Positions 1 to 64,000 of a DNA stretch of 64,000 nt are shown here, piece after piece. The position numbers and the translations under genes are program-made. The DNA is from Oscillospiraceae bacterium (GTDB taxonomy: Bacteria; Bacillota; Clostridia; Oscillospirales; Ruminococcaceae). The stretch lies in NCBI GenBank assembly GCA_017461565.1, contig JAFTXQ010000013.1, positions 120,161-184,160 on the forward strand, written 5' to 3'. The notes beneath the pieces were generated by a model, which saw only the letters and a program-made list of their open reading frames with translations, searched no databases and was not told the origin of the DNA. Numbering within the stretch: the stretch's first letter is position 1; every line of letters begins with the position of its first letter.

Positions 1-2765
1 TTTTCCTTGATAGGAATGTACTTTATCAGATCACGGAGCTTTTCTCTGATTGCCTCAAATTCATTTATACCGGCCGTTTCTATATATGTAGTATTAAGAA
101 TCTGATTGATAAACTCTTTCTGTGCATTTACCGCAGGAATAGTGCCGACCTTTGCCACAGCACGCACCTTTCCCATAAGATCACCTATGCCACGGGTGTA
201 CTTATTGCCTGTAATGTAACCAAGCTCTATTGCATACATCAGTGCATCGAAACGCACCGCACATATTTCGTCCTCGTAGGGAAGTATCAGCGGAGCAATC
301 TCTGTTTCGAGCTGCTGAAGATCCATCGGAACAAGCGAATCAAAGCTCTTTCTGTCTGAATAAAGCTCCACATATCTGAGGTGCTGTTTAACTGCGAAAT
401 TATCCTTGTTCAGCTCCTTGACCTTGCTGATGATATCATCGATGAACTCGTTTCTGAATGCGATAAGCTCCTCGGTCTGATACGCAAGATCCTGCAACTT
501 ATAGACCATCTGTGTTTTCAGATTGAAGATACGCTGCTGAACTGAAAGCGTAGTAGGAACCTCTCTGCCCTTATCATTCAAACGGAAGAACTCAAAGTTT
601 CCGCAGAAATCAAAAATATAGAACTTGTCCTTATCCGCACCGTCAAGAAGTTCGGGGCACAGTCTTGTTCCTCTGCCTATCATCTGCCAGAACTTCGCCT
701 TGCTGAGCACCTTCTTGAAGAAAACGAGATTAACGACCTCAGGAACATCAATTCCCGTATCCATCATATCAACTGAAACAACGATCTGCGGCATTTTCTT
801 CGCGTCGGAGAACTCGTCGATAAGGCTCTGAGAATATTTCGTCTGATTGTCAATAACACGGCAGAAGCCATTTTTGTACTTCGGGTATTCTTTTCCGAAT
901 ATCTCGCATATCTTCTCAGCGTGCTTGTGGCTCTTTGCAAAAATGATGGTCTTGCCTATCTTGTTGCCATAATCCACCTTGATGCCCTTTTCCATAAGGA
1001 TAGAAAGTACCTGCTTGATTGTGTCTACATTGAAGATACGATTATTCAGCTCGGAGCTGTCGATAGCTTCGGGAATCTCGCCGTCCTCGGTGACAAAAAG
1101 CTCCTCATAAGCAGCCTTGTCCTCGTCGGACAGATCATCGTAGACAATGCCCTGCTCCATCAGCTTCAGCGATGTCTCCACTGTCATAAAGTCCACAAGA
1201 TAGCCGTCCTGCACCGCCTGAGCAAGCTCATAGCCGTATGTCGGAACTCCGCTTTCAAGCTCGAATATTCCATAAGTATTCTTATCGATCTCATCCTTGG
1301 GTGTTGCGGTAAGTCCCACAAGATGAGCGTCAAAGTAGTTGAAAATATCCCTGTATTTGTTGTAGATACTACGGTGAGCCTCGTCGCACACGATCAGGTC
1401 AAAATGTCCCACGGTGTACAGCTTGCCGCCGTTTTCGTCCTTGGTTTCGTCGATGCAGTTCATCATCGTCTGATAGGTGGAGAACACGCCTCTTGCGTTG
1501 TAGTTCGCCTTATCCTCGCAGAGATTCACCACCGAGAGATTAGGCAGCAGATTCACAAACGCACGCTTTGCCTGAGTTACAAGGCTGGTGCGGTCAGCAA
1601 GGAACAGCACATTCTTCACCCAGCCGTGACGGATAAGCACATCCACGATTGAGATAACCGTTCTCGTCTTGCCCGAGCCTGTCGCCATGACCAGCAGAGC
1701 CTTTCTGCGGTTCTCATCATCGAAAGCACGGCAGACAGCCTTGATTGCCTCTTTCTGATAATAGCGTCCTGAAATATCATCGTTAATGCGGACATTATCA
1801 AGACGGCTGCGCATAGTCAGCTTGTTGAACTCCTTTTCAAGGTCACGCTTGGAGTAAACTCCGCTAACTCTGTGCTCAGGATAATAGTTGTCGTTCCATA
1901 TCTTAGTATCAAAGCCGTTGGTGAGGAAGATTATCGGGCGTCTGCCGAACTTCTTCTCCAGCATATCCGCATACAGCTTCGCCTGCTGACGACCTACCGC
2001 CACATCAACGCAGGTCTTTTTCGCCTCGATAACAGCAAGCGGCTTGCCATCGTCACCGAAAAGCACATAATCAGCATAGCCGAGACCGCTCTGGTTGGGC
2101 ATTCCCTCGACTTCATACTCGTTTATCCAGTCCTTGCCCTCTGTCCAGCCGGCATCTGCAAGCATCGTGTCAATGTAGATCTTGCGGGTCTTGTACTCGG
2201 AGAGGTCGATCGGCTTTTCCACATAGGTTGGAGCCTGCTCCTGTCGCCTCTGGGTGAGTTGCTCACGCAGAGCCTCATTCTCCGTCTTCAGCTTTTCAAG
2301 TGAAAGCTCGTAATCGACAGGCTTTACAGGTTCAGCAGGAACGGCTTTCAGCAGATCGGCATTAAATTTCTGCTCGGTATATTCAGCGGCATAGCAGTAT
2401 GCGACCTCATCAAGAAAATAGAACAAATGCTCCAGCGCAAGCTGTGCCTGCTCGGGCTTTATCTTCTTTGAGGTATGCGCCGCTGTATTTCCTACGGTTC
2501 TGATGAATTCCAGCCGCCTTGACATAGTATCGCCAACAAGGTCTTTGAAATCAGGTACATTGATAAGGCTGACGAAGTTATCCTGATACGGCTTTTCAAG
2601 CGCAGCATCAACGGAATACATCCACTTTACCGCAAACTCCGCCGCCTTTCTTACATTGAGCGCACAGGCAGCCGCGTCGATATTGTATAGCTTTTCGGCA
2701 ACTATTGCAGCGTCAGCAAAGCTGTCGAACTGCGGCTCGTTTTTCAGGAAATCGAAGTTGGTCAT
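1..2765 (-). CDS. hsdR: Type I restriction enzyme R subunit (5' part, runs off window)
   Basis: ATP-dependent translocase/endonuclease subunit of a type I restriction system. I translated the minus strand from the ATG at 2765-2763; the frame stays open for 921 codons to the window edge, so the C-terminus is missing. Visible are an N-terminal helical region, a PD-(D/E)XK-type nuclease signature (GYADYVLFG...LAVIEAKKT, about residues 230-248), a Walker A ATGSGKTRT (about 358), a DEAH box DEAHRS (about 460) and helicase motif VI (MIGRGTR). The partner hsdS and hsdM genes are at 35-38 kb on the same strand. The Mu-type prophage now separates hsdR from their promoter, so its expression is doubtful. 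Confidence 0.93.
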   Translation of the reverse strand, partial: MTNFDFLKNEPQFDSFADAAIVAEKLYNIDAAACALNVRKAAEFAVKWMYSVDAALEKPYQDNFVSLINVPDFKDLVGDTMSRRLEFIRTVGNTAAHTSKKIKPEQAQLALEHLFYFLDEVAYCYAAEYTEQKFNADLLKAVPAEPVKPVDYELSLEKLKTENEALREQLTQRRQEQAPTYVEKPIDLSEYKTRKIYIDTMLADAGWTEGKDWINEYEVEGMPNQSGLGYADYVLFGDDGKPLAVIEAKKTCVDVAVGRQQAKLYADMLEKKFGRRPIIFLTNGFDTKIWNDNYYPEHRVSGVYSKRDLEKEFNKLTMRSRLDNVRINDDISGRYYQKEAIKAVCRAFDDENRRKALLVMATGSGKTRTVISIVDVLIRHGWVKNVLFLADRTSLVTQAKRAFVNLLPNLSVVNLCEDKANYNARGVFSTYQTMMNCIDETKDENGGKLYTVGHFDLIVCDEAHRSIYNKYRDIFNYFDAHLVGLTATPKDEIDKNTYGIFELESGVPTYGYELAQAVQDGYLVDFMTVETSLKLMEQGIVYDDLSDEDKAAYEELFVTEDGEIPEAIDSSELNNRIFNVDTIKQVLSILMEKGIKVDYGNKIGKTIIFAKSHKHAEKICEIFGKEYPKYKNGFCRVIDNQTKYSQSLIDEFSDAKKMPQIVVSVDMMDTGIDVPEVVNLVFFKKVLSKAKFWQMIGRGTRLCPELLDGADKDKFYIFDFCGNFEFFRLNDKGREVPTTLSVQQRIFNLKTQMVYKLQDLAYQTEELIAFRNEFIDDIISKVKELNKDNFAVKQHLRYVELYSDRKSFDSLVPMDLQQLETEIAPLILPYEDEICAVRFDALMYAIELGYITGNKYTRGIGDLMGKVRAVAKVGTIPAVNAQKEFINQILNTTYIETAGINEFEAIREKLRDLIKYIPIKE

Positions 2766-2783
2766 TTTGTCACTCCTGTCAAG

Positions 2784-3361
2784 TTATATATTTTCATTGG
2801 TGATTTTTCTTAAAGAGGAACTGATTGGTTTACATTTGTCATAATTGAAAATAACTATGTTAGTCTTTGCTTCATCTTTTAATGACTCAACACTGGGTAA
2901 CGCTGAAAAATATGACATCCCATCATAACCTAGTGATTTGACAATCTCTGATACATATTGGCACAATGCGTAATCATTGCTATTGTCAACTTTACGGCTA
3001 AACTCATATGCAAGATATGAACATAATACAGCATTGTTTTCTTCTGATAATATAGGCTCTTTTTGGTCTACAAACCAAAATCTCTTATTAAAGCATAATA
3101 TCTTCAGTGGCTGTTCAACTTTTATCCGAGCTACACTAATATAATCACCTTTTTTTGCCCGTACTTCATATATGCAACATATTTCTGACAACGCTGTATA
3201 TAAATAAGGTGTACCTACTGAATTACAGCGAGAACCAGTATTTTGGTGGATATTAGTATTCACAAAAGATCCTGCGGCATCATAACCAGCAAAAATTCCT
3301 ACTGGATTATTATACCTTGTTTCGGCATCTGGTGTAGCTTGCCACGCAAAACACGAAATTT
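2784..3361 (-). pseudogene. RES-domain protein, C-terminal half (split by prophage)
   Basis: RES domains are NAD+-degrading toxin domains (ParT/MbcT family). This part carries the core of the fold: a GFD-like AGYDAAGSF, then PYLYTALSE, an EVRA strand, ARIKVEQPLKIL, and the late conserved tract YVSEIVKSLGYDGMSYFSA. It lacks the N-terminal RxR signature, which is found instead at the end of the fragment at 34918-35118. An artificial TTG at 3371 lets the frame extend 10 bases into phage DNA. It ends 18 nt before the hsdR start. The two halves restore one frame when the prophage and one target copy are removed. Confidence 0.82.
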
Positions 3362-3376
3362 TGACACCCAAAACAC

Positions 3377-3415
3377 AAAAAACCGCGAGAGTTTAAAAAA
3401 CTGCCCGCGGTTTTT
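3377..3415. terminator. Bidirectional terminator at prophage left end
   Basis: CCGCG (3383-3387) pairs with CGCGG (3406-3410) around an inner GAGTTT/AAACT pairing. A-runs precede and T-runs follow it, so it can terminate in both directions. It would insulate phage late transcription from the host RES/hsdR genes. Confidence 0.65.
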
Positions 3416-3423
3416 CTATGTCC

Positions 3424-3445
3424 TTTTAAATCGCATGATTAAGCC
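3424..3445. repeat. Left-end copy of a site shared by both prophage ends
   Basis: TTTTAAATCG-CATG-ATTAAGCC here resembles TTTAAAATCG-GCTCT-ATTAAGCC at 34825-34847 near the other end, in the same orientation on the + strand. Mu-family transposases bind several sites at each end; these are candidate end-binding sites. Inferred by similarity only. Confidence 0.4.
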
Positions 3446-3563
3446 GTTTGTTCGAATCGAATTCCATTGCGCTCGACAGATAATTCACGATTGTTCAATA
3501 TTTTCCAGCCACAAAGCGGCTTATGTTGAATACTTGTGCAAATCTCACAAAAAAGCTATAAAT

Positions 3564-3773
3564 CTAAATTACGCTATTTGTGTGCTCTAAAATATCCTTT
3601 AAATCACATTTTAAAACCTCTAAAATACGGTTTAAAAAGTCTATTTTTATAAATTCAGCATTGTTGTTGCATATGTCGCAGATGGTAGAAGGTCGGATGC
3701 CTGTAAGTCTGGCAAGTTCCGATTGTGTCATGTTCCTGTGCTCCAGCAATGAGCGTAATTTTATAGTAATCAT
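3564..3773 (-). CDS. Small XRE/Cro-type HTH regulator
   Basis: 69 aa and almost entirely one helix-turn-helix domain (MTQSELARLTGIRPSTICDIC, then a third helix and ILEVLKCDLKDIL). The start ATG at 3773 has GGAGG seven bases upstream. It is the last gene of the prophage, downstream of the D12 methylase and about 200 bp from the left end. It may regulate the methylase or another end-located gene. No effector domain is present. The target is unknown. Confidence 0.8.
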   Translation of the reverse strand: MITIKLRSLLEHRNMTQSELARLTGIRPSTICDICNNNAEFIKIDFLNRILEVLKCDLKDILEHTNSVI

Positions 3774-3860
3774 GATGTCCTCCGAGTTATTTTGTTTATG
3801 TGGTACATAACCAAATCCGTTATTTACGTCATAAAAAAAATAAGCCGAAGCTACTTAATA

Positions 3861-4610
3861 TTAATAATTAGTAATTATGAGTTCCTTGAAGCTACCGCTG
3901 GAGAGATTGTTATTCCGCTCTACAGCTTCAATTTTGAAGTCGCTATACAGCTCTCTGACAAAACTATCATCATTGTAAGACAGGAGGAATTTCCCCTTTA
4001 TAGCAGCAAGTGTATCACGCAGCCTGATGTGATCTGCCTCATCGAACTGTACATCATAGTACTTTTCAGTGGAATGATAGGGCGGATCGCAATAAAACAG
4101 CGCCGTTGGACGGTCATATACCTTTATAATATTTTCAAAATCCTTGTGCTCAATTACTACCGAAGCTGACATCAAGCGCCTTTGCACATCCGATAGATAT
4201 TCGATGGATTTATCCAGATTTTTTGTATTACAACCATAGGTCTGCCCATCCGCACCGAAAGATATCTTCATGCAGAGAAAATATCGCGCTGCCCGTTGGA
4301 TATCGGTTAAACCGCGGCAATTGTTCTGGGCAAGCGCATCCTGAAAGAACTCTCTGGAATTGCAATAACCATCAAGTTCACGCTGGAGCTCTGCAGCGTG
4401 ATACTTAATACAGCGCATTAAATTGACAAGATGCCCATCTGCATCGTTGTAGACCTCCAGTTTTGCGTGTTTATCCTTATAAAAAAGCACCCATCCTGCT
4501 CCACCGAATACCTCAATGTAGCGGTCATACGTTTCATGTGGTGGAAATCGATCGCATATATGCTTTCGGAGCAGCTTTTTACCGCCTATTCTTGTGATTG
4601 GACTGTTCAT
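3861..4610 (-). CDS. D12-class DNA adenine-N6 methyltransferase
   Basis: 249 aa, close to the usual length of Dam/M.DpnII-type enzymes. It has the N-terminal PITRIGGKK tract, the AdoMet-binding FGGAG (residues 35-39) and the catalytic DPPY (about 174-177), in the order expected for the alpha-class (D12) methylases. No restriction nuclease lies beside it, so it is an orphan methylase. It lies at the transposase-distal end of the prophage, the position that holds the mom modification gene in Mu. A role in protecting phage DNA from host restriction is a reasonable inference. The recognition sequence cannot be read from the protein. Confidence 0.9.
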   Translation of the reverse strand: MNSPITRIGGKKLLRKHICDRFPPHETYDRYIEVFGGAGWVLFYKDKHAKLEVYNDADGHLVNLMRCIKYHAAELQRELDGYCNSREFFQDALAQNNCRGLTDIQRAARYFLCMKISFGADGQTYGCNTKNLDKSIEYLSDVQRRLMSASVVIEHKDFENIIKVYDRPTALFYCDPPYHSTEKYYDVQFDEADHIRLRDTLAAIKGKFLLSYNDDSFVRELYSDFKIEAVERNNNLSSGSFKELIITNY

Positions 4611-4632
4611 TTTAAAACCTCCATAATAATAT

Positions 4633-4661
4633 TTAAAGGGGAGAATAATACTCCCCTTTAT
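4633..4661. terminator. Intrinsic terminator after lysis genes
   Basis: Stem AAAGGGGAG/CTCCCCTTT with a short AATAATA-type loop and flanking T/A tracts, between the amidase stop (4729) and the methylase start (4610). It would separate the methylase-XRE pair from the lysis genes. Confidence 0.6.
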
Positions 4662-4728
4662 TGATTTTACTCCTCTTTAAAGTTGTTCTTATAAGCTGAG
4701 TGGGTAAGCTCTTTACCAATTATGTAAC

Positions 4729-5442
4729 TTAAGCCTCAACAACAAAAGCCTGATAGCCATCAGCTTCAGCCTTTTTCTTGTATGCTTCTGCGTTCTGGCG
4801 ATTACTGAAGGCGCCGATCTGCACTCTGTACAGAGTCTTACCTGCACCGAAATATTCAGCGATAACCTTCGCTTCCGCCTGTGCAAGCTGTCTGAGGTTG
4901 CTGTCGCTCATAAGATAAGCTGCATCCTTCGGACAAGTGTGGAAGCCATGCTCGATAAGATAAGCCGCCTTGCAGCCGCTCCGTGCTGCGTTACGAATCA
5001 CGCCGTAATAATCCCAATCAGGATGCTCTTCACTGTACTCTTTTGTTTTAGAGCCGCGGTAGTTATGTCCCATCTTTGCTGATATGACGTTTCCAAGTTC
5101 GTCGGCGAGGTCTTTGTTATCTTCATCGGTAAGGCTGTAATAAACACAGGTACCCGTTATTGAGGTGTCGTAAGTACCGTCTTTCTTTTTGCCGGGAGCG
5201 TTGCTGTGTAAGGAAACAAACAGGTTGCTGCCGTTCTTGCCAGCAAGCTTGCCTCTGTCTTCAAGAGTGGGGCAATCCTTGAGGCTCTTGCGGGTTATTT
5301 CAGACTCAATATCATATTCCTTAAGAGCCAATGCGAGATATCCTGCAAGCTTATACATCTGTACACCCTCAGTGTAGTTCTTTACAGTAGGTGATACGTT
5401 GCTCTGGTGGTCGTGTCCGGGATCAATTGTAACCTTATACAT
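4729..5442 (-). CDS. Endolysin: N-acetylmuramoyl-L-alanine amidase with SPOR domain
   Basis: Cleaves the amide bond between MurNAc and the stem peptide during lysis. An Amidase_3 domain shows zinc-ligand motifs TIDPGHDH (N-terminus), SLHSNA (mid-domain) and the catalytic-region YLIEHGFHT. A C-terminal SPOR-type repeat (LYRVQIGAFSNRQNAEAYKK) binds denuded glycan. I prefer the ATG at 5442 because AGGAGG is nine bases upstream; the ATG at 5448 is only three bases from it. The gene overlaps the holin gene, a normal lysis cassette. There is no signal peptide, consistent with holin-dependent release. Confidence 0.92.
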   Translation of the reverse strand: MYKVTIDPGHDHQSNVSPTVKNYTEGVQMYKLAGYLALALKEYDIESEITRKSLKDCPTLEDRGKLAGKNGSNLFVSLHSNAPGKKKDGTYDTSITGTCVYYSLTDEDNKDLADELGNVISAKMGHNYRGSKTKEYSEEHPDWDYYGVIRNAARSGCKAAYLIEHGFHTCPKDAAYLMSDSNLRQLAQAEAKVIAEYFGAGKTLYRVQIGAFSNRQNAEAYKKKAEADGYQAFVVEA

Positions 5443-5680
5443 TGTCATTATCCTCCTCGTTTTTCATTTCAATCACAGAGGGAGCGCTGTCTGCAAGTCC
5501 CTCACCTATGGCATAAGCTACGACCGCAGCTCCTGCCATAATGCTACCACTAACTGTTTCCGCTGTGTCAGAATTGCCGCCGAAAGCTACGATGAGACCG
5601 CTCACAAAAGCAGCTATCGCCAACCAAAACTTTCGGCTTGTGAGTTTCCTTACCCAGTTAATCTTATTCTTTTCATTCAT
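5435..5680 (-). CDS. Phage holin
   Basis: 81 aa, with an N-terminal KINWVRKLTSRKFWLAI tract typical of the phi-LC3/LL-H-type holins. Two hydrophobic segments follow (about residues 15-35 and 46-64), joined by a short polar turn, and the acidic tail is soluble. It would form pores that release the adjacent amidase. It overlaps the stop of the upstream gene by an ATGA junction and the start of the amidase by eight bases, so all three are translationally linked. Confidence 0.85.
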   Translation of the reverse strand: MNEKNKINWVRKLTSRKFWLAIAAFVSGLIVAFGGNSDTAETVSGSIMAGAAVVAYAIGEGLADSAPSVIEMKNEEDNDNV

Positions 5681-6120
5681 GATATTTTATCCTCCAGTTC
5701 ATTTATTCTTGCACGCCAAGCCGCCCTCTGCGCACGTTCCTCTAAGTATTCATCCTCGGCGCACGCACCTTCGCCGATCTTAATACCGATGTAGTCAGTA
5801 TCAGCAAGCTTCTGTTTAAGCTGAGCTATCTCCGCAAGGGCATTGAGCCTGTCAAGCTCGGGCTGCTTATGCTCGTCCGAGCGGAGAACAGGCTTGCCGT
5901 CTATCAGCAGATAGTTGAAGATACCGTTATCGTCAATGAGTGGCTTGTCAAGGTAGTGGTTCTGTGCATGGTGATAACGGTCGCCTGTGCCTTCGTCTAT
6001 CTCAGTCCACTTATCTGCCGTAATAATCACATCGGGCAGAAAGGCAGAACTGTTGATGGCGGTTATGATGCCGTCAGCGTTGGTATTGACATAGACCTTG
6101 TATGTTTCGTTGTAGTTCAT
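5677..6120 (-). CDS. Tail-fibre-associated protein / fibre assembly chaperone
   Basis: 147 aa, strong RBS (AAGGAGG) before ATG 6120. The N-terminus (YKVYVNTNADGIITAINSSAFLP) and a coiled-coil-rich C-terminus (LNALAEIAQLKQKL...RINELEDK) resemble the small proteins that follow tail-fibre genes in clostridial phages. Assignment is by position and general composition. It lies between the fibre gene and the holin. Confidence 0.55.
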   Translation of the reverse strand: MNYNETYKVYVNTNADGIITAINSSAFLPDVIITADKWTEIDEGTGDRYHHAQNHYLDKPLIDDNGIFNYLLIDGKPVLRSDEHKQPELDRLNALAEIAQLKQKLADTDYIGIKIGEGACAEDEYLEERAQRAAWRARINELEDKIS

Positions 6121-6129
6121 GGTACCTCC

Positions 6130-7152
6130 TTAAAACTCTGCATCGTAAGCATAGTTACCGTTATCGAGCTGTGTGACAGTGGGAGCGATACGCATTGACG
6201 GTCTCAGGTCCACAGGGTCAATATCGCCTGTTGTGTGTACCTGATAGTAACGCTGACACTTCGCAAGCTCCTCTGCAAGATTGGGAGGCACAAAGGGAGT
6301 TGCTACCGAGCCGACCTCAAACTGGACCCACTCGAACAGTGCTGAGCAGTCCACCGACATACTGGTAAGACCAACGCCGATGTAATCCGTATACTCACCG
6401 ATTTCATACGTGACTGTGTGTATTCCGTCCTCTGCGGCTCGCACGCCCGCAGGAGCTGCGCCGTCTGCAATGATACGCAGACCTGTAATACCTGTAATTT
6501 CGGATATTTTAGCTGATACCGTCACGGTACAGTTTCTCAAGTCAAGCTCGGACAGCGGTATGCGCTGCCATACAACAGTGCCGCCTGTTTCGGTGCCGCT
6601 TATATTGGTAATCCTCAAGCCCTCTCCCTCAAGAGTTACCCTAAAATCGTTTGCCAGCGACCTCATATACCAGCGGTCTGCTGTAAAGCTTACGGATGTC
6701 CATTCGGTCTGACCTCTTTGATTTACCTTAAAATTGGGGTTAATCAGATGGTTTTTGTTGCTTATCGCAGTTGCCGCCGCTTTGATAGCCTCTTCTGCGG
6801 TGAGGTGGATATCAGCGTTGCTTGCGTGGTCGTTTATTGACTTACGGGCTTGCTCGTCGATCGTTCCGTCGCCCCCTGCAATGGGGGCATCGTCAAAAAC
6901 CGATGTCGAATAATCATGACCTGCCAGTGTTACAGTGCCAGTGCCGAGCAGATATACTGCGCCATTGCTGTCGTTCAGATGATAATGCCTTCCTGCCGGA
7001 ACAGAGACTACGCCTCTTTTTCCACGCTCAATACCTGCGCTGCGGCTGACATATATGATGTCAGTGCCGTCGTTGCGGACATCGCAGTTCTGACCGCTGA
7101 TCTCCACTTTCAGCTCACTGCCTGTAAGCTGTACTTCAATTTCATTTGCCAT
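6130..7152 (-). CDS. Tail fibre / tail appendage protein
   Basis: 340 aa, beta-rich and without hydrophobic segments. The N-terminal 100 residues look like a bead of small beta-structures (VPAGRHYHLNDSNGAVYLLG). A short helical ISNDHASN-type linker leads to a jelly-roll-like segment beginning NHLINPNFKVNQRGQ, and the protein ends in a collar with AEELAKCQRYYQ, a motif often seen in phage tail fibres. It lies after the tail-tip gene and before the chaperone and holin. Likely a host-contact protein; receptor unknown. Confidence 0.7.
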   Translation of the reverse strand: MANEIEVQLTGSELKVEISGQNCDVRNDGTDIIYVSRSAGIERGKRGVVSVPAGRHYHLNDSNGAVYLLGTGTVTLAGHDYSTSVFDDAPIAGGDGTIDEQARKSINDHASNADIHLTAEEAIKAAATAISNKNHLINPNFKVNQRGQTEWTSVSFTADRWYMRSLANDFRVTLEGEGLRITNISGTETGGTVVWQRIPLSELDLRNCTVTVSAKISEITGITGLRIIADGAAPAGVRAAEDGIHTVTYEIGEYTDYIGVGLTSMSVDCSALFEWVQFEVGSVATPFVPPNLAEELAKCQRYYQVHTTGDIDPVDLRPSMRIAPTVTQLDNGNYAYDAEF

Positions 7153-7169
7153 AGATTTTTTATCCTCCT

Positions 7170-9332
7170 TTATGTAATGCCGTATTTAGCCATGAGATAC
7201 TTGCTGTTTTTGATCACGTCCGCATCGCTGTGGGCGGCGACTGCAAAGGCAATGTCGTAATAATAACAGCCGCCCGGGTTATCAGCGCCCCACCTATGAC
7301 CATAATCAAAGTAATGCACACCCGGTAACAGGCTTGATATCTGAGCTGTTGTGCCGATATGAACGCCGTTGGCATAGAAATCGAACTGCGCCGCTGTCAT
7401 TCGCACGGCAAGCACGGCAAGCTGTGTCTGAGGCACCGCCGAATTAACAGCAGTGCCGCCGTTGTAAGCTGCCGCGCGCCATATTCCGCCGCCCTGACCG
7501 TAGATAACAGCGCCTGTCGGGGAAACTCCTGCGTTTCCCTGCGTATCAACGATACGTAGCGCATGGACCGACTCGCAGCGTGCGACAAGGTATATTGTGT
7601 ACTCGCTGTTTTCGGTGCTCCACGCCATCTCGCCGTGGCTACCTTCTGTTCCTACGACATATACACTATTACCACTCTTTGTTGCATCAAGAAATATAAT
7701 AGGAACGTCCCCACCACTAGCTTGATTAAGAAGATTAACTGTTGTTTCATCTTGCGTATATTTTTCGAGATTATACCTATACTGTACCATCGGAGTAAGT
7801 GTGTCTGTAATAGGTTTTGGTAATCCACACAGCATTGCGACAGCCGTAAGCACGGCGTTGTGATATGCCGCATTTGTGATGTCACCGCCGACCTCGGGGG
7901 CAAAATCGCCGCCCTTGTCGTCGGTGATCCTGGTGATGAGTCCTGCATCGTTATGCTCGACAGTGTAGGCCATGCCGTTGTATTCGATGCTGCTGTCGGT
8001 GAGGTAGGTGTAGGTGGTGAGGGAGCCGAGGGAGGTAGAGCCGCCCGAGCCTTTGTTTGCCATAGCTACTTTTTCCGACTGCGGTTTCGGTTGTACATAT
8101 ACGATACTATTGCCCTCAATGTCTCCACTTTCACTTTCTGCAGAGGTCACTGTAAGCTCTGTTTCGGCAGTTTCTGCAACAGCTGCTGTATCATCCTCAA
8201 GCTGACTTACAACCGGAACAGCGCCCACATTTATAATGTCCTGCCGTCCGCTGTATCTCCATGTGCTGTGTGTGATAATGCCTGTTGCATATCCTCGGGA
8301 GGTGTCGATCGCACCGCCTCTTAATCGCACATAATCTCCTGCATCCAGTGCGGGGTCGTTGGTTATCGTAGCGCTGAACGGACGGAAATACGCTGTTCTC
8401 AGCACTGAAAGGATCTCGGCAAGTGCTTGTGCAACGCTCCTTGTAGTTTGATTTATCAACAGCGGATTCTGTTCGATCTCAAGCTCAACACTGCGCTTTG
8501 TGGAAGATGTTGAGTTCAGATATGCACGTGTGAGCTTTCCGTTTTCCTTTTTCATGGCGAGGGAGGTTATCATCAGCACTCCATCCGCAAACACAGTATC
8601 AAAGCGCTGACTTGCCGCTATTTCACGGACGGGAATTATCATGCCCGTATTTTCACTTTTTTCCGCCTTGATCTGGACATATTCAAGCCGGCCGTATCGG
8701 TCAAACCGGGCAAAGCATCCCATCATCTGTGCGCACCACATTATAAGATCACGGGCTGTCTCGATCCTTGTGTCCGAAGCGTCAAGAGTGATATCGCCGT
8801 TCGGGAACGCTTCAACTGTTGCCTTGTCCTGTGCGAGCTGTATTCCTACAAGACTGCACACATAGCCTGTTGCTCCGTAGGTAGTCATTCCCGAAATGTT
8901 GGTACGCATATCATCTGTAAGCACAAAGGGCAGGAATATCATTTTGTCATAGGCTTCAAATGAGATAACATCCCTTACTCTCTTTATCGACGGAGAGTGT
9001 ATATAGAAAGTTCCCATCGGGATATCCTCGTATGACCCATCCGCAAGCTGTAAGCCTGCCAGCAGTCTTATCCTTGCGTCAGCAAAGCTGTTTGCGCCGC
9101 TGTTGTCCCTTATCTTCATTCTGAGCGTAGCCGCACATACGGCACCTATATCAATGACATCCTCCGATGAGCCACCGCTCATTATCTGCGTGGATATTTC
9201 AGGGTGCCCGATAACTATACTGTCAGTGATCTCTATGGGAGTACCGTCCTGCAACAGTATCCTGCCGCTAAGCCGAAAACGCCGTGAAGGCTTTGTTATA
9301 GCTTCGGAATAAGCTTCCGATACACTGTACAT
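7170..9332 (-). CDS. Tail tip / baseplate protein with lectin-like C-terminus
   Basis: 720 aa. The N-terminal half (to about residue 390) resembles tail-hub/'prophage tail' proteins: ITKPSRRFRLSGRI, then DAYDKM-type and DYVRLRGG tracts. A low-complexity linker rich in Glu, Thr and Ser (about 385-440) follows. The C-terminal third (NAEYTIYLVARC..., GAVIYGQGGGIW..., FDFYANGVHIGT, ...YYYDIAFAV) reads like a concanavalin/LamG-type jelly roll. The layout suggests a structural hub fused to a carbohydrate-binding receptor domain. ATG 9332 has AAGGGGGTG upstream. Confidence 0.72.
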   Translation of the reverse strand: MYSVSEAYSEAITKPSRRFRLSGRILLQDGTPIEITDSIVIGHPEISTQIMSGGSSEDVIDIGAVCAATLRMKIRDNSGANSFADARIRLLAGLQLADGSYEDIPMGTFYIHSPSIKRVRDVISFEAYDKMIFLPFVLTDDMRTNISGMTTYGATGYVCSLVGIQLAQDKATVEAFPNGDITLDASDTRIETARDLIMWCAQMMGCFARFDRYGRLEYVQIKAEKSENTGMIIPVREIAASQRFDTVFADGVLMITSLAMKKENGKLTRAYLNSTSSTKRSVELEIEQNPLLINQTTRSVAQALAEILSVLRTAYFRPFSATITNDPALDAGDYVRLRGGAIDTSRGYATGIITHSTWRYSGRQDIINVGAVPVVSQLEDDTAAVAETAETELTVTSAESESGDIEGNSIVYVQPKPQSEKVAMANKGSGGSTSLGSLTTYTYLTDSSIEYNGMAYTVEHNDAGLITRITDDKGGDFAPEVGGDITNAAYHNAVLTAVAMLCGLPKPITDTLTPMVQYRYNLEKYTQDETTVNLLNQASGGDVPIIFLDATKSGNSVYVVGTEGSHGEMAWSTENSEYTIYLVARCESVHALRIVDTQGNAGVSPTGAVIYGQGGGIWRAAAYNGGTAVNSAVPQTQLAVLAVRMTAAQFDFYANGVHIGTTAQISSLLPGVHYFDYGHRWGADNPGGCYYYDIAFAVAAHSDADVIKNSKYLMAKYGIT

Positions 9333-9344
9333 CTGTTCACCCCC

Positions 9345-9719
9345 TTAGTATTCGATTATAGATAGATCGAGCCGCCAGCGGCTGTCTTTGTCGTTGGCGG
9401 CTTTGATAAGCTCGATATTACGGTCGCCTGCGTGGGCGATGATGGTGCTGAATTCCCCGTGAAAATAGGTGCATTCAAAGCTGTCGCTGTTGATCGCAGA
9501 CATCACGGCGGTGAACTCCTCAAGGGTCATGCCGTCAAGCCTGACAGTTATCTTTGCCTTGTTGCGGCGGCGTATATCACGGACTGTAGTGCCGTCCTCG
9601 GTAGTTCCTGCGCCCTCGCCGTCCACGTCAATGAGCAGGACCTTGTACGAGACTATATGCGATAAGGCGAGGGAAGTGTCCTCGCCCGTTTTTATGCTGA
9701 GTATTGAAAAATTGCTCAT
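9345..9719 (-). CDS. Distal tail-type protein
   Basis: 124 aa, soluble and beta-rich (KVLLIDVDGEGAGTTEDGT, RRRNKAKITVRLDGMTLEEF, ECTYFHGEF). It lies directly between the tape-measure and tail-tip genes, the usual position of distal tail or tail-completion proteins in siphophages. Assignment is mainly positional. The stop is 12 bases before the next start. Confidence 0.6.
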   Translation of the reverse strand: MSNFSILSIKTGEDTSLALSHIVSYKVLLIDVDGEGAGTTEDGTTVRDIRRRNKAKITVRLDGMTLEEFTAVMSAINSDSFECTYFHGEFSTIIAHAGDRNIELIKAANDKDSRWRLDLSIIEY

Positions 9720-9720
9720 A

Positions 9721-12675
9721 TTACTGCCCCTTTGCGTTATTTATGATTGGGTTAGGACGTGTTGCTGTAGACATATCAATTGTAACGGTATCCTGATAAA
9801 CTCCGTCGATATATATCGGCTGCTCAATTTTGTAATACGATGGATTATACGGTGCTGTTCCTGCTGCCGATGGCTGCTGTCCGTAGCCTGCAGCGGTGTT
9901 GCCCCACCAGCCTGAGAGGTTGTTTCCGAAAGATACATCTGTGTTCGTGAAGAAGTTGTCTTTCAGCCATGCCAAGCCCTCATTGGTGTTGAGGTAACCT
10001 CCGAGGTTGGAGTTCTCTATACAGGCGATAACAGCGTCTACAAACGCCTGTCCCGAGTCAGTGCCGAGTTTGGTGAATGCGGTGATATCTGAGAGCAGTT
10101 TTGTGCCATCAAGTGTGCCAGCGTCCTCTACGACTGCCGCAAGCTCGTTTGAGTAGCTTTCACGACACTCATAACCGAGGTCTGCAAGCGCATCTATTAC
10201 AGCCTGTCTTTCAGTACCCCAAGAGCCATAGGTTTCATCTGTACCTGCTACTGCTCCTGCGATGGCAGATATCGCCCATGAGTAGGACTCATCACCGAGA
10301 GTTTTTGCAAGCTCCTCAAGCTGTGCAATCTGTTCCCTTGTAGCGCCGCCCTCCCATGCTTTTTTATATAGCTTATAATACTGCATGGCTTTTTCTTTTT
10401 CGGTTTCGCTTGAAAGGTTATTGTACTCCTGCATGAACTTTTCATCCATGATTCCGCTGTAATCGTGGGCTTCGGCAAATGCGTCCAGTAGCTCCATTTC
10501 ATACATCAAGGTCTCCTGCTGCTTGTTCTTGAGAGTGTCATTTATCATGGCAAGATAGCGTTCTTTTTCGGCATTTATTTCAGCTTCGGTCGCACCGTCC
10601 TTTTCCATCATCATAAGTACGCTCATCATTTGTTCATAAGCGGATTTCTCGATCTTTTCGATAGCAGCTTCTGACTGTTCACGTGCTTTTTCCATTTCCT
10701 GAAGCAAAACATCATAGCTTTCGTAGGTATACGCCTTGTTCTTAAGACGTTCCCATGTGGCGGATGTCTGTACATCACTCTGTGTAGCGGTCATCTGCGC
10801 TATCTGAGAATAAAGCTCCTGTATGTTTTCCAGCTCGCTTTCCATGAGAGCACGGTTTTCATCAGCCGCCGCCTGAGTTATCTCATGGATCTGTGAGCGG
10901 ATGGTCTCGATCTTCGCTGACAAGCTGTTTTCAAGATCGTCGAAGTTATCAAGTATAGCCTGCTCCTCGGCTGTGATGATGCTGTCAGTAGCCGCAAGGC
11001 TCTGCAATGCGGTCTTATCAAGCACAGCGTCATTGTATCCGAGTGCCGCATCTATCCATTCATCAATCTGGTCGGTAATACTGCTGTTGACCTTTTCGCC
11101 CTGTTCAAGCGAAGCGAAAACGCTCTGAATGGATTTTGAAAGTCCCTCAAAGTTCTCCTTTGCATCTGCTATCTTCGTTTTGCTTTCAGAGAAAGCAGCC
11201 GCAAGCGCAGTGAGGTCGTCGCTTATCGGAGATACAAGTGTATCTATCTCCTCAAGGGATATGCTGATATCCCCGAACTTCTCCGCGATAGCTTGCCTTT
11301 TAAGCTCCCTGTCAAGCTCATAAATGCCGATGGCAAGAGCGCCTATGCCGACAGCTACAGCCGCAACGGGATGTGCGGTAATGACTTTCAGCAGACCGCC
11401 GAAGCCGCTTGAAAACATCTGTACAGCGCCCGTAACGCCCGATACAGCCTTGTAAGCCAGTATCGCGGTAAGGATATCCATGAGGGCATTGACAGCGCCG
11501 CCGTAGCTGATATCTCCGTTATCCTTGAGCAAGCCGAAAAAATCGCCGACACTACCGATTATCTCCTCGATTATCTTGGTCAGCGGATGCCGCTTGAACG
11601 CAAGATATATCTCGTTGAGTATCTCGCGATACCTGTTTGCCGCTTTCTTGGCGGTATTGGTGTCCGCTTCGAGGTTTACGCCCAGTAGGTTCGAGGTGTC
11701 GATACCTGCGCTTGCTTTATCCTCCACGCTGTCAGAAGCGCCGCTGATAACGTGAAGCTCATCGAAGCCTGAAAGCAAGCCGTTAAGCTTCTTCTGTGAC
11801 TTCTCTGCGGCTGTGCCTACTGAAGTAAGCTCGTCTGCGATAGCTTCTGCATTTTTGGCGGCGGTGGTATCCTCCTCGCTCCTGCCGCCGAAAAACAGCT
11901 CGTTCAGGAAGCTCACAGCCTCGTTTGCGAACCGTAGGGCAGGGGTAAAGGTGTTTATAAGAACGCCGCCGAGGTTGGTCATGAACTCTGTCCAGCGCTC
12001 GTTAAGGAGTCGTGTCTGATTTGCCCATCCCTCAGAGGTTTTTGCGAAATCTCCCTGCGCAAGAGCGGTTTGCTCAAGGAAGTATTTATATCGGACTATG
12101 AGCTGTTCGCTTGCGGACATCTCATCATAAGCCTTTTCAAAACCCTGTGCCATAGCATAAGCCGCAAGGTTCGTCTGGGTCATTACAACGCCTATTTGCT
12201 TCAAAGGCTCAGTTTCACCAGTAAGAACGCCACGCCCGATGGTATCCACCTGTTCCTGTGTTTTGTTGTAAAAGGACATGATATCCGACAGTCTGCCCGT
12301 CAGAGTAACCGCCATATCGGAAGCTGCCGTTGTTGCAACTCCCATACCCTTTGCCATAGCCATGTATGTGCTGCCCATCTGCTTGGCGGTAAGCTCAGAT
12401 ATACCGTAGGTCTCCAGTGCCTTGTCGGCAAACTGCTCCATCTTGTAGGACATTGAGCCGAATGCTGTATCTACAACATTCTGCGCTTCGGCGAGGTCCG
12501 ATGCGGCTGTCAGTGCGTTTGTGCCGAAATCGATGAGCTGCTTCACACTGAATACCGTTCCGATGACAACGCCAAGACCCTTAATCTTGTTTTCAATGGC
12601 ACTGAGCCCAGTGTTGATGGCTTGTGTATTAATTGATGTATCTATGCGTATCGAGCCGTCATAGCTCCCTGTCAC
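9721..12675 (-). CDS. Tail tape-measure protein
   Basis: 984 aa, the longest phage gene, as expected for a tape measure setting tail length. It is helix-rich, with an N-terminal region typical of TP901-type tape measures (TALTAASDLAEAQNVVDTAFGS, KQMGSTYMAMAKGMG). A hydrophobic glycine-rich patch (about residues 405-460) is followed by long coiled coils (about 500-800). I prefer the GTG start at 12675, with AAAGGAG ten bases upstream. Two terminators precede it, so its transcription must pass them. Confidence 0.92.
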   Translation of the reverse strand: MTGSYDGSIRIDTSINTQAINTGLSAIENKIKGLGVVIGTVFSVKQLIDFGTNALTAASDLAEAQNVVDTAFGSMSYKMEQFADKALETYGISELTAKQMGSTYMAMAKGMGVATTAASDMAVTLTGRLSDIMSFYNKTQEQVDTIGRGVLTGETEPLKQIGVVMTQTNLAAYAMAQGFEKAYDEMSASEQLIVRYKYFLEQTALAQGDFAKTSEGWANQTRLLNERWTEFMTNLGGVLINTFTPALRFANEAVSFLNELFFGGRSEEDTTAAKNAEAIADELTSVGTAAEKSQKKLNGLLSGFDELHVISGASDSVEDKASAGIDTSNLLGVNLEADTNTAKKAANRYREILNEIYLAFKRHPLTKIIEEIIGSVGDFFGLLKDNGDISYGGAVNALMDILTAILAYKAVSGVTGAVQMFSSGFGGLLKVITAHPVAAVAVGIGALAIGIYELDRELKRQAIAEKFGDISISLEEIDTLVSPISDDLTALAAAFSESKTKIADAKENFEGLSKSIQSVFASLEQGEKVNSSITDQIDEWIDAALGYNDAVLDKTALQSLAATDSIITAEEQAILDNFDDLENSLSAKIETIRSQIHEITQAAADENRALMESELENIQELYSQIAQMTATQSDVQTSATWERLKNKAYTYESYDVLLQEMEKAREQSEAAIEKIEKSAYEQMMSVLMMMEKDGATEAEINAEKERYLAMINDTLKNKQQETLMYEMELLDAFAEAHDYSGIMDEKFMQEYNNLSSETEKEKAMQYYKLYKKAWEGGATREQIAQLEELAKTLGDESYSWAISAIAGAVAGTDETYGSWGTERQAVIDALADLGYECRESYSNELAAVVEDAGTLDGTKLLSDITAFTKLGTDSGQAFVDAVIACIENSNLGGYLNTNEGLAWLKDNFFTNTDVSFGNNLSGWWGNTAAGYGQQPSAAGTAPYNPSYYKIEQPIYIDGVYQDTVTIDMSTATRPNPIINNAKGQ

Positions 12676-12699
12676 GATATCATCTCCTTTCACGGGTGC

Positions 12700-12776
12700 A
12701 TAATAAAAGCGCCCCGATGGAGCGCCGTATATTCGATTTTGGGTATAATAAAAGCACCCTACTTTTGCAGGGTGCG
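12700..12776 (-). terminator. Tandem intrinsic terminators between lipoprotein and tape-measure genes
   Basis: Two hairpins in the direction of transcription. The first is GCACCC/GGGTGC (12754-12775), followed by a T-rich tract. The second is GGCGCTCC/GGGGCGC (12709-12727), also followed by TTTTATT. Together they close the lipoprotein unit and lie inside the late operon. Confidence 0.72.
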
Positions 12777-12795
12777 ATGGTGATAAGCGAACGAC

Positions 12796-13443
12796 TTAAT
12801 ATATAGAGTCTGCTGTATCGATTTTATCAATTAGCACTTGATAAATATCATATATTTCATTGATTTCATCCTCGGTTAATTTTCTCGGTTCGTCTATGAT
12901 GGGTGTGATAAGTTCAACCATATCATCGTAAGAATCCTCGATCGCTGCTTTAGATTTATTAAAAATTGTTAAACATGTTCTTAAAAGATCTTTTTCTTCT
13001 CGGTCAAGTCCACCAGTTTTAAACAGCGAATACATGGCATCGACCCCGATACATGAATCCAAAAAGTCAAAGCCTGCATCACAAGCTTCTTTATACTTTT
13101 CAAGCAGATAATTAACATCATATTCAACCGCAAAACCGCTTGTTACATCATTTAGAAAGTCATCAATTTCATTGGTAACTTTATAATAAGCAGTTCTATA
13201 TTGGGATTTCATTTCGCCCTTCCGAATAGCTTCTTTAACAAGTTTTTCAACATCGTCGAGATCTACTCCATCTTTTACTTGAGGTATGGACTTTTGGGTA
13301 GTGGTTGTTGCTGTAGTTCGTTTTGTAGTATAGATGTAATCTAAGTCACTCTCGGAATTAGATGGGGGAACGTCAGAAACCGAACATCCCATAAGAGAAC
13401 CACATACTGCAACGCATAAAAGAAACAAAATGGTCTTACGCAT
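12796..13443 (-). CDS. Prophage lipoprotein (candidate superinfection-exclusion moron)
   Basis: 215 aa. Start ATG 13443 has GGAGG eight bases upstream. The signal peptide (MRKTILFLLCVAVCGSLMGC) ends in a lipobox LMGC, so the mature protein would be lipid-anchored on the outer face of the membrane. A Ser/Thr-rich spacer leads to an acidic, helical domain of about 150 residues. It has its own perfect consensus promoter overlapping the end of the preceding gene, and its own double terminator. It therefore looks independently expressed in the lysogen. Lipoproteins encoded next to tape-measure genes block DNA entry in streptococcal phages (Ltp of TP-J34); sequence similarity to those was not assessed. 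Confidence 0.8.
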   Translation of the reverse strand: MRKTILFLLCVAVCGSLMGCSVSDVPPSNSESDLDYIYTTKRTTATTTTQKSIPQVKDGVDLDDVEKLVKEAIRKGEMKSQYRTAYYKVTNEIDDFLNDVTSGFAVEYDVNYLLEKYKEACDAGFDFLDSCIGVDAMYSLFKTGGLDREEKDLLRTCLTIFNKSKAAIEDSYDDMVELITPIIDEPRKLTEDEINEIYDIYQVLIDKIDTADSIY

Positions 13444-13471
13444 AGAAATGACCTCCACAAGTTTTTACCAC

Positions 13472-13500
13472 ATTATACACCTGATTACACCAAATGTCAA
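13472..13500 (-). promoter_or_regulatory. Perfect sigma-A promoter of the lipoprotein gene
   Basis: TTGACA (13500-13495), 17-bp spacer, TATAAT (13477-13472) on the minus strand. The -35 box overlaps the stop codon of the Gp15 gene. No operator-like repeat is evident, suggesting constitutive expression. Confidence 0.88.
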
Positions 13501-14051
13501 CCAAGCTGCTCCTCAAACTCCGCTATCATAGCCTGTTCTGCATCGGAAAGCGGCTGCTGTATCTTGTAGCGCTCCTTAAGCTCCGCATAGTGCTTCTGCT
13601 GCTCGCCGCTGAGCTTGCTGAGATCGGTAGAGCGTATGCTCATCACCTCGGACAGAGAACAGCCGCCGAGATCAGACAGCATAGCGAGAAAAGCGAACCA
13701 GTGAAGCCGCTCCCGAGTAAGGTCTATACCGAACCTTGCACGGAAAGCGGAATACACAAGCCTGTTATCCTGCTCGAAATCGAATACAGGCGGCTTGCCG
13801 TCGCTGTGGGAGTTGTCATTCTCCTCCTCGCCGCCACGCATGAACCACTGTAACCCCCCGATCGCCGTTTCACGGTCTGAGGGTACTCCACTGCCGTACA
13901 GCAGCTCATAAGCCTTGTACATCTTTTCAGGCTCGGCGAGGTTTACGTCGTTCAGCACCTCGGATATCTGCATACCGATGCGGAAATCGGTGCGGATGAG
14001 GTATCCTTCGTATTCGGTGGGAAGTCCGTCAAGCATTATATTATAACGCAT
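13497..14051 (-). CDS. Gp15-family tail assembly protein
   Basis: 184 aa. Matches the phage Gp15 family pattern: GLPTEYEGYLIRTDFRIGMQI near the N-terminus, a FDFEQD-YSAFRARFGIDL centre and an LHWFAFLAML segment. In siphophages this gene and the one upstream form the tail-assembly chaperone pair before the tape measure. The ATG at 14051, with AAGGAG upstream, is preferred over longer starts. It overlaps the upstream gene by 11 bases. Confidence 0.78.
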   Translation of the reverse strand: MRYNIMLDGLPTEYEGYLIRTDFRIGMQISEVLNDVNLAEPEKMYKAYELLYGSGVPSDRETAIGGLQWFMRGGEEENDNSHSDGKPPVFDFEQDNRLVYSAFRARFGIDLTRERLHWFAFLAMLSDLGGCSLSEVMSIRSTDLSKLSGEQQKHYAELKERYKIQQPLSDAEQAMIAEFEEQLG

Positions 14052-14466
14052 CGCCCGTTCTCCTTGCACTGTATCGGTTCATTTTGCTGCGGCGGCGCTG
14101 TGCCTCCTCCTCAAAGTAGGGTGTCAGCGCATCAAAAAGCTGTATGTGCATATCAAGGGATGGCAGGATATCACCGTAGCACTTGCGGCAGGTACCCTCG
14201 CCGAATACCTCGTCGATCTTGTCACGGAAGTATATATTCAGCTTGCGTTCTGCTTCGATCATCTCCTCGCTGATCTCGCTGTCAGACTTGTCTTTGATCT
14301 TATCGGCAAGCTCCTGCATGAATTCCGCTCGGTCGTGCTCAAGAGAGCGTATCATGTTGTAGTAGCGGTAGGGCAGGTTGAGATCGTCAAAATCAAGCTC
14401 GATGTACTCGCCGTTGTCGTTTACCTCAATGCGCTTTATATTGCGCTGTATGCGGATCTTGTGCAT
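14041..14466 (-). CDS. Tail assembly chaperone (gpG-like)
   Basis: 141 aa, mostly helical and acidic. It is located between the tail tube gene and the Gp15 gene, as expected for the first tail-assembly chaperone. It contains a CRKCYG tract (about residue 110), possibly a metal-binding knuckle. I prefer the second of two adjacent ATGs (14466), because GGAGG is only two bases from the first. No frameshift site linking it to the next gene was obvious. Confidence 0.6.
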   Translation of the reverse strand: MHKIRIQRNIKRIEVNDNGEYIELDFDDLNLPYRYYNMIRSLEHDRAEFMQELADKIKDKSDSEISEEMIEAERKLNIYFRDKIDEVFGEGTCRKCYGDILPSLDMHIQLFDALTPYFEEEAQRRRSKMNRYSARRTGDAL

Positions 14467-14482
14467 CATTTCCTCCTTATGA

Positions 14483-14510
14483 ACAAAAGGGGCAGCTAAG
14501 CCGCCCCGTT
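14483..14510 (-). terminator. Intrinsic terminator after tail tube gene
   Basis: GGGGCGGC-TTA-GCTGCCCC stem followed by TTTTGTT in the direction of transcription, 10 bases after the tail-tube stop. It probably lowers expression of the genes beyond the abundant tube protein. Confidence 0.75.
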
Positions 14511-14520
14511 ATAGTTTGTA

Positions 14521-15045
14521 TCAGGTTGTGGTCGTTTCGGCGGGAGTGAATGTCACCTTGCCTTCTGCGATGGTCGCAGTGCCGAGAACAGGGTCACCAC
14601 GGTAATTATATGTGTAGCCGATAGTCAGGGGCGAGCTTGCCGCACCGCCGAATGTGTCTATCTGTACGGATACATCCTGCTTTTCGGCGGGGTAGGAGCC
14701 GTCCTGTGCCTTGTTGAAAACATCCACATTGAGTATCTGTGTGTAGCTGTCAGACAGGATCGCACGCTTTCTGCGGATGTTGTCGATGAATGTGAATACG
14801 GGGTCGCCGACGGAAACGCTCTTGCTTACTGGAATATTAGGCTGATAGCCTGTGATATCGGTCTCGCCCGTGTCCTGAGTTACATCCTGATTGGTAGATG
14901 TCTGAGGGTTCATCTGGGCGGTCATCTCGCTTGCGTTCTTACCCTCACGCTGCCAGTCGGGGGCTTCAGCCGATCCGACATTGAGAAATGTGTACCACTG
15001 ACTGCGCTTTGCCTTTGCGCTGGTGGTTGCTGTTGTATCTGCCAT
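14521..15045 (-). CDS. Major tail (tube) protein
   Basis: 174 aa, soluble and beta-rich. Features include SQWYTFLNVG near the start, a QMNPQTSTNQDV linker and a C-terminal domain ending VLGTATIAEGKVTFTPAE. Size, composition and location between tail-completion genes and chaperones match siphophage tube proteins. RBS GGAGGG precedes ATG 15045. The terminator right after the stop fits a highly expressed structural gene. Confidence 0.78.
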   Translation of the reverse strand: MADTTATTSAKAKRSQWYTFLNVGSAEAPDWQREGKNASEMTAQMNPQTSTNQDVTQDTGETDITGYQPNIPVSKSVSVGDPVFTFIDNIRRKRAILSDSYTQILNVDVFNKAQDGSYPAEKQDVSVQIDTFGGAASSPLTIGYTYNYRGDPVLGTATIAEGKVTFTPAETTTT

Positions 15046-15051
15046 AGTGGG

Positions 15052-15465
15052 TTATCCCTCCTTGTAGTATTTCAGGGTAAAACTGCCCTGATAGTCTGCG
15101 CCTGCGTCATCCTCCGAAATAAGCGTGCAGGGGTCGGCACGTTCTATCTCCTGCACATATATTCCCTCTATTGAGGGGAGATTTTCGGGGGCGGTCAGCC
15201 AGTCCGCAACATCGTCGATAAGCTTCTGATCGGCGAGCTTCCCGGCTGTATCGGTTGCGAGTGAGCGGAACAGCAGCACAAACGGATACTGCATATCGCA
15301 GCCGCCATCTATGTGTTCATCTGCTACAAGCTCGCCTTTTGTGTTGAGTATGCTCATGGAGCGCTTTTTGGCGTCCATTCCTGCGAAGCCTAAGGCTGTG
15401 ACCCTGTTCTTTTTCAGCAGGGGGCAGCTTTTCAGCTTAAGCAGGATATCTTCTGTTATGTTCAT
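15052..15465 (-). CDS. Minor capsid / tail terminator protein
   Basis: 137 aa, similar in pattern to the small 'minor capsid' proteins of clostridial and lactococcal phages (KLIDDVADWLTAPENLPSIEGIYVQEIERADPC, ending GSFTLKYYKEG). It lies immediately upstream of the tube gene, where tail terminator proteins are usually found. Start ATG 15465 has GGAG upstream. Confidence 0.65.
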   Translation of the reverse strand: MNITEDILLKLKSCPLLKKNRVTALGFAGMDAKKRSMSILNTKGELVADEHIDGGCDMQYPFVLLFRSLATDTAGKLADQKLIDDVADWLTAPENLPSIEGIYVQEIERADPCTLISEDDAGADYQGSFTLKYYKEG

Positions 15466-15468
15466 GGA

Positions 15469-15813
15469 TCATCTCCTCCCGACGATACTTCTTACAGTAG
15501 CAAGCCATGATTTCTTATTGACGGCTTTCGAAGCCTCGAACCACTTTGCCTGTGCCAGCGGATGCCGTGACTTGTTAAAGCGTATATTAACACCATAATA
15601 CATCTTCCTTGCGTATGGAGCAACATATTGTATAAGTCCGCTGCCTATCCTCGTTCCGAGAATGCCGGAGCGTTTCAGATTACCTGTCCGCATGGGTACG
15701 TATTTATCCGTATCCTTAAGCACGGCATTATCAAGGTAAGCCTGCGCTTTTTTGACGTTATCGGGAAGCCTACTCCTGTCATGCCACTTGAATGAGGATT
15801 TAAGGCCTATCAT
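15469..15813 (-). CDS. Head-tail joining / minor capsid protein
   Basis: 114 aa, basic. The tract TDKYVPMRTGNLKRSGI, followed by YAPYARKMYYG and NKSRHPLAQAKWFEASK, is characteristic of HK97 gp10-like and 'minor capsid protein' families. Start ATG 15813 forms an ATGA overlap with the upstream stop and has GGAGG nine bases before it. Confidence 0.72.
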   Translation of the reverse strand: MIGLKSSFKWHDRSRLPDNVKKAQAYLDNAVLKDTDKYVPMRTGNLKRSGILGTRIGSGLIQYVAPYARKMYYGVNIRFNKSRHPLAQAKWFEASKAVNKKSWLATVRSIVGRR

Positions 15814-16196
15814 CTCGCTGTCACCTCCCAATGGGGGAGACCTCCGAAATCAAAGCGCTTTATCTCGGTTATGCGGAACACCTCGGCTCTTGCGGACAGC
15901 TCTGCGAAATCCTCCGCTGCGCCCGTATCTCCTACGGTGATGATGTCGCCTGTTGTAAGCGTCCATATCCCTGACTTGTCCTCTGTGCTTTCGTAAGCCT
16001 GCGGTAAAGCATAGCCTCTGTTTGAGTTAAAAGGGATGATTACCAACAGCTTATCGGCGTTATTGTCGCCGTCCGCTGTGTGCCCTGTGCCCTTAGTGAC
16101 CTCCGCATGAACGCCTTTCAGGAGAGTGGGGAGCAGAATCTTTTTGAAGTCCTGCTCATGGGAATTGTAGACCGTTATTGATTTTGTGAACGTCAT
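15810..16196 (-). CDS. Head completion protein
   Basis: 128 aa, beta-rich (FTKSITVYNSHEQDFKKIL, DKLLVIIPFNSN, WTLTTGDIITVGD, FRITEIKRFDFGGLPHWEV). It sits in the connector block between capsid and tail genes. The start ATG at 16196 overlaps the upstream stop as ATGA. No catalytic motif. Called by position and general pattern of this gene block in clostridial phages. Confidence 0.6.
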   Translation of the reverse strand: MTFTKSITVYNSHEQDFKKILLPTLLKGVHAEVTKGTGHTADGDNNADKLLVIIPFNSNRGYALPQAYESTEDKSGIWTLTTGDIITVGDTGAAEDFAELSARAEVFRITEIKRFDFGGLPHWEVTAR

Positions 16197-16546
16197 TCCC
16201 GTCCCACCCCTCTGTACAGCAGTTCTGCAGGGAGCCATGTCCTGCACTTGGTATACATGAAATCCTCAAGGGTCTTGTCAGCCACTGCGGAATTGAGAGT
16301 GTAGCTCCAGCTCCCGACAGATTCGGACTGCTTTATCATGCCGTTTGTGCCCTCGGTAGAATATAAGGTATCCACAAGATCGCAACAACAGCATTTGATA
16401 CGGTCGGTATTGGTGCAGGTGAGTGCTCTGCCGAATGTGACATTATCCATATACGCCGAGGCTTTGGCGGCAAGCCTGGGGAAATCAGCCTCGCTTACCG
16501 CCGAGCCGCCGTAGGTCGTGGTGTAGTAATTGTAGTCTGCGTACAT
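16193..16546 (-). CDS. Head-tail connector (Gp6-like)
   Basis: 117 aa, helical, directly after the major capsid gene. The pattern YYTTTYGGSAVSEADFPRLA-AKASAYMDNVTFGR is typical of Gp6-like connector adaptors. It has an unusual CCCC cluster (about residues 65-68). ATG 16546 with AGGCGG upstream is preferred over the GTG nine bases earlier. Confidence 0.72.
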   Translation of the reverse strand: MYADYNYYTTTYGGSAVSEADFPRLAAKASAYMDNVTFGRALTCTNTDRIKCCCCDLVDTLYSTEGTNGMIKQSESVGSWSYTLNSAVADKTLEDFMYTKCRTWLPAELLYRGVGRE

Positions 16547-16566
16547 TTCATACACCGCCTGTCAGA

Positions 16567-17451
16567 TTAACCAGCGAAAGAAACAGCAATTGCAGCCTTC
16601 TGGTTGTCAGGGATAATGATATCGTGGTACTTACGATAAGGAATATCCCATGCATCAGCCTGTTGGTTAAGCTCAGGAGTAATGATCTTGATGTTGTCCG
16701 TCTTTGAAATCGCAATAGGCGATCTGCGAGGACACACGATCCAGTTTATCTGCTTTGCGCCTTCAGCGGGAGTATATCCACCTTCTCCGTCAGCGGTGAA
16801 TATATATTCAGACTTCATTCTTGCACTGGGAACAGGAATGAGAGGAATATTATCGAGCGTCTTGATAGCCATATCAATATCTCCCTGCTTGAACTGGCTT
16901 AAAACAAGCTGGCGAGATATCTTGTCGCTCATAGAAAGCATTCCGTAGATCTTGCGTGAAATAGAGATCACCAGATCCACATCACCTACCTCATCACGGA
17001 CTGCATTTATATCCTCATACAGCTTAGAGAGGATTGTAGACGCAGCGGGTGTGTAGGTGCTGGAGATAGCAGCGGCTGCCGAGAGCTTGGAGTAACGGTA
17101 TGCGTCGATCTCGGGGATCACCTTCGTGCGCTGGAACTCAGAAGCCACTCTTGCAGCAGTAACGCCGAAATTGGACTCATCAACATCCATAGCGTCCAGA
17201 CGGAAGCGTCTGCCTCTGTCCATGGTCAGTGCGTATGTCTGGAATTTGAAGGTTACAGAGCCCTTCGCAAAACCCTCTTCACGGGAGTAGTTGGCGAGAC
17301 CCTGCATCACCAGATCGGGGATCTTGATCTCATTGCCGCCGTTGTAGATCACCTGACCTGTATTATCCTCCATCCAGCCTGTTGTAGAAGCCTGCACGAT
17401 CTGCTTGTCGAGTTCCTGCTGGAATATCTTTGCGTATTCAATAGTATTCAT
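16567..17451 (-). CDS. Major capsid protein
   Basis: 294 aa. Position after the scaffold gene and overall pattern fit an HK97-fold capsid protein: an N-terminal arm rich in Gln, DLVMQGLANYSREEGFAKGS, the ALTMDRGRRFRLDAMDVDES motif, and a C-terminal segment mentioning WIVCPRRSPIAISKTDNIK. No separate protease gene is nearby. RBS AAAGGATG precedes ATG 17451. Confidence 0.85.
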   Translation of the reverse strand: MNTIEYAKIFQQELDKQIVQASTTGWMEDNTGQVIYNGGNEIKIPDLVMQGLANYSREEGFAKGSVTFKFQTYALTMDRGRRFRLDAMDVDESNFGVTAARVASEFQRTKVIPEIDAYRYSKLSAAAAISSTYTPAASTILSKLYEDINAVRDEVGDVDLVISISRKIYGMLSMSDKISRQLVLSQFKQGDIDMAIKTLDNIPLIPVPSARMKSEYIFTADGEGGYTPAEGAKQINWIVCPRRSPIAISKTDNIKIITPELNQQADAWDIPYRKYHDIIIPDNQKAAIAVSFAG

Positions 17452-17467
17452 TGTACTTCATCCTTTC

Positions 17468-18028
17468 TTACTTGTTGCCAAAAGCATTGGCGATCGTGGT
17501 CTGCAGAGCATCAACGCTTGCTGTGCTCTGAGTACTGCCCATAAACAGACCGGGCTGCTTATCCTGGGCGAAAGCTGTGGGCTCGTCCTTCTGCAGCTGT
17601 TCGAGGAACTCCTCGCCGCCGATGAACTTGCCGTTCTCGAACTTGAAGCCCTTGTCCTTGAACTCCTGAAGCACGGAAGCTCTAACGCGCTCCGAAGCAA
17701 ACTTGTAATTGGCAAGCAGCTTCTCAGCGGCAAAGTCTGTCTCCTGCTGGGTGAGCTTGTTCGTCAGCGCCTCCTTTTCGGAAGCGTACTGAGCCTTGAG
17801 CTCCTCCAGCTGATTCTTCAGATCGGCGGACGTGGTGTCGCTTCTGAGCTTGTCGAGATCTGCGTCGCGCTGGGCGAGCTGCTTTTTCAGCTCCTCAAGC
17901 TCGGTGGCGGTCTTGGCAGCTTCGGCAGCGGCTACAAATTCCTTTGCGCCGACTTCCTCGATCTGTTTCTGCTGGTCTGCTGTAAGCTCAATACCGAGCT
18001 TCTTCAGCAGAGAAATAATTTTTTCCAT
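17468..18028 (-). CDS. Scaffold protein (phage minor structural protein GP20 family)
   Basis: 186 aa, highly charged. An N-terminal helix (MEKIISLLKKLGIELTADQQ) is followed by a long coiled coil (about residues 40-115). A C-terminal segment, ASVLQEFKDKGFKFENGKFIG, is shared by GP20-type scaffolds. It would template capsid assembly and leave before maturation. Start ATG 18028 has AAGGAGG upstream; a terminator lies upstream of its leader. Confidence 0.88.
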   Translation of the reverse strand: MEKIISLLKKLGIELTADQQKQIEEVGAKEFVAAAEAAKTATELEELKKQLAQRDADLDKLRSDTTSADLKNQLEELKAQYASEKEALTNKLTQQETDFAAEKLLANYKFASERVRASVLQEFKDKGFKFENGKFIGGEEFLEQLQKDEPTAFAQDKQPGLFMGSTQSTASVDALQTTIANAFGNK

Positions 18029-18063
18029 GGTTTAAAACCTCCTTAAAAATGTTTAAAAGGGAT

Positions 18064-18108
18064 ATAAAAAGCACCCCTGCAGGCGACATTCGCCATTGTT
18101 GAGTGCTG
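18064..18108 (-). terminator. Intrinsic terminator upstream of scaffold gene
   Basis: Outer stem AGCACTC/GGGTGCT with an inner GGCGA-ATG-TCGCC hairpin, followed by TTTTTAT in the direction of transcription. It lies between the 52-aa ORF and the scaffold gene, inside the late operon. Confidence 0.65.
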
Positions 18109-18109
18109 A

Positions 18110-18268
18110 TTATCTGTGTTTGCGCTTTCGCCTTCGCTGATGAACTGCTACAAAGGCTTTTGTTCTGCTATCATCGGACGGCATCCAAACATCTGTCTTA
18201 CGTGCAGTAGCCTTCGTTACGGCTACTGCGGCGGCAAGCCGAGAATAGATATATCTGTCATGTCTCAA
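18110..18268 (-). CDS. Possible 52-aa basic small protein
   Basis: TTG-initiated frame with GGAG ten bases upstream, giving an Arg/Lys-rich peptide (ends in QRRRKRKHR) with no cysteines. It is flanked on both sides by terminators (18293-18327 and 18064-18108), so it sits in its own small transcriptional slot. It is too short for the start to be certain, and the codon pattern is the only further support. It could equally be non-coding. Confidence 0.35.
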   Translation of the reverse strand: MRHDRYIYSRLAAAVAVTKATARKTDVWMPSDDSRTKAFVAVHQRRRKRKHR

Positions 18269-18292
18269 ATAGCTTCATCTCCTTTCAGGGAT

Positions 18293-18327
18293 AAAAATTG
18301 CACCCCCGCTTTTTTCGGGAGTGCAAC
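18293..18327 (-). terminator. Intrinsic terminator after 81-aa gene
   Basis: Stem TTGCACTCCCG/CGGGGGTGCAA with an A-rich loop, followed by TTTTTAT. It is immediately downstream of the stop at 18329. Confidence 0.75.
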
Positions 18328-18328
18328 G

Positions 18329-18574
18329 TTATTTTTTTATGAGATATTTTTCGATATCTTTTTCAGATTTTATACACACGACATCGGTAGGATAGTCATT
18401 GTATACCGTAATATGATTATGATTACTATCATCAACATATTCTTGAGTTTTGGAACCATCTACATCATGTGAGGAGCGCCCTTTTTTTATATTAGGAATA
18501 CGTTCCTCGAGAGCTTTACATGCTCTCTTGAAATACTCCTCGCTGAAATTATAGCATATAGTGTAATTATACAT
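18329..18574 (-). CDS. Hypothetical 81-aa phage protein
   Basis: Small soluble protein with mixed charge; I do not recognise it. Clear RBS AAGGAGG before ATG 18574, stop directly followed by a terminator. It lies between the minor capsid and scaffold genes, where accessory (moron) genes are often inserted. Base composition is AT-richer than its neighbours, which fits later acquisition. Confidence 0.65.
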   Translation of the reverse strand: MYNYTICYNFSEEYFKRACKALEERIPNIKKGRSSHDVDGSKTQEYVDDSNHNHITVYNDYPTDVVCIKSEKDIEKYLIKK

Positions 18575-18585
18575 AAACGCCCTCC

Positions 18586-20244
18586 TTACAGCTCGAATTT
18601 TTCATTGACCTTTTTATTAGATTTAGATGCCGTTGCCAAAATATCAAGAATTGCTTCATCTCTCGTCATGCCCTTATCGGACATTTTCTTGGCAATCTGT
18701 TCTTCAAATGTCAAATTAGGATGTGATTCATCCAGCCATTTTCTTTCATCTTGGTTGAGCATTAGGTCACGGGCATTGGTTCTAAATTGGTTTCTCAACG
18801 CATGTGCTTGTCTAGCCTGATCCTCGATAGATTTAGTTTTATCGATCATATCAGGTATCATTTTGTCATGAAGCACATACCACTGTCGTGTAACCTTGTC
18901 ACTAAGGCAACCGTTCAAATGCTTGATATCATCGTAATCGCTATGTATGACCTTATCGTTGAATTGATGACGAAGCTGTCGATATTCGTCACTATTATTA
19001 TACAGCATTTTCTTGAATTCGTCAAGTGAAGGCACATCTTTCTTATCCAGTGTTTTGGCAATGATGTTGTATTCCTTCTTAATAGCAGCAACGCCTGATT
19101 TCATAGCCATGCTTTTAGTGAACCCGCCTACAAATGCACGCTCATATTCAGTATAGCAATTTGCAGCTTGGGCAAAGTTCTCATAAAAGTATTTTTGACG
19201 GTTTAGTCGGATACTCGCCGTTGCAAAGGCTTCTTTGTCGCCCGCTGCGTCCGCTACAATGCAGCGATTTTTCTGCTTACGCATTTCTCGCTCCATCTTA
19301 CGCATTTGCTGTTGTGCCTCGTATGCTGTGTACCGCTTGCCCTCATATGTAAAAGGCGGCGGATCTATGTTCTGAAGCTCCTCCTCTGTGTATGCAGGCT
19401 GAGATATGCCGAGGATGATTGGATATACATCATGGCGGCAGTTCGGCTCATCCAGCAGCGACCTGATCTTCTGCTCGTACTCCTCTTGTGTGTACTGTCT
19501 GCCCTGATACACTGCATGAGAGGGACGTGCTCCGCTGTGTGCGGACATCTCCCATCCGTTTGCACCGAACACCTCGCCGTTCTGTTCGGATACGCGGTGA
19601 GCGACGTGCGACACAGAGGTCATCAGAGCAGTGCGGACGGCAGCTTCTACGCTGCGGGATGTGCCGCTCTCATAATCGATCGTTCTGACTCCAGAAGCGG
19701 CGAGCTTATTCACCGCCTGCCTGATGGCGGTTGTATAATCGGTCGCTCCGGTTACCACCTTCATGTGAGCTGCATCCAGTTCCTTGCGGTACATATCCGT
19801 CATGGAGAGATAATATACACGCCCGATGAAATCGTGATCTGCAAATCCGAGAGTGTTGGTGAGGTTTTCGCATTTGCCGTTGGTCTCCTTGATCTGAGCG
19901 GCAATAAGCTTCTGTAGTTCCTTGTTATCTTCCAACGATACAGAAGTATCGCTGCCAGCTCCAAGCATACGTCTGTCAAATTCATCTGACTGTTCAGCTG
20001 CACTGCGGATAAGATCCTCTATTACATCAGCTGCAATGTTATTGATTTCCGCAATTTTGGCAGTGATCTCTTTTGTGGAAAATCCGAGTGATCGTGCTCG
20101 ATATAGCTGATACTCTGCTGTTTCGGTTATCTTAGCCCCCTCGGCTATGCGGCGAGCGATATTGCGAAGGATGTATTCACTGAGATCCGAGTACAGATCA
20201 ACAAGCTCTGTTGGGATATTGCGCTTTTGTTCTGGGGTGAGCAT
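18586..20244 (-). CDS. Phage minor capsid protein 2 (head morphogenesis)
   Basis: 552 aa. Matches the Phage_min_cap2 pattern: an N-terminal helical region (YSDLSEYILRNIARRIAEG), then TSVSHVAHRVSEQNGEVFGANGWEMSAH-type SGARPSHAVYQGRQY, PNCRHDVYPIILG and a MKREMRKQKNR helix. The C-terminal 150 residues are lysine-rich and AT-rich, and look like an added domain. It overlaps the portal stop as TAATG. Confidence 0.87.
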   Translation of the reverse strand: MLTPEQKRNIPTELVDLYSDLSEYILRNIARRIAEGAKITETAEYQLYRARSLGFSTKEITAKIAEINNIAADVIEDLIRSAAEQSDEFDRRMLGAGSDTSVSLEDNKELQKLIAAQIKETNGKCENLTNTLGFADHDFIGRVYYLSMTDMYRKELDAAHMKVVTGATDYTTAIRQAVNKLAASGVRTIDYESGTSRSVEAAVRTALMTSVSHVAHRVSEQNGEVFGANGWEMSAHSGARPSHAVYQGRQYTQEEYEQKIRSLLDEPNCRHDVYPIILGISQPAYTEEELQNIDPPPFTYEGKRYTAYEAQQQMRKMEREMRKQKNRCIVADAAGDKEAFATASIRLNRQKYFYENFAQAANCYTEYERAFVGGFTKSMAMKSGVAAIKKEYNIIAKTLDKKDVPSLDEFKKMLYNNSDEYRQLRHQFNDKVIHSDYDDIKHLNGCLSDKVTRQWYVLHDKMIPDMIDKTKSIEDQARQAHALRNQFRTNARDLMLNQDERKWLDESHPNLTFEEQIAKKMSDKGMTRDEAILDILATASKSNKKVNEKFEL

Positions 20245-21605
20245 TACTCATCACCACCAAACACCTGCGACATCGGCGGCATCATATTCCGAGCGGCTTC
20301 TTCAGATACGCCAAAGTACCATGTCAGAATGTACTCGGGTTTTATGAGTCCAGCCTGCTGGAGCTGCAGCAGACGATTGAACTCGGTACCCGTGTCTTCA
20401 AAGACGGAATCTCCGAACTCAATACCGGGATCTCCATCTGCGACCTCGAAACCGTAAAACTTGACGAGTGTTGTTGTGACCTTTGCAAGAGATTCCAGCA
20501 CGGGGCGGAGCTGTCTCTGCAGCTGACAAACCGTGTTGTATGTGGTCTTATCTTCGGACAGCACCTGTGTGGCGGTAACAAGACCCTTCTGACTATCGAA
20601 AGAGAATGTTCCGCTGGAAACGCCGATCTGCACCTCGTAGAATCGCAGCTCCGTATTAATGGCAGCTTTGAGCTCTGCTTCTCGTATCTGCGGTGCATAA
20701 GCCATTAACTGTTTATCTGGCGCTGTAGTACCATCGCCGTCGATTGTAACGAAATAATCATCGGGAATTCCTTTGTTTTCCTTTATTACGGTTGCATCTC
20801 CGAATATCTTTGAGGACATTTTTCGGAACTCCGCACGATACTCGCTGTGTGCCGCATCGATCTCATGCAGCGTATCGATGCTGTTGGCAAACATGGATAT
20901 CGGCAGCTCGCTGTCGAGGTCTATGTTGTTTGCGTAGGGAGTTCTGTATGTAACTATCATTGGAATGTCAGAGGGTATCTCACCATGCGGCAGCAACTCT
21001 GCCCAGCGGGGAATCTCCTTGAGAACAACTTTTGTCTTGCCCTTTTTCCAAGCAGTGTTGGTGACGCGGTGAACGCCGTTTGCAAAGCAATGGTGCTCAC
21101 GGCGAACATAGATATCGCCATGATAGCGAATGTGTTCAAAAAAGATGCCCTCGGTGATGTGACCGTTCTCATCAAGCGCTATCGGCATAAAGTCACGGGA
21201 TGTGCCGAAGTCATAGAACACCTCGCCTGTGGAGGTCATATACGGCTTTAAGACTGTATATCCACCCGCAAGTGTGAGCTGAGTTATTCTATCGAGATTC
21301 GGTAGCAGGTTTTTCTGAGCATAGCCGTTGAGCCGCTCATCAGCGAGCTGATACTTTATCTCGCCTGTGACAAGCTGGGCGAGGTAAGCGGATGAAACAT
21401 ACGCCATAGGCAGCGGACGGAAGTTCTTGTGAGTAGGCTCCTGCGGGAGAACACGCTGAAACGCGTCCCACCACTCTCTGGTGGCAGACTGCATCGTTCC
21501 GCTTGCCGCTGTATCAAATTTTGAGATATCCGCCGTGTTGTCCATTTTGTCACCTTCCTTTTTAAAGCCATTAAAAAGGCTTTTGATAGTGTTTATAAGG
21601 TTCAT
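20244..21605 (-). CDS. Phage portal protein
   Basis: 453 aa, typical portal length. It shows the SPP1 gp6-like pattern: an ADERLNGYAQKNLL helix, an LTLAGGYTVLKPYM strand pair, PMIVTYRTPYANNID, a long C-terminal helix around LRPVLESLAKVTTTLVKF, and a tail with LLQLQQAGLIKPEY. It forms the DNA entry ring at the capsid vertex and follows the large terminase gene directly. ATG 21605 has AAAGGAG upstream. Confidence 0.9.
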   Translation of the reverse strand: MNLINTIKSLFNGFKKEGDKMDNTADISKFDTAASGTMQSATREWWDAFQRVLPQEPTHKNFRPLPMAYVSSAYLAQLVTGEIKYQLADERLNGYAQKNLLPNLDRITQLTLAGGYTVLKPYMTSTGEVFYDFGTSRDFMPIALDENGHITEGIFFEHIRYHGDIYVRREHHCFANGVHRVTNTAWKKGKTKVVLKEIPRWAELLPHGEIPSDIPMIVTYRTPYANNIDLDSELPISMFANSIDTLHEIDAAHSEYRAEFRKMSSKIFGDATVIKENKGIPDDYFVTIDGDGTTAPDKQLMAYAPQIREAELKAAINTELRFYEVQIGVSSGTFSFDSQKGLVTATQVLSEDKTTYNTVCQLQRQLRPVLESLAKVTTTLVKFYGFEVADGDPGIEFGDSVFEDTGTEFNRLLQLQQAGLIKPEYILTWYFGVSEEAARNMMPPMSQVFGGDE

Positions 21606-22850
21606 TTAAAACTCCTTTATCATGCGGGGGATGTAGCGTTCCCAGCTGTACTCGAAAGAGTCCAGGGAGTCTATATCCGATGTACCGTCATCCAAGCGTG
21701 ACTCTGACGAGACTTTCTCATCCCACACAGCTCCCTTGAATGCATTTGAAAGGCTTTCACATTCCTCTGGGATCATCCTGTACCTGTCGGCAGCCATAAG
21801 TATGGTGGTGGCGAAGATACGGTCATTGATCTCACGCTTGAGCGCGTTTTTCACGACAACTCCCAGCGGTTTCAGATATACTCTGAGTCCCGCTATAAGC
21901 GTCTGCTCGGCAGAATCGGCATACAGAGCTGTGATCTTGCCGTATTTCTTTATGATGGCTTCACAGAAACGGTACACTCTGCCGTACAGATCAAGCGGCG
22001 ACATATTCTTTGCAGGGATACGTTCATGCTTTAGCGAATACAGCAGCTTGAAATCATGTGTCAGTGCCGTGGCGCTCAGAGCATGAGATGATCCGTTACC
22101 GCCGAAGTCCAATCCGATGTTGATGTAATCGAAATGGGGTAGCTTGTCAGCAGTGATACGATAGCTTGCAGGCTTATCGGAAAATATCTTATAGATAGCT
22201 CCCGCTGCTACTACCCAGAGTCCGAGGATAAAGCGGTCATAATATACGCCCGTGTATTCTTTTTTCAGAGCTTTCACATACTCAGGATCAAGCGTGGTAT
22301 TATCGTCAATGCCGAAGAACATACGGAATATATCATCGGCGAGGTTTGCATTGTTGAGGTAGTCGGTAAGCAGCCAGTGCGTAGGCACATCAGGGTTTGT
22401 TGTTGCAATCAGCTTCGCTCTGGGAGTTGACAAACGAGAGAGCAGCATCGTGAAGAAGTCCTTCGGGAACAAAGTCAGCTCATCGCAGTAAGCACCACCG
22501 AGCGTGATACCGCGTATTTTATTCTCGCTGCGTTTGTCATTCGCGCCCTCGAGCATTATCTTCCGCCCAAACAAAACGCCCTCCTTTGTGGAGAGCGAAA
22601 ATGTAAAGTTGTTTTCTCCTACCAAGTCCTGCAGCGGGAGCAGACAATTGCGCTTCAGAGTTTGCAAGGACTTGGCGCACATCATATATAGATAGTCCTT
22701 GGGACGGGAGGCTACCCATGCCGCCCAAAGTATGAGAGATATCCACGTCTTGCCAGAACGAACCGAGCCCTCAAGAACGTTAAGGCGCTTCAGCTCATTA
22801 TCCTTGAATTTGCGTATGAGCAGCTTCTGTTTCTCTGTAAATTCAAGCAT
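21606..22850 (-). CDS. Terminase large subunit (PBSX-type)
   Basis: 414 aa. Packaging ATPase-nuclease with Walker A LEGSVRSGKT (residues about 27-36), Walker B GGAYCDEL (about 140) and the C-terminal RNase H-like nuclease beginning YINIGLDFGGNGSS (about 248). Length and motif spacing fit Terminase_3. Mu itself uses a different terminase, so packaging has been borrowed from a siphophage lineage. It overlaps the small subunit by eight bases. Confidence 0.93.
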   Translation of the reverse strand: MLEFTEKQKLLIRKFKDNELKRLNVLEGSVRSGKTWISLILWAAWVASRPKDYLYMMCAKSLQTLKRNCLLPLQDLVGENNFTFSLSTKEGVLFGRKIMLEGANDKRSENKIRGITLGGAYCDELTLFPKDFFTMLLSRLSTPRAKLIATTNPDVPTHWLLTDYLNNANLADDIFRMFFGIDDNTTLDPEYVKALKKEYTGVYYDRFILGLWVVAAGAIYKIFSDKPASYRITADKLPHFDYINIGLDFGGNGSSHALSATALTHDFKLLYSLKHERIPAKNMSPLDLYGRVYRFCEAIIKKYGKITALYADSAEQTLIAGLRVYLKPLGVVVKNALKREINDRIFATTILMAADRYRMIPEECESLSNAFKGAVWDEKVSSESRLDDGTSDIDSLDSFEYSWERYIPRMIKEF

Positions 22851-23301
22851 TCCTCAGCGCCTCCAGTATCTCAGAGAGCTTACCCTCGCCGTCTCCGGTC
22901 TTGCCGCCCGTGCGGGAATAGCCCTCCGGCTTCTTGTTAATGAGGAAAAACTCAATTGCGGACTGAGAAGGAGCAATATGCTTCAGTGCTATTTCTACAC
23001 TGCGTCTGCCGTTGATGATTTTCTCCTTGCGTTCAGTGACGGTATAGCCCGTTGCGGCTCTGTACAGAGCCTGCTCTACTTCGGAAGCTATCAGTTCGGA
23101 GTTCTCTGCGAGCATGGCAGCCACACCCTCGTGCTTGGCTTTGATCTCGGCTATGCGTTTCTGCCGCTTGGTAGGATTATTGGTCGACAGGAATGCGTTG
23201 ACCAGCTCCTGCACGGCTGAGGTCGATTCGTTGCCGCTATGTTTCTCATAGTCTGCAATAGCTGCTCCGAGTGCTGCTATACTTTTCTTTTTCTTACTCA
23301 C
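22843..23301 (-). CDS. Terminase small subunit
   Basis: 152 aa from the GTG at 23301, which has GGAAGTG upstream. A long charged N-terminal helical region is followed by the family tract ALYRAATGYTVTERKEKI and SQSAIEFFLINKKPEGYS. It recognises phage DNA and recruits the large subunit. Its location after the NusG paralogue makes it the first structural or packaging gene of the late operon. Confidence 0.8.
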   Translation of the reverse strand: MSKKKKSIAALGAAIADYEKHSGNESTSAVQELVNAFLSTNNPTKRQKRIAEIKAKHEGVAAMLAENSELIASEVEQALYRAATGYTVTERKEKIINGRRSVEIALKHIAPSQSAIEFFLINKKPEGYSRTGGKTGDGEGKLSEILEALRNA

Positions 23302-23370
23302 GCTGTCACTTCCTTTCTGCTTTTTCGTATAAAGCACCTTTAAAAGCGTTAAAATTGCCTTTAAAACAAA

Positions 23371-23414
23371 CTTTTGCGGCGGGATAGGGTAACTTCCCCA
23401 TCACGCCGCAAAAG
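23371..23414 (-). terminator. Long hairpin between NusG paralogue and terminase genes
   Basis: A perfect 11-bp outer stem CTTTTGCGGCG/CGCCGCAAAAG encloses a second GAUGGG/CCCUAUC pairing; a T-rich tract follows. It could be a terminator or a recognition hairpin for the adjacent NusG paralogue. A second small hairpin, ATATCCG-AA-CGGATAT, abuts the nusG-like stop codon. Confidence 0.6.
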
Positions 23415-23491
23415 CGTGTTTCTGCGCGTTCTGTGCGTTTCCTTGAAATCGCTCTTTTTTTAGGGCATGCTCCGCCATATCCGTTCGGATA

Positions 23492-24028
23492 TCATGTACC
23501 CGCAGATAACGGAATATGCTTCGCTGATCCAGAGCTGATCGATGGAACAGCAGGCGGATTGTCAAACTCGACCGTGAACGTTACTCTGTAATGCTCACCG
23601 TACATGGTAACATCCGCCGTGGCGCGTCTGCCGCGCCTGTTAAATCTGATTATCTTATGTTCAAGAGCCTTCAGGAAGCCTTCGGTGATATGGAGGATAC
23701 CATCCTTGACGTATCCTCTTGATACTCCAATGCACTCGCCGCCGTTGCAGAGTGCACGGATATATTCCTCTTCAGTGTCCGACAGCTGAGATCTGCTGAC
23801 AAAGCGGATTACGCCGTCGCACTTTTTTACATCATAGTAAAGGTCGGGCTGAAGCTCGTTTATATCGAGGAACACATAGCCATCGAACAGCACATCCTCT
23901 CGGCTGCACCACTGACCACGCTTGCGTTCAGTGACAAGCTTTCTCGGAGAGTATGCAGCCACGCCCTTTCGGCGGAGCTGCTCCACCACATAGGACTCTC
24001 TGCCACACTGGCAGTATAATACGAACAT
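23492..24028 (-). CDS. Prophage NusG-family (LoaP-like) transcription elongation factor
   Basis: 178 aa. The N-terminal NGN domain (MFVLYCQCGRESYVVEQLRR, KGVAAYSPRK, then SREDVLFDGYVFLDI) would bind the RNA polymerase clamp. The C-terminal part (about 115-178) has the KOW pattern GFLKALEHKIIRFNRRGRRATADV. Specialised NusG paralogues (RfaH, LoaP) drive processive antitermination of long operons. The gene is at the start of a late operon broken by at least five terminators. I infer an antitermination role; it is not shown by the sequence alone. Confidence 0.82.
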   Translation of the reverse strand: MFVLYCQCGRESYVVEQLRRKGVAAYSPRKLVTERKRGQWCSREDVLFDGYVFLDINELQPDLYYDVKKCDGVIRFVSRSQLSDTEEEYIRALCNGGECIGVSRGYVKDGILHITEGFLKALEHKIIRFNRRGRRATADVTMYGEHYRVTFTVEFDNPPAVPSISSGSAKHIPLSAGT

Positions 24029-24582
24029 CAGCCGTCCTCCTGATTCTTGGAATTGATAAACTGCACGATCTGACTGTACAGCTCCGGAGCTTCCTTCGCC
24101 ATAGCCTCGAAGATATCCTCCTTGAAGCTCTCAAATGCTACATCCTTGAGGTTTTTCACTCGGACATCGCTCTCGCTCTTGTGAGCCACCGCTCTGATGA
24201 GCGCCGTGCATCGGTCAATTAGCTTCAGCGGATCTGCTTCCTTCAGCGCATCATCATCCATGCTTCTGACCGCTTCCAGCACCCTGTGAGATACCAGACG
24301 GGCAATGCCCTCTGTGGTATCAAGCTGCGGATACTTAGACATTTCTTCGGTAAGCGTTCTCATATTTTCGGATGCAAGCCTTAGATCCTGAACCGTTGCG
24401 TTAAGACCCTGTGCATATCTGCACACCGCCGCTTCAGATAAAGTCACATTTGCAGTTTCTTTTACAAAATTGCACACATCACGATAAGTATAATTTCCGA
24501 GAATCATCTGCTCGACTGCTTCCTTGATATCACAGGGAAGAGCATCTATCTTGCTGTGTTTGCGATTTCTGTTACGAGACAT
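24028..24582 (-). CDS. Mu gp27-like DUF3486 family protein
   Basis: 184 aa, helical. The pattern KIDALPCDIKEAVEQMILGNYTYRDVCNFV then LSEAAVCRYAQGL matches DUF3486 (Mu gp27), which looks like an HTH-containing terminase-small-like protein. It is one of the Mu-specific genes retained in this chimaeric phage. Its stop codon overlaps the start of the NusG paralogue by one base. Confidence 0.78.
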   Translation of the reverse strand: MSRNRNRKHSKIDALPCDIKEAVEQMILGNYTYRDVCNFVKETANVTLSEAAVCRYAQGLNATVQDLRLASENMRTLTEEMSKYPQLDTTEGIARLVSHRVLEAVRSMDDDALKEADPLKLIDRCTALIRAVAHKSESDVRVKNLKDVAFESFKEDIFEAMAKEAPELYSQIVQFINSKNQEDG

Positions 24583-24586
24583 CTCC

Positions 24587-24916
24587 TCACCGCCTTATGC
24601 AAGGATCGTCAATGCTGCCGTTAAGGAGCTGTATCCCTTTTGCGGTGAGCTTAGCTTCCAACATTGAGAACTCCGCATCCGCCAGATCTGCCACTGCGGT
24701 ATGCGAACTGCGGATTCTCAATTTGATGTACCCCGATTCTGTGAGGTAGTTTACGCAGTCGGTTACATCGTTCAGTGTCACTGTGCTCTCCAGTGCGTCC
24801 GCAACGCATTCAAGCTGTGTATAATCTTCACGCATGACGTTTATAGTTTGTAAGACAGTACGGTTATTGCGGCGAAAAGCCATCCTGCGTACTTCTTCAG
24901 CGTTATTCTGTGCCAT
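24587..24916 (-). CDS. Mu gp26-like winged-helix protein
   Basis: 109 aa, predicted winged helix (YTQLECVADALESTVTLNDVTDCVNYLTESGYIKLRI). It occupies the position of gp26 in Mu-like phages, between a membrane protein and the gp27 homologue. Probably DNA-binding or a structural accessory; no direct evidence. Confidence 0.6.
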   Translation of the reverse strand: MAQNNAEEVRRMAFRRNNRTVLQTINVMREDYTQLECVADALESTVTLNDVTDCVNYLTESGYIKLRIRSSHTAVADLADAEFSMLEAKLTAKGIQLLNGSIDDPCIRR

Positions 24917-24918
24917 TG

Positions 24919-25230
24919 TCAGCTTCCCCTCCTCATATCATCTAGTTTTGTTTCGAGCCTCGTCATAGTTCTTACAAAATCATTGCTGCGAACAGTGTTT
25001 TCTTTTAAGAAATCAATGTTACTTTCAATTTTTTCAATAGACTTTTTCAGCTCGTCGAGTTCAGATTTACTGGCGTATTTTTCGTCGGCGCGGTCAAGCT
25101 TCGCCTGAAGCTCATGTACCTGTCTTTTTGAGGCACAGTCATTGAGCTTATCAAAGAAATGTTTCAGAAAAAAGCCGATAACACCTATTCCCCCTGAAAT
25201 TATTAGATTAAAAATCGTATTGAAATCCAT
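24919..25230 (-). CDS. Membrane-anchored coiled-coil phage protein (gp25-like)
   Basis: 103 aa: one N-terminal hydrophobic helix (about residues 6-24) followed by a continuous coiled coil (about 28-100). First gene of the late transcript. A similar small TM/coiled-coil gene occurs just before gp26/gp27 in Mu relatives. Function unknown. Confidence 0.6.
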   Translation of the reverse strand: MDFNTIFNLIISGGIGVIGFFLKHFFDKLNDCASKRQVHELQAKLDRADEKYASKSELDELKKSIEKIESNIDFLKENTVRSNDFVRTMTRLETKLDDMRRGS

Positions 25231-25269
25231 ACCGTCACCTCTTTCGGTGTGTGATTATTTATTGATGAA

Positions 25270-25325
25270 ATTATACTATTAAAATGTGTTTCTGTACATC
25301 ATGGAATTGTGCGCAGTTTTGTGCG
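25270..25325 (-). promoter_or_regulatory. Candidate activator-dependent late promoter
   Basis: Minus-strand TATAAT at 25275-25270 with no recognisable -35 hexamer at the right distance. Upstream lies a direct repeat of CGCACAA (25325-25319 and 25313-25307), 12 bp apart, roughly one helical turn. This is what an activator-dependent promoter would look like. The only activator candidate is the Mor/C-type protein encoded just upstream. Confidence 0.6.
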
Positions 25326-25338
25326 TGAAATAACGGCG

Positions 25339-25373
25339 CAAAAAAAGCGCCTCGGAGTATTATCCGAAGCACT
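25339..25373 (-). terminator. Terminator closing the early/middle operon
   Basis: Ten-base-pair stem GTGCTTCGGA/TCCGAGGCGC (two to three G-U pairs) followed by seven T residues, directly after the Mor-type gene. It separates early and late transcription. Confidence 0.85.
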
Positions 25374-25378
25374 AAAGA

Positions 25379-25645
25379 TTATTTTGTAAGCAGCTTCCTC
25401 ACATCCGAAGCCGTAAGCTGAAGGTCGCGGGCAATTTGTTCTATACTATCACCCTTCTGTTTACGGCAGCGCACATGATCGGCGAGCTCTGGGGCAGGTA
25501 CAAGTGACTTGGCTTTCGGGATCCACAGCCGATCTCCTCCGTATACATCCATTAAAGCTCGGTAATTATCTATACCGATAACATCCACGACCGCCTGCTG
25601 CTCCTCGTTAAGGTGGTGGAGCTGCACCAGATCAGACATTGCCAT
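25379..25645 (-). CDS. Mor/C-type late transcription activator
   Basis: 88 aa. The pattern is that of the Mor activator family: IGIDNYRALMDVYGGDRLWIP, then a C-terminal HTH GDSIEQIARDLQLTASDVRKLL. Mor and C turn on middle and late transcription in Mu. Start ATG 25645 has GAGGTG six bases upstream and overlaps the gemA stop. It is the last gene before the terminator, and a promoter lacking a -35 box lies just beyond. Confidence 0.82.
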   Translation of the reverse strand: MAMSDLVQLHHLNEEQQAVVDVIGIDNYRALMDVYGGDRLWIPKAKSLVPAPELADHVRCRKQKGDSIEQIARDLQLTASDVRKLLTK

Positions 25646-26102
25646 TGCGTTCACCTCGTTTCTTTCGTTGTTCCGTGTTTATATACCTTTTTAGAGTTTC
25701 TATTATCTTATTGCCGTCCGAAGATGTGCATCCAGCAAATATACCGCCGCTTGGTGCAGATCTTCCTGTTACCTGTGTTATTACTCCGCCAAGTCTGTTG
25801 CGCACCGAAACGGATGACGGAGAAAGCTCTGCCAGAAGATACATTAAACGGAATGCCTTGTTCTTCTGCTCTTCCGACATCCTATCAGGAGCTTTTGCCT
25901 GCTTAAACCCGCGGGAGAATTCCTGCAGTTTCTTGATAATAAAATCCGCCTGTTCATCAGTCAGATCGGAGATATGCTGCTTATCCGGATACCACTGCTG
26001 CACCCAAAGGTGAAGTTCGTCATCTGTGCCGCGGGAGCTGTTCAGCATATCACATCTGGCTCCCAGTGCATATATCTTCTTTTTCTGCTCCTTAGTAGCC
26101 AT
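25632..26102 (-). CDS. GemA/Gp16-like regulatory protein (DUF1018)
   Basis: 156 aa. Matches the Mu Gp16/GemA pattern: EQKKKIYALGARCDML near the start, a middle LTDEQADFIIKKLQEF segment and a C-terminal helix after GCTSSDGNKIIETLKRY. GemA-type proteins in Mu influence host gene expression and DNA topology. It is positioned directly before the Mor-type gene, as in Mu-like phages. Confidence 0.75.
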   Translation of the reverse strand: MATKEQKKKIYALGARCDMLNSSRGTDDELHLWVQQWYPDKQHISDLTDEQADFIIKKLQEFSRGFKQAKAPDRMSEEQKNKAFRLMYLLAELSPSSVSVRNRLGGVITQVTGRSAPSGGIFAGCTSSDGNKIIETLKRYINTEQRKKRGERNGNV

Positions 26103-26103
26103 A

Positions 26104-26745
26104 TTACGTCACCGCTATCTTTGTGGAACTGTTGACGGATATGCCGAGATTAATCTCGTGCATGAGCTTCTCCTTATCGACATCCGCCATCTCAGCTATG
26201 CGGCAGAATGTCTGCCACACCACTGCCTCGGCGTAAAGATACGCATAATCTCCTGCTTCTGCTTCAGAGAATCCACCTATCTTAATGAGATAATCTCGGT
26301 CTGTTTCAAAAGATATGCCTTTAAGCTTTCGAAGCAGAGCGTCTTTCTGCTTATCACTGCAGGGAAGCTGCTTGATTACATCAGTAGGAAACATCTGTAC
26401 ATAATCACCGGTGTAGATTCCTACTAACATACGCTCAATGCTCTTGTTGGCAGGCGAAACGCTGATGTTGATCTTCTCCTCGAAGATATCCATAAACACC
26501 TTGCCGAGAGTTTCCTTGAGATAATTGGGCGAATCTACCGACAACGACTGTGCTTCAGTATAAGTAACCGATGCCTGACTGTCAAGATCCGCGTATGTAG
26601 CGGACTTATACTTGGTGTCGGTCACATCAGCTCCGCCGCGCTCAAGGAAGAATGCTTCCAGCTCTCTCTTGCGCTCATTCAGCTTGCCGAGCTGCCGCTT
26701 AACGTCTGATAGCTCCTTGATTTTGCTTAATACCTCTGCCTCCAT
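26104..26745 (-). CDS. Hypothetical early-region phage protein
   Basis: 213 aa from ATG 26745, which overlaps the upstream stop (TGATG) and has AGGAGG ten bases before it. An N-terminal coiled coil (LSKIKELSDVKRQLGKLNERKRELEAFFLE) is followed by a soluble domain with KLKGISFETDRDYLIKIGGF. I do not recognise the family. Location and coiled coil invite comparison with Mu Gam, but the sequence does not clearly match it. Confidence 0.6.
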   Translation of the reverse strand: MEAEVLSKIKELSDVKRQLGKLNERKRELEAFFLERGGADVTDTKYKSATYADLDSQASVTYTEAQSLSVDSPNYLKETLGKVFMDIFEEKINISVSPANKSIERMLVGIYTGDYVQMFPTDVIKQLPCSDKQKDALLRKLKGISFETDRDYLIKIGGFSEAEAGDYAYLYAEAVVWQTFCRIAEMADVDKEKLMHEINLGISVNSSTKIAVT

Positions 26746-26990
26746 CAGCCACACACCTCCTGATACATCTTGGTAGCGCACAGCGGACATATAGAGATAT
26801 CTCCAAAGCGCTTGATGTTTTCTGTGCCGCCGCAGAAACGACAAGGCTCTAAATGACGGCGGATTATGAGATCGCCGTTTCCTGCAGCGGTGAGATCTAC
26901 CGCGTCCCCAGCGTTAAGGTTAAGGTGCGCCGCTATATCCTTAGGGATAGTAACACTGCGCCCCTTGCTGAGCTTCTTGTACTTAGTCAT
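26745..26990 (-). CDS. AbrB/MazE-type DNA-binding protein with zinc ribbon
   Basis: 81 aa. The N-terminal SpoVT/AbrB swapped-hairpin domain (LSKGRSVTIPKDIAAHLNLNAGDAVDL) is followed by a CRFCGG...CPLC zinc knuckle (about residues 50-75). ATG 26990 has AGGAGG six bases upstream. The leader carries one of the two structured RNA-like elements. Probably a regulator of phage or host genes; target unknown. Confidence 0.75.
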   Translation of the reverse strand: MTKYKKLSKGRSVTIPKDIAAHLNLNAGDAVDLTAAGNGDLIIRRHLEPCRFCGGTENIKRFGDISICPLCATKMYQEVCG

Positions 26991-27018
26991 AGAATTCCTC
27001 CTTATAGTATTATAGCGC

Positions 27019-27092
27019 TCACTCTGCGTTTGCACGGGCTTGTGACCGTTCCCCATACAGGAGCCGCATTAAGCGGGGCAAGCGCCCCAAAG
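27019..27092 (-). ncRNA. Structured leader element, copy B (C4-antisense-RNA-like)
   Basis: Read on the minus strand: a GGGGC-GCTT-GCCCC hairpin (27088-27075), then a conserved tract with TAATGCGGCTC, GAACGGTCACAAGCCCGT and AACGCAGAGTG, ending about 30 bases before the AbrB-type start. ACGG/CCGT and TGCG/CGCA can pair. Copy A keeps the tract but has a different hairpin sequence that still pairs, i.e. compensatory change. The layout recalls phage C4 antisense RNA, from memory only. Confidence 0.55.
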
Positions 27093-27094
27093 TG

Positions 27095-27418
27095 TTACAT
27101 TACTCTTGCTAAAGCCATTGCCACATATCCTGGCAGCAACAGTTGTTTATTGTCAAGGATGTATGTGATCTCATACAATTGATGTCGTCCCGAATAGCTG
27201 CCATCTAGAGAGGTTCTGACAAGCTTTTCGCCTGTAGTCATCACAGGCATTTCGTTACAGCCCTCGTACTCATAAGGATCTTCGTTTGGAAGAAACTCAT
27301 TCAAAGCGATGTAATCTCCAACTTGGAAGTTTCTATCGTTTCGCCTGATCTCAAAATTCTTTTTGCCTGAAGCCAAAGCCTCAAAGTATTCTGGAATGCA
27401 TTTAAGTTCATGTATCAT
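27095..27418 (-). CDS. DUF3850 / ASCH-domain protein
   Basis: 107 aa. Matches the DUF3850 pattern: HELKCIPEYFEALASGKKNFEIRRNDRNFQVGDYIALNEF at the N-terminus and ITYILDN...LPGYVAMAL at the end. ASCH-like folds are thought to bind RNA or modified nucleotides. ATG 27418 has AGGAGAAT upstream. A single-gene role in phage biology is not established. Confidence 0.82.
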   Translation of the reverse strand: MIHELKCIPEYFEALASGKKNFEIRRNDRNFQVGDYIALNEFLPNEDPYEYEGCNEMPVMTTGEKLVRTSLDGSYSGRHQLYEITYILDNKQLLLPGYVAMALARVM

Positions 27419-27427
27419 TGGATTCTC

Positions 27428-27817
27428 CTACTTTGCACTGATTAGCTCAATCGTTTTGTTGTTTTTGATAAAATGTGCTTTTATTTTTCTGAAGCTATTC
27501 CAATAAGGCTCGTACCAATCGAAAGTGTACTTTTTCTTCAGTTGTTGGAACTGTTTGTCAGTTATATGAAGCGCTTTTTTATCTTTTGCCGAAATCCAGC
27601 ATTGGGTATGTTTTTGGCAAAATCGGCGTCTAATGTCAGTGTCCTCAATTACCCACTTTGCTTCGAATTTATTATCAATATATATTGCAAGGCAATACTG
27701 CATTGACTTTACTAGGGCATGAGTGATAGTGACGTGGTAACCATCAATTTTTAATTCCACTCTCGCTGGTGGCAACCTCAAGGCTTCTTCTGCGACTTGC
27801 CATTCTTCCTCTGTCAT
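27428..27817 (-). CDS. Hypothetical phage protein
   Basis: 129 aa, soluble and rich in aromatic and lysine residues (YTFDWYEPYWNSFRKIKAHF). No motif recognised. ATG 27817 overlaps the upstream stop (TAATG), so it is co-translated with the coiled-coil gene before it. AT-richer than the structural genes. Confidence 0.6.
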   Translation of the reverse strand: MTEEEWQVAEEALRLPPARVELKIDGYHVTITHALVKSMQYCLAIYIDNKFEAKWVIEDTDIRRRFCQKHTQCWISAKDKKALHITDKQFQQLKKKYTFDWYEPYWNSFRKIKAHFIKNNKTIELISAK

Positions 27818-28005
27818 TATCCACCAAACCTCTCATTATACTCTCTCTGCGCCTTGTTAAGCTTTCTCCTCAGCTTCTTAAGCTCCTTGCATATTTCATT
27901 ACGGCGAATCTTACCCGACGTGATCTTATCCTTGAGATACTCGATCTTGTTTATTGCATTGCGCTGCTCGCTAGGTGGGTCTATAGTATTCTTCATTATT
28001 AGCAT
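27817..28005 (-). CDS. Small coiled-coil protein
   Basis: 62 aa, nearly all a charged coiled coil (INKIEYLKDKITSGKIRRNEICKELKKLRRKL). Start ATG 28005 has AGGAGG ten bases upstream. Function unknown; part of the early operon. Confidence 0.6.
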   Translation of the reverse strand: MLIMKNTIDPPSEQRNAINKIEYLKDKITSGKIRRNEICKELKKLRRKLNKAQREYNERFGG

Positions 28006-28027
28006 AGTAATAAAACCTCCTGTTTTT

Positions 28028-28477
28028 TCAGCGATATTTCGCCATTATATCATCCATTATTCCTTTAACGTTAAGTGAAGAATTCCCTAACTGTCTGGGA
28101 TCTGCTCTGCTGGAATACTGTCCTTCATATATCTTAATAAGATTATCCGGTTCAAGGATCCAATCAAGTCCAGCCCGCCAGTTACGGCTGTTCTGTCCAC
28201 ATAGAAAATCGCTCGCAGCCACCGATTCAAACAGCTTTTGCAAGTCATAGCCATCATCTAACGCTTTTTTAATAGCACGACAGCGTTTAGCAGTGAGCTT
28301 TTTTGCCGAGGGCGAGCGGGTACATATCCTGTTGTACAGCTCCAGTACACCCTTGGCAGTAGCACTGTCAGGCTGTTTTCTGAGGGCTTTAACGGCTTTG
28401 GAAGCGGTTTTGAACTCCTCTTCAGTAAGTTCTACCCGCGCTTCATCAGAACAGCGCACCATGTAACCATAGCACAT
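28028..28477 (-). CDS. Replisome-organiser-C-terminus-like protein
   Basis: 149 aa. The tract NSRNWRAGLDWILEPDNLIKIYEGQYSS is shared with the C-terminal part of many phage replication initiator/DnaD-like proteins. The N-terminal half (EEEFKTASKAVKALRKQPDS) is helical. RBS AGGAGGTG lies before ATG 28477, immediately preceded by structured element copy A. A Mu-type phage replicates by transposition, so this may recruit host replication proteins. Confidence 0.55.
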   Translation of the reverse strand: MCYGYMVRCSDEARVELTEEEFKTASKAVKALRKQPDSATAKGVLELYNRICTRSPSAKKLTAKRCRAIKKALDDGYDLQKLFESVAASDFLCGQNSRNWRAGLDWILEPDNLIKIYEGQYSSRADPRQLGNSSLNVKGIMDDIMAKYR

Positions 28478-28495
28478 AACACATCACCTCCTGTC

Positions 28496-28573
28496 CCACT
28501 CTGCGTTCATACGGGCTTGTGACCGTTCTCCGTGCAAGAGAGCCGCATTAGGACGGGCGCAGGTGCGCCCGAT
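28496..28573 (-). ncRNA. Structured leader element, copy A (C4-antisense-RNA-like)
   Basis: Minus strand: hairpin CGGGCGCA-CC-TGCGCCCG (28571-28554), then the same conserved tract as copy B, ending a few bases before the AGGAGGTG of the next gene. About 50 of the last 58 bases match copy B, while the hairpin differs in sequence but is kept as a stem. A frame reading GERSQAR-x-NAE is open in both copies, so a short peptide cannot be excluded. Confidence 0.55.
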
Positions 28574-28577
28574 ACAG

Positions 28578-28661
28578 TTATACTTCGTAAAAATCGTTGA
28601 CAAAATCTACTACAGCTCCACAAGCTGCACAGAGCGTTACCTCTCTTTCATCAGAAAGCAT
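28578..28661 (-). CDS. Possible 27-aa CxxC micropeptide
   Basis: ATG 28661 opens a 27-codon frame with a CAAC (CxxC) motif and an acidic aromatic tail (VVDFVNDFYEV), 13 bases after the upstream stop. The RBS is weak (GCGGCG). It precedes structured element copy A. Could be a real zinc-knuckle microprotein or chance. Confidence 0.3.
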   Translation of the reverse strand: MLSDEREVTLCAACGAVVDFVNDFYEV

Positions 28662-28673
28662 ATATATCGCCGC

Positions 28674-28847
28674 TTATTCCAGCGGGGTATTGAGACGGCA
28701 ACACTCACAAGTCACGAACTCCTGAGCTCTGATTTTCTCTACTACATCCTGTGTCCGCTTGTGTAGCCTCCGTGCGATCTCTTCATGCGCTACGCCCTGT
28801 CCCTTCAGATAACGGAGCTGTTCTTCTTCATACATTGTCCATGCCAT
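28674..28847 (-). CDS. Small HTH (SANT/Myb-like) protein
   Basis: 57 aa. YEEEQLRYLKGQGVAHEEIARRLHKRTQDVVEKI resembles a helix-turn-helix of the SANT/sigma-70 region type, followed by a C-terminal CECC cysteine cluster. ATG 28847 has AGGAGG nine bases upstream; it overlaps the previous gene by 20 bases. Confidence 0.6.
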   Translation of the reverse strand: MAWTMYEEEQLRYLKGQGVAHEEIARRLHKRTQDVVEKIRAQEFVTCECCRLNTPLE

Positions 28848-29133
28848 TTTTAACATCCTCCTCTAAGAATTTCTGTATCTCGGACTGTTTTTCGGCACGT
28901 CCGAGCTTCCGACCATATGTAACACCACGGTTATATGCAACGAGATTAGACTGCTTCTCACGCCTGCGTCCGAAGCAGTATGCAATTATCGAGGCAAGCG
29001 TAGCGGCAAGCAGTAAAAAGGCTATCGAAATGATACCAATAGGGGTGTCAGCTACTAGCGAAAGTGCATTGATAAGCGCCATTAGAACAAAGCCAGTGAA
29101 AAAAGCCAGTAAAAGATCGGGTAAGTTCTTCAT
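28828..29133 (-). CDS. Two-TM membrane protein of the early operon
   Basis: 101 aa. Two hydrophobic segments (about residues 6-28 and 31-54) and a basic/charged cytoplasmic tail (FGRRREKQSN...EKQSEIQKFLEEDVKNG). ATG 29133 overlaps the upstream stop (ATGA) and has AGGAG eight bases before it. Small membrane proteins near the transposase operon may act in exclusion, but nothing here proves it. Confidence 0.65.
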   Translation of the reverse strand: MKNLPDLLLAFFTGFVLMALINALSLVADTPIGIISIAFLLLAATLASIIAYCFGRRREKQSNLVAYNRGVTYGRKLGRAEKQSEIQKFLEEDVKNGMDNV

Positions 29134-29294
29134 TTTATCCACTCCTTTTTAACGATCCTGCGCTTGCAGGAAATCTTGTGTTCCAGCTCCATGATATCTG
29201 CCGTGTCCTTGCATACCAGCCAGTTAAGCGGCTGTAAGCCTGCGGCGGCTATCAGTATCTTCTGCTTTCTAGTGGGATTCTTACCTCGCTTCAT
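29130..29294 (-). CDS. DUF6906-like small protein
   Basis: 54 aa, found by reading the gap between two ATGA junctions: its ATG (29294) overlaps the MuB stop and its stop overlaps the next start. The sequence begins MKRGKNPTRKQKILIAAAGL and has NWLVCKDTADIMELEHK. This pattern is common in small clostridial phage genes. Function unknown. Confidence 0.75.
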   Translation of the reverse strand: MKRGKNPTRKQKILIAAAGLQPLNWLVCKDTADIMELEHKISCKRRIVKKEWIK

Positions 29295-30256
29295 CTTCGC
29301 ACCGCCTTATCTGCACCCTTGAGATCAAGATGCATCATCTTAGCCATCTGAATAAGCCCGTTCCAGTCGTATGCTCCCGCATCGTAAGCATTACCGAAGA
29401 GCCTTACCGCACCGCGTACACCTTCGTATGTCTGTGCGATCTTGTGCAATAGCTTGAGTTCATTCTCCTTGCCTTCAAGCAGAGGAAACAGCATCCTGAT
29501 ATCTTCCAGTGTTGTATCCGTGGTACTGAGCCTGTGACGCTGCCATGCGCGGTTGTTGACCTGTCGGTACTGTTCGCGGCTCCTGCCTTCGATCTTCTCA
29601 CGGATGCCCTCATTACCGATGAGCGCTACGCCCATAGTCTGACCGTGCTCGGCGAAAAAGTCTGTGAACGCACGGAGAGTTTCGATACTGCCGTAGGTGA
29701 GTAACTGTGCCTCATCCACCGCGATCACCATTCCGTCATGCAGCTTGGAGGCTATGGACATCCACAGATCATCTCTTGACTGACTGATGGTAAGTCCCAG
29801 TTCCAGCGCAAGAAGCTTGAGCACCGCCTTTGTTGATTTGAGGCAGGGATTTATAGTGATCATGATACTGTTCTGCGGATTATCCGCTATGTACTTGCGG
29901 ATGGCTTTCGTCTTGCCGACTCCCGCGTCACCGGTGACTATTGCAAAGCCCCCCTTGAGCTGAACATTTCGCAAGGTCTTATATACAAGCTGACTTGTGG
30001 ATGTAGGCGCATATTCGACCTCGGTATAGTTTTCGGCGGCGGCTTCCTTATTCTCAAAGTATGCTATGAGCTTGCTGAACTGATTCTCAGTGTCACCTAC
30101 ATACTTACCGGATCTCAACTGAGATACTATCGCACTTGATACGCCGCAGATCTCACCTGCTTTTTTAGCAGACGGTGTTCCTTTATATGAATTGGCAGCG
30201 GCAAGCTCATCAAACTTCTCCAGCGCCCATTCCTGTTTTGCTGTTAATGGTGTCAT
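29291..30256 (-). CDS. MuB-type transposition ATPase
   Basis: 321 aa. AAA+ ATPase that selects target DNA and stimulates the transposase. The N-terminal HTH (residues about 20-55, KAGEICGVSSAIVSQLRSGK) is followed by Walker A TGDAGVGKTKA (about 107-117) and Walker B MVIAVDEAQLL (about 178). Its location directly after the transposase (five-base gap) is the classical Mu A-B order. Confidence 0.93.
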   Translation of the reverse strand: MTPLTAKQEWALEKFDELAAANSYKGTPSAKKAGEICGVSSAIVSQLRSGKYVGDTENQFSKLIAYFENKEAAAENYTEVEYAPTSTSQLVYKTLRNVQLKGGFAIVTGDAGVGKTKAIRKYIADNPQNSIMITINPCLKSTKAVLKLLALELGLTISQSRDDLWMSIASKLHDGMVIAVDEAQLLTYGSIETLRAFTDFFAEHGQTMGVALIGNEGIREKIEGRSREQYRQVNNRAWQRHRLSTTDTTLEDIRMLFPLLEGKENELKLLHKIAQTYEGVRGAVRLFGNAYDAGAYDWNGLIQMAKMMHLDLKGADKAVRR

Positions 30257-30261
30257 GATTT

Positions 30262-32253
30262 TTATCCTTTCATTTTTTGCTCAGCAGCAGCGTTGATTCT
30301 GTCCATAATAATAGTAACTTCCTGTATACTTGACAGCTCGGGACGTTTTTCAAGCTCCTCTTCGGTAAACACGGGAGTGAACTTCTTAGGCTTCTCAATC
30401 CTGAAGTCTTTTTCTCCCTCAATGCCCTTACGAACCATTGAAGCGAAGATGTCGATCTGCTTATCAGGATCTACGGCATCATGGATACCCTGTGCAAACT
30501 GTTTGATTACACGCTTATTTTCACGGATTACACGCTCGGCATTTGCAATATCATCCTTATTGTCGGTGAGATAATCGACCATCAGATCATCGGCGAGCTG
30601 CCACGTCCACAGATATTTGTCGTCGCTCATGCTGTATATACGTACTGAAGTGGGATTTGCGGGATCGTATCGCACATAAACTTGTTCGCCGATGTGGAGA
30701 ATGGTCTCCTGACCGTAATACCACAGCTTTTCGCCCGCAATCCTTACGAACACGCCATTCCTGCTTATCTTCTGCGGTCTGGATACACGACGGAGCAGCA
30801 TATCCAGATTAGCCTCGGCAGCCATGCGGAACTCTGTGTTCTTAATGCTTTCGTTCCACACGTCGATTCTTCGTTTACCTTTTAGGCGCTGTTCCTTACC
30901 GCCGTAGGGAGAAACATTATAATCACCATCAATGAAGAGATCCAGCGCCGCTTTAATTTGAATATCTGTAGGTATCTTACCGTGCTTCAGGATCCATTTC
31001 AGTGATTCCTTCTGTTCTACTACCGTACCTCCGCAGAAGGTCTCAATAGCCCTTGAAAAGTGGTTTTTAAAGGTGCAAAAAGTCCTTTCAATAGGCTTTG
31101 CTTTGGCGTTGCGGACGATGGCATTGTGCATCTCCACACCGAGGAAATCCAGTATTGTCGGCGGCAGCGGGTCTTTGTTCCAGTTCTTTTTGCGGCGGTG
31201 TCCTCGACCGCCGATATCCGATACAAGGAACTCGGAACCGTTGTCCACATATATGGATTTGGGAACTCCGCAGCGGAGGATCCCGTGTCTCAGTGCAAGA
31301 AGTGTGCTGTCCGATGAGGGATTCTCCGTCAGATTCCAGCCTACCATCATGCCCGATTTTGCGTCTGTAAATGCGGTGAGATACAGACGGTGCTTCTTAC
31401 CGTCCTCACCCTCCGTGAAGAAGTCGAAGGTGTGGTTATCTGCGATCCATACGTCATTAGCCTCTATACCGTCATACAGTCGGTCTATGTACGGGAGACA
31501 GCTGTCATGGAACGCCTTGTCGCCCTTACGCATATACATCACCACTGCGAACGGCAGCGCCTCCGCCTTGCGGCGGAATGTGCGTTCCGATGGGATGTCC
31601 GCCACGGCTTCTGGGTACCAGTCCCGCACCCAGACTTTGAGAAGCTCGTAGCAGCGGCTGATCGGCAGCTCGTTGTCGTGCAGATAGAAGCTGTAGAATG
31701 CGTCCAGCATATATTCAGGGATGCAGGTCTTGCCTTTGTTATGACCACCTCGGTGATCCACCATGCCGTTGATATCTCCTGCCTTGTACGCCTTGTACTT
31801 GCGGTACAGGATATCTGGCGAGATATTGATATCTGGATAGCGGAACTTCACCGCAGCACAGTACATCTCATCCACCTTGCATTTACCGCCGAACTGTACC
31901 GCCTTGTTCTCACGTGCTGCCTGCCACTCTACGATGATCTTGCACCATAACGCCACATCCTTACGCTGCTCGCCTGTCAGATCCTGCAGCGTGATCTGTC
32001 TCGGATCTGGCTTCGGCGTTGCCTTTGCAGGAACGGGAACAGGCTCAAGTCCAAGCTTGTTGCGCTGCTGATTCTCCCAGCGTATTTGTAACTTTTCAGG
32101 CAAGTCAGATATTGCAATCGCATATTCGGTGCGGTTGTTGGCTGCATTCTCTTTTATTGAAGCCTTAATCTTACCGTCTTTGATACACTTCTGTACATAC
32201 TGCAGGCTACATCCTTTGAGCTCTGCCACCTGTGCAGTTGATAAAAGCTGCAA
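30262..32253 (-). CDS. MuA-type DDE transposase
   Basis: 663 aa, the same length as Mu A. An N-terminal HTH (TAQVAELKGCSLQYVQKCIKD) is followed by a bipartite DNA-binding region and the rve catalytic core. The acidic triad is D about 272 (VWIADNH), D about 339 (IYVDNGSEF) and E about 390 (KPIERTF), almost the spacing of Mu A (269, 336, 392). A C-terminal beta-barrel and basic tail follow. The start is a TTG with AGGAG upstream. It would integrate the phage with a 5-bp target duplication, as at the RES gene. Confidence 0.95.
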   Translation of the reverse strand: MQLLSTAQVAELKGCSLQYVQKCIKDGKIKASIKENAANNRTEYAIAISDLPEKLQIRWENQQRNKLGLEPVPVPAKATPKPDPRQITLQDLTGEQRKDVALWCKIIVEWQAARENKAVQFGGKCKVDEMYCAAVKFRYPDINISPDILYRKYKAYKAGDINGMVDHRGGHNKGKTCIPEYMLDAFYSFYLHDNELPISRCYELLKVWVRDWYPEAVADIPSERTFRRKAEALPFAVVMYMRKGDKAFHDSCLPYIDRLYDGIEANDVWIADNHTFDFFTEGEDGKKHRLYLTAFTDAKSGMMVGWNLTENPSSDSTLLALRHGILRCGVPKSIYVDNGSEFLVSDIGGRGHRRKKNWNKDPLPPTILDFLGVEMHNAIVRNAKAKPIERTFCTFKNHFSRAIETFCGGTVVEQKESLKWILKHGKIPTDIQIKAALDLFIDGDYNVSPYGGKEQRLKGKRRIDVWNESIKNTEFRMAAEANLDMLLRRVSRPQKISRNGVFVRIAGEKLWYYGQETILHIGEQVYVRYDPANPTSVRIYSMSDDKYLWTWQLADDLMVDYLTDNKDDIANAERVIRENKRVIKQFAQGIHDAVDPDKQIDIFASMVRKGIEGEKDFRIEKPKKFTPVFTEEELEKRPELSSIQEVTIIMDRINAAAEQKMKG

Positions 32254-32313
32254 AATTCTCTCTCCTTTCTGTAAAAAAATGTCTTGACAAAAAGCCTTAA
32301 GCTCTGATATACT

Positions 32314-32514
32314 TTAATCGGAGCCTTCCAGTTCGCATTCCAGTGCGTCCTGTATGTCGTGCAGAAGTGATTGGGCTGTTGCAATTAGCTTTCGCTTCTG
32401 CAGGGGCTCTATTTTTTGTGCCTGTTCGCCCCCTTGGGAGATATATACATACATCTCCATAAACCACGCCACCAAAAAGTCGCGCGTAACAGCATCAAAT
32501 TCTTGTTTGGTCAT
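32314..32514 (-). CDS. Hypothetical small early protein
   Basis: 66 aa from ATG 32514 (AGGTG upstream; the earlier ATGs have no RBS). Helical and amphipathic (MTKQEFDAVTRDFLVAWFMEMYVYI). It sits just before the transposase. Unknown function. Confidence 0.5.
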   Translation of the reverse strand: MTKQEFDAVTRDFLVAWFMEMYVYISQGGEQAQKIEPLQKRKLIATAQSLLHDIQDALECELEGSD

Positions 32515-32607
32515 ATATTCACCTACTTTCTGACCTGCCATCATCAGTGCGGGTAGGTCAGCCCCCGCAGACAGGCAGCTACTTATTCGGTGGTTGCCTG
32601 TTTCGGC

Positions 32608-33165
32608 TTAAAGGGTATGTAGTATATCGTATAACATTTTCCCTCTCTGGTACTGTCGCTTTTTCAGGTCATTCATAATTGCGATAGCAGCAGTGAATGA
32701 GTCAGGCGAGCTTGCATTTATCATGTTCTGAAAATCCTCGGCAAACTCCCAGACCACCTTATCAACAGGCTCATCCGTAACCCTGTCCTCCTTCGGGCAC
32801 AGCCGATCCCGCTCCTTGAACATCTCCTCCACCAGATCCATCGCAGCGGCAAGTGACCGATGAGCGGCGCTGAGATTTTCCTCAAGGGCTGCCACACGAG
32901 CCTCGGCGGAGCTTCGCTTGTATTCCTCATCCTCCTCATCGCTGATAAGTACATTGTCCTGAAACCACTCGAACGCAAGAGAACAGAACTCCCACTCTGC
33001 GTCCATGCTGTCATTGAAGTATCTGCCTGTATGCACACCGTTTCCATCATTATCTACTGTCCACACAACGAACGGATCAGGCGCTGCGGTGTTTATTCCC
33101 AATACATAACCGTTGGCAGCTGCAATGATCATGTAGCCGTTAATTCTTGTTCCGATATTAATCAT
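32608..33165 (-). CDS. Hypothetical early protein with coiled coil
   Basis: 185 aa from ATG 33165 (AAGGAGG upstream), rather than the longer frame. An N-terminal beta-rich portion (INIGTRINGYMIIAAANGYVLGIN) precedes an acidic helical segment (DEEDEEYKRSSAEARVAALEENLSAAHRSL). No family recognised. Confidence 0.6.
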   Translation of the reverse strand: MINIGTRINGYMIIAAANGYVLGINTAAPDPFVVWTVDNDGNGVHTGRYFNDSMDAEWEFCSLAFEWFQDNVLISDEEDEEYKRSSAEARVAALEENLSAAHRSLAAAMDLVEEMFKERDRLCPKEDRVTDEPVDKVVWEFAEDFQNMINASSPDSFTAAIAIMNDLKKRQYQRGKMLYDILHTL

Positions 33166-33175
33166 GATCTCCTCC

Positions 33176-33346
33176 TTAATCAATGAATGTTCTTCTTGTA
33201 AAATCAAAGATGCCGAAATACTCGTCATCAATATACACGTTTGTGATCTCGCTGCATACGTTATCGATTCGCACGTTCTTGGGATTTTCATAGCCCAGAT
33301 TACGCAGCGCCTGCATGATGATATCTGCCTTTTCATTTAATGTCAC
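33176..33346 (-). CDS. Small hypothetical early protein
   Basis: 56 aa beginning at GTG 33346, which overlaps the cro-like stop (GTGA) and has AGGG upstream; this decides the start. Contents: NEKADIIMQALRNLGYENPKNVRIDN then NVYIDDEYFGIFDFTRRTF. Unknown function; translationally coupled to the Cro-like gene. Confidence 0.6.
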   Translation of the reverse strand: MTLNEKADIIMQALRNLGYENPKNVRIDNVCSEITNVYIDDEYFGIFDFTRRTFID

Positions 33347-33546
33347 GAAACATCCCTCCCCAGCAGACCGTCCGTTGTACAACGCAGCACATCTGCAATA
33401 GCCACTAGCTTTTCAAGGGAAGGTGTTTTCACACCGCGCTCGAAAGCGCTTACATTCTGCTTCTGCAGCTCGATCTTCTCAGCCAGCTCAGACTGAGATA
33501 GTCCACGCTCTTCACGCATCCGCCTGATATTCTCACCCAGCGACAT
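33343..33546 (-). CDS. Cro-like XRE regulator (first early gene)
   Basis: 67 aa, one HTH domain (ENIRRMREERGLSQSELAEKI, then QKQNVSAFERGVKTPSLEKL). First gene after the early promoter and divergent to the S24 repressor: the lambda-like switch layout. Likely represses the lysogenic side after induction. Confidence 0.85.
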   Translation of the reverse strand: MSLGENIRRMREERGLSQSELAEKIELQKQNVSAFERGVKTPSLEKLVAIADVLRCTTDGLLGRDVS

Positions 33547-33740
33547 ATTTTACACTTCCTTTCAGTTGATTTTTACATGGTTTTATGTTACAATATGGTT
33601 GGATAACTGTGTCCTGTGGGTAATCCACAAGGTTACAATGATATTATAGTACGAAAAAATCTTACTGTCAAGAAGTTTTCTATGGAAAAGTACGATTTTT
33701 TCTGATTTTATGTATTTTATATAAGATTGGAGGAGCACTC
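33547..33740. promoter_or_regulatory. Lysis-lysogeny switch: divergent promoter/operator region
   Basis: The minus-strand early promoter is a perfect consensus: TTGACA (33671-33666), 17 bp, TATAAT (33648-33643). The box GAAAAAATC occurs in its spacer (33653-33661, + strand) and inverted upstream (about 33693-33702), forming probable repressor operators. Further into the leader is a TGTGG-GTAAT-CCACA palindrome (33615-33629) and two GTTACAAT copies. The + strand repressor start has a strong GGAGGAG. Confidence 0.75.
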
Positions 33741-34466
33741 TTGAGCATTTTAGACAGAATAATAAAACTGCTTGGTAATGCGGATCAAAAGCAACTTACC
33801 GACTATTTAGGCTTGAAAAAAACTGCTTTTACAGATTGGAAGAACGGTAAGAGTAATTCGTACCGCAAATACCTGATTGAAATATCAAAATATTTCAACG
33901 TGTCAATAGATTATTTGGTTTATGGCACTGAGCAAAATACTGTGTTAACAGACTCTGAAAAAGAGCTTTTAAACCTTTTCAAAGCCCTTTCTGAAGTAGA
34001 TAAAATCAGAGTTATAGAGAGAGCTGAAACCCTAGTCGAAATCGCTGCTCAGAAAGCTGCCGAAGAATCTGCACAGAACAAGGCTGCTGCTCCAAAACAC
34101 CGCACAATGGAGCTGTTCGATCTTCCTGCCAGCGCAGGAACAGGAGTATATCTGTCCTCAAACTACTCCGCTCCCATATCCGTATTAAGCACACCCGAAT
34201 CCGAACAGGCAGATTATGCAGTGCGGATCAGCGGCGACAGTATGCAGCCCGATTTCTGTGACGGCGATATTGCCCTGGTCGAATCCTGTGAAGAGGTAGA
34301 GGTTGGCGAGATCGGCATCTTCATCCTGGACGGCGAGAGCTTCATCAAAGAGCTCGGCGACGGCTGCCTGATATCCCATAACGCTAAATACAGCGATATT
34401 CAGCTCAGAGAATATGATACCGTTACCTGCCGCGGACGCGTCCTTGGCAAAGCACAGCTTACATAA
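33741..34466 (+). CDS. S24-family (CI/LexA-like) prophage repressor
   Basis: 241 aa with a TTG start and GGAGGAG six bases upstream. An XRE HTH (about residues 12-55, DQKQLTDYLGLKKTAFTDWKNG) is followed by a linker and a LexA-type S24 protease fold. Putative self-cleavage site Ala-Gly in PASAGTG (about 131), catalytic Ser in GDSMQP (about 167), Lys in ESFIKEL (about 203). Cleavage after DNA damage would release repression of the early promoter, so the prophage is probably SOS-inducible. Only phage gene on the + strand. Confidence 0.94.
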   Translation: MSILDRIIKLLGNADQKQLTDYLGLKKTAFTDWKNGKSNSYRKYLIEISKYFNVSIDYLVYGTEQNTVLTDSEKELLNLFKALSEVDKIRVIERAETLVEIAAQKAAEESAQNKAAAPKHRTMELFDLPASAGTGVYLSSNYSAPISVLSTPESEQADYAVRISGDSMQPDFCDGDIALVESCEEVEVGEIGIFILDGESFIKELGDGCLISHNAKYSDIQLREYDTVTCRGRVLGKAQLT

Positions 34467-34514
34467 CTGAGAGCAACTACATTTTTAATGGTATAAAAAA
34501 TTGCACAAAAAACC

Positions 34515-34550
34515 GGCGCTGAACAGTATTTTTCAGCGCCTATTTTTATA
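34515..34550 (+). terminator. Terminator of the repressor gene
   Basis: GGCGCTGAA/TTCAGCGCC stem followed by TATTTTTAT, 50 bases downstream of the repressor stop. Confidence 0.8.
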
Positions 34551-34551
34551 T

Positions 34552-34917
34552 CAACCAACCAGTTGGTTGCAAACTTAAATGTAGTTGGTTGAGTTGGTTG
34601 CTACTATAACCCATTTATGTAATTATTTTCATTTAGCATGTCAGCGGTCACATTTTGCACATTCCGCATTATAAAGCCATTTAAAAGGCTTTTCCTCGTT
34701 TTTTAAAGGTGTTTTTAAAGGTTGACCAAGCTTGCTGTTCCACAACCTTTAAAACACAAAAACGCCCGAAAAGGCTTTGACAACCTTTCGAGCGCTGATC
34801 TCATCAAATTGCATTTGATTACACTTTAAAATCGGCTCTATTAAGCCAATTTCAAGGTTTTTTAAACTTTCTTTCGCTTTTTTTCGGACTTTTTTACTTT
34901 TTATATTCTACTTGTCA
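34552..34917. repeat. Prophage right end: repeat-rich transposase-site region
   Basis: No gene. Four copies of GTTGGTTG/CAACCAAC lie at 34552-34600, partly as a palindrome. Then come many TTTAAA-centred motifs (34679, 34704, 34716, 34748, 34824, 34860). One of them, TTTAAAATCG...ATTAAGCC at 34825-34847, recurs near the left end (3424-3445). The segment ends in TTGTCA at 34917, the inverted match of the left terminus. These are candidate transposase-binding sites. Confidence 0.55.
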
Positions 34918-35118
34918 AATAACATCTGGTTCTGTATATTTTCTAGCTCTGAAAAGGATTTTATTTTTATTAATATAATGAAAATTATTTTCATTTTCAG
35001 CATAAAGCTTAATCAGTCTAATAAGCTTTTCTATTTCATTACCACAAGCTGCTTCTCCAGATTTTAGTTTGTGTTTTATTAGATTAATAAATTCAAAAAC
35101 TGCATTCAAATCACTCAT
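34918..35118 (-). pseudogene. RES-domain protein, N-terminal half (split by prophage)
   Basis: 67 codons to the insertion point. An all-helical N-terminal region (residues 1-50) is followed by KNKILFRARKYTEPDVI, where the RAR motif is the first conserved element of RES NADase domains. The frame then stops at a TGA formed by the phage terminus. The continuation is at 2784-3361. The operon partner upstream is the 62-aa ORF, six bases away. Confidence 0.8.
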
Positions 35119-35124
35119 AGAAAA

Positions 35125-35313
35125 TCACCTGCAATGATTGATAAAATCGATAAAAGCACTGATAGATGATTGAGTAACCAATTCATTAAACAATCTCTCC
35201 TTTTCTTGAGGAGATAGTTTATTTATAGAAATACACGCTTGAATAAATTCATTTTTCGCCTTATCATAATCATTTGTAGGCTCTATGCTTGGTTTAATAA
35301 TAAACTTATCCAT
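35125..35313 (-). CDS. Small protein preceding RES gene (possible antitoxin)
   Basis: 62 aa, acidic, helical (ACISINKLSPQEKERLFNELV). It lies 13 bases after hsdS and six bases before the RES fragment. RES toxins are usually paired with an Xre-type antitoxin; this is not Xre-like, so an antitoxin role is only positional inference. It may alternatively be a restriction-system accessory. Confidence 0.55.
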   Translation of the reverse strand: MDKFIIKPSIEPTNDYDKAKNEFIQACISINKLSPQEKERLFNELVTQSSISAFIDFINHCR

Positions 35314-35326
35314 TTATCCTCCTCTA

Positions 35327-36508
35327 CTATCCAAAGTATTCCTGCATAAGGGATTTTTTCAGTGTTTCGAGCTTTTCAAGACCTTGTTTTGCTTCAAATT
35401 TCAATTTGTCGGTGGCTTCGTCGAAGGCGGCGAATTGGGTTTGTAATTCTATAGACGGAAGAATTATAGGAAATTCCTCTACTTGGTCAAGATTTATCTG
35501 CCGTTTATCAATTCCACCTACACAAACCTTACGAATATAATTCCTATATGCTTCACTGGTGAGTATAGTTATGACATATTCAGGGATAACAGAAGCATTG
35601 AGGCGAACAAGATAAACATGTCCGTTTATATTTGCAGAATTATCCTCCCCAAGATATAGTGCAGCTCTACCAAGACTACTATTCTCTGTATTAATTCTAC
35701 CCGTCTTAGTAATCAAGATATCCTTATAATGCACACTACTTTTACTCATATTGTGATGGGTTGTATCATCAATATAAGCTACATCGTCAAGATCTATTCT
35801 ATTTCTCCATACATTCTGACTACGAATAAATAAAATGCCTTTATCGACATAGTTTTCACTTCCCCCTTTTGGTGTATTGCCGTTTGTTATTAATACTGAT
35901 AATTGTTTTAATGTCTTTACTGGCAAATTCATAGGGTTGGATATAGGATCCCCAAACATCTCGATAAATCGGGATTTGACAAGCTCGTCCAGTTTTTCAA
36001 GCTGCTGCTTGCGTTTGTTTATAAGGTCGGTCACCTGGTCAAGCGTTGCGGCGATTTGTTTTTGTTGATTAAGTGATAATTCTTCGATTTCAACTTTTTT
36101 TAAATAACCTGCCGAAATATTAGGCTGTGCTCCACCAACTCCATCTTGTATAAATTTCTCTTTTTTACTGCATAAGAAATAATATAAGTATTCAGGGATT
36201 ACTCTATCGTTTGGTAGAAATGCTGCACATGCTTGATTTGTCGAAGCATCAAATGGAAGAATGGAACATGCGCCGATGGTTGCTCCGTACATAGCGACTA
36301 AGACTGTGTTACGAGGAAAGATTTTAGCAGAACTATTGATTAATCCATCTTCTGTGATATATTCAATTTCATTTGATATATATTTACCTTTTAAGTCACC
36401 AGTTTTTATCCATGGAATGTCTCCATTTATATAATATTCAGGATTCTTTTTATTTGGTGTTCCGCCAGAACTAATAGAAAACAAATCTCCTAACCTTACC
36501 TTACTCAT
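35327..36508 (-). CDS. hsdS: Type I restriction-modification specificity subunit
   Basis: 393 aa with two target-recognition domains. TRD1 begins VRLGDLFSISSGGTPNKKNPEYY and ends LNQQKQIAATLDQVTDLINKRKQQLEKL; TRD2 runs from LPVKTLKQLSVLITNGNTP to a matching C-terminal helix. The two long conserved helices act as a ruler between half-sites. It overlaps hsdM by eight bases. The target sequence cannot be inferred. Confidence 0.93.
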   Translation of the reverse strand: MSKVRLGDLFSISSGGTPNKKNPEYYINGDIPWIKTGDLKGKYISNEIEYITEDGLINSSAKIFPRNTVLVAMYGATIGACSILPFDASTNQACAAFLPNDRVIPEYLYYFLCSKKEKFIQDGVGGAQPNISAGYLKKVEIEELSLNQQKQIAATLDQVTDLINKRKQQLEKLDELVKSRFIEMFGDPISNPMNLPVKTLKQLSVLITNGNTPKGGSENYVDKGILFIRSQNVWRNRIDLDDVAYIDDTTHHNMSKSSVHYKDILITKTGRINTENSSLGRAALYLGEDNSANINGHVYLVRLNASVIPEYVITILTSEAYRNYIRKVCVGGIDKRQINLDQVEEFPIILPSIELQTQFAAFDEATDKLKFEAKQGLEKLETLKKSLMQEYFG

Positions 36509-37973
36509 TCAACATCCCCTCCAACTCAGCAAGCCCCTCATCAATCTGCATCTGCAACTCTCTGAGGTCTGCCATTATCTCCTGCGTTGAGGGGTACTCA
36601 ACTGGCTTGTACTCTACCTTTTTGTACTTGTTGATGGAAAGGTCGTAGTCATTGCTTACAATCTCATCCTTAGGCACAAGGAAGGACTTGTCCGTGCGCT
36701 GTCTGTCGGCTTCTGCGTCCATATTACGGAAACGTTCGATAATATCGGGGATATCGATCTCCGTAACAGCGGTGCGCTTGTCGTCAAGGCTGAAGCCGTC
36801 CGCCTGCATATCATAGAACCACACATTATCCGTACCGCCGTGACCTGTCTTTGTGAAGATAAGAATACCTGTGGAAACTCCCGCATAGGGCTTGAAAACG
36901 CCGCTGGGCATAGAAATTACTGCTTCAAGGCGGTGATTTTCGATAAGCTCCTTGCGGATAGCCTTGTGAGCCGTAGACGAGCCGAACAGCACTCCATCAG
37001 GAACGATACACGCACAGCGACCGCCCACCTTAAGCATACGCAGAAACAGAGCAAGGAAAAGCAGCTCGGTCTTTTTAGTCTTGCAGACCTTGAGAAGATC
37101 GGGCGAAACTGTATCAGCATCAAGGCTGCCCTTGAACGGCGGATTTGCTAGGATGATGGAATACTTGTTTGTATCTGTGTTCTGATCAGAAAGGCTGTCA
37201 CGGTAGTCGATGTTAGGGTTATCAACGCCGTGGGTCATCATATTCATTGCACCGACACGCAGCATTGTTCTGTCCATATCGTAGCCGTAGAACATAGAGT
37301 TGTTGTAGTGCTCTTTCTTCTCACGATTATACATTATCTCGTTGTGGTATTTCTCTTTGAGATACTCACCTGCTGCTACAAGGAATCCCGATGTACCGCA
37401 GGCAGGGTCGCATATCATATCATCAGGCTTGGGAGCGAGAAGTTCCACCATCATACGGATAATATGACGAGGTGTGCGGAACTGTCCGTTTACGCCAGCC
37501 GTGGAGAGCTTTGCAAGCAGGCTCTCATACACATCGCCCTTTGTATCGGCTTCGATCTGCTTGGACATATCAATGTACAGACCATCCAGAGCGTCAACGA
37601 TCTTGGAAAGCAGCTGCGGAGTGGGTATCTTGAAGATTGCATCGCTCATGTATTTGGAATATGTGCTCTCTTTGTTGCCGTGGAGGTTCTTGATAAAGGG
37701 GAATATCTCCGTCTGCATGAGGTCGTACATCTTCTCCGCAGGCAGATCACGGAACACGGACCACTTGTACTGCTCGTGACCATCAAAGGCACTTTTGTGT
37801 TCCAAGCCGAGCATTACGCTGCTCTTTGCCTTTTTGGTGTCAGCATCGTCCAGATCGTGTATAAACATGAGATATGTCATCTGCTCGACTACATCAAGCG
37901 GATTGGTGATACCTCCCGTCCAGAACATCTCCCATATCGAATCTATTTTATTTTTCAGTTCACCTGTAAGCAT
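36501..37973 (-). CDS. hsdM: Type I restriction-modification methyltransferase subunit
   Basis: 490 aa. N-terminal HsdM helical domain (IWEMFWTGGITNPLDVVEQMTYLMFI), AdoMet motif I DPACGTSGFLVAA (about residue 185) and the N6-adenine catalytic motif ANPPFKG (about 275). Strong RBS CGGAGG before ATG 37973, and a clear promoter upstream. Should be active with HsdS irrespective of hsdR. Ends in the usual C-terminal helix. Confidence 0.95.
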   Translation of the reverse strand: MLTGELKNKIDSIWEMFWTGGITNPLDVVEQMTYLMFIHDLDDADTKKAKSSVMLGLEHKSAFDGHEQYKWSVFRDLPAEKMYDLMQTEIFPFIKNLHGNKESTYSKYMSDAIFKIPTPQLLSKIVDALDGLYIDMSKQIEADTKGDVYESLLAKLSTAGVNGQFRTPRHIIRMMVELLAPKPDDMICDPACGTSGFLVAAGEYLKEKYHNEIMYNREKKEHYNNSMFYGYDMDRTMLRVGAMNMMTHGVDNPNIDYRDSLSDQNTDTNKYSIILANPPFKGSLDADTVSPDLLKVCKTKKTELLFLALFLRMLKVGGRCACIVPDGVLFGSSTAHKAIRKELIENHRLEAVISMPSGVFKPYAGVSTGILIFTKTGHGGTDNVWFYDMQADGFSLDDKRTAVTEIDIPDIIERFRNMDAEADRQRTDKSFLVPKDEIVSNDYDLSINKYKKVEYKPVEYPSTQEIMADLRELQMQIDEGLAELEGMLNE

Positions 37974-38005
37974 AGTTTACCTCCGAATATAATTATTCAT
38001 AGTAG

Positions 38006-38034
38006 ATTATAACATATTTCTCGTGTTATTTCAA
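38006..38034 (-). promoter_or_regulatory. Promoter of the hsdMS operon
   Basis: TTGAAA (38034-38029), 17-bp spacer, TATAAT preceded by TGT (38011-38006) on the minus strand, about 30 bases upstream of hsdM. Confidence 0.82.
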
Positions 38035-38123
38035 TAAAACTATGGGACAATTTACAAAAAATAATAGCAGAGCCGCAAGATATTGACTACAGAAAAAGTT
38101 GTCAAGACAAAACAGCGAAATAT

Positions 38124-38166
38124 GACAAGATCGGTATCGTCTACCATTGACGATACCGATCTTGTC
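38124..38166. terminator. 18-bp perfect inverted repeat between two operons
   Basis: Arms 38124-38141 and 38149-38166 are exact inverse complements with a 7-base loop; there are no U-rich tails of note. It is downstream of the Sel1-repeat gene and upstream of the hsdM promoter. It may be a terminator, an operator or an element relic. Confidence 0.5.
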
Positions 38167-38192
38167 TATATTCAGCTAGAGTTTTTCAAGAA

Positions 38193-40481
38193 TCATTTTC
38201 TACCAATTATCATATCCATCATCTCACCAAATTCTTTATTCTTAAAGTCATTAGCGATGTTGTTTTTGTTCAGATTAAAAATACCATGTAATGCAATTCC
38301 AATAATACTACGATTGGTATTCGATAGCTCATCATATCGAACAAAATCATTTCCACCAATAGTTAAACCTTGTGTTGTAAACAGATAACCAGAACTTCCA
38401 TCACATTTTCGTGAAGTATCCACAAATGCTAAAAAACTACCTGTGGAATTAGCACCGACCTTTGACATTATCCTGTCGATTTTTTCTTTTCCAGTATATG
38501 TATCAACATAAAAATACACTTGATGTGAGGTGTTCTTTACAGCAGTTCGGAGTTTATCACATAAAACTATCTCTATCAAGTCTTTGTCTTTGTAAATTGG
38601 CGGATATGTACCATTTTCCTTATTGTATGCCTCTATATATAGTTTAAGAAAAACTGCGGCTCTTACAGAATCTCTTGTACCCATATAACCTTCGTTCCAT
38701 ATCTTGGCTAAATATTTGTTTGAATCACAAATTTTTTCGTAGCTTCTGTGAAAGCAATCATATGCCAAAGCACGATTGGCGACAATGCCATTACCGTAAT
38801 AGTTACACAAACCTAGATAATACAGAATTTCACTGTATTCATAAGTTTTGTTTTCACCCTTATCATCGAATCCTTTTTTGGCTGTTGTAAAATAATGAAT
38901 TGCTTCATAATAATCTTCGCCTGTGCCTATGCCTTCATAATAGCATTTTCCTAACTCCAACTTGAATTCAAAGTTATCTGGATATAGAGACACTGCTTTT
39001 TGTAAGGTGTTAAATCGTTCAGTTTGATATTCTTTTTTGGTATAGCTATTTAGATGACTGATTAGCATTGAATAGAAAGATTCACGCCCAATTACCGCAT
39101 ATTCATCTTTAATTAATTCTCTATATGTACCCAAAACAAATTCAAGGGTTTCTACCACTGGATTATCTATTATTAATCGATTTGCGTAAAGAGCCCTTGC
39201 AAAGGGATACCCTTTACTTGCCGCAGATTTCAAATATGTGTTAATGTTATCGTGATATCTACAACCGTATTCCGCTTCCGCAAAAACCATTCCATTGTCT
39301 GCCGCCATTTTCATGAAATAGCCCGCTTTATTATCGTCCTCAACAATATAAAAAGAGCCTAAATAGTATTGTGACAACACATCGCCAGCATACGCATCTT
39401 CTTCTATCTGCTGTAGCAATTCAGGACGACTATTACGATAAAACATAGCGCTGCATATTTTATGTCCGCTTTCAGCACCTTCTTGTATTACTTTAACTCT
39501 TTGCTCAATTTGATCAGCATGATGATATAGCAGAGATAACATAAATTTTGCATCACCAACACCAAGTTCAGACAGCTCTAAAAGATATGGTATAGCTTCC
39601 GAAATCTCATAATCAAAGAACAAATGCCTGGTTGTTTCAAGCAGCTTATCCACTCTATCGGATTCACGATATATTGCACACAACTCTACCGCCAAAGATG
39701 TTGTTATATCAACCAACTTGACTTTCTCTTTTAGGCAAATGCCGCATACTGTAATATCACTTGGATATACATAATTGTTGTATTCATTTATAGCTGCAAG
39801 CATAGGAGTTTTACCTGCGGAGATAAAGCGTTTTTGTTTTTGTGAAAGTTCACTAACTGAATCTGACAACGCTTTTACCATATCATATCTTTCGACGGGT
39901 AAATCTCTGATACCTAGCTGTCGCAAAGCTGTACCTATATATAACAAATCTTCTTCATCGTATAGTGATTTGGTTATTTTTGCGAAGTTGAGTATAATGA
40001 ATGTAGCTTGTTCTACAGGTTGCTTTAGTTCAGCACGCTCACATCTTTCATCAATGGTATCTATAAAACTTTTCAGCTTATCACGGTGGTTTAAATCTCT
40101 GATTTTTGCAGAGTTCATAGCAACAGTTGCTTGTAATACTTTAATTGTATCCTTGTTTTCAACCACCTGTCTAGCAAGTGCTGTATGCCGTTGACTCGAT
40201 ATAATGTCATCTTTAAGCATTCTATCAACAACTTGAGATAAATAAGTTAACGCTTCGTTTTGTATTTCTTCTATATGAAATTGTTGCCTTTGATTAGATG
40301 ATGTTATGTTGCCGATTATTCTCTGAAAAACATTTAAATCATTAAGGTCTTGATTTTTATTCTTGGCATTATCGATGCAGTTTTTGAATGCAAATAATGT
40401 AATATCGAAATCATCAGGATTATTTGAGAAATATTCTACACCTGCTGCAATTATTTCTGCACCGAACACTTCATTTGACAT
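38193..40481 (-). CDS. Sel1/TPR-repeat protein paired with patatin phospholipase
   Basis: 762 aa, soluble. The N-terminal 200 residues are helical. A CGICLKEK tract (about 250) precedes an array of Sel1-like repeats (about 290-640), including GDAKFMLSLLYH, GDVLSQYYLGSFY, GMVFAEAEYGCRY and YYLGLCNYYGNG. A C-terminal domain of about 120 residues (HQVYFYVDTYTGKEK, LAFVDTSRKCDGSSGYLFTT) follows; I do not recognise it. RBS CGGAGG; 14 bases after the phospholipase stop, same operon. Possibly a sensor or scaffold for the lipase. Confidence 0.78.
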   Translation of the reverse strand: MSNEVFGAEIIAAGVEYFSNNPDDFDITLFAFKNCIDNAKNKNQDLNDLNVFQRIIGNITSSNQRQQFHIEEIQNEALTYLSQVVDRMLKDDIISSQRHTALARQVVENKDTIKVLQATVAMNSAKIRDLNHRDKLKSFIDTIDERCERAELKQPVEQATFIILNFAKITKSLYDEEDLLYIGTALRQLGIRDLPVERYDMVKALSDSVSELSQKQKRFISAGKTPMLAAINEYNNYVYPSDITVCGICLKEKVKLVDITTSLAVELCAIYRESDRVDKLLETTRHLFFDYEISEAIPYLLELSELGVGDAKFMLSLLYHHADQIEQRVKVIQEGAESGHKICSAMFYRNSRPELLQQIEEDAYAGDVLSQYYLGSFYIVEDDNKAGYFMKMAADNGMVFAEAEYGCRYHDNINTYLKSAASKGYPFARALYANRLIIDNPVVETLEFVLGTYRELIKDEYAVIGRESFYSMLISHLNSYTKKEYQTERFNTLQKAVSLYPDNFEFKLELGKCYYEGIGTGEDYYEAIHYFTTAKKGFDDKGENKTYEYSEILYYLGLCNYYGNGIVANRALAYDCFHRSYEKICDSNKYLAKIWNEGYMGTRDSVRAAVFLKLYIEAYNKENGTYPPIYKDKDLIEIVLCDKLRTAVKNTSHQVYFYVDTYTGKEKIDRIMSKVGANSTGSFLAFVDTSRKCDGSSGYLFTTQGLTIGGNDFVRYDELSNTNRSIIGIALHGIFNLNKNNIANDFKNKEFGEMMDMIIGRK

Positions 40482-40495
40482 TTTTATTTCCTCCG

Positions 40496-41626
40496 TTAGT
40501 CATCTAACATTGATGTGATATATTTTAAAAATTGCATATTACCGTCAGATAATTTGTGATTTGCTACCGCTTTTTTATCGCCCTCAAGATATGCAATACA
40601 TTCATCAAACTCTTGCTGTGATTTACGCTTTTCTGATAACAAATTACGATAAAAGCTGTTTTGCTCTACCACAGGAGTCATATCTCTAATACCACACTCA
40701 TACAGCATTTGTGATTGTTCATGTGTAAATGTAAGAGTTTTGCCTTGTATAGAGGGGAAAATCTCGATAAATTGTGCGTCAGGATATTTCTCGTCCCTGT
40801 TTTTTATGTATGCCTTTTTACTGCAATGCACAACAAGAAAATGCCTATATCCTTCATCGTATAATGGTTTAATCGGAGAATTATCTACTATACCGCCATC
40901 TCTTAATCTCTCTCCATTGATTTGCTGACTTTCAAAAGCTGCCGGTAATGCAGCAGAAGCTAATAAAGCCGTCAATATTTCCTTGTTGGATTTTCCGTTG
41001 AGCTTAATGTATCTCACTTGATCGGAAGAAGTAGCGTCACAGAAGTCCATTTTATCTGCGAAAAATGTCATCAATGCTTTTTTGTCATATTGTGTAGCTG
41101 TTACATATATAGGCATACGACAATATCTTATTTTATCCAAGTTAATATTATTAGCTTCATTCTCAATAAGTTCAGATATTCTATGGCTTACATAGAAATG
41201 AGTATCAAGGAACCTTTCAATTTCTGAAATCCGTTCAGATGAACCATTAAAGTGAGCGTTATATATTTGTGTTGCAAAAATAGCTGTACGTAAAGCAACA
41301 CTTTTAAGGCAGCAAACAAATGCAACCAAAGACTTACCGAATAGTTCGGCAAATTTCTTAGTATTTTCAACAGCAAGTCCGAAATCTTTTTGCTTAATAT
41401 CATTGTTTACCTGTTCAAGCCATATATCTCTTGCTACATCGAAATCTCCGTTGGCAAATAGCACCGCATTCAAAGCTCCGACAGAAGTTCCAGATATAGC
41501 AGTGATTCTGTTAATGAAATCAGTATCTTTAAGCATAGCTTCCCAAACGCCAATTTGATATGCTCCTTTACCTCCGCCACCATCAAGTACGAGCGCAATT
41601 CCCTTATCGTTATTTCCAAAATCCAT
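40496..41626 (-). CDS. Patatin-like phospholipase
   Basis: 376 aa from ATG 41626 (AGGTGG upstream). It contains the complete patatin signature: oxyanion loop DGGGGKGAYQ (about residues 15-24), nucleophile serine in GTSVGALN (about 45), and the catalytic aspartate in DGGIVDNSP (about 244). No signal peptide, so it acts in the cytosol on inner-leaflet lipids. Patatins are effectors in several abortive-infection systems (e.g. CapV in CBASS). No CD-NTase is nearby; the partner is the Sel1-repeat protein. Confidence 0.9.
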   Translation of the reverse strand: MDFGNNDKGIALVLDGGGGKGAYQIGVWEAMLKDTDFINRITAISGTSVGALNAVLFANGDFDVARDIWLEQVNNDIKQKDFGLAVENTKKFAELFGKSLVAFVCCLKSVALRTAIFATQIYNAHFNGSSERISEIERFLDTHFYVSHRISELIENEANNINLDKIRYCRMPIYVTATQYDKKALMTFFADKMDFCDATSSDQVRYIKLNGKSNKEILTALLASAALPAAFESQQINGERLRDGGIVDNSPIKPLYDEGYRHFLVVHCSKKAYIKNRDEKYPDAQFIEIFPSIQGKTLTFTHEQSQMLYECGIRDMTPVVEQNSFYRNLLSEKRKSQQEFDECIAYLEGDKKAVANHKLSDGNMQFLKYITSMLDD

Positions 41627-41664
41627 TATTACACCACCTAATTCGCTATATTTATATAACACAA

Positions 41665-41693
41665 ATTATATCACATATCAACATATTTTGCAA
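41665..41693 (-). promoter_or_regulatory. Promoter of the patatin-Sel1 operon
   Basis: TTGCAA (41693-41688), 17-bp spacer, TATAAT (41670-41665), 39 bases upstream of the start. Confidence 0.75.
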
Positions 41694-41784
41694 TCCTGCT
41701 CCTTTGCATTTGTGCATTATCACCATCGCATTGATTTTCAATGATATATTATTCGAAATAAGTAGGTTTTCAACAAAAGATCAC

Positions 41785-41821
41785 AAAAAACAAATCAGTG
41801 TCATATATTAGACACTGATTT
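41785..41821 (-). terminator. Terminator of the amidoligase-recombinase operon
   Basis: AAATCAGTGTC/GACACTGATTT stem followed by GTTTTTTG, directly after the recombinase stop. Confidence 0.82.
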
Positions 41822-41826
41822 AATTT

Positions 41827-42375
41827 TTATAAATGTTTATACAGCGTGGTCTTCTTAACGCCCGTCATCTCGGTTATCTCAGTAACCGTATACGCCTTGG
41901 ATTTATACAGCTTGATTGCCTTTTTGAGTGCTTCACCATCGATTGCAGGTCTCCCACCCTTACGCCCTCTCGCCCTAGCAGCGGCAAGACCTTCTTTTGT
42001 TCTGTCAGCAAGCACATCACGCTCAAACTGTGCCAGTGCAGACATCAGCGTGAACAACAGCTTTCCAGTACTGGAAGTCGTGTCTATGGATTCTTTGAGA
42101 GATACCAGATTCACCCCTCGAAAATTGAATGTCTCCATCAGCCAAATCAGATCTTTGGTGCTTCTCCCGAGACGGGAGAGGGACTCAACAACTACGGTGT
42201 CCCCCTCAGTCAGGCGTTCCAGTAGCTTTTCAAGCTCTGGGCGGTTTCGCTTCGTACCCGTCATCTTCTCGTTGTAGATGTGGTCAACGCCGTACTTTTC
42301 GAGCATATCAAGCTGACGGTCGAGGTTCTGCTGCTCGGTGGATACTCGGGCATAGCCGAATACGAAGTTCCGCAT
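41827..42375 (-). CDS. Serine recombinase/resolvase
   Basis: 182 aa. Resolvase-family catalytic domain: FGYARVSTEQQNLDRQL with nucleophile serine in ARVS (about residue 10), ESLSRLGRSTKDLI, and a C-terminal HTH (YTVTEITEMTGVKKTTLYKHL). Size fits a small resolvase/invertase rather than a large serine integrase. ATG 42375 overlaps the upstream stop (TAATG), so it is co-transcribed with the amidotransferase. Probably belongs to a degraded mobile element. Confidence 0.92.
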   Translation of the reverse strand: MRNFVFGYARVSTEQQNLDRQLDMLEKYGVDHIYNEKMTGTKRNRPELEKLLERLTEGDTVVVESLSRLGRSTKDLIWLMETFNFRGVNLVSLKESIDTTSSTGKLLFTLMSALAQFERDVLADRTKEGLAAARARGRKGGRPAIDGEALKKAIKLYKSKAYTVTEITEMTGVKKTTLYKHL

Positions 42376-43370
42376 TACCACTCACCTCCGCAGTAGGCGT
42401 ATTCGCAAAGTATCTCTTCAACCGCGGTTTCCACACCATCAGGAATATAGAGCAAGTCCTCTACATCATCGACGGTGTAGCCATACTCAAGGAGCAGATC
42501 GATATCTTTCTCGGACACGCCGATGTCGCTTGCAAACTGCTTCAACTCCTTGACAGCGGCACTCTCAAACCATTCAGCGTAATCCTCAGGCTCAGCGTGT
42601 GTCCACCAATAGGGTCGGTAGCTATAATAGTAGTCGAGTGCATCAAGCTTTGCTGTATTGAACTTGGAAGAAGTAAGCTCTCCATCGGAAGATACCCTCA
42701 GAATATCTCCGCACTTTGCGTCGATTTCGGTGTAGAATTTCGTCACTAGCCCGAGCGTTATCAGCGCACAATCCAGTATAGCGGCAGTGCTTGCATAGAT
42801 GTAGAAACCCTCCTTCTCAAAATGGTACAGTGCAAGCGGATTATCGCCCTTGATGAAGTAGAGGTTCTTCGTCGCATCCAACACCGTCATAGTAAAAGAC
42901 CCCTCGAGCTGTTCAGCCATCTGTGCGATGGCATTGAAGTCAAGGGACTCTTTCAGTTCAAGCAACTGTACGGCTATGTAGCTGTCAGTCGCTATTTTTG
43001 TCACAGGTAACTTGAGATCTTTGCGGAGCTTCTCATCATTGTGAAGCACTCCATTATGTGCAAGGGCAAAGTCTGTCATACCGCAATGCCCAGAAAACGG
43101 ATGGTTGTTGTAATTCTCAAACTTATTGCCCTGAGTTGCCATTCTGGTGTGCCCCATGATGATGTTGCTCTCAAGCGGCAAGCGCAATCTCATTTTATGA
43201 GCGGCAAGGGGTCTCTTGAAAACGCTCAACTTGCCGTCATGAATATAGGCAAAGCCAGTTGCATCAGTACCCCTGACCTCACACTCCTTCGAGAGGACTT
43301 TCAGCACCTTTTCTCGTTGCTGTCTGGTGAAGTAGTTTCTGTAGTCGATAAGCCCGAATATAGCACACAT
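42375..43370 (-). CDS. Class II glutamine amidotransferase (Ntn hydrolase)
   Basis: 331 aa. Cys2 after the initiator Met is the catalytic N-terminal nucleophile (MCAIFGLIDY). GATase II signature pieces are IIMGHTRMATQG, ALAHNGVLHN and ATDSYIAVQLL. It lacks the phosphoribosyl- or synthase-partner domains of PurF and AsnB; a C-terminal helical extension is of unknown use. Two bases after the amidoligase stop. It would supply ammonia from glutamine, or remove gamma-glutamyl groups, for the adjacent ligase. Confidence 0.87.
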   Translation of the reverse strand: MCAIFGLIDYRNYFTRQQREKVLKVLSKECEVRGTDATGFAYIHDGKLSVFKRPLAAHKMRLRLPLESNIIMGHTRMATQGNKFENYNNHPFSGHCGMTDFALAHNGVLHNDEKLRKDLKLPVTKIATDSYIAVQLLELKESLDFNAIAQMAEQLEGSFTMTVLDATKNLYFIKGDNPLALYHFEKEGFYIYASTAAILDCALITLGLVTKFYTEIDAKCGDILRVSSDGELTSSKFNTAKLDALDYYYSYRPYWWTHAEPEDYAEWFESAAVKELKQFASDIGVSEKDIDLLLEYGYTVDDVEDLLYIPDGVETAVEEILCEYAYCGGEW

Positions 43371-43372
43371 AA

Positions 43373-44482
43373 TTACTCATCCTCCTTGAATTCAATAGGC
43401 TCGTTCACATACAACTGTCGCTCTTTAAGATAGGTTATCAGCTCGCCATGGTCGTCATTGTTGAGGGACTTCACAAAGCTCGTCCAGCTAATGCCTGCGA
43501 TTTCCTCGTCAGTAAGATACAGAGCAAGGTCACAAATTTTGTTGACTAGCTCCAGCGTGGCGATGATCGTGTTAACTTTCAGCGTACCCTTGAACATTCT
43601 GAACTCAATTGTGTTCCAGTTGGTTATATTGACACACGCATATCTGCCATTACATCCTTTCTTTGCACTGTCCAGAATTGCTTTGGGATCGTGCTTGTAG
43701 CCGTATCTTGCCGCCCATTTATTCATAGTGTACTCAGTACGGCGGCTGAATTTCAGAAGCTCCGCCCAATGGTGTTCCACAAAATACAAAACCCGAGAGA
43801 TGCATTCATCCTGCTCCTCTCGGGTCTCGCCAAATGTTGTGCGGTTGACGTGAATATGCAAGCCACAAGTCGTGGTTTTGTGGCTCTGATAGTGGAGATG
43901 TATTGCCTTGTCGCAGATGTTTTCCCAGGGCATATCTACTCGATGATAGTCAAGGGACATTGGATGCGTTACTATCTCCATGCCGTCGTTCAGGCTACCA
44001 TCAGATTTGATGTAAATGTGTTCGGCTTTGGCATTAGCAACAGAGATTATATGCTCAGCATTCTCGCCCAGCTTGCCGCCCTTGTCTATCTCCAGTTCAA
44101 CTCCGAAATAGCGTGAACCCTCACCAAAGAACTCGGGGTCAGGCTTATAATTGTAATCGTGAATTGGACCGTTGTTTCTTAAGTTGAAGCAAGCATCGCA
44201 GTAGGGGTAGTCGTCATCATCGAAGTAGTTTGCGTAGTCCTGATGGATTATCCTGCCGCAATCCTCGCAGGAAGTGTAGTGATTGTCGTAGCAACGCTCG
44301 CAGAGCGGCATGCTTATAGTGCCTGCGTTGTCCTCAGACCACACACGTTCGCCGCAGTGAGTGCATACTGTGGTTGCCTCGTCAAAACATTCCGAGCAAA
44401 AGTAATCGCCCTCAAAATGATGAGCAGAATCGCTTGTGAGTTCGCATCCGCAGCGGTCGCAGAAAATGATGTCGTTTTGCAT
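43373..44482 (-). CDS. Amidoligase with N-terminal LIM-like zinc fingers
   Basis: 369 aa. The first ~110 residues hold repeated CxxC pairs (CDRCG, CSEC, CTHCG, CERC, CEDCG, CDAC), a LIM-like array. The rest matches the COOH-NH2 ligase (Amidoligase_2) family: YFGVELEIDKGG, YIKSDGSLNDGMEIVTHPM, TCGLHIHVNR and NTIEFRMFKGTL, the conserved Glu/His/Arg metal- and ATP-site residues. Family members are proposed to form amide bonds on peptides, lipids or cell-wall material. Substrate unknown. Confidence 0.87.
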   Translation of the reverse strand: MQNDIIFCDRCGCELTSDSAHHFEGDYFCSECFDEATTVCTHCGERVWSEDNAGTISMPLCERCYDNHYTSCEDCGRIIHQDYANYFDDDDYPYCDACFNLRNNGPIHDYNYKPDPEFFGEGSRYFGVELEIDKGGKLGENAEHIISVANAKAEHIYIKSDGSLNDGMEIVTHPMSLDYHRVDMPWENICDKAIHLHYQSHKTTTCGLHIHVNRTTFGETREEQDECISRVLYFVEHHWAELLKFSRRTEYTMNKWAARYGYKHDPKAILDSAKKGCNGRYACVNITNWNTIEFRMFKGTLKVNTIIATLELVNKICDLALYLTDEEIAGISWTSFVKSLNNDDHGELITYLKERQLYVNEPIEFKEDE

Positions 44483-44500
44483 TGTGTTGTCCTCCTAAAA

Positions 44501-44797
44501 TCAGTATTCTTCAGCAAAAAGCATGGTTGAATGGGTCTCGTCGTCAATGACGAAGATCTTTGCGGTGATTGGACGGGAGCTTGGAATGACATAGTCCCGT
44601 GAATACTCGGGGAATTCCTGCTCGTGCAGGATCTTCTGAAAGCCTTTCTCAACAGTGAGCGTAAATACCTGCAGGTAGTCCTGCTCGGGAACTTCCATAG
44701 TCCTGATAAGTCCCCATAGGAACGCCTGAACAGTGAGCGGCAAACGCTCAGAGATGCCGTTAGTACAGTAGTGCTGATTATTGAATTTTTGTGCCAT
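44501..44797 (-). CDS. DUF960-like protein
   Basis: 98 aa, soluble. Pattern NISERLPLTVQAFLWGLI...DYLQVFTLTVEK and TAKIFVIDDE matches DUF960, a small family in Firmicute plasmids and conjugative elements. First gene of the amidoligase operon with AAGGAGG upstream; a hairpin terminator lies in its leader. It might be a partner or substrate of the ligase; nothing proves this. Confidence 0.75.
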   Translation of the reverse strand: MAQKFNNQHYCTNGISERLPLTVQAFLWGLIRTMEVPEQDYLQVFTLTVEKGFQKILHEQEFPEYSRDYVIPSSRPITAKIFVIDDETHSTMLFAEEY

Positions 44798-44815
44798 GAT
44801 TTCCTCCTTAAAACA

Positions 44816-44848
44816 GAAAAATCCCCTGAGCAGTTACGCTCAGGGGAA
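44816..44848 (-). terminator. Leader terminator/attenuator of the DUF960-amidoligase operon
   Basis: TCCCCTGAGC-GTAACT-GCTCAGGGGA stem followed by TTTTTCTG, about 20 bases before the RBS of the first gene. Upstream are two small hairpins (GTAGC/GCTAC and CCGAT/ATCGG). The operon must read through it, so attenuation is likely. Confidence 0.7.
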
Positions 44849-44930
44849 CGTTCTATGATCCGATAATTGATCGGGTAGCTTATATAGCTACATAGTTATA
44901 ATATATAATTGATTTGCAACACAATAGCTG

Positions 44931-44992
44931 ATTGCCGTTATCGGCAATTATGGCGACATTTTTCAATAAATTGCTTGGATAATTGCCGATAA
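44931..44992. promoter_or_regulatory. Operator-like inverted sites between divergent genes
   Basis: Perfect palindrome ATTGCC-GTTATC-GGCAAT region (44931-44948) and a second ATTGCCGATAA (44982-44992), the same 11-base motif in inverse orientation about 40 bp away. They sit between the DUF960 operon and the + strand 133-aa gene. No cognate regulator identified. Confidence 0.5.
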
Positions 44993-45134
44993 TCTTCTGT
45001 TATCATATTCTCACAACCTCTATCCCCACGCTCTCCGCATGTCTTACCGTATTGTACCTACTGTTATCCTCTGACGGGCGACGTCTGTGTAAGCATTATT
45101 CACTTCACGAAAAATTAATTGTCCCGAAAAATGC

Positions 45135-45163
45135 TTGCAATCCTTTGCCAAAAGCACTATAAT
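45135..45163 (+). promoter_or_regulatory. Promoter of the 133-aa gene
   Basis: TTGCAA (45135-45140), 17-bp spacer, TATAAT (45158-45163), 26 bases before the start ATG. Confidence 0.72.
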
Positions 45164-45189
45164 GAAAGAAAACGGAATGAGGTGATATT

Positions 45190-45591
45190 ATGGTAGTCGT
45201 AATGGGCGGCGATCCCGATAAGGAACTGATACCCGAAGCCGCAGAACAACGCTGTTCGGAAGTCAGTACTGAACTGGAGCTTGCTTCGCTATATGCGACC
45301 GTATCTAACAAAGCGTGGTATATAGAAGATAATATCTATGATTTCAATGAAGGTACAGACGAATACAGATCCGCCTGCGACTTAACTCGCCGATGGTTTG
45401 CACTTGAAGAAAAGCTCAGAACAAGAATATTCGCTATTCTGATATCAGAGGGGGTTACAATTCCCCAAAAGGGACAAAATCAGGTGATTATTCCGTTTAT
45501 GAAGCGAAACGGATTCCTTGATATGGGCGGCTGGTGGATAGCTGAAAATGAACTCAAAGCAACAAACAGATATTCAAAGCATCTGAAGTAA
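45190..45591 (+). CDS. Hypothetical conserved mobile-element protein
   Basis: 133 aa, with AGGTG five bases before ATG 45190. Soluble and helical; contains YIEDNIYDFNEGTDEYRSACDLTRRWFALEEKLR and VIIPFMKRNGFLDMGGWWI. Such small proteins recur in Firmicute conjugative elements but have no assigned function. Transcribed away from the amidoligase operon, ending 29 bases before repeat copy 1. Confidence 0.7.
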   Translation: MVVVMGGDPDKELIPEAAEQRCSEVSTELELASLYATVSNKAWYIEDNIYDFNEGTDEYRSACDLTRRWFALEEKLRTRIFAILISEGVTIPQKGQNQVIIPFMKRNGFLDMGGWWIAENELKATNRYSKHLK

Positions 45592-45620
45592 TTTTGACGC
45601 CTTTTTTATTTCACAAAAAC

Positions 45621-45778
45621 TTGGTCACCCCATGGTCACACTTTGGTCACACATAGGTTTACGAACTATGTTTTATGAACGATTTTCCGAAAACACTCAT
45701 AACCCAAAACGGCTCTGTTATGCGATTTTCCATCGTCACAACAGAGCCGTTCCCTGAGTTACATTTCTACGAAACAAG
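45621..45778. repeat. Attachment-like repeat, copy 1
   Basis: Begins with three near-direct 11-bp repeats (TTGGTCACCCC, ATGGTCACACT, TTGGTCACACA). Later comes a 12-bp inverted repeat, AACGGCTCTGTT/AACAGAGCCGTT (45708-45752), then the conserved tract ending TTTCTACGAA-ACAAGG (45764-45778). Copies 2 and 3 lie at 55281 and 58800. The arms and core resemble an integrase attachment site. Confidence 0.7.
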
Positions 45779-45783
45779 GATGT

Positions 45784-45818
45784 AAAAAGACCACCTGCCG
45801 TAAGCAAGTGGTCTTTTT
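45784..45818. terminator. Terminator of the ABC exporter operon
   Basis: AAAGACCACC/GGTGGTCTTT-type stem with T-run on both strands, directly after the ABC stop at 45819 and next to repeat copy 1. Confidence 0.78.
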
Positions 45819-47651
45819 TTATGCATAAATAGAAGCACAGTATTTCTCCGCCTGAACGTTCCACATTTCTGCATAAGTACCGCTGTTTGCAAGAAGCTCG
45901 TTGTGAGTTCCGCTTTCTGCGATGCTGCCGTTTTCAAGCAGGATTATACGGTCTGCGTCTTTTGTCGTGGAAAGACGATGCGAAATAAGGATAACAGCCT
46001 GATTTTCCGCATTGTCCAGCATACTTTTGTTAAGACGATATTCTGCGATAGGATCAAGTGCTGAGCTTGGCTCGTCCAGAATAGCAATAGGCATATCACG
46101 CATGAACATTCTCGCGATCGCCGCCTTCTGTCCCTCGCCGCCCGAAAGCATCGTTCCCTCCTCGGAAAACTCCTTGGTAAGCTCGGTATCGATGCCCTTT
46201 TCAAGCGATTTCAGCTTGCCGCCGAAATCCGCTCTTTTAAGAGCGTCAACGATCCTGCCGCTGTCATCCTCCGTAACAAAATCAGTCTTTACGTTCTCTG
46301 CAAGTGTTGCACCGTAGATCTGGAAATCCTGGAATACAGCTCCTATCTTCTCACGATATGCCTTTGTATTAAGCCTGCGTATGTCAACACCGCCAAACAG
46401 TATCTCGCCCTCAGTCACGTCATACAATCGCATAATAAGCTTGATGAGAGTCGACTTGCCTGCTCCGTTCTCGCCAACCAGAGCAAGCTTCTCGCCCTTG
46501 TGTATGGTCATGCTCACGTTTTTCAGAACATACTTTTCAGTATCTTTATATCTGAAACTTACATTTCTGAGCTCAAGCGTGCAGTCACCCTCGGGAACAG
46601 GAACCTCTCCTTCGCAGCCCTCGATGTTTATCTCGTATTCCATGAAGCGTCGGAATTTCTCTGCGTACTGTCCGACATTCTGAAAATCCACCAGTGCATA
46701 ATTCATCTGATCAAGATGGCTCTTTATACCGTTTGTGGCATTCTTGAGTGACGCTACCTCGCCGAGCTGAATGGTCTTTTTCTCGATGGCAAGATACGCA
46801 AGATATACAGGAACTGCATAGAACTGACATACCGTAAATACGGTTATCCAGTTGATAAGCGTAGGCACGATAATCTTGAGCGAGTAACCCAGCGCCATCT
46901 TGCGCTCCTCTGCGATAGCCTCGTCATACTGCTCCATCAGCGCTTCTTCAATGCCCGTGAGCTTTATCTCCTTTGCGTATTCGGGCTGATAGAATACACG
47001 TTTTGAGTAGTCCGCCTTTCTTCCGATGCGCTGCTTTTCGAGATTGTATTCATACTCAAGCTTTGTGATGATGAATCGGGTTATGATGTTCACGATAAAG
47101 CCTATCACAGGGAAAACAGCAACCACGGGATTAATGGTGATTATCATCGTTCCCGCAATAAGCATCGCCACAAGCTGGGAAATGATCTTTGCTACGCTCA
47201 TTATAGCCTTTTTGCACATCTCCTCGGACTGGGATGCAGCTATCACGAAATCATCGTAATACTCCGGAATATCATAACAACGCAGATCCATCTTCTGTGC
47301 CTTTTCCATCAGCTCACGCTGTATCTTGCCCTCAAAGCCTATCATCTTTGTCCAGAAATAGTTTTCAAGTACACGGAATATCACCATGCGGATAATATAC
47401 AGGACCAGCATGATTGCAAGAACCTTTACTACGCTCATGATATCAGCCGTGGTAGTGAAGATATTGATTATCTCCATCAGCATAAAGGTGTCGATGAATG
47501 CGCCGACGCCCATAAATACCGTAAGGCTCGTGATAGATGCAAGCGGCAGTCTGTAATCGTGACGGAAGGCGTATTTCACAATGTAGAGCACGTTTGAAAT
47601 AAGCCTTGTCATCTTTATCTTGTCTTTCTTCTTTTCGTTTTTTACGCTCAT
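45819..47651 (-). CDS. ABC half-exporter (TMD-NBD), pair 2 second gene
   Basis: 610 aa from ATG 47651, which forms ATGA with the upstream stop and has GGAGGTG before it. Six-helix membrane domain (about residues 25-320) and ATPase domain with Walker A GENGAGKST, signature LSGGEGQKAAIAR, Walker B ILDEPSSALDP and H-loop ISHRLS, all intact. Probably heterodimerises with the preceding gene product. Exported substrate unknown; no peptidase domain or precursor peptide nearby. Confidence 0.88.
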   Translation of the reverse strand: MSVKNEKKKDKIKMTRLISNVLYIVKYAFRHDYRLPLASITSLTVFMGVGAFIDTFMLMEIINIFTTTADIMSVVKVLAIMLVLYIIRMVIFRVLENYFWTKMIGFEGKIQRELMEKAQKMDLRCYDIPEYYDDFVIAASQSEEMCKKAIMSVAKIISQLVAMLIAGTMIITINPVVAVFPVIGFIVNIITRFIITKLEYEYNLEKQRIGRKADYSKRVFYQPEYAKEIKLTGIEEALMEQYDEAIAEERKMALGYSLKIIVPTLINWITVFTVCQFYAVPVYLAYLAIEKKTIQLGEVASLKNATNGIKSHLDQMNYALVDFQNVGQYAEKFRRFMEYEINIEGCEGEVPVPEGDCTLELRNVSFRYKDTEKYVLKNVSMTIHKGEKLALVGENGAGKSTLIKLIMRLYDVTEGEILFGGVDIRRLNTKAYREKIGAVFQDFQIYGATLAENVKTDFVTEDDSGRIVDALKRADFGGKLKSLEKGIDTELTKEFSEEGTMLSGGEGQKAAIARMFMRDMPIAILDEPSSALDPIAEYRLNKSMLDNAENQAVILISHRLSTTKDADRIILLENGSIAESGTHNELLANSGTYAEMWNVQAEKYCASIYA

Positions 47652-49450
47652 GCCGTCACCTCCTCTGCAAGGTAATTCTGCGCCTGCAGCTTCCACATCT
47701 CCGCATACTTTCCGTTCAGTGCCATAAGGTCGGCATGACTTCCCTGCTCGATCACCGTTCCGTGCTCGAACATATAGATACGGTCTGCGTCACGGGTAGC
47801 GGATAGACGATGGGAGATGAAGATGACTGTCTCGCCGTCCGTTGCAGTAAGCATATTTTTATACATATTGTACTCTGCGATGGGATCAAGTGCAGAACTG
47901 GGCTCATCCAGTATCACGATATCGGGCTTGCGTGCGAAAACTCGCGCAATGGCGATCTTCTGTGCCTCGCCGCCTGAAAGTCCCATGCCGTTCTCGTCAA
48001 ACTCCTTTGTGACCATCGTATCGATGCCGTTTTCAAGGCTGTCAAGCTTGTCGCCGAACTGTGCCTTTCTGAGAGAATCCTCGACCAGCCTGCGTTCCTC
48101 GTCATTCTTCGGTCTGCGCATAAGAACGTTATGTGACAGCGGCAGAGCAAACACCTGCAGATCCTGGAACACCGTACCGAAACGGCGGTGCAGCGACTTC
48201 GGCTCATACTTTGCGATATCCTTGCCGCTGATAGTAATTGCGCCCTCTGTGGGGTCATAAAGTCCCATGATAAGCTTGACGAGAGTCGTCTTACCTGCGC
48301 CGTTGTGACCTACGATAGCGATCTTCTCGCCCTTTCTGATGCTGATATTAACATCATGCAGTGTTGGCTTGTTTGCGCCCTCATAGGTGAAGCTCATATC
48401 CTTAATCTCGATATCCGAGAGGTTCTTAGCACGGATAAGCTCGTCTGCATTCGTCTTAGGTTCGTAGGAAAGGAACTCACGCAAGTTAGTAACGAATGCG
48501 CTCTCCTTAGCAAGGGAAACTATAAGCTCCACCGCATCGGATGTCCTCCAGGACAGCGTCGAAAGTGCGGGTATCATCGCAACATAAGCGGCGGTCTGCA
48601 CCTCGCCCTCATTCAGCACGAACGCTATGTACAGATACGGCAGTATCGTTGAGAGAATGTTGTATAATATCCATTTCAGCGGCTCGATAACGCACAGCTT
48701 TCTGCGTATCAGACGGGTGCGCTCCTCCATCTCCTCATACGCCTTTTCGTGACGCTTGAGCAGCAGCCTGCCGATGCCGAACAATCGCAGTTCAGATGCA
48801 TATTTCTTTTCATAGAACACACGCTTTGCATAGCTGCCGATACGTCCGTCACGGGTGTTTGACATATCGAGGGAGTAGTAGAGATCTCCCTCCTTCTTTC
48901 CGAAGAACATCGAAACTGCCACCATAGGCACGATGAACAGTAGCAGCCATGGATCGACATTCGCAACGATGATAGTCGCCGCAATTACCGATGCAATACC
49001 TGCAACGAGATATGCGGAAAAATAGAGGATGTTGTTTCCCCTCCACTGGCATTCGTTCAGCGCACGGGTGTATTTGTCGTAGAAATCGGGACGCTCGAAC
49101 TCTGCAAACTCCATTGATATAGACTTTCGTATCACACGCTTGTAGAAATCCTGATACATCTTCGGCAGGAACTGCTTTTCGCAAAGCTGATGTATCGCCG
49201 CCGTGATATGTATACAGATATGTCCGATGCACATTGCACCCACAAATGAAGCAAGCGCCGTAAAAGGTGTTTTGTTTTCAATTGCAACATATATCCACTC
49301 TGTCAGGTATACTGAAAATATCGTCCAGAATACGTTCTCATTGAATTCCTTTATGAACGTGTAGATGACATAGCCTTTACTGCCGTGCCATAATATCTTC
49401 AGCATATACAGTACGTTAGACAGAGAGGATGGCTTTTTTTCTTTCTTCAT
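47648..49450 (-). CDS. ABC half-exporter (TMD-NBD), pair 2 first gene
   Basis: 600 aa from ATG 49450 (GGGAGG upstream). Membrane domain followed by an intact ATPase: GHNGAGKTT, LSGGEAQKIAIARV, VILDEPSSALDP, ISHRLS. The N-terminal YMLKILWHGSKGYVIYTF resembles exporters found beside peptide-antibiotic genes in Clostridia. Follows the third ABC gene after 77 bases. Confidence 0.88.
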   Translation of the reverse strand: MKKEKKPSSLSNVLYMLKILWHGSKGYVIYTFIKEFNENVFWTIFSVYLTEWIYVAIENKTPFTALASFVGAMCIGHICIHITAAIHQLCEKQFLPKMYQDFYKRVIRKSISMEFAEFERPDFYDKYTRALNECQWRGNNILYFSAYLVAGIASVIAATIIVANVDPWLLLFIVPMVAVSMFFGKKEGDLYYSLDMSNTRDGRIGSYAKRVFYEKKYASELRLFGIGRLLLKRHEKAYEEMEERTRLIRRKLCVIEPLKWILYNILSTILPYLYIAFVLNEGEVQTAAYVAMIPALSTLSWRTSDAVELIVSLAKESAFVTNLREFLSYEPKTNADELIRAKNLSDIEIKDMSFTYEGANKPTLHDVNISIRKGEKIAIVGHNGAGKTTLVKLIMGLYDPTEGAITISGKDIAKYEPKSLHRRFGTVFQDLQVFALPLSHNVLMRRPKNDEERRLVEDSLRKAQFGDKLDSLENGIDTMVTKEFDENGMGLSGGEAQKIAIARVFARKPDIVILDEPSSALDPIAEYNMYKNMLTATDGETVIFISHRLSATRDADRIYMFEHGTVIEQGSHADLMALNGKYAEMWKLQAQNYLAEEVTA

Positions 49451-49527
49451 ATTTCCTCCCATTGTTCTGTTTTCTTTATTCTGACATATTCAAGTAAATA
49501 AATCAAGCGTTTTAAATCGTTTGTTTT

Positions 49528-51324
49528 TTATCCACACAAATACTGTCCCGCCTGAACACGCCACATTTCAGCGTATTTGCCCTTTCGTTCGAGCAGTTCA
49601 GCGTGGCTGCCTTCCTCGATGATCCTGCCTTTTTCAAGCATATAGATACGATCGGCAATTCGTGTTGTTGAGAGTCTGTGGGAAATAAACACGACCGACT
49701 TGTGCTCCGCCGCCGTCAGCATTGAGTGATTCAGGTGATACTCGGCAATGGGGTCAAGTGCGGAGCTAGGCTCGTCAAGAATAATTAGGTTAGCGTCCTT
49801 GTAGAACACTCTTGCAACTGCGAGCTTCTGTCCCTCGCCGCCTGAGAGGTTCACGCCGTTTTCCTCAAACTCGGTGGTGAGATTGGTTTGAAGTCCATCG
49901 GAAAGCGTTTCAAGACGTTCAGCAAAGCCACTCTTTCCGATAGCGTTAAGCACATCCTCATCCTTGCCGTTTTCCGCAAAATCAAGCAGGACATTCTCCT
50001 TTACCGTTGCGGCAAAGATCTTGAAATCCTGGAATACAGTGCCTATCTTACGGCGGTATTCCTCCACATCATATTCCTTGATGTTCACTCCGTCAAGAAG
50101 AATTTCGCCCTCATTGGGGTCGTACAAACGCATTATAAGCTTGATGAGCGTGGTCTTGCCCGCACCATTGTAGCCGACAATAGCGATCTTGCTGTACGGG
50201 TTTATTTTCATACTGATATTATTGAGAATATAGCCGTCCTTTTCGTTGTATCCGAAAGAAACGTTACGAAGCTCGATCTCCGTAGGCTTTTCGGGAAGTG
50301 GCTTCTTGTCCGCGCTGATTATCTTAGGCTCGATGTCAAGAAAATTCTTCATTTTCTGAACATACATACTGATCTCTTCCATTTTAGGGAACACGTCGGA
50401 AAACTGCCTCATACGGTTCTTCATTCGGTTAGCCGTACCACGCATTACCGCAACATTACTGTACGAGATTCTGTGAAGCACCGCCGCACAGAACACGAGA
50501 TACACCATATACACCACATCAATGAGGAAGCCGTTGCAGATATAATCCTTGAGCAGCTGTAAGCCGAAACGCTTTCCTGCGTTCCTTTTATCAATGTCAA
50601 GCACCTTGTCGTTTGTTTCGTCAAAGTCTTTCAGAAGCTCGTCAGATACTTCAGTATTGAGGCGGACTTCCTTTGCGTAGTCGTTGAGATAGAACACACG
50701 GTTTACATAGCCGAGCTTTCTTTCGTGAGGATTTTTCTCGGTGCGTATTCTGAAATTCAGCTTATTGAGAGCCTTACCAGACCATAAAGATGCCGCAAAT
50801 GATACCGCAATAAATATGAACGAGATAGGGTCAGTGCCGATAAAGAACGCACCCGACAGCACGATGGAAACAAGTCCAGTGCAGAGGTTCGTTATAAGCG
50901 TAAAGATACGTCCTATCTGATTATCCACCTCGGAAACCGACAGCACATAATCGTTGTAGAATTCGGGGTTGTCGTAACATTCAAGGTCGATCTCCTTAGC
51001 CTTGTTGAACATCATTTCCTTGATAGCCTGTTTGATCTTCGGCTGTGCTTTCTGCTGTAATTTCTGATAGAGGAAAGCATTGAAAAGCAAGCCTAAGACA
51101 ACGAATGCCAGAAGCGCTAAAAGGAACGTTGCCGCTACCTCAAAGGGTCTGCCGAACTCCGCGCACTCCAGCACGAAATTCAGCGCAAGCGTAAACTCTA
51201 AGAACACCACAAGCTCGTTTCGTATTGCCTCGATTATGTAGCATATCATATATCCCGGAGCGGCTTTGTAGCATATCTTGAACAGCCACAGATTGTCGGA
51301 TAACAGCTTTTTGTATTTTTTCAT
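49528..51324 (-). CDS. ABC half-exporter (TMD-NBD), pair 1 second gene
   Basis: 598 aa, ATG 51324 overlapping the previous stop (ATGA), AGGGGG upstream. Intact NBD: GYNGAGKTT, LSGGEGQKLAVARV, IILDEPSSALDP, ISHRLS. TMD has conserved GYMICYIIEAIRNELVVFLEF. Likely partner of the next gene upstream. Confidence 0.88.
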   Translation of the reverse strand: MKKYKKLLSDNLWLFKICYKAAPGYMICYIIEAIRNELVVFLEFTLALNFVLECAEFGRPFEVAATFLLALLAFVVLGLLFNAFLYQKLQQKAQPKIKQAIKEMMFNKAKEIDLECYDNPEFYNDYVLSVSEVDNQIGRIFTLITNLCTGLVSIVLSGAFFIGTDPISFIFIAVSFAASLWSGKALNKLNFRIRTEKNPHERKLGYVNRVFYLNDYAKEVRLNTEVSDELLKDFDETNDKVLDIDKRNAGKRFGLQLLKDYICNGFLIDVVYMVYLVFCAAVLHRISYSNVAVMRGTANRMKNRMRQFSDVFPKMEEISMYVQKMKNFLDIEPKIISADKKPLPEKPTEIELRNVSFGYNEKDGYILNNISMKINPYSKIAIVGYNGAGKTTLIKLIMRLYDPNEGEILLDGVNIKEYDVEEYRRKIGTVFQDFKIFAATVKENVLLDFAENGKDEDVLNAIGKSGFAERLETLSDGLQTNLTTEFEENGVNLSGGEGQKLAVARVFYKDANLIILDEPSSALDPIAEYHLNHSMLTAAEHKSVVFISHRLSTTRIADRIYMLEKGRIIEEGSHAELLERKGKYAEMWRVQAGQYLCG

Positions 51325-53147
51325 GCTGTAACCCCCTCTCTGTAAGTTTCATCCGCAAGATAATTCTGTGCCTGCTTTGTGAACATCTCGCAGTATTTAC
51401 CGCCCATATCCATAAGCTGACGGTGAGTGCCCTGCTCGATAACAGCACCGTTTTCAAGCATAAACACCTCGTCTGCGTCCTTTACTGAGGACAGACGGTG
51501 CGAGATAAACAGCGTGATGTGTCCCTTGCTCTCGTCCATAATTCCCTTGTACAGGTCATACTCTGCGATGGGGTCGAGAGCGGACGATGGCTCGTCAAAG
51601 ACTTTCACGCTCGCCTGCTGTGCAAAGGCTCTCGCAACGACTATCTTCTGCTGTTCGCCGCCTGAAAGCACAGCGCCGTCATTGTCAAACTCTTTTGTCA
51701 TGATGGTGTTCATTCCATTCGAGAGGCTCGAAACCTTGTCCCATACTCCCGCACATTTAAGCGCACGCTCGGCTGTTTCATCGGGGTTGTCGAAACTCTC
51801 GCCCATAAGCACGTTATCTCTCACCGACATAGCCATGACCTTATAATCTTGAAATGCCGCAGAGAACTGCTTGCGATAAGCTTTGAGGTTGTATTCCTTT
51901 ATGTTTATGCCGTTGACAAAAATTTCGCCGCTTGTTGGGTCGTAAAGTCTGAACAACAGCTTGATGATAGTTGACTTACCTGCGCCGTTGTGACCTACAA
52001 GAGCGCAGACCTTATCGCCCTCAATTTTGAAAGAAAGGTCGTTGATAACAGGCTCGTTTTCCTTGTATTCAAAGCACACGTTCTTGAACTCGATGGAGCG
52101 TATCTTTTCGGGAATGATTCCGTCCTGATCCTCGGGGATCTTCTCCTTGTACTCCATGAAAGTGCGGAAATATTCAAGGAACTGACCGTTCTTCATAGCC
52201 TCTGTGATGTTATTGAACATACAGAACAGCATCCACGAGGATGTATTCATAGCCGAGAACATGATGGCAAGCTCCGCAAGATCCATCGTCTGCGAAACGA
52301 TGGTGCGGTAAGCGGAATAAATCATAATTCCCTCGAAAACAAGGGCGAAGGTTGTAACGTTCTGTGCCCAGTTGTAGACGATGGCTTTCTTTGCGTACTT
52401 GTCAGCGACCTTTACATTTCCGTCCATCGCCTTGTTGTAGCGGCTCATCATAAGCTCGTGAATACTTGAATAGCGTATCTCCTTTGCGTATTCAGCAAGG
52501 TGCATCACACGGTTGACATACTCTGCGATACGGTTATTCTTGACGGTATCGACATATCTGCCGCCCCATATCTTGTTCATAAGCCGACCGAAAACGAAGT
52601 TTCCGATAATGGGCGAAATTACGAACAGCACCGACCACGGGTCGATAGTAAACATCGACCAGAACGCCGCCAGCGCCGCAACAGCACCGAAAAGCACCTC
52701 GAACAGCATTCTAACCGAGGATATCATCTTATCAGCGGAGTTCTCCAGTGCCATCGTGTACTTGTTGTAAAAGTCTGCGTCCTCAAAGCAGCGAAGCTCC
52801 ACATTTCTCGCCTTTGCATAGAGCTTCCTGTACAGACAGCGGTAGACCTTATTCTCTGTGCTGGGATATACGACCGCCTTGCGATAGCTTGAATATATCG
52901 CAATGGAACAGCACACCGCAAAGCAGATTCCGATAAACAGCATTATCTCCTCAAAGGGAGCTTCTCTTTCTATCGCACCGATAACGTAACGCAGGAAGAA
53001 AATGCTCATGAATATCCATTCCACATAGTGGATGATATTGCCCACTGCCAGATGTATTACCTGACGCTTGCTTATCTGCCATACAGTTTTCAGCGCATAG
53101 AAGTTGTTGGCAAATATGCGGACCTTGCTTTCTTTTTTCTCCTTCAT
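51321..53147 (-). CDS. ABC half-exporter (TMD-NBD), pair 1 first gene
   Basis: 608 aa, ATG 53147. NBD: GHNGAGKST, LSGGEQQKIVVARAF, Walker B VKVFDEPSSALDP (Phe replaces Leu before Asp; the catalytic Glu is kept), ISHRLS. First of four tandem exporters, downstream of the two acetyltransferase genes. The operon probably exports an acetylated or otherwise toxic compound, or confers resistance; this is inference. Confidence 0.87.
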   Translation of the reverse strand: MKEKKESKVRIFANNFYALKTVWQISKRQVIHLAVGNIIHYVEWIFMSIFFLRYVIGAIEREAPFEEIMLFIGICFAVCCSIAIYSSYRKAVVYPSTENKVYRCLYRKLYAKARNVELRCFEDADFYNKYTMALENSADKMISSVRMLFEVLFGAVAALAAFWSMFTIDPWSVLFVISPIIGNFVFGRLMNKIWGGRYVDTVKNNRIAEYVNRVMHLAEYAKEIRYSSIHELMMSRYNKAMDGNVKVADKYAKKAIVYNWAQNVTTFALVFEGIMIYSAYRTIVSQTMDLAELAIMFSAMNTSSWMLFCMFNNITEAMKNGQFLEYFRTFMEYKEKIPEDQDGIIPEKIRSIEFKNVCFEYKENEPVINDLSFKIEGDKVCALVGHNGAGKSTIIKLLFRLYDPTSGEIFVNGINIKEYNLKAYRKQFSAAFQDYKVMAMSVRDNVLMGESFDNPDETAERALKCAGVWDKVSSLSNGMNTIMTKEFDNDGAVLSGGEQQKIVVARAFAQQASVKVFDEPSSALDPIAEYDLYKGIMDESKGHITLFISHRLSSVKDADEVFMLENGAVIEQGTHRQLMDMGGKYCEMFTKQAQNYLADETYREGVTA

Positions 53148-53179
53148 TTTGATCAGTCCTTTCTTTTGTATATTACAAG

Positions 53180-53938
53180 CTATGCTTTTGACGCAAAGCC
53201 TGCTTCCATAGTAAATGCTTCACGAAATCCCGCTCTGTAACAGATATGTTCAGACGGGCCCGCCCACTGCCAGCACATTGGGAATTTATTATCCTTGCAG
53301 TATTCTACCATAAAGCTGAGTAGCTCGCTTGCATAGCCGTTTCCACGGTGCTCCTTTGCGGTAACAATGTAATCAAAACGGGTGTTGCCATGTTCTGACT
53401 TGTGAATATCTGAATACACGACCGCCTTGCCGTCGAGGTAACCAACAAAAAGATAAGTACCGTCCTGTTCGGTGCGTTTTTTGGTGACCTCTATCTCCCA
53501 AGGCTCGCCGCTTGGTATAAGAATGTCAGTTGCGACACGCTCGTCCCACTCGTTCAGGACACGGATATCCAGTCGCTTCGGAGTAACGATGCTGTTCTCC
53601 GCTGTCAGGAGCATTACCCTGTGGTCGTCCTCGGCGGTGTAGTAATAGCCGTGAGCCTTCAGCGTTTCAAGGTTATTTTTGAAGTAGCCCTTTTCAAAGG
53701 GATGATATATCGACGCATTTGTTCCGAGCCTGCTATAAAACTCTGTAATATCATCAAGAACTGCACCAAGATCAGTAATTTTGTCAGGGTAAATGCAGGC
53801 GTGGTTTCCGTCATAAGAATCCTTGTTGTCAGCCATATAGAAAAGGATTCCGTATTCCTTTTCTTCGTATGAGGCAAAACGCTTCGGGAAGTCGATTTCT
53901 TCCTGTTTTATGCTATTCACAAGATTTGTATCATTCAT
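53180..53938 (-). CDS. GNAT-family N-acetyltransferase
   Basis: 252 aa. The C-terminal GNAT core has the acetyl-CoA loop (KEHRGNGYASELLSFMVEY, Q/R-x-x-G-x-G/A type) and a following FPMCWQWAGPSEHICYRAGFRE tract. The N-terminal half (EKEYGILFYMADN...) is an extra domain, as in two-part GNATs. AAAGGAG before ATG 53938. Second gene of the leader-controlled operon; could modify a drug or a toxin. Confidence 0.82.
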   Translation of the reverse strand: MNDTNLVNSIKQEEIDFPKRFASYEEKEYGILFYMADNKDSYDGNHACIYPDKITDLGAVLDDITEFYSRLGTNASIYHPFEKGYFKNNLETLKAHGYYYTAEDDHRVMLLTAENSIVTPKRLDIRVLNEWDERVATDILIPSGEPWEIEVTKKRTEQDGTYLFVGYLDGKAVVYSDIHKSEHGNTRFDYIVTAKEHRGNGYASELLSFMVEYCKDNKFPMCWQWAGPSEHICYRAGFREAFTMEAGFASKA

Positions 53939-53951
53939 GTTATTCTCCTTT

Positions 53952-54464
53952 TCATTTTATATCGATCCAGTATCTTTGTTCTATTACGCCGTCTACACAA
54001 ATTTCATTTTCCAGCACACCACCGTTATTGATAATGCTTTTAGCAGATCCGATGTTATCCTTATCACATACCATAAGTACTCTTTCTATGCCAAGCTTTC
54101 TGCATTCCTGAAGCGCAAGACCAATCATAGCAGTTGCAATACCTTTTCTTCTTTCCGAGGGAACTACACCATCGCCTATGTGACCACCGTTAAGTAAAAG
54201 TGATTCATTTAAGAAATGTCGTATATTTACCGCACCTACCACAATATTTCTGTCTGTATCAAGGCAGAAAAAAGTTGAATCAGGCACCAGACTACCGCTT
54301 GCATCCTTTATTTCCAGATTATCGCAATAATATTCAAAATCGTGATAATCAATTCTGCGGATAGAGTAGGGTATTATTTTTTCGCCCGTGCCGTACCATT
54401 CATCCAGCATATCGGAAATCTGCTTTTTATATTCAGCACTTGCCTTTATCAGTTTTAAATTCAT
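53952..54464 (-). CDS. GNAT-family N-acetyltransferase
   Basis: 170 aa, single GNAT domain: GDGVVPSERRKGIATAMIGLALQECRKLGIERVLMVCDKDNIGS (acetyl-CoA loop RRKGIAT). RBS AAAGGAG before ATG 54464. Follows an attenuator-like leader. Resembles streptothricin- or ribosomal-protein-type GNATs in size only. Confidence 0.83.
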   Translation of the reverse strand: MNLKLIKASAEYKKQISDMLDEWYGTGEKIIPYSIRRIDYHDFEYYCDNLEIKDASGSLVPDSTFFCLDTDRNIVVGAVNIRHFLNESLLLNGGHIGDGVVPSERRKGIATAMIGLALQECRKLGIERVLMVCDKDNIGSAKSIINNGGVLENEICVDGVIEQRYWIDIK

Positions 54465-54485
54465 CGTAATTTTCTCCTTTATCTA

Positions 54486-54522
54486 AAGCAAAAAGCGTGC
54501 ACTTCATACAGAAATGCACGCC
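54486..54522 (-). terminator. Attenuator terminator of the acetyltransferase-ABC operon
   Basis: GCGTGCA/TGCACGC stem with a 13-base loop, followed by TTTTTGC, between the leader ORF and the first acetyltransferase. An alternative hairpin (CGCATTATC/GATAATGCG, 54541-54559) overlaps the leader stop codon. Confidence 0.75.
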
Positions 54523-54547
54523 TTGAAATACCAATAATAACGCATTA

Positions 54548-54628
54548 TCAGATAATGCGATCAACGGCAGACAAGTGTTCATCTCTGAATATGAGCATAG
54601 CTGATGTGTGATGATAACGCTTAAACAT
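54548..54628 (-). CDS. 26-aa leader peptide
   Basis: ATG 54628 has AAGGAGG nine bases upstream; it encodes a 26-aa peptide beginning MFKRYHHTSAMLIF. It lies between a strong promoter and an intrinsic terminator before the acetyltransferase genes. The layout matches ribosome-stalling or attenuation leaders of resistance genes; the inducer is not known. Confidence 0.72.
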   Translation of the reverse strand: MFKRYHHTSAMLIFRDEHLSAVDRII

Positions 54629-54663
54629 ATTGTCTGCCTCCTTTTCAAAAATAATGTTCCTTT

Positions 54664-54692
54664 AGTATAGCACTGCTAATTGAATTTGTCAA
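54664..54692 (-). promoter_or_regulatory. Promoter of the leader-acetyltransferase-ABC operon
   Basis: TTGACA (54692-54687), 17-bp spacer, TATACT (54669-54664) on the minus strand. Confidence 0.85.
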
Positions 54693-54758
54693 GATGTTCC
54701 GTAAAAATATGCTCATATTATCAGGATCACAGCTTTATTATACATCAATAGCAATAGT

Positions 54759-54788
54759 TTGTCAATATCTATCGATGATTTATATAAT
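54759..54788 (+). promoter_or_regulatory. Promoter of the XRE gene
   Basis: TTGTCA (54759-54764), 18-bp spacer, TATAAT (54783-54788). It diverges from the leader promoter, about 70 bp away. Confidence 0.6.
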
Positions 54789-54828
54789 CTTTAGATTGGT
54801 TTATACTATTTCTAAAGAGGTGATCAGA

Positions 54829-55155
54829 ATGAATGAACTTAATATAGAAGTAGGTGCGAGAATAACCGAACTGCGCAAACAACGTGGATATACCCGTGAA
54901 AAGCTGTCAGAGCTTGCCGATGTTTCGGTACAGTTCCTTGCGGATATCGAAAAAGGGCGCAAATCTATGACCGTTGCTACTCTTAAAAGAATTGCCGCCG
55001 CTTTGCTTGTGCCGACGGATCATATCGTAAACGGTACAACGGATACTAACGATAACGATGGGATCATTTCAATCCTAAACACCCTTTCCGATAAGAACAA
55101 AAAGCAGGCAGAGAAGATCCTGACTGTTTTTGCTGAGGCGGTCAATTCGGATTAG
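54829..55155 (+). CDS. XRE-family regulator
   Basis: 108 aa from ATG 54829 (GAGGTG six bases upstream), not the longer frame. HTH at residues about 8-60 (ITELRKQRGYTREKLSELADVSVQFLADIEKGRKSM). Divergent from the acetyltransferase-exporter operon, so it may control it. No ligand domain beyond a short C-terminal tail. Confidence 0.85.
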   Translation: MNELNIEVGARITELRKQRGYTREKLSELADVSVQFLADIEKGRKSMTVATLKRIAAALLVPTDHIVNGTTDTNDNDGIISILNTLSDKNKKQAEKILTVFAEAVNSD

Positions 55156-55179
55156 GAAGATTAATGTACTATAAATTTA

Positions 55180-55213
55180 AAGAGGTATCATCTGATGACG
55201 ATACCTCTTTGTC
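55180..55213 (+). terminator. Terminator of the XRE gene
   Basis: AAAGAGGTATC/GATACCTCTTT stem and T-rich tail, about 25 bases after the stop. Confidence 0.75.
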
Positions 55214-55280
55214 ATATTCCGCTAGTTTGTCTTAATAACTTTTTCTGTAGTGAATGCCCTCTTTCGGTCGGGGGAATAAT

Positions 55281-55415
55281 TTTGGTTCACACCTGAGTTT
55301 TCGTACACGTTTTACGGACGATTTCTGACAGCACGTTCACAACACAGAACGGCTCTGTTATGCGATTTTTCATCGTCACAACAGAGCCGTTCCCTGAGTT
55401 ACATTTCTACGAAAC
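55281..55415. repeat. Attachment-like repeat, copy 2
   Basis: Shares with copies 1 and 3 the AACGGCTCTGTT/AACAGAGCCGTT inverted repeat (55349-55393) and the terminal tract TTTCTACGAA-ACA. Only one clear GGTTCACAC-type arm remains upstream. The DNA after it (55416-55460) has a diverged GGCGTGCC-CACA, weakly like the tRNA 3' end after copy 3. Confidence 0.7.
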
Positions 55416-55471
55416 AGAAGATGGCATACGAGGCTTGTATTCTACTGAGGCGTGCCCACACTTACAATGAA

Positions 55472-55518
55472 AATAACCGTCTGAAGCATTATCAACAACG
55501 GTAATTCAGACGGTTATT
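55472..55518. terminator. Terminator of the MBL-nuclease cassette operon
   Basis: AATAACCGTCTGAA/TTCAGACGGTTATT inverted repeat, T-rich on both strands, directly after the stop at 55520. Confidence 0.8.
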
Positions 55519-55519
55519 T

Positions 55520-56692
55520 TTATATCTCTACTAAAATTTCAGGAGCGATCTCCCTGAATCTCTCTGCGTTTTCTGTATGAACAGGAATTATAACATCGGG
55601 ATTTACAGTGTCGATAAACTTTCTGACAGCATTTTCATCTGCGTGACCGCTTGTGTGGAGCGTTTCGATTTTCAGCCCCATAGCCTCACACTCTGATAAA
55701 AACTCTTTCATCTTCTCATCGTTTTTATATCCGCTCCAGAATGAATAGATGAGCAATCCATCTTCAAAAGACATTTTTTCTGAAAGCGATTTCAGGTACG
55801 GAAGCATAGTAGTTCTTACGCACATCGCAAAGCGCATTTTCGATATTCTGTCCTTACCGACTTTTCTTTTATATTCCGAAACAAATCTATATTTTGACGG
55901 ACTTGTTATAAAAGCGTAAACATCGCTGAACTTCGGATTGGGAATGTGCTCACCTGCGGCAGTTGTGATTCCTGACATATATGCGTCCTCTAGGAAAACT
56001 CGGTCCGTACGTTTCGCAGCACGATACATAGTTACTGCTCTGTCTATATTCATCGAGGACTGCAGGATAAAAACCGGTCCCTTGTTTTCAGAAAACAGCT
56101 TGACGGCTTTTTCTTCAAGAGTCTTTTCTGTTACAGCGAAATATCCCTCTCTTGAAAAAGTCGTTCCCTCACATATCAGCTTGTCGATCTTCTTCGGCAA
56201 TGAGTTGAGGAGCATACTGAACGGCTTTCTTCCGTTAGAACGAAAATCACCTGTGTACAGAACGCTTTCTCCTCCCGAACTGCAAAGCAGCATATAGCTG
56301 TCAAAGGCGGAATGATCGCATAGAAACGGTGTTACCGTTATATCTCCTACAACGATCTCTTCCTTGTGATGCAGAAATCCTTTCGGAGTTATCGTTTCGT
56401 TCCCCTTGTAATTATCCGTTGTTTTGATTATGTTGTAGCTACTTTCGCCTATGTAAACAGAAATATCCCTGTGTGCTTTATATACAAGCCCTAAATGGTC
56501 GCCGTGATAATGAGAAACGAACACTGCATCATAGCCTGCATATTCAAACAGAGCAGGAATATCAGGCAGTTCATCTTGCTTATCATTATCAAGCTCAAGT
56601 CCTGCGTCAAGCAGGATTTTTGTGTTATCGGTGGAGATTTCTATGATGTTTCCGCCGATCTGGTTTTTACCACGGATTACATTAACTTTCAT
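55520..56692 (-). CDS. RNase J-like metallo-beta-lactamase-fold hydrolase
   Basis: 390 aa from ATG 56692 (an ATG at 56701 is also possible). MBL core with metal motif SHYHGDH (about residues 57-63), DHSAFDSY and VLYTGDFR, and the later HTSGHAD/PVHTE motifs of the beta-CASP type (HxSGH, VIPVHTE), so likely a nuclease acting on RNA or DNA. Smaller than housekeeping RNase J. Last gene of a five-gene operon that also encodes a PD-(D/E)XK protein. Confidence 0.85.
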   Translation of the reverse strand: MKVNVIRGKNQIGGNIIEISTDNTKILLDAGLELDNDKQDELPDIPALFEYAGYDAVFVSHYHGDHLGLVYKAHRDISVYIGESSYNIIKTTDNYKGNETITPKGFLHHKEEIVVGDITVTPFLCDHSAFDSYMLLCSSGGESVLYTGDFRSNGRKPFSMLLNSLPKKIDKLICEGTTFSREGYFAVTEKTLEEKAVKLFSENKGPVFILQSSMNIDRAVTMYRAAKRTDRVFLEDAYMSGITTAAGEHIPNPKFSDVYAFITSPSKYRFVSEYKRKVGKDRISKMRFAMCVRTTMLPYLKSLSEKMSFEDGLLIYSFWSGYKNDEKMKEFLSECEAMGLKIETLHTSGHADENAVRKFIDTVNPDVIIPVHTENAERFREIAPEILVEI

Positions 56693-56942
56693 TTTTACCA
56701 TTCTTCTTTGCTCTGAGTTTTTTCTCAGCGACAAGTCTGGCATGACATACAGCACAATACTTTTTCCCTTCAAATCGGTGCAATCCGTCTTTTCTTCCGC
56801 ATTTTTCGCAGATACCATACCAGCTGTCTGATACTGGTGTTGCCGTTCTTGATTTTGCTTTAGGTTGGAACAAATGTCCGATTGCCGTTCCGATCATAAC
56901 AAACAATTCTCCTACGACAAGGAAAACAAGAAGTATTTTCAT
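56682..56942 (-). CDS. Membrane-anchored zinc-ribbon protein
   Basis: 86 aa. N-terminal TM helix (MKILLVFLVVGELFVMIGTAIG) and a C-terminal zinc ribbon CEKCG...CAVCH, then a basic tail. Overlaps the MBL start by 11 bases, suggesting coupled translation. Function unknown. Confidence 0.7.
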   Translation of the reverse strand: MKILLVFLVVGELFVMIGTAIGHLFQPKAKSRTATPVSDSWYGICEKCGRKDGLHRFEGKKYCAVCHARLVAEKKLRAKKNGKNES

Positions 56943-56978
56943 TTTTTACCTCGAAACAAATTACAAGTAATTCAAATA

Positions 56979-57641
56979 TCACTTTTTATATTCAGCAATA
57001 TATAAGAGCAATACATCATCTACTATTGAAATAAGATTCTCTATGTCATCATTTGTTTCCAAAACTTTCCCAAATGACACTGTAATATTTGCTCCATCTT
57101 TATCAAGAGAATAGGATGTGGAATAATGATTATATTTCTTTTCGCAAAAACCTTTAATGTGTCCAGCTATTATATCGGGGGTGAATGGTTCGCCAAAAAA
57201 CTTTTTTCTTACATAGAATGTAATTTTATCAGGAGATTGAGCTTTTATTTCGAAAAATCGCATATAATCCTTGCATTCAACACCAAATAATGCGTCAACA
57301 TTTTTGGCAAGGTCATACCTGATAAACTCCTGATTTTTTAGCACATCGTTTTCGTTTGTTTCCTTTGCCTTGTGCTCTTGAATAAGCGGTGCATAGGACT
57401 TTTCTATATCTTCCATGGCTGTTTCAAGCTTTCCTCTAAAAGTAACAACATCTTTTTTGACCAAAGCCTTAAACGCAATGAAGAGTACCATCATATCTAC
57501 AATTATTCCAGCAATGTCCTTTACGGCTGCTGCAATGGATACAGTTGAAATACCGCCAAATACTACTTCGCATATGATAGCTATAAATGCAACTATAGCA
57601 ATTATTCCCGCTATTAAAGTTTCTCTATCAATCTTTTTCAT
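56979..57641 (-). CDS. Two-TM membrane protein of the nuclease cassette
   Basis: 220 aa. Two hydrophobic segments (about residues 10-32 and 43-60) followed by a soluble C-terminal domain of about 155 residues (MRFFEIKAQSPDKITFYVRKKFFGE). Architecture is that of small membrane effectors/sensors in defence operons; no family recognised. Four bases after the nuclease stop, strong RBS GGAGG. Confidence 0.7.
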   Translation of the reverse strand: MKKIDRETLIAGIIAIVAFIAIICEVVFGGISTVSIAAAVKDIAGIIVDMMVLFIAFKALVKKDVVTFRGKLETAMEDIEKSYAPLIQEHKAKETNENDVLKNQEFIRYDLAKNVDALFGVECKDYMRFFEIKAQSPDKITFYVRKKFFGEPFTPDIIAGHIKGFCEKKYNHYSTSYSLDKDGANITVSFGKVLETNDDIENLISIVDDVLLLYIAEYKK

Positions 57642-57645
57642 TGTT

Positions 57646-58326
57646 TTAATCCTCCGTTACAATATAATTATCAGTGCCGCTTATATAATAAGGCTTACTG
57701 TAGAGCAAATCCATAAGTCGTTTCAAATGTGGGCGTGGTTTTTCCATTTCTTTGTACTGTTTACCGTCTTTGAATACAAACGGACAAGCCTTGACAACCG
57801 TATCAGCAGGCAAATTAAAATCTGAAAGCAATTTGGGTTTGTCAACTGTTTTCCAATATGTAAAGGCTTCAAGCACACAGCGAAGCATCGTTTCATCGCT
57901 GTCAGGCTTTTTCAGTTCAAGAATGCGTAGCGTTTTTCCGTCATAAGCGAGCAGATCTATCTTGCCAGCATGGTCACTGTCATTACTATTCAACGGTGTC
58001 TGATAGTCAAGCATCTCTCCGACACAACTATACTGATGACCATACATTCTCTTTGCGATATTTTCTTCATCTCGACCACTATTAGGATTATGCACTTTTC
58101 CGTCATGACTGGTGGTTTTGTAAGAGTATTGCCTTGTAATTACAGGCATTCCGCCTATATATGCAGATATGTTATTGCACAAAAACTCTGCTATCACTTC
58201 TGTATAATATTCATCGGTATCCTCGGTCTTGCCTCTGTAATTGATAAAAGGCTGTTTATAAAATGTCTTTTTGTCATTGAAAGCCTCTGTGCATTTAGCA
58301 AGAATACGATCTCTTGTGTAACCCAT
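57646..58326 (-). CDS. PD-(D/E)XK nuclease-like protein
   Basis: 226 aa. The core GKIDLLAYDGKTLRILELKKPDSDET (about residues 122-146) shows the D...ExK catalytic pattern. Downstream helices contain LEAFTYWKTVDKPKLL, with a possible Q/W loop. Unlike stand-alone restriction enzymes it has no separate DNA-binding domain visible. RBS AAGGAGG before ATG 58326, two bases after the upstream gene's stop. Confidence 0.75.
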   Translation of the reverse strand: MGYTRDRILAKCTEAFNDKKTFYKQPFINYRGKTEDTDEYYTEVIAEFLCNNISAYIGGMPVITRQYSYKTTSHDGKVHNPNSGRDEENIAKRMYGHQYSCVGEMLDYQTPLNSNDSDHAGKIDLLAYDGKTLRILELKKPDSDETMLRCVLEAFTYWKTVDKPKLLSDFNLPADTVVKACPFVFKDGKQYKEMEKPRPHLKRLMDLLYSKPYYISGTDNYIVTED

Positions 58327-58327
58327 A

Positions 58328-58714
58328 CTACATTTCCTCCTTTGTGTAATAAGTTGCTGTTCTTACCTTAAAATACTCGTTCATTGATATAGAGACATTT
58401 TTCTGTCCCTTATAATGCAGTCCGAACTTAAACACCATACCCCAGAATGCACCGATACTCTTTTTGACGAATATCGGAAGCTCCGCATCAGGTCTGCCCG
58501 TCATAACTATAAAGTCATCTTTGTAATAAGTCAGGAAAGTCTTTACAGGAGGAATGCAGAAAATGTCGTTACAGAAAATAATGTTTGACAATAGCTGTTC
58601 ATCACAAATTGCCTCTATACATTTGTTCCAATACGCCTTATACTCTTTATTTTCCTGAAACTCTCTGAAATGAGTATAGATTTCAGGAAAGTTTATCTCT
58701 ATATATTCTCTCAT
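58328..58714 (-). CDS. Hypothetical first gene of the nuclease cassette
   Basis: 128 aa, soluble, aromatic-rich (FREFQENKEYKAYWNKCIEAI, FLTYYKDDFIVMTGRPDAELP). No family recognised. AGGCGG before ATG 58714; directly under the consensus promoter and operator. It could be the regulator or the sensor. Confidence 0.6.
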   Translation of the reverse strand: MREYIEINFPEIYTHFREFQENKEYKAYWNKCIEAICDEQLLSNIIFCNDIFCIPPVKTFLTYYKDDFIVMTGRPDAELPIFVKKSIGAFWGMVFKFGLHYKGQKNVSISMNEYFKVRTATYYTKEEM

Positions 58715-58727
58715 ATAACCGCCTTTT

Positions 58728-58780
58728 TACATATATGAATTTCATATATGTATTATATCATGATATATATTGTTTGTCAA
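58728..58780 (-). promoter_or_regulatory. Perfect promoter with operator palindrome for the nuclease cassette
   Basis: TTGACA (58780-58775), 17-bp spacer, TATAAT (58757-58752). Immediately downstream is a 25-bp palindrome TACATATATGAA-A-TTCATATATGTA (58752-58728), covering the likely transcription start. Strong but probably repressed. Confidence 0.82.
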
Positions 58781-58799
58781 CACTTAATCAGCCATTTCC

Positions 58800-58952
58800 A
58801 CGGCCACATCCTGGTCACACTTTGGCCACACCTGAGTTTTCGGACACGTTTTACGGACGATTTCTGACAGCACGATCATAATACGAAACGGCTCTGTTAT
58901 GCGATTTCTCATCGTCACAACAGAGCCGTTCCCTGAGTTACATTTCTACGAA
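58800..58952. repeat. Attachment-like repeat, copy 3
   Basis: Three 11-bp near repeats (CGGCCACATCC, TGGTCACACTT, TGGCCACACCT) at 58801-58833, the 12-bp inverted repeat AACGGCTCTGTT/AACAGAGCCGTT (58888-58932), and the core TTTCTACGAACC, at which the sequence becomes tRNA. Marks the border between accessory array and chromosome. Confidence 0.75.
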
Positions 58953-58990
58953 CCAAGGGGTCAGGGGTTCGAATCCCTTCTGGCGTGCCA
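58946..58990 (+). tRNA. 3' half of tRNA-Arg(ACG), partial
   Basis: CTACGAA fits an anticodon loop with U33 and anticodon ACG; then CCAAG stem strand, variable loop, T-arm AGGGG-TTCGAAT-CCCTT and a 3' end with CCA at 58988. The segment is 45 nt, exactly tRNA positions 32-76. The 5' half is absent: the bases before it belong to the repeat and cannot pair with CCAAG. Non-functional remnant left by recombination in the anticodon loop. Confidence 0.72.
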
Positions 58991-59000
58991 CATAGATTAA

Positions 59001-59350
59001 AAAGCCATTCCGTTTGGAATGGCTTCTGCCTGTCGAAAAACCTGGTTGATGCCCGCACAGCGGGCATTTTTTATTGCTTTTTTGGTGTGGCTTTGCCACG
59101 CCAAAAAACACTTCTATCCGCACAACTGTGCAAGTTGGCGGTATCACCGCCAACGAGTGCGGGCAGTGCGGATGTTTCGGCGGAAAAGTCCCAACGGGAC
59201 TTTTTCGACGGTCTCAAGCCATTCCGTTTGGAATGGCTTTTTAACTTGCAAATGTTCGGCTTGAAATGCCCTTATGGCATTTCATTTTTGCTTTGCAAAA
59301 ACGCTCACATCTGGAGCAACAAAAACCGTTCCGTAAAGGAACGGTTTTTA
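59001..59350. repeat. Array of eight hairpins
   Basis: Successive inverted repeats: GCCATTCC-x4-GGAATGGC (59004-59023 and again at 59219-59238), GCCCGC/GCGGGC + T-run (59051-59066), TTTTTGGTGTGGC/GCCACGCCAAAAA (59078-59108), GTTGGCGGT/ACCGCCAAC (59134-59154), AAAAGTCCC/GGGACTTTT (59184-59204), TGAAATGCC/GGCATTTCA (59262-59283), AAAACCGTTCC/GGAACGGTTTT (59321-59349). Several have T-runs. No credible gene. Confidence 0.75.
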
Positions 59351-59707
59351 TGTCCTGCACATTCCGTCAACTTTTGGAGCGACAGCGATTTCATACGCAA
59401 ACCTCGGAAACCGCTCTGCTTTTGCAGGAGGCGCATGATTGCTATGCCATATAACCGTTTCATCAGAAAGACATTTAATGCGATATATTCTTTCAAGACA
59501 ACTTTTGTACTTTGGAGCCTGTATTTATAGCACGGCAATTATGCAATACGCACAAAATATTTTGATATACGAAACTGATATTTGATTTGAAAGAAAAAAT
59601 TGTTTTAAAAATCAGGAAAAATATGCCGTTGCTTGTGTCTTCACTCAATAATTGTGCTATAATGTATGAGTAAAACTATATCTCAGAAATTACCAAAGGA
59701 GGAAACC
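59351..59707 (+). promoter_or_regulatory. Upstream region of the secreted repeat protein
   Basis: 59351-59640: AT-rich, nothing recognised. An extended -10 TGC-TATAAT lies at 59655-59663, without a good -35. Leader of about 40 bases ends in AAAGGAGG six bases before the ATG at 59708. Confidence 0.5.
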
Positions 59708-62700
59708 ATGACAAAAGCAAAAACTAACAGACTGCTGTTGTTGGGGGTGCTGCTTATCGCGCTGCTGACGATGGCGATGGGCTTTGGCATTTCGGCGAAT
59801 GCCGAGGAAGAAGTCCTGGGCACGGGACTTATCGTGACTGCGACCAACAGCGGCGAGACGCTTATCTACGGGGAGGATTACACCTACCCTGCGAACACAG
59901 GTCTTACTATCCTGTCGGATAAGGCGGTCACTATAGCAAACAGTGACCCGACCGCACCAACATCTGACCGCATTTTTGTAGATTCAGGCGTTGATGCAAA
60001 CATCACATTCAATGGGGTAAATATAGATAGCAGTAGTGCGGCGTTCTATATTTCAAGTAACAGCACGGGGGATGTTACGATAACCCTTGCAGAGGGCACC
60101 GAGAATATCCTGAAAAGCGGCCAGAGTTCCGCAGGACTTAATAAGAGCGATATTTCCGATAATGCAGGCACGCTCACCATTCAGGGCACAGGCTCTCTTA
60201 CCGCGATTGGCGGTGAAAGCAGCGCAGGCATCGGTGGCAGTTATATGAACGGCGCCCGTAATATCGTTATAAAAGGCGGCAATATCACAGCACAAGGCGG
60301 CTTCGAATGCGGTGCAGGCATCGGTGGCGGTCTGAACGGCTCCGCAAGCGATATCATTATCACAGGCGGTTCTGTAAAGGCTGTCGGCGGCGAATTCTAC
60401 GGCTATTACGGTGCTGATATAGGCGGAGGCGGAAAGTCGGGCGATGTTATCAACCCTATAACAGCCAACGGTACACCTGTCACACCCACTCTCGAAGACG
60501 GCACTACACCCGTATATCTGTTCGAGATAGCCAACGAGAGCGGTGCAGACATCGTGATCGACGGTGTTGACTTCCCCGACAAGCACGGCGATGAGAAGAA
60601 GATATACGCATATCTTTCAGCCGCGTACCATACTGTACAGATTGGTGATACTTCCACTTTGTATGGCTACATTGACGGAGCATTTTCCAAAGTGACCGAG
60701 GGAACGGACTTCGTTGTAACTGCGACAAACAGCGGCGAAACGCTGGTGTTCGGCACAGACTACACCTATACGGATGTGCTTACTGTTCTTTCGGATAAGG
60801 CGATCACTATAGCAAATGCACAGGGCGTTGACGTGACTGATAACTGCATCGTCGTAGCTGACGGCGTTTCCGCAAACATCACCCTTGCAGGGGTAAATAT
60901 TGATGTTTTCGAGCAGGATTATACAGCGGCATTCCAAATAGCTGAAAACAGCACGGGAAATGTAACAATCACTCTTGCAGACGGCACGACAAATACGCTG
61001 AAAAGCGGAGGTGGCTGCGCAGGCTTGCAGAAGAACGGCGAATATTCCGAAACCCTCGGTAAGCTCACCATCACAGGTACAGGTACGCTTACCGCAACAG
61101 GCGGCATAGGCGGCGCAGGCATAGGCGGCGGTAATGGTGGTAACGGCAGCTATATTGAAATCAGCGGCGGCGTGGTTACCGCAACAGGCGGCGATATAGC
61201 CGCAGGCATAGGCGGCGGATCTTATGGTTCAGCCGCAAATATTACAATAACAGATAAAGCTGTCGTTACAGCAACAGGCGGTGATGGCGGCGCAGGTATC
61301 GGCGGCGGACGAAATGGCGATCTTGAAGATATCATCATCAGCGGCGGCTCTGTTAAGGCTGTAGGTTCGACCAAGGGCGGATATTATGCCCCTGCCATCG
61401 GTTCCGGCGTGACGAGTGAAGATGGTTACTATTACGACGGCGCGTATGTCATACCCAGACTTGCAGACGGCAGAACACTCGGATATCTGTTAGAGATATC
61501 CAACCCGAACGGCGAGGACATCGTGATCAACGGCGTTGACTTCCCCGACAGTCACGGCAGCGAGACAAAGATCTACGCATACGTCGCAGGCACTTTCCAC
61601 ACTGTAAAGGTTGGCGACACATCCACAGTATACGAATACTATAATGGTGCGTTCACAGAGATGGTGCATGGCACAGATCTCAGCGTAAGCGCAACAAACA
61701 GCGGCGAAACGCTGGAACACGGCGTTGATTACACCTATTCTTCCGCAACAGGCATTCTGACTGTACTTACCGACAAGGCTATAACTATAGCTAACGCAGA
61801 CGGCGTTGACGAGACAGATGACCGCATATTCGTAGCGGACGGCATTGACGCAGACATCACGCTTGCAGGAGTTAATATCAACACAAGCAGCGGTGCGGCA
61901 TTCGCAATAGCAGACAACAGCACAGGCGATGTTACTGTCACCCTTGCCGATGGCTCGGTGAATACTCTGGTAAGCGGCAATAACTATGCAGGTCTGCAGA
62001 AGAACGGCGCAGACGAAAACGTCGGAACGCTGACTATCTGCGGCACAGGCTCTCTTTCTGCACAGGGCGGCATCGACAGCGCAGGCATAGGCGGCGGAAA
62101 TCGGTGTTCCACCGGAAATATAACGATAAGCGGTGGAGTTGTCATCACAGCAACAGGCGGCGATATAGCCGCAGGCATAGGCGGCGGATATATGGGTTCA
62201 GCCGAAGATATCACAATTACAGATAACGCTGTCGTTACAGCAACAGGCGGCGCAGGTATCGGTGGCGGAAAAAGAGGTTCAGCCACAGATATTAAAATAA
62301 CAGATAAAGCTGTCGTAACAGCATCAGGCAAAGACGGCGGCGCAGGTATCGGTGGCGGTGTTGACGGCACGCTTGAAGATATTATCATCAATGGCGGCTC
62401 TGTAAATGCGATCGGTTCATATTATTATGAAGAAACTGTTGGCGGGGCAGACGGTGCAAATATCGGTGGCGGTGTGATACTTCCTCCAGATCCGTATTCC
62501 GAACCTGAAGAAGGCGCTCCTGTTACCCCCACACTTGCAGACGGCACAACACCTGTATACCTGTTAGAGCTGGACAACCCGAACGGCGAAGACATCTCCA
62601 TCGACGGCGTTGACTTCCCCGACAAGCACGGCGACGAGAAAAAGATCTACGCATACGTCACAGGTAAAAACCATATCGTAAAGTTTAACGATACCGCATA

Positions 62701-64000
62701 TTTATATGTATTCAGCGATGGCAGTTTCGCTTTTGAAGATGAGGTTAAGGCTCCGACACTGAAAGTTCCCACAACTACAGGTAAGTCTGTCGGATTGTCC
62801 TGGAACGACTTAGGCGATACGGTAAGCTATGAGGTCTACCGCTCTGCTACAGGCTCTGACTTTGTTAAGATAGCTACGGCAGACGGAACTTCCTACAGCG
62901 ATACAAATGTAGTTGCAGGCAACAGATACTACTATCAGATCAAGGCTTACTACAGCGAATACGATGTATACGTCGTATCCGATATCGAAAGAGTTACTGT
63001 TCTCGATGCTCCCGTTATCACAAAGGCGACCTACGGCGACGGAACTGTAACTCTCGTCTGGGACGAGGTTCCCGGTGCGGATTCTTACATAGTGTATCAT
63101 GCGGATTCCATCGGTTATACGACAATGACAGTCTGTGATACTGTCTCCGCAACGACGATCACTCTTGAAGGTCTGCCGAAGGGTCACTACCTGATCGTAG
63201 AAGCCATTGACACAGAAACAGGCAGTGAAGGTCCTTTCTCAGAGCCTGTGTGCGTTACTGAGCCCGTTATGGGAAAGATCACAGCGACCGCAAGGAACGG
63301 AAAGATAACCCTTACATGGGACGAGGTTTACGGTGCGTCAAAGTACGCAGTATATATCCTTGAAAACGGCTCCTATGTATGCAAGAGCAATAACGTAACA
63401 GGCACATCCTACACCTTTACAGGTCTTAAAAACGGCACAAAATACTCGTTCAGAGTAAAGCCCTGTGCTTACGGCGCATGGAGGACAGCTTCGGTAACTG
63501 TGAGCGCAACTCCCACTTCTCCTGTCCCCGCTGATATCAGCACAACAGGCGGCAACGGTAAGGTGACCATGACATGGGGCAAGGTAGCAGGTGCAACAAA
63601 GTACGCGGTATATATGCTCGAAAACGGCTCCTACGTATGCAAGTCCAACGCAGTTGCAGGAACATCCTACACATTCACAGGTCTTGTAAACGGAACGAAG
63701 TACAGCTTCCGTGTAAAGGCTTATGTTGACGATGCATGGCAGACAGCATCGGGCACAGTTTACGGAACTCCCGTGGCTCCTGTACCCACCAATATCAAGA
63801 CAACAGGCGACAACGGTAAGGTCACCATGACATGGAGTACAGTAAACGGCGCAACAAAGTACGCAGTATATATGCTCGAAAACGGCTCCTATGTATGCAA
63901 GTCCAACGCAGTTGCAGGAACATCCTACACATTCCCAGGTCTTGTAAACGGAACGAAGTACAGCTTCCGCGTTAAGGCTTACGTGAACGGTGCATGGCAG
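59708..64000 (+). CDS. Large secreted repeat protein (5' part, runs off window)
   Basis: 1431 codons to the window edge. A Sec signal peptide (MTKAKTNRLLLLGVLLIALL...ISANA|EE) is followed by three similar modules starting near residues 41, 334 and 657. Each has ATNSGETL-x-GxDYTY, a glycine-rich AGIGGG/GGxxTATGG beta-solenoid-like core and an xxGVDFPDKHGDEKKIYAY end. Fibronectin-type repeats follow from about 1015, the last three nearly identical (87-aa period, KYAVYxLENGSYVCKSN). Likely cell-surface or extracellular adhesin/carbohydrate-binding protein; no catalytic motif in the visible part. Confidence 0.87.
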   Translation, partial: MTKAKTNRLLLLGVLLIALLTMAMGFGISANAEEEVLGTGLIVTATNSGETLIYGEDYTYPANTGLTILSDKAVTIANSDPTAPTSDRIFVDSGVDANITFNGVNIDSSSAAFYISSNSTGDVTITLAEGTENILKSGQSSAGLNKSDISDNAGTLTIQGTGSLTAIGGESSAGIGGSYMNGARNIVIKGGNITAQGGFECGAGIGGGLNGSASDIIITGGSVKAVGGEFYGYYGADIGGGGKSGDVINPITANGTPVTPTLEDGTTPVYLFEIANESGADIVIDGVDFPDKHGDEKKIYAYLSAAYHTVQIGDTSTLYGYIDGAFSKVTEGTDFVVTATNSGETLVFGTDYTYTDVLTVLSDKAITIANAQGVDVTDNCIVVADGVSANITLAGVNIDVFEQDYTAAFQIAENSTGNVTITLADGTTNTLKSGGGCAGLQKNGEYSETLGKLTITGTGTLTATGGIGGAGIGGGNGGNGSYIEISGGVVTATGGDIAAGIGGGSYGSAANITITDKAVVTATGGDGGAGIGGGRNGDLEDIIISGGSVKAVGSTKGGYYAPAIGSGVTSEDGYYYDGAYVIPRLADGRTLGYLLEISNPNGEDIVINGVDFPDSHGSETKIYAYVAGTFHTVKVGDTSTVYEYYNGAFTEMVHGTDLSVSATNSGETLEHGVDYTYSSATGILTVLTDKAITIANADGVDETDDRIFVADGIDADITLAGVNINTSSGAAFAIADNSTGDVTVTLADGSVNTLVSGNNYAGLQKNGADENVGTLTICGTGSLSAQGGIDSAGIGGGNRCSTGNITISGGVVITATGGDIAAGIGGGYMGSAEDITITDNAVVTATGGAGIGGGKRGSATDIKITDKAVVTASGKDGGAGIGGGVDGTLEDIIINGGSVNAIGSYYYEETVGGADGANIGGGVILPPDPYSEPEEGAPVTPTLADGTTPVYLLELDNPNGEDISIDGVDFPDKHGDEKKIYAYVTGKNHIVKFNDTAYLYVFSDGSFAFEDEVKAPTLKVPTTTGKSVGLSWNDLGDTVSYEVYRSATGSDFVKIATADGTSYSDTNVVAGNRYYYQIKAYYSEYDVYVVSDIERVTVLDAPVITKATYGDGTVTLVWDEVPGADSYIVYHADSIGYTTMTVCDTVSATTITLEGLPKGHYLIVEAIDTETGSEGPFSEPVCVTEPVMGKITATARNGKITLTWDEVYGASKYAVYILENGSYVCKSNNVTGTSYTFTGLKNGTKYSFRVKPCAYGAWRTASVTVSATPTSPVPADISTTGGNGKVTMTWGKVAGATKYAVYMLENGSYVCKSNAVAGTSYTFTGLVNGTKYSFRVKAYVDDAWQTASGTVYGTPVAPVPTNIKTTGDNGKVTMTWSTVNGATKYAVYMLENGSYVCKSNAVAGTSYTFPGLVNGTKYSFRVKAYVNGAWQ
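63258..64000 (+). repeat. Tandem 261-bp fibronectin-type repeat units
   Basis: Units begin at about 63258, 63519 and 63780; the second and third are almost identical at the DNA level over the tracts encoding TKYAVYMLENGSY and NGTKYSFRVKAY. The third continues past the window end. Recent duplication, so repeat number probably varies between strains. Confidence 0.85.

Follow-up and report, generated by a model that had tools for sequence, protein, structure and literature searches.

The right end of element B, a 72-kb mobilizable element in an Oscillospiraceae bacterium, carries three direct repeats that are, judged from their sequence, copies of its right attachment arm, each with arm sites, a hairpin and a crossover core. 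We lean towards the reading that the integrase of the element joined the core of its right end (attR) to sites outside any tRNA gene, at least twice, stacking cargo at that end. Sequence comparison brought out two features on which this reading is built: first, the element ends, tRNA halves and integrases, with an attachment-site anatomy that relatives share; and second, a loss of homology at the 7-bp core in copies 1 and 2 and in two copies from other species, all four of which run on into non-tRNA DNA.

The window, i.e., the whole stretch of 64,000 nucleotides that was analysed, corresponds to C9:120161-184160 of a genome (G000) in 19 contigs, and ARAGORN found no complete tRNA in it. The original prediction had proposed recombination in the anticodon loop of tRNA-Arg(ACG) and had left the intact tRNA, an integrase gene and further repeat copies to be sought elsewhere in the genome. 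The intact tRNA-Arg(ACG) was found at C9:84324-84400, 94.7 kb left of copy 3, and displaced 45-bp 3' halves of it lie at C9:106667-106711 and C9:179106-179150; the order along C9 is tRNA, element A (22 kb), half, element B, half and chromosome. As predicted, the window itself holds no tyrosine integrase: the two PF00589 genes found in the genome are both on the same contig, just outside the window. One, at C9:101427, is 3.8 kb short of the right end of element A; the other, at C9:107788-109182, is ~1.1 kb into element B from its left end and 11 kb before the window starts. Next to the latter are a relaxase (PF03432, E 1.5e-16, ~0.5 kb away) and a D5/DUF5906 protein, and type I modification genes are found within element B. 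Element B thus has an integrase near one end and a relaxase and, in tandem with element A, lies between the intact target gene and a displaced fragment of it; on these predicted features, we class it among the mobilizable-type elements that carry both a tyrosine integrase and a relaxase, with its insertion site in the anticodon loop of tRNA-Arg(ACG). The proposed site of recombination is supported by the intact tRNA, both integrases, the arms at left ends and the relatives.

Element B also contains phage-type genes at 18586-32253 of the window (terminase, minor capsid protein, Mu-type transposase and AAA protein), which suggests a nested Mu-like prophage. A block of resolvase, GATase-like and amidoligase-like genes lies towards its right end (window 41829-44908) and again at the left end of element A (L012:4411-7489), inverted and 79% identical to the block in element B. 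It is as if the integrase and the gene block had been swapped relative to the tRNA between A and B, with the attachment site inverted within the element.

Table 1. Features of the right end of element B and its cargo (window positions).
Feature	Position	Strand	Basis	Remarks
Element B, part in window	1..58945	+		left end, integrase and relaxase outside (C9:106667 to about 110620)
Copy 1, three arm sites	45623..45652	+		GGTCACCC, GGTCACAC, GGTCACAC; 11-bp spacing
Copy 1, 12-bp perfect hairpin	45708..45751 (stem 45708-45719/45740-45751)	+	fold	between arms and core
Copy 1, core CTACGAA	45767..45773	+		122 nt past start of last arm; then ACAAGGATG, not a tRNA half
Block I	45774..55280	-	Pfam, motif	four ABC transporter genes, two GNAT acetyltransferases, XRE-type regulator (plus strand)
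XRE-type gene of block I	54694-55155	+		
Copy 2, sole remaining arm	55284..55292	+		degenerate, GGTTCACAC
Copy 2, 12-bp perfect hairpin	55348..55391 (stem 55348-55359/55380-55391)	+	fold	
Copy 2, core CTACGAA	55407..55413	+		then ACAGAAGATG
Block II	55414..58799	-	Pfam	beta-CASP/RNase J-like metallo-hydrolase; four ORFs with no Pfam match
Copy 3, three arm sites	58802..58831	+		11-bp spacing
Copy 3, 12-bp perfect hairpin	58887..58930 (stem 58887-58898/58919-58930)	+	fold	
Copy 3, core and displaced 3' half of tRNA-Arg(ACG)	58946..58990	+		core 58946-58952; true attR, right end of element B

The repeats foretold at 45621, 55281 and 58800 are real and form one family of direct copies (D7, 129 nt); relative to copy 2, copy 1 is 78% and copy 3 94% identical, and exact stretches of 43-46 bp are common to the arm copies. 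The 12-bp inverted repeat likewise bore out, as all three stems are perfect and, folded as single-stranded DNA, they outdo shuffled sequences (z of -5.79, -5.82 and -4.18 for copies 1, 2 and 3, with 0, 0 and 1 of 200 shuffles as good). Three regularly spaced arms had been claimed for copies 1 and 3 and were found there; at copy 2 only one degenerate arm is left (Table 1). Copy 3 passes at its core, much as had been described (there for positions 32-76), into the 3' part of the tRNA: 45 nt there are the same as positions 33-77 of the intact tRNA-Arg(ACG) of the genome. Copies 1 and 2 pass from the core into DNA that is not tRNA, also as described. A search of the genome with copy 3 plus the tRNA half returned eight matches: copies 1-3; the duplicates of copies 2 and 3 on contig C12; 45-bp matches to one intact tRNA gene and to one half; and a 32-bp match in another tRNA-Arg. 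Over the 13,326 bases in which contig C12 overlaps the end of the window there are 19 differences, 18 being in contig-end tandem repeats, and C12 was treated as a contig overlap rather than as separate copies. The genome therefore holds three distinct copies, all in element B, and they are not widely scattered. No Rfam match at gathering cut-offs was obtained in 45000-59500. Right of copy 2, the stretch at 55416-55433 (CAGAAGATGGCATACGAG) was found only at this locus and its C12 duplicate among the loci compared, and other sequence follows it; we take it to be one base off a sequencing-adapter sequence, a likeness that is probably due to chance.

The same geometry recurs in relatives. A scan of 37 loci for arm-motif clusters yielded 12 distinct clusters followed by CTACGAA (a thirteenth being the C12 duplicate), and the core lay 121-125 nt from the start of the last arm in 10 of the 12 (78 nt in G005:C11 and 151 nt in G010). 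All eight clusters that lack a core sit just right of an intact tRNA or a tRNA half. Arms are of three types, GGTCACAC, GGGTACAC and GTGCGCC. The cluster pattern misses copy 2 and an internal copy in genome G008, and it found nothing at the tRNA halves G012:C245:10850 and G021:C68:7901 or at the occupied tRNAs of G000 and G008; right of the intact tRNAs in G000 and G008, arm-like repeats can be read by eye, these being left arms that the pattern missed. The hairpin is not conserved: the copy at G005:C11, which carries a tRNA half, has no left stem arm, and no matching stem was seen by eye at the right end of element A.

Matches to the repeat copies occur in 4 of 43 genomes of the genus, one of them just 27 bp long; G005 belongs to the same genus as the window genome. 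An exact scan of genome contigs for CYTGAGTTACATTTCTACGAA gave two stretches, both in SIG524 (taken as G005). Among 396 genomes of the family, a right-arm search in which at most two candidates per genome were scored matched only G000, and exact arm-core patterns, which require exact arms and so miss copy 2, element A and the internal copy of G008, gave one match for GGTCACAC arms and two for GGGTACAC arms. In viral contigs there were no matches to two exact right-arm patterns, and of three stretches fitting the integrase peptide pattern none was confirmed. Plasmid records had no match to 55281-58990, and phage records no near match to the 8 kb at the left end of element B.

Elements with different arms have in common a motif of ~24 nt (GGCTYTGTTATGCGRTTTGTCATTT-like) between arms and core, in either orientation: at L011:6445-6468 (right end of element A), window 58886-58912, L080:1536-1559 and L087:14857-14880. 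Of 15 further loci, 10 have it too, six of these with other direct repeats of 11-bp spacing beside it (by eye); it may be an accessory binding site. In L077-L080 (G018:C3:85001-160000), a left end with GGTCACAC arms and a right end with GGGTACAC arms enclose two integrase matches, and no tRNA half was found between the two ends; this locus is perhaps a fused pair of elements.

Five of the right-arm copies found have no tRNA half after them: copies 1 and 2, G005:C4:244-371, G008:C5:104821-104954 and G007:C72:2760-2829. In copies 1 and 2 and at G005:C4, homology is whole up to ACGAA and gone beyond it; at G008:C5 it ends two bases into the core, and at G007:C72 it stops in the hairpin. Breaks at or within the core are thus seen in 4 of the 5, in three species and with two arm types. 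By a hand estimate, four independent breaks within one 8-nt stretch of ~210 nt would arise by chance with a probability near 2 in a million, a figure weakened by the likeness of copies 1 and 2 for a few bases past the core (ACA..AGATG-like), as these two may not be independent. The first listed gene points toward the core at all four core junctions (1 in 16 by chance). In G005, the genes next to both copies look chromosomal by eye, and a search at E 1e-60 gave no integrase relative there.

The internal copy of G008 hints at how such junctions are ordered. A small ORF ends ~17 nt before its arms, and because a similar ORF is found at the right end of an element in G020 (57% over 46 aa), this copy looks like the native end of its element, to which ~10 kb of cargo and a second arm would have been added before the tRNA half. 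If element B grew in a like manner, its earlier right end would be copy 1 and its present one copy 3; no native right-end gene of element B common to other elements was found.

The cargo between the copies comprises two blocks (Table 1). The prediction of minus-strand genes in each is borne out except for the XRE-type gene of block I. All four ABC genes of block I have the ABC signature LSGGE-QK (Pfam was run on one of the four). Its first ABC pair has similar pairs in G005, G006, G009 (partial), G019 and G020. Block II, whose beta-CASP/RNase J-like operon spans 55520-58714, is a possible defence operon; PADLOC returned a weak NERD-like match for one of its five proteins and nothing else. It is matched in 8 of 43 genomes, mostly by short pieces, with long matches (73-75% identical) in G008, G018 and G031, and in G008 and G018 the operon also lies within tRNA-Arg islands. 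The pair in G006 is 85% identical at the DNA level and lies 2.7 kb right of an intact tRNA-Arg(ACG), beside which no arm cluster was found. This similarity continues to the left across the terminator (G006 has an extra stretch there) and ends some 5 bp short of the core of copy 1. Further left, the likeness of G006 to the copy 1 junction is weak (231 of 20,000 random 30-mers as good) and that of the G006 target to the canonical core poor (1,670 of 20,000 random pieces as good).

No match to an arm copy was found in the stretches examined beside these homologues (eight loci: G008, G018 and G031 for block II; G005, G006, G009, G019 and G020 for the ABC pair), and a 20-kb stretch of G005 has one arm-like cluster without similarity to the copies. 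Because homologues in relatives come without an arm copy, movement of the blocks solely as att-bounded cassettes is disfavoured. Of the two models first put forward, serial integration finds support in the intact tRNA, the integrases, the left-end arms and the relatives, and an array of att-bounded cassettes is not borne out, given these homologues and the lost arms of copy 2. With one assembly per species in the data, the relatives provided no case in which a site differs only by the presence or absence of a block.

We infer that the integrase would use the core of a right end already in place for recombination with sites unlike the tRNA (pseudo-att sites). Two routes may be envisaged: a) a circle with cargo and a right arm enters attR; or b) the attR of one element and a pseudo-site in the neighbour on its right become joined, with deletion of what lies between. 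Through successive rounds, block I and then block II would come to lie right of an earlier end; the order and direction of these events, too, we infer. Several lines of evidence were counted for such core joining: i) the element ends and integrases; ii) the arm-core geometry; iii) the core breaks in 4 of 5 copies; iv) the native end in G008; v) the uniform gene orientation (4 of 4); and vi) the weak likeness of the G006 junction. Counted against it were: i) the homologues without arms; ii) the single arm of copy 2; iii) the hairpin break at G007:C72; iv) the poor core in G006; v) the chromosomal setting in G005; and vi) the tRNA halves and tRNAs without clusters.

The main rival is decay of ordinary tandem elements: three related elements would have accumulated at the tRNA, and the inner two would have lost their left ends by ordinary deletion, leaving CIME-like remnants. 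This is a serious alternative, if an unlikely one. Tandem elements at tRNA-Arg(ACG) are plain both here and in relatives, accretion and CIMEs are documented in the review PMC5704250 as far as its text was available, and the stretch after copy 2 is slightly tRNA-tail-like (205 of 5,000 random pieces as good). However, the stretches after copy 1 and G005:C4 are not (2,245 and 2,151 of 5,000 as good), and breaks left by ordinary deletion would not be expected at the core in four of five copies. The arm-cluster pattern found no left-end cluster in either block, and no convincing integrase was detected in 45601-59000 (the best were 45 aa at 24% identity with E 0.001 and 23 aa at 35% with E 0.23), nor any integrase remnant in the G008 cargo at E 1. 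As in a CIME, no integration or transfer genes were found in the blocks (Pfam on nine block proteins, one of the four ABC genes among them), but both edges of each are of the right-end type instead of an attL and an attR.

Homologous recombination between the right-end arms of different elements could have swapped or inserted the cargo, with the core junctions made earlier elsewhere. The arms are 78-94% identical, with the exact shared stretches given above, and the likenesses seen by eye, of copy 1 to G005:C4 and of copies 2 and 3 to G005:C11, argue that arms circulate between genomes; copy 2 and G007:C72 are also alike, again by eye, over about 25 bp left of the arms. We consider this explanation doubtful, and more so than decay, as it does not account for how arm and core became linked, with the junction at the core, to DNA other than tRNA.

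Integron cassette arrays consist of cargo units that each end in one recombination site with a hairpin, and the blocks at the right end of element B resemble them in this respect. It is nevertheless improbable that the tyrosine integrases of these tRNA-Arg elements take up cargo circles serially at attR through a single right-arm-plus-core site, making the right end an integron-like platform for operons without an integron integrase. The units here are multi-gene, the arm sites are separate, the hairpin is not conserved and no attI-like platform was seen. The integrase fell short of the integron model TIGR02249 (46.9 bits against a cut-off of 265) and of the best-scoring model NF040815 (107.5 against 220). 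Nor does a conserved folded site accompany each unit (a strong hairpin in the three copies, no left stem arm in G005:C11 and none by eye in element A), and no match to an arm copy was found beside the homologous operons examined elsewhere.

An assembly artefact joining unrelated pieces through the repeats is very improbable: exact shared stretches of 43-46 bp in a single, 19-contig assembly could permit one, but C12 has copies 2 and 3 with the same neighbours (though within the same assembly), and the junctions in G005 and G008 come from other assemblies. A dispersed, MITE-like repeat without a role in integration, a reading to which the truncated G007:C72 copy and the two G005 copies lend something by sitting where no complete element was recognised, is scarcely credible and was rejected, as the genome has only three distinct copies, all in element B, matches are confined to 4 of 43 genus genomes (one only 27 bp) and the arm-core geometry is that of true element ends.

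Joining of the attR core to non-tRNA sites would be a variant of already known island behaviour, because islands that accrete in tandem, use secondary sites or contain internal att sites have been described; indeed, the available text of four reports (PMC5704250, PMC4057263, PMC3146451 and PMC2297512) covers most of what is seen here. The tRNA-gene integrative and mobilizable elements outlined in PMC5704250, with their tandem accretion and CIMEs, share the tyrosine integrase and relaxase, the target restored at one end with a fragment at the other, and the tandem arrangement; in element B, unlike in those outlined there, the internal right ends have at the core a junction with other DNA in place of a fragment of the target gene. 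In PAISt of Streptomyces (8-bp palindromic repeats, modules shown to excise), an internal att repeat likewise divides the island into modules, with a tyrosine recombinase at one end, and the identical CTACGAA of copies 1-3 similarly makes copies 1 and 2 internal att copies with the same crossover core. The portion of that report at hand (PMC4057263) describes one internal and two flanking repeats, whereas here there are two internal arm-plus-core copies, putative modules and a tRNA-Arg target. The ssrA islands of Dehalococcoides, in what is accessible of PMC3146451, are also serial, bounded by direct repeats and downstream of one RNA gene (15 of 31 are without an integration module), but they use a serine recombinase and their repeat is the ssrA 3' end itself, whereas the internal copies here have no tRNA sequence beyond the core. 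SGI1, as presented in the excerpted PMC2297512, is also a mobilizable island that uses a secondary site and forms tandem arrays, but it repeats whole islands and not only a right arm.

A literature search over titles and the openings of abstracts, which is not proof of absence, found no published internal right ends without a target half. The pickup of cargo operons at one end of an island has mostly been inferred after the fact. Internal right ends whose junctions fall at a 7-bp core, found with two arm types and in three species, provide precise sites at which integrase-driven stacking can be tested.
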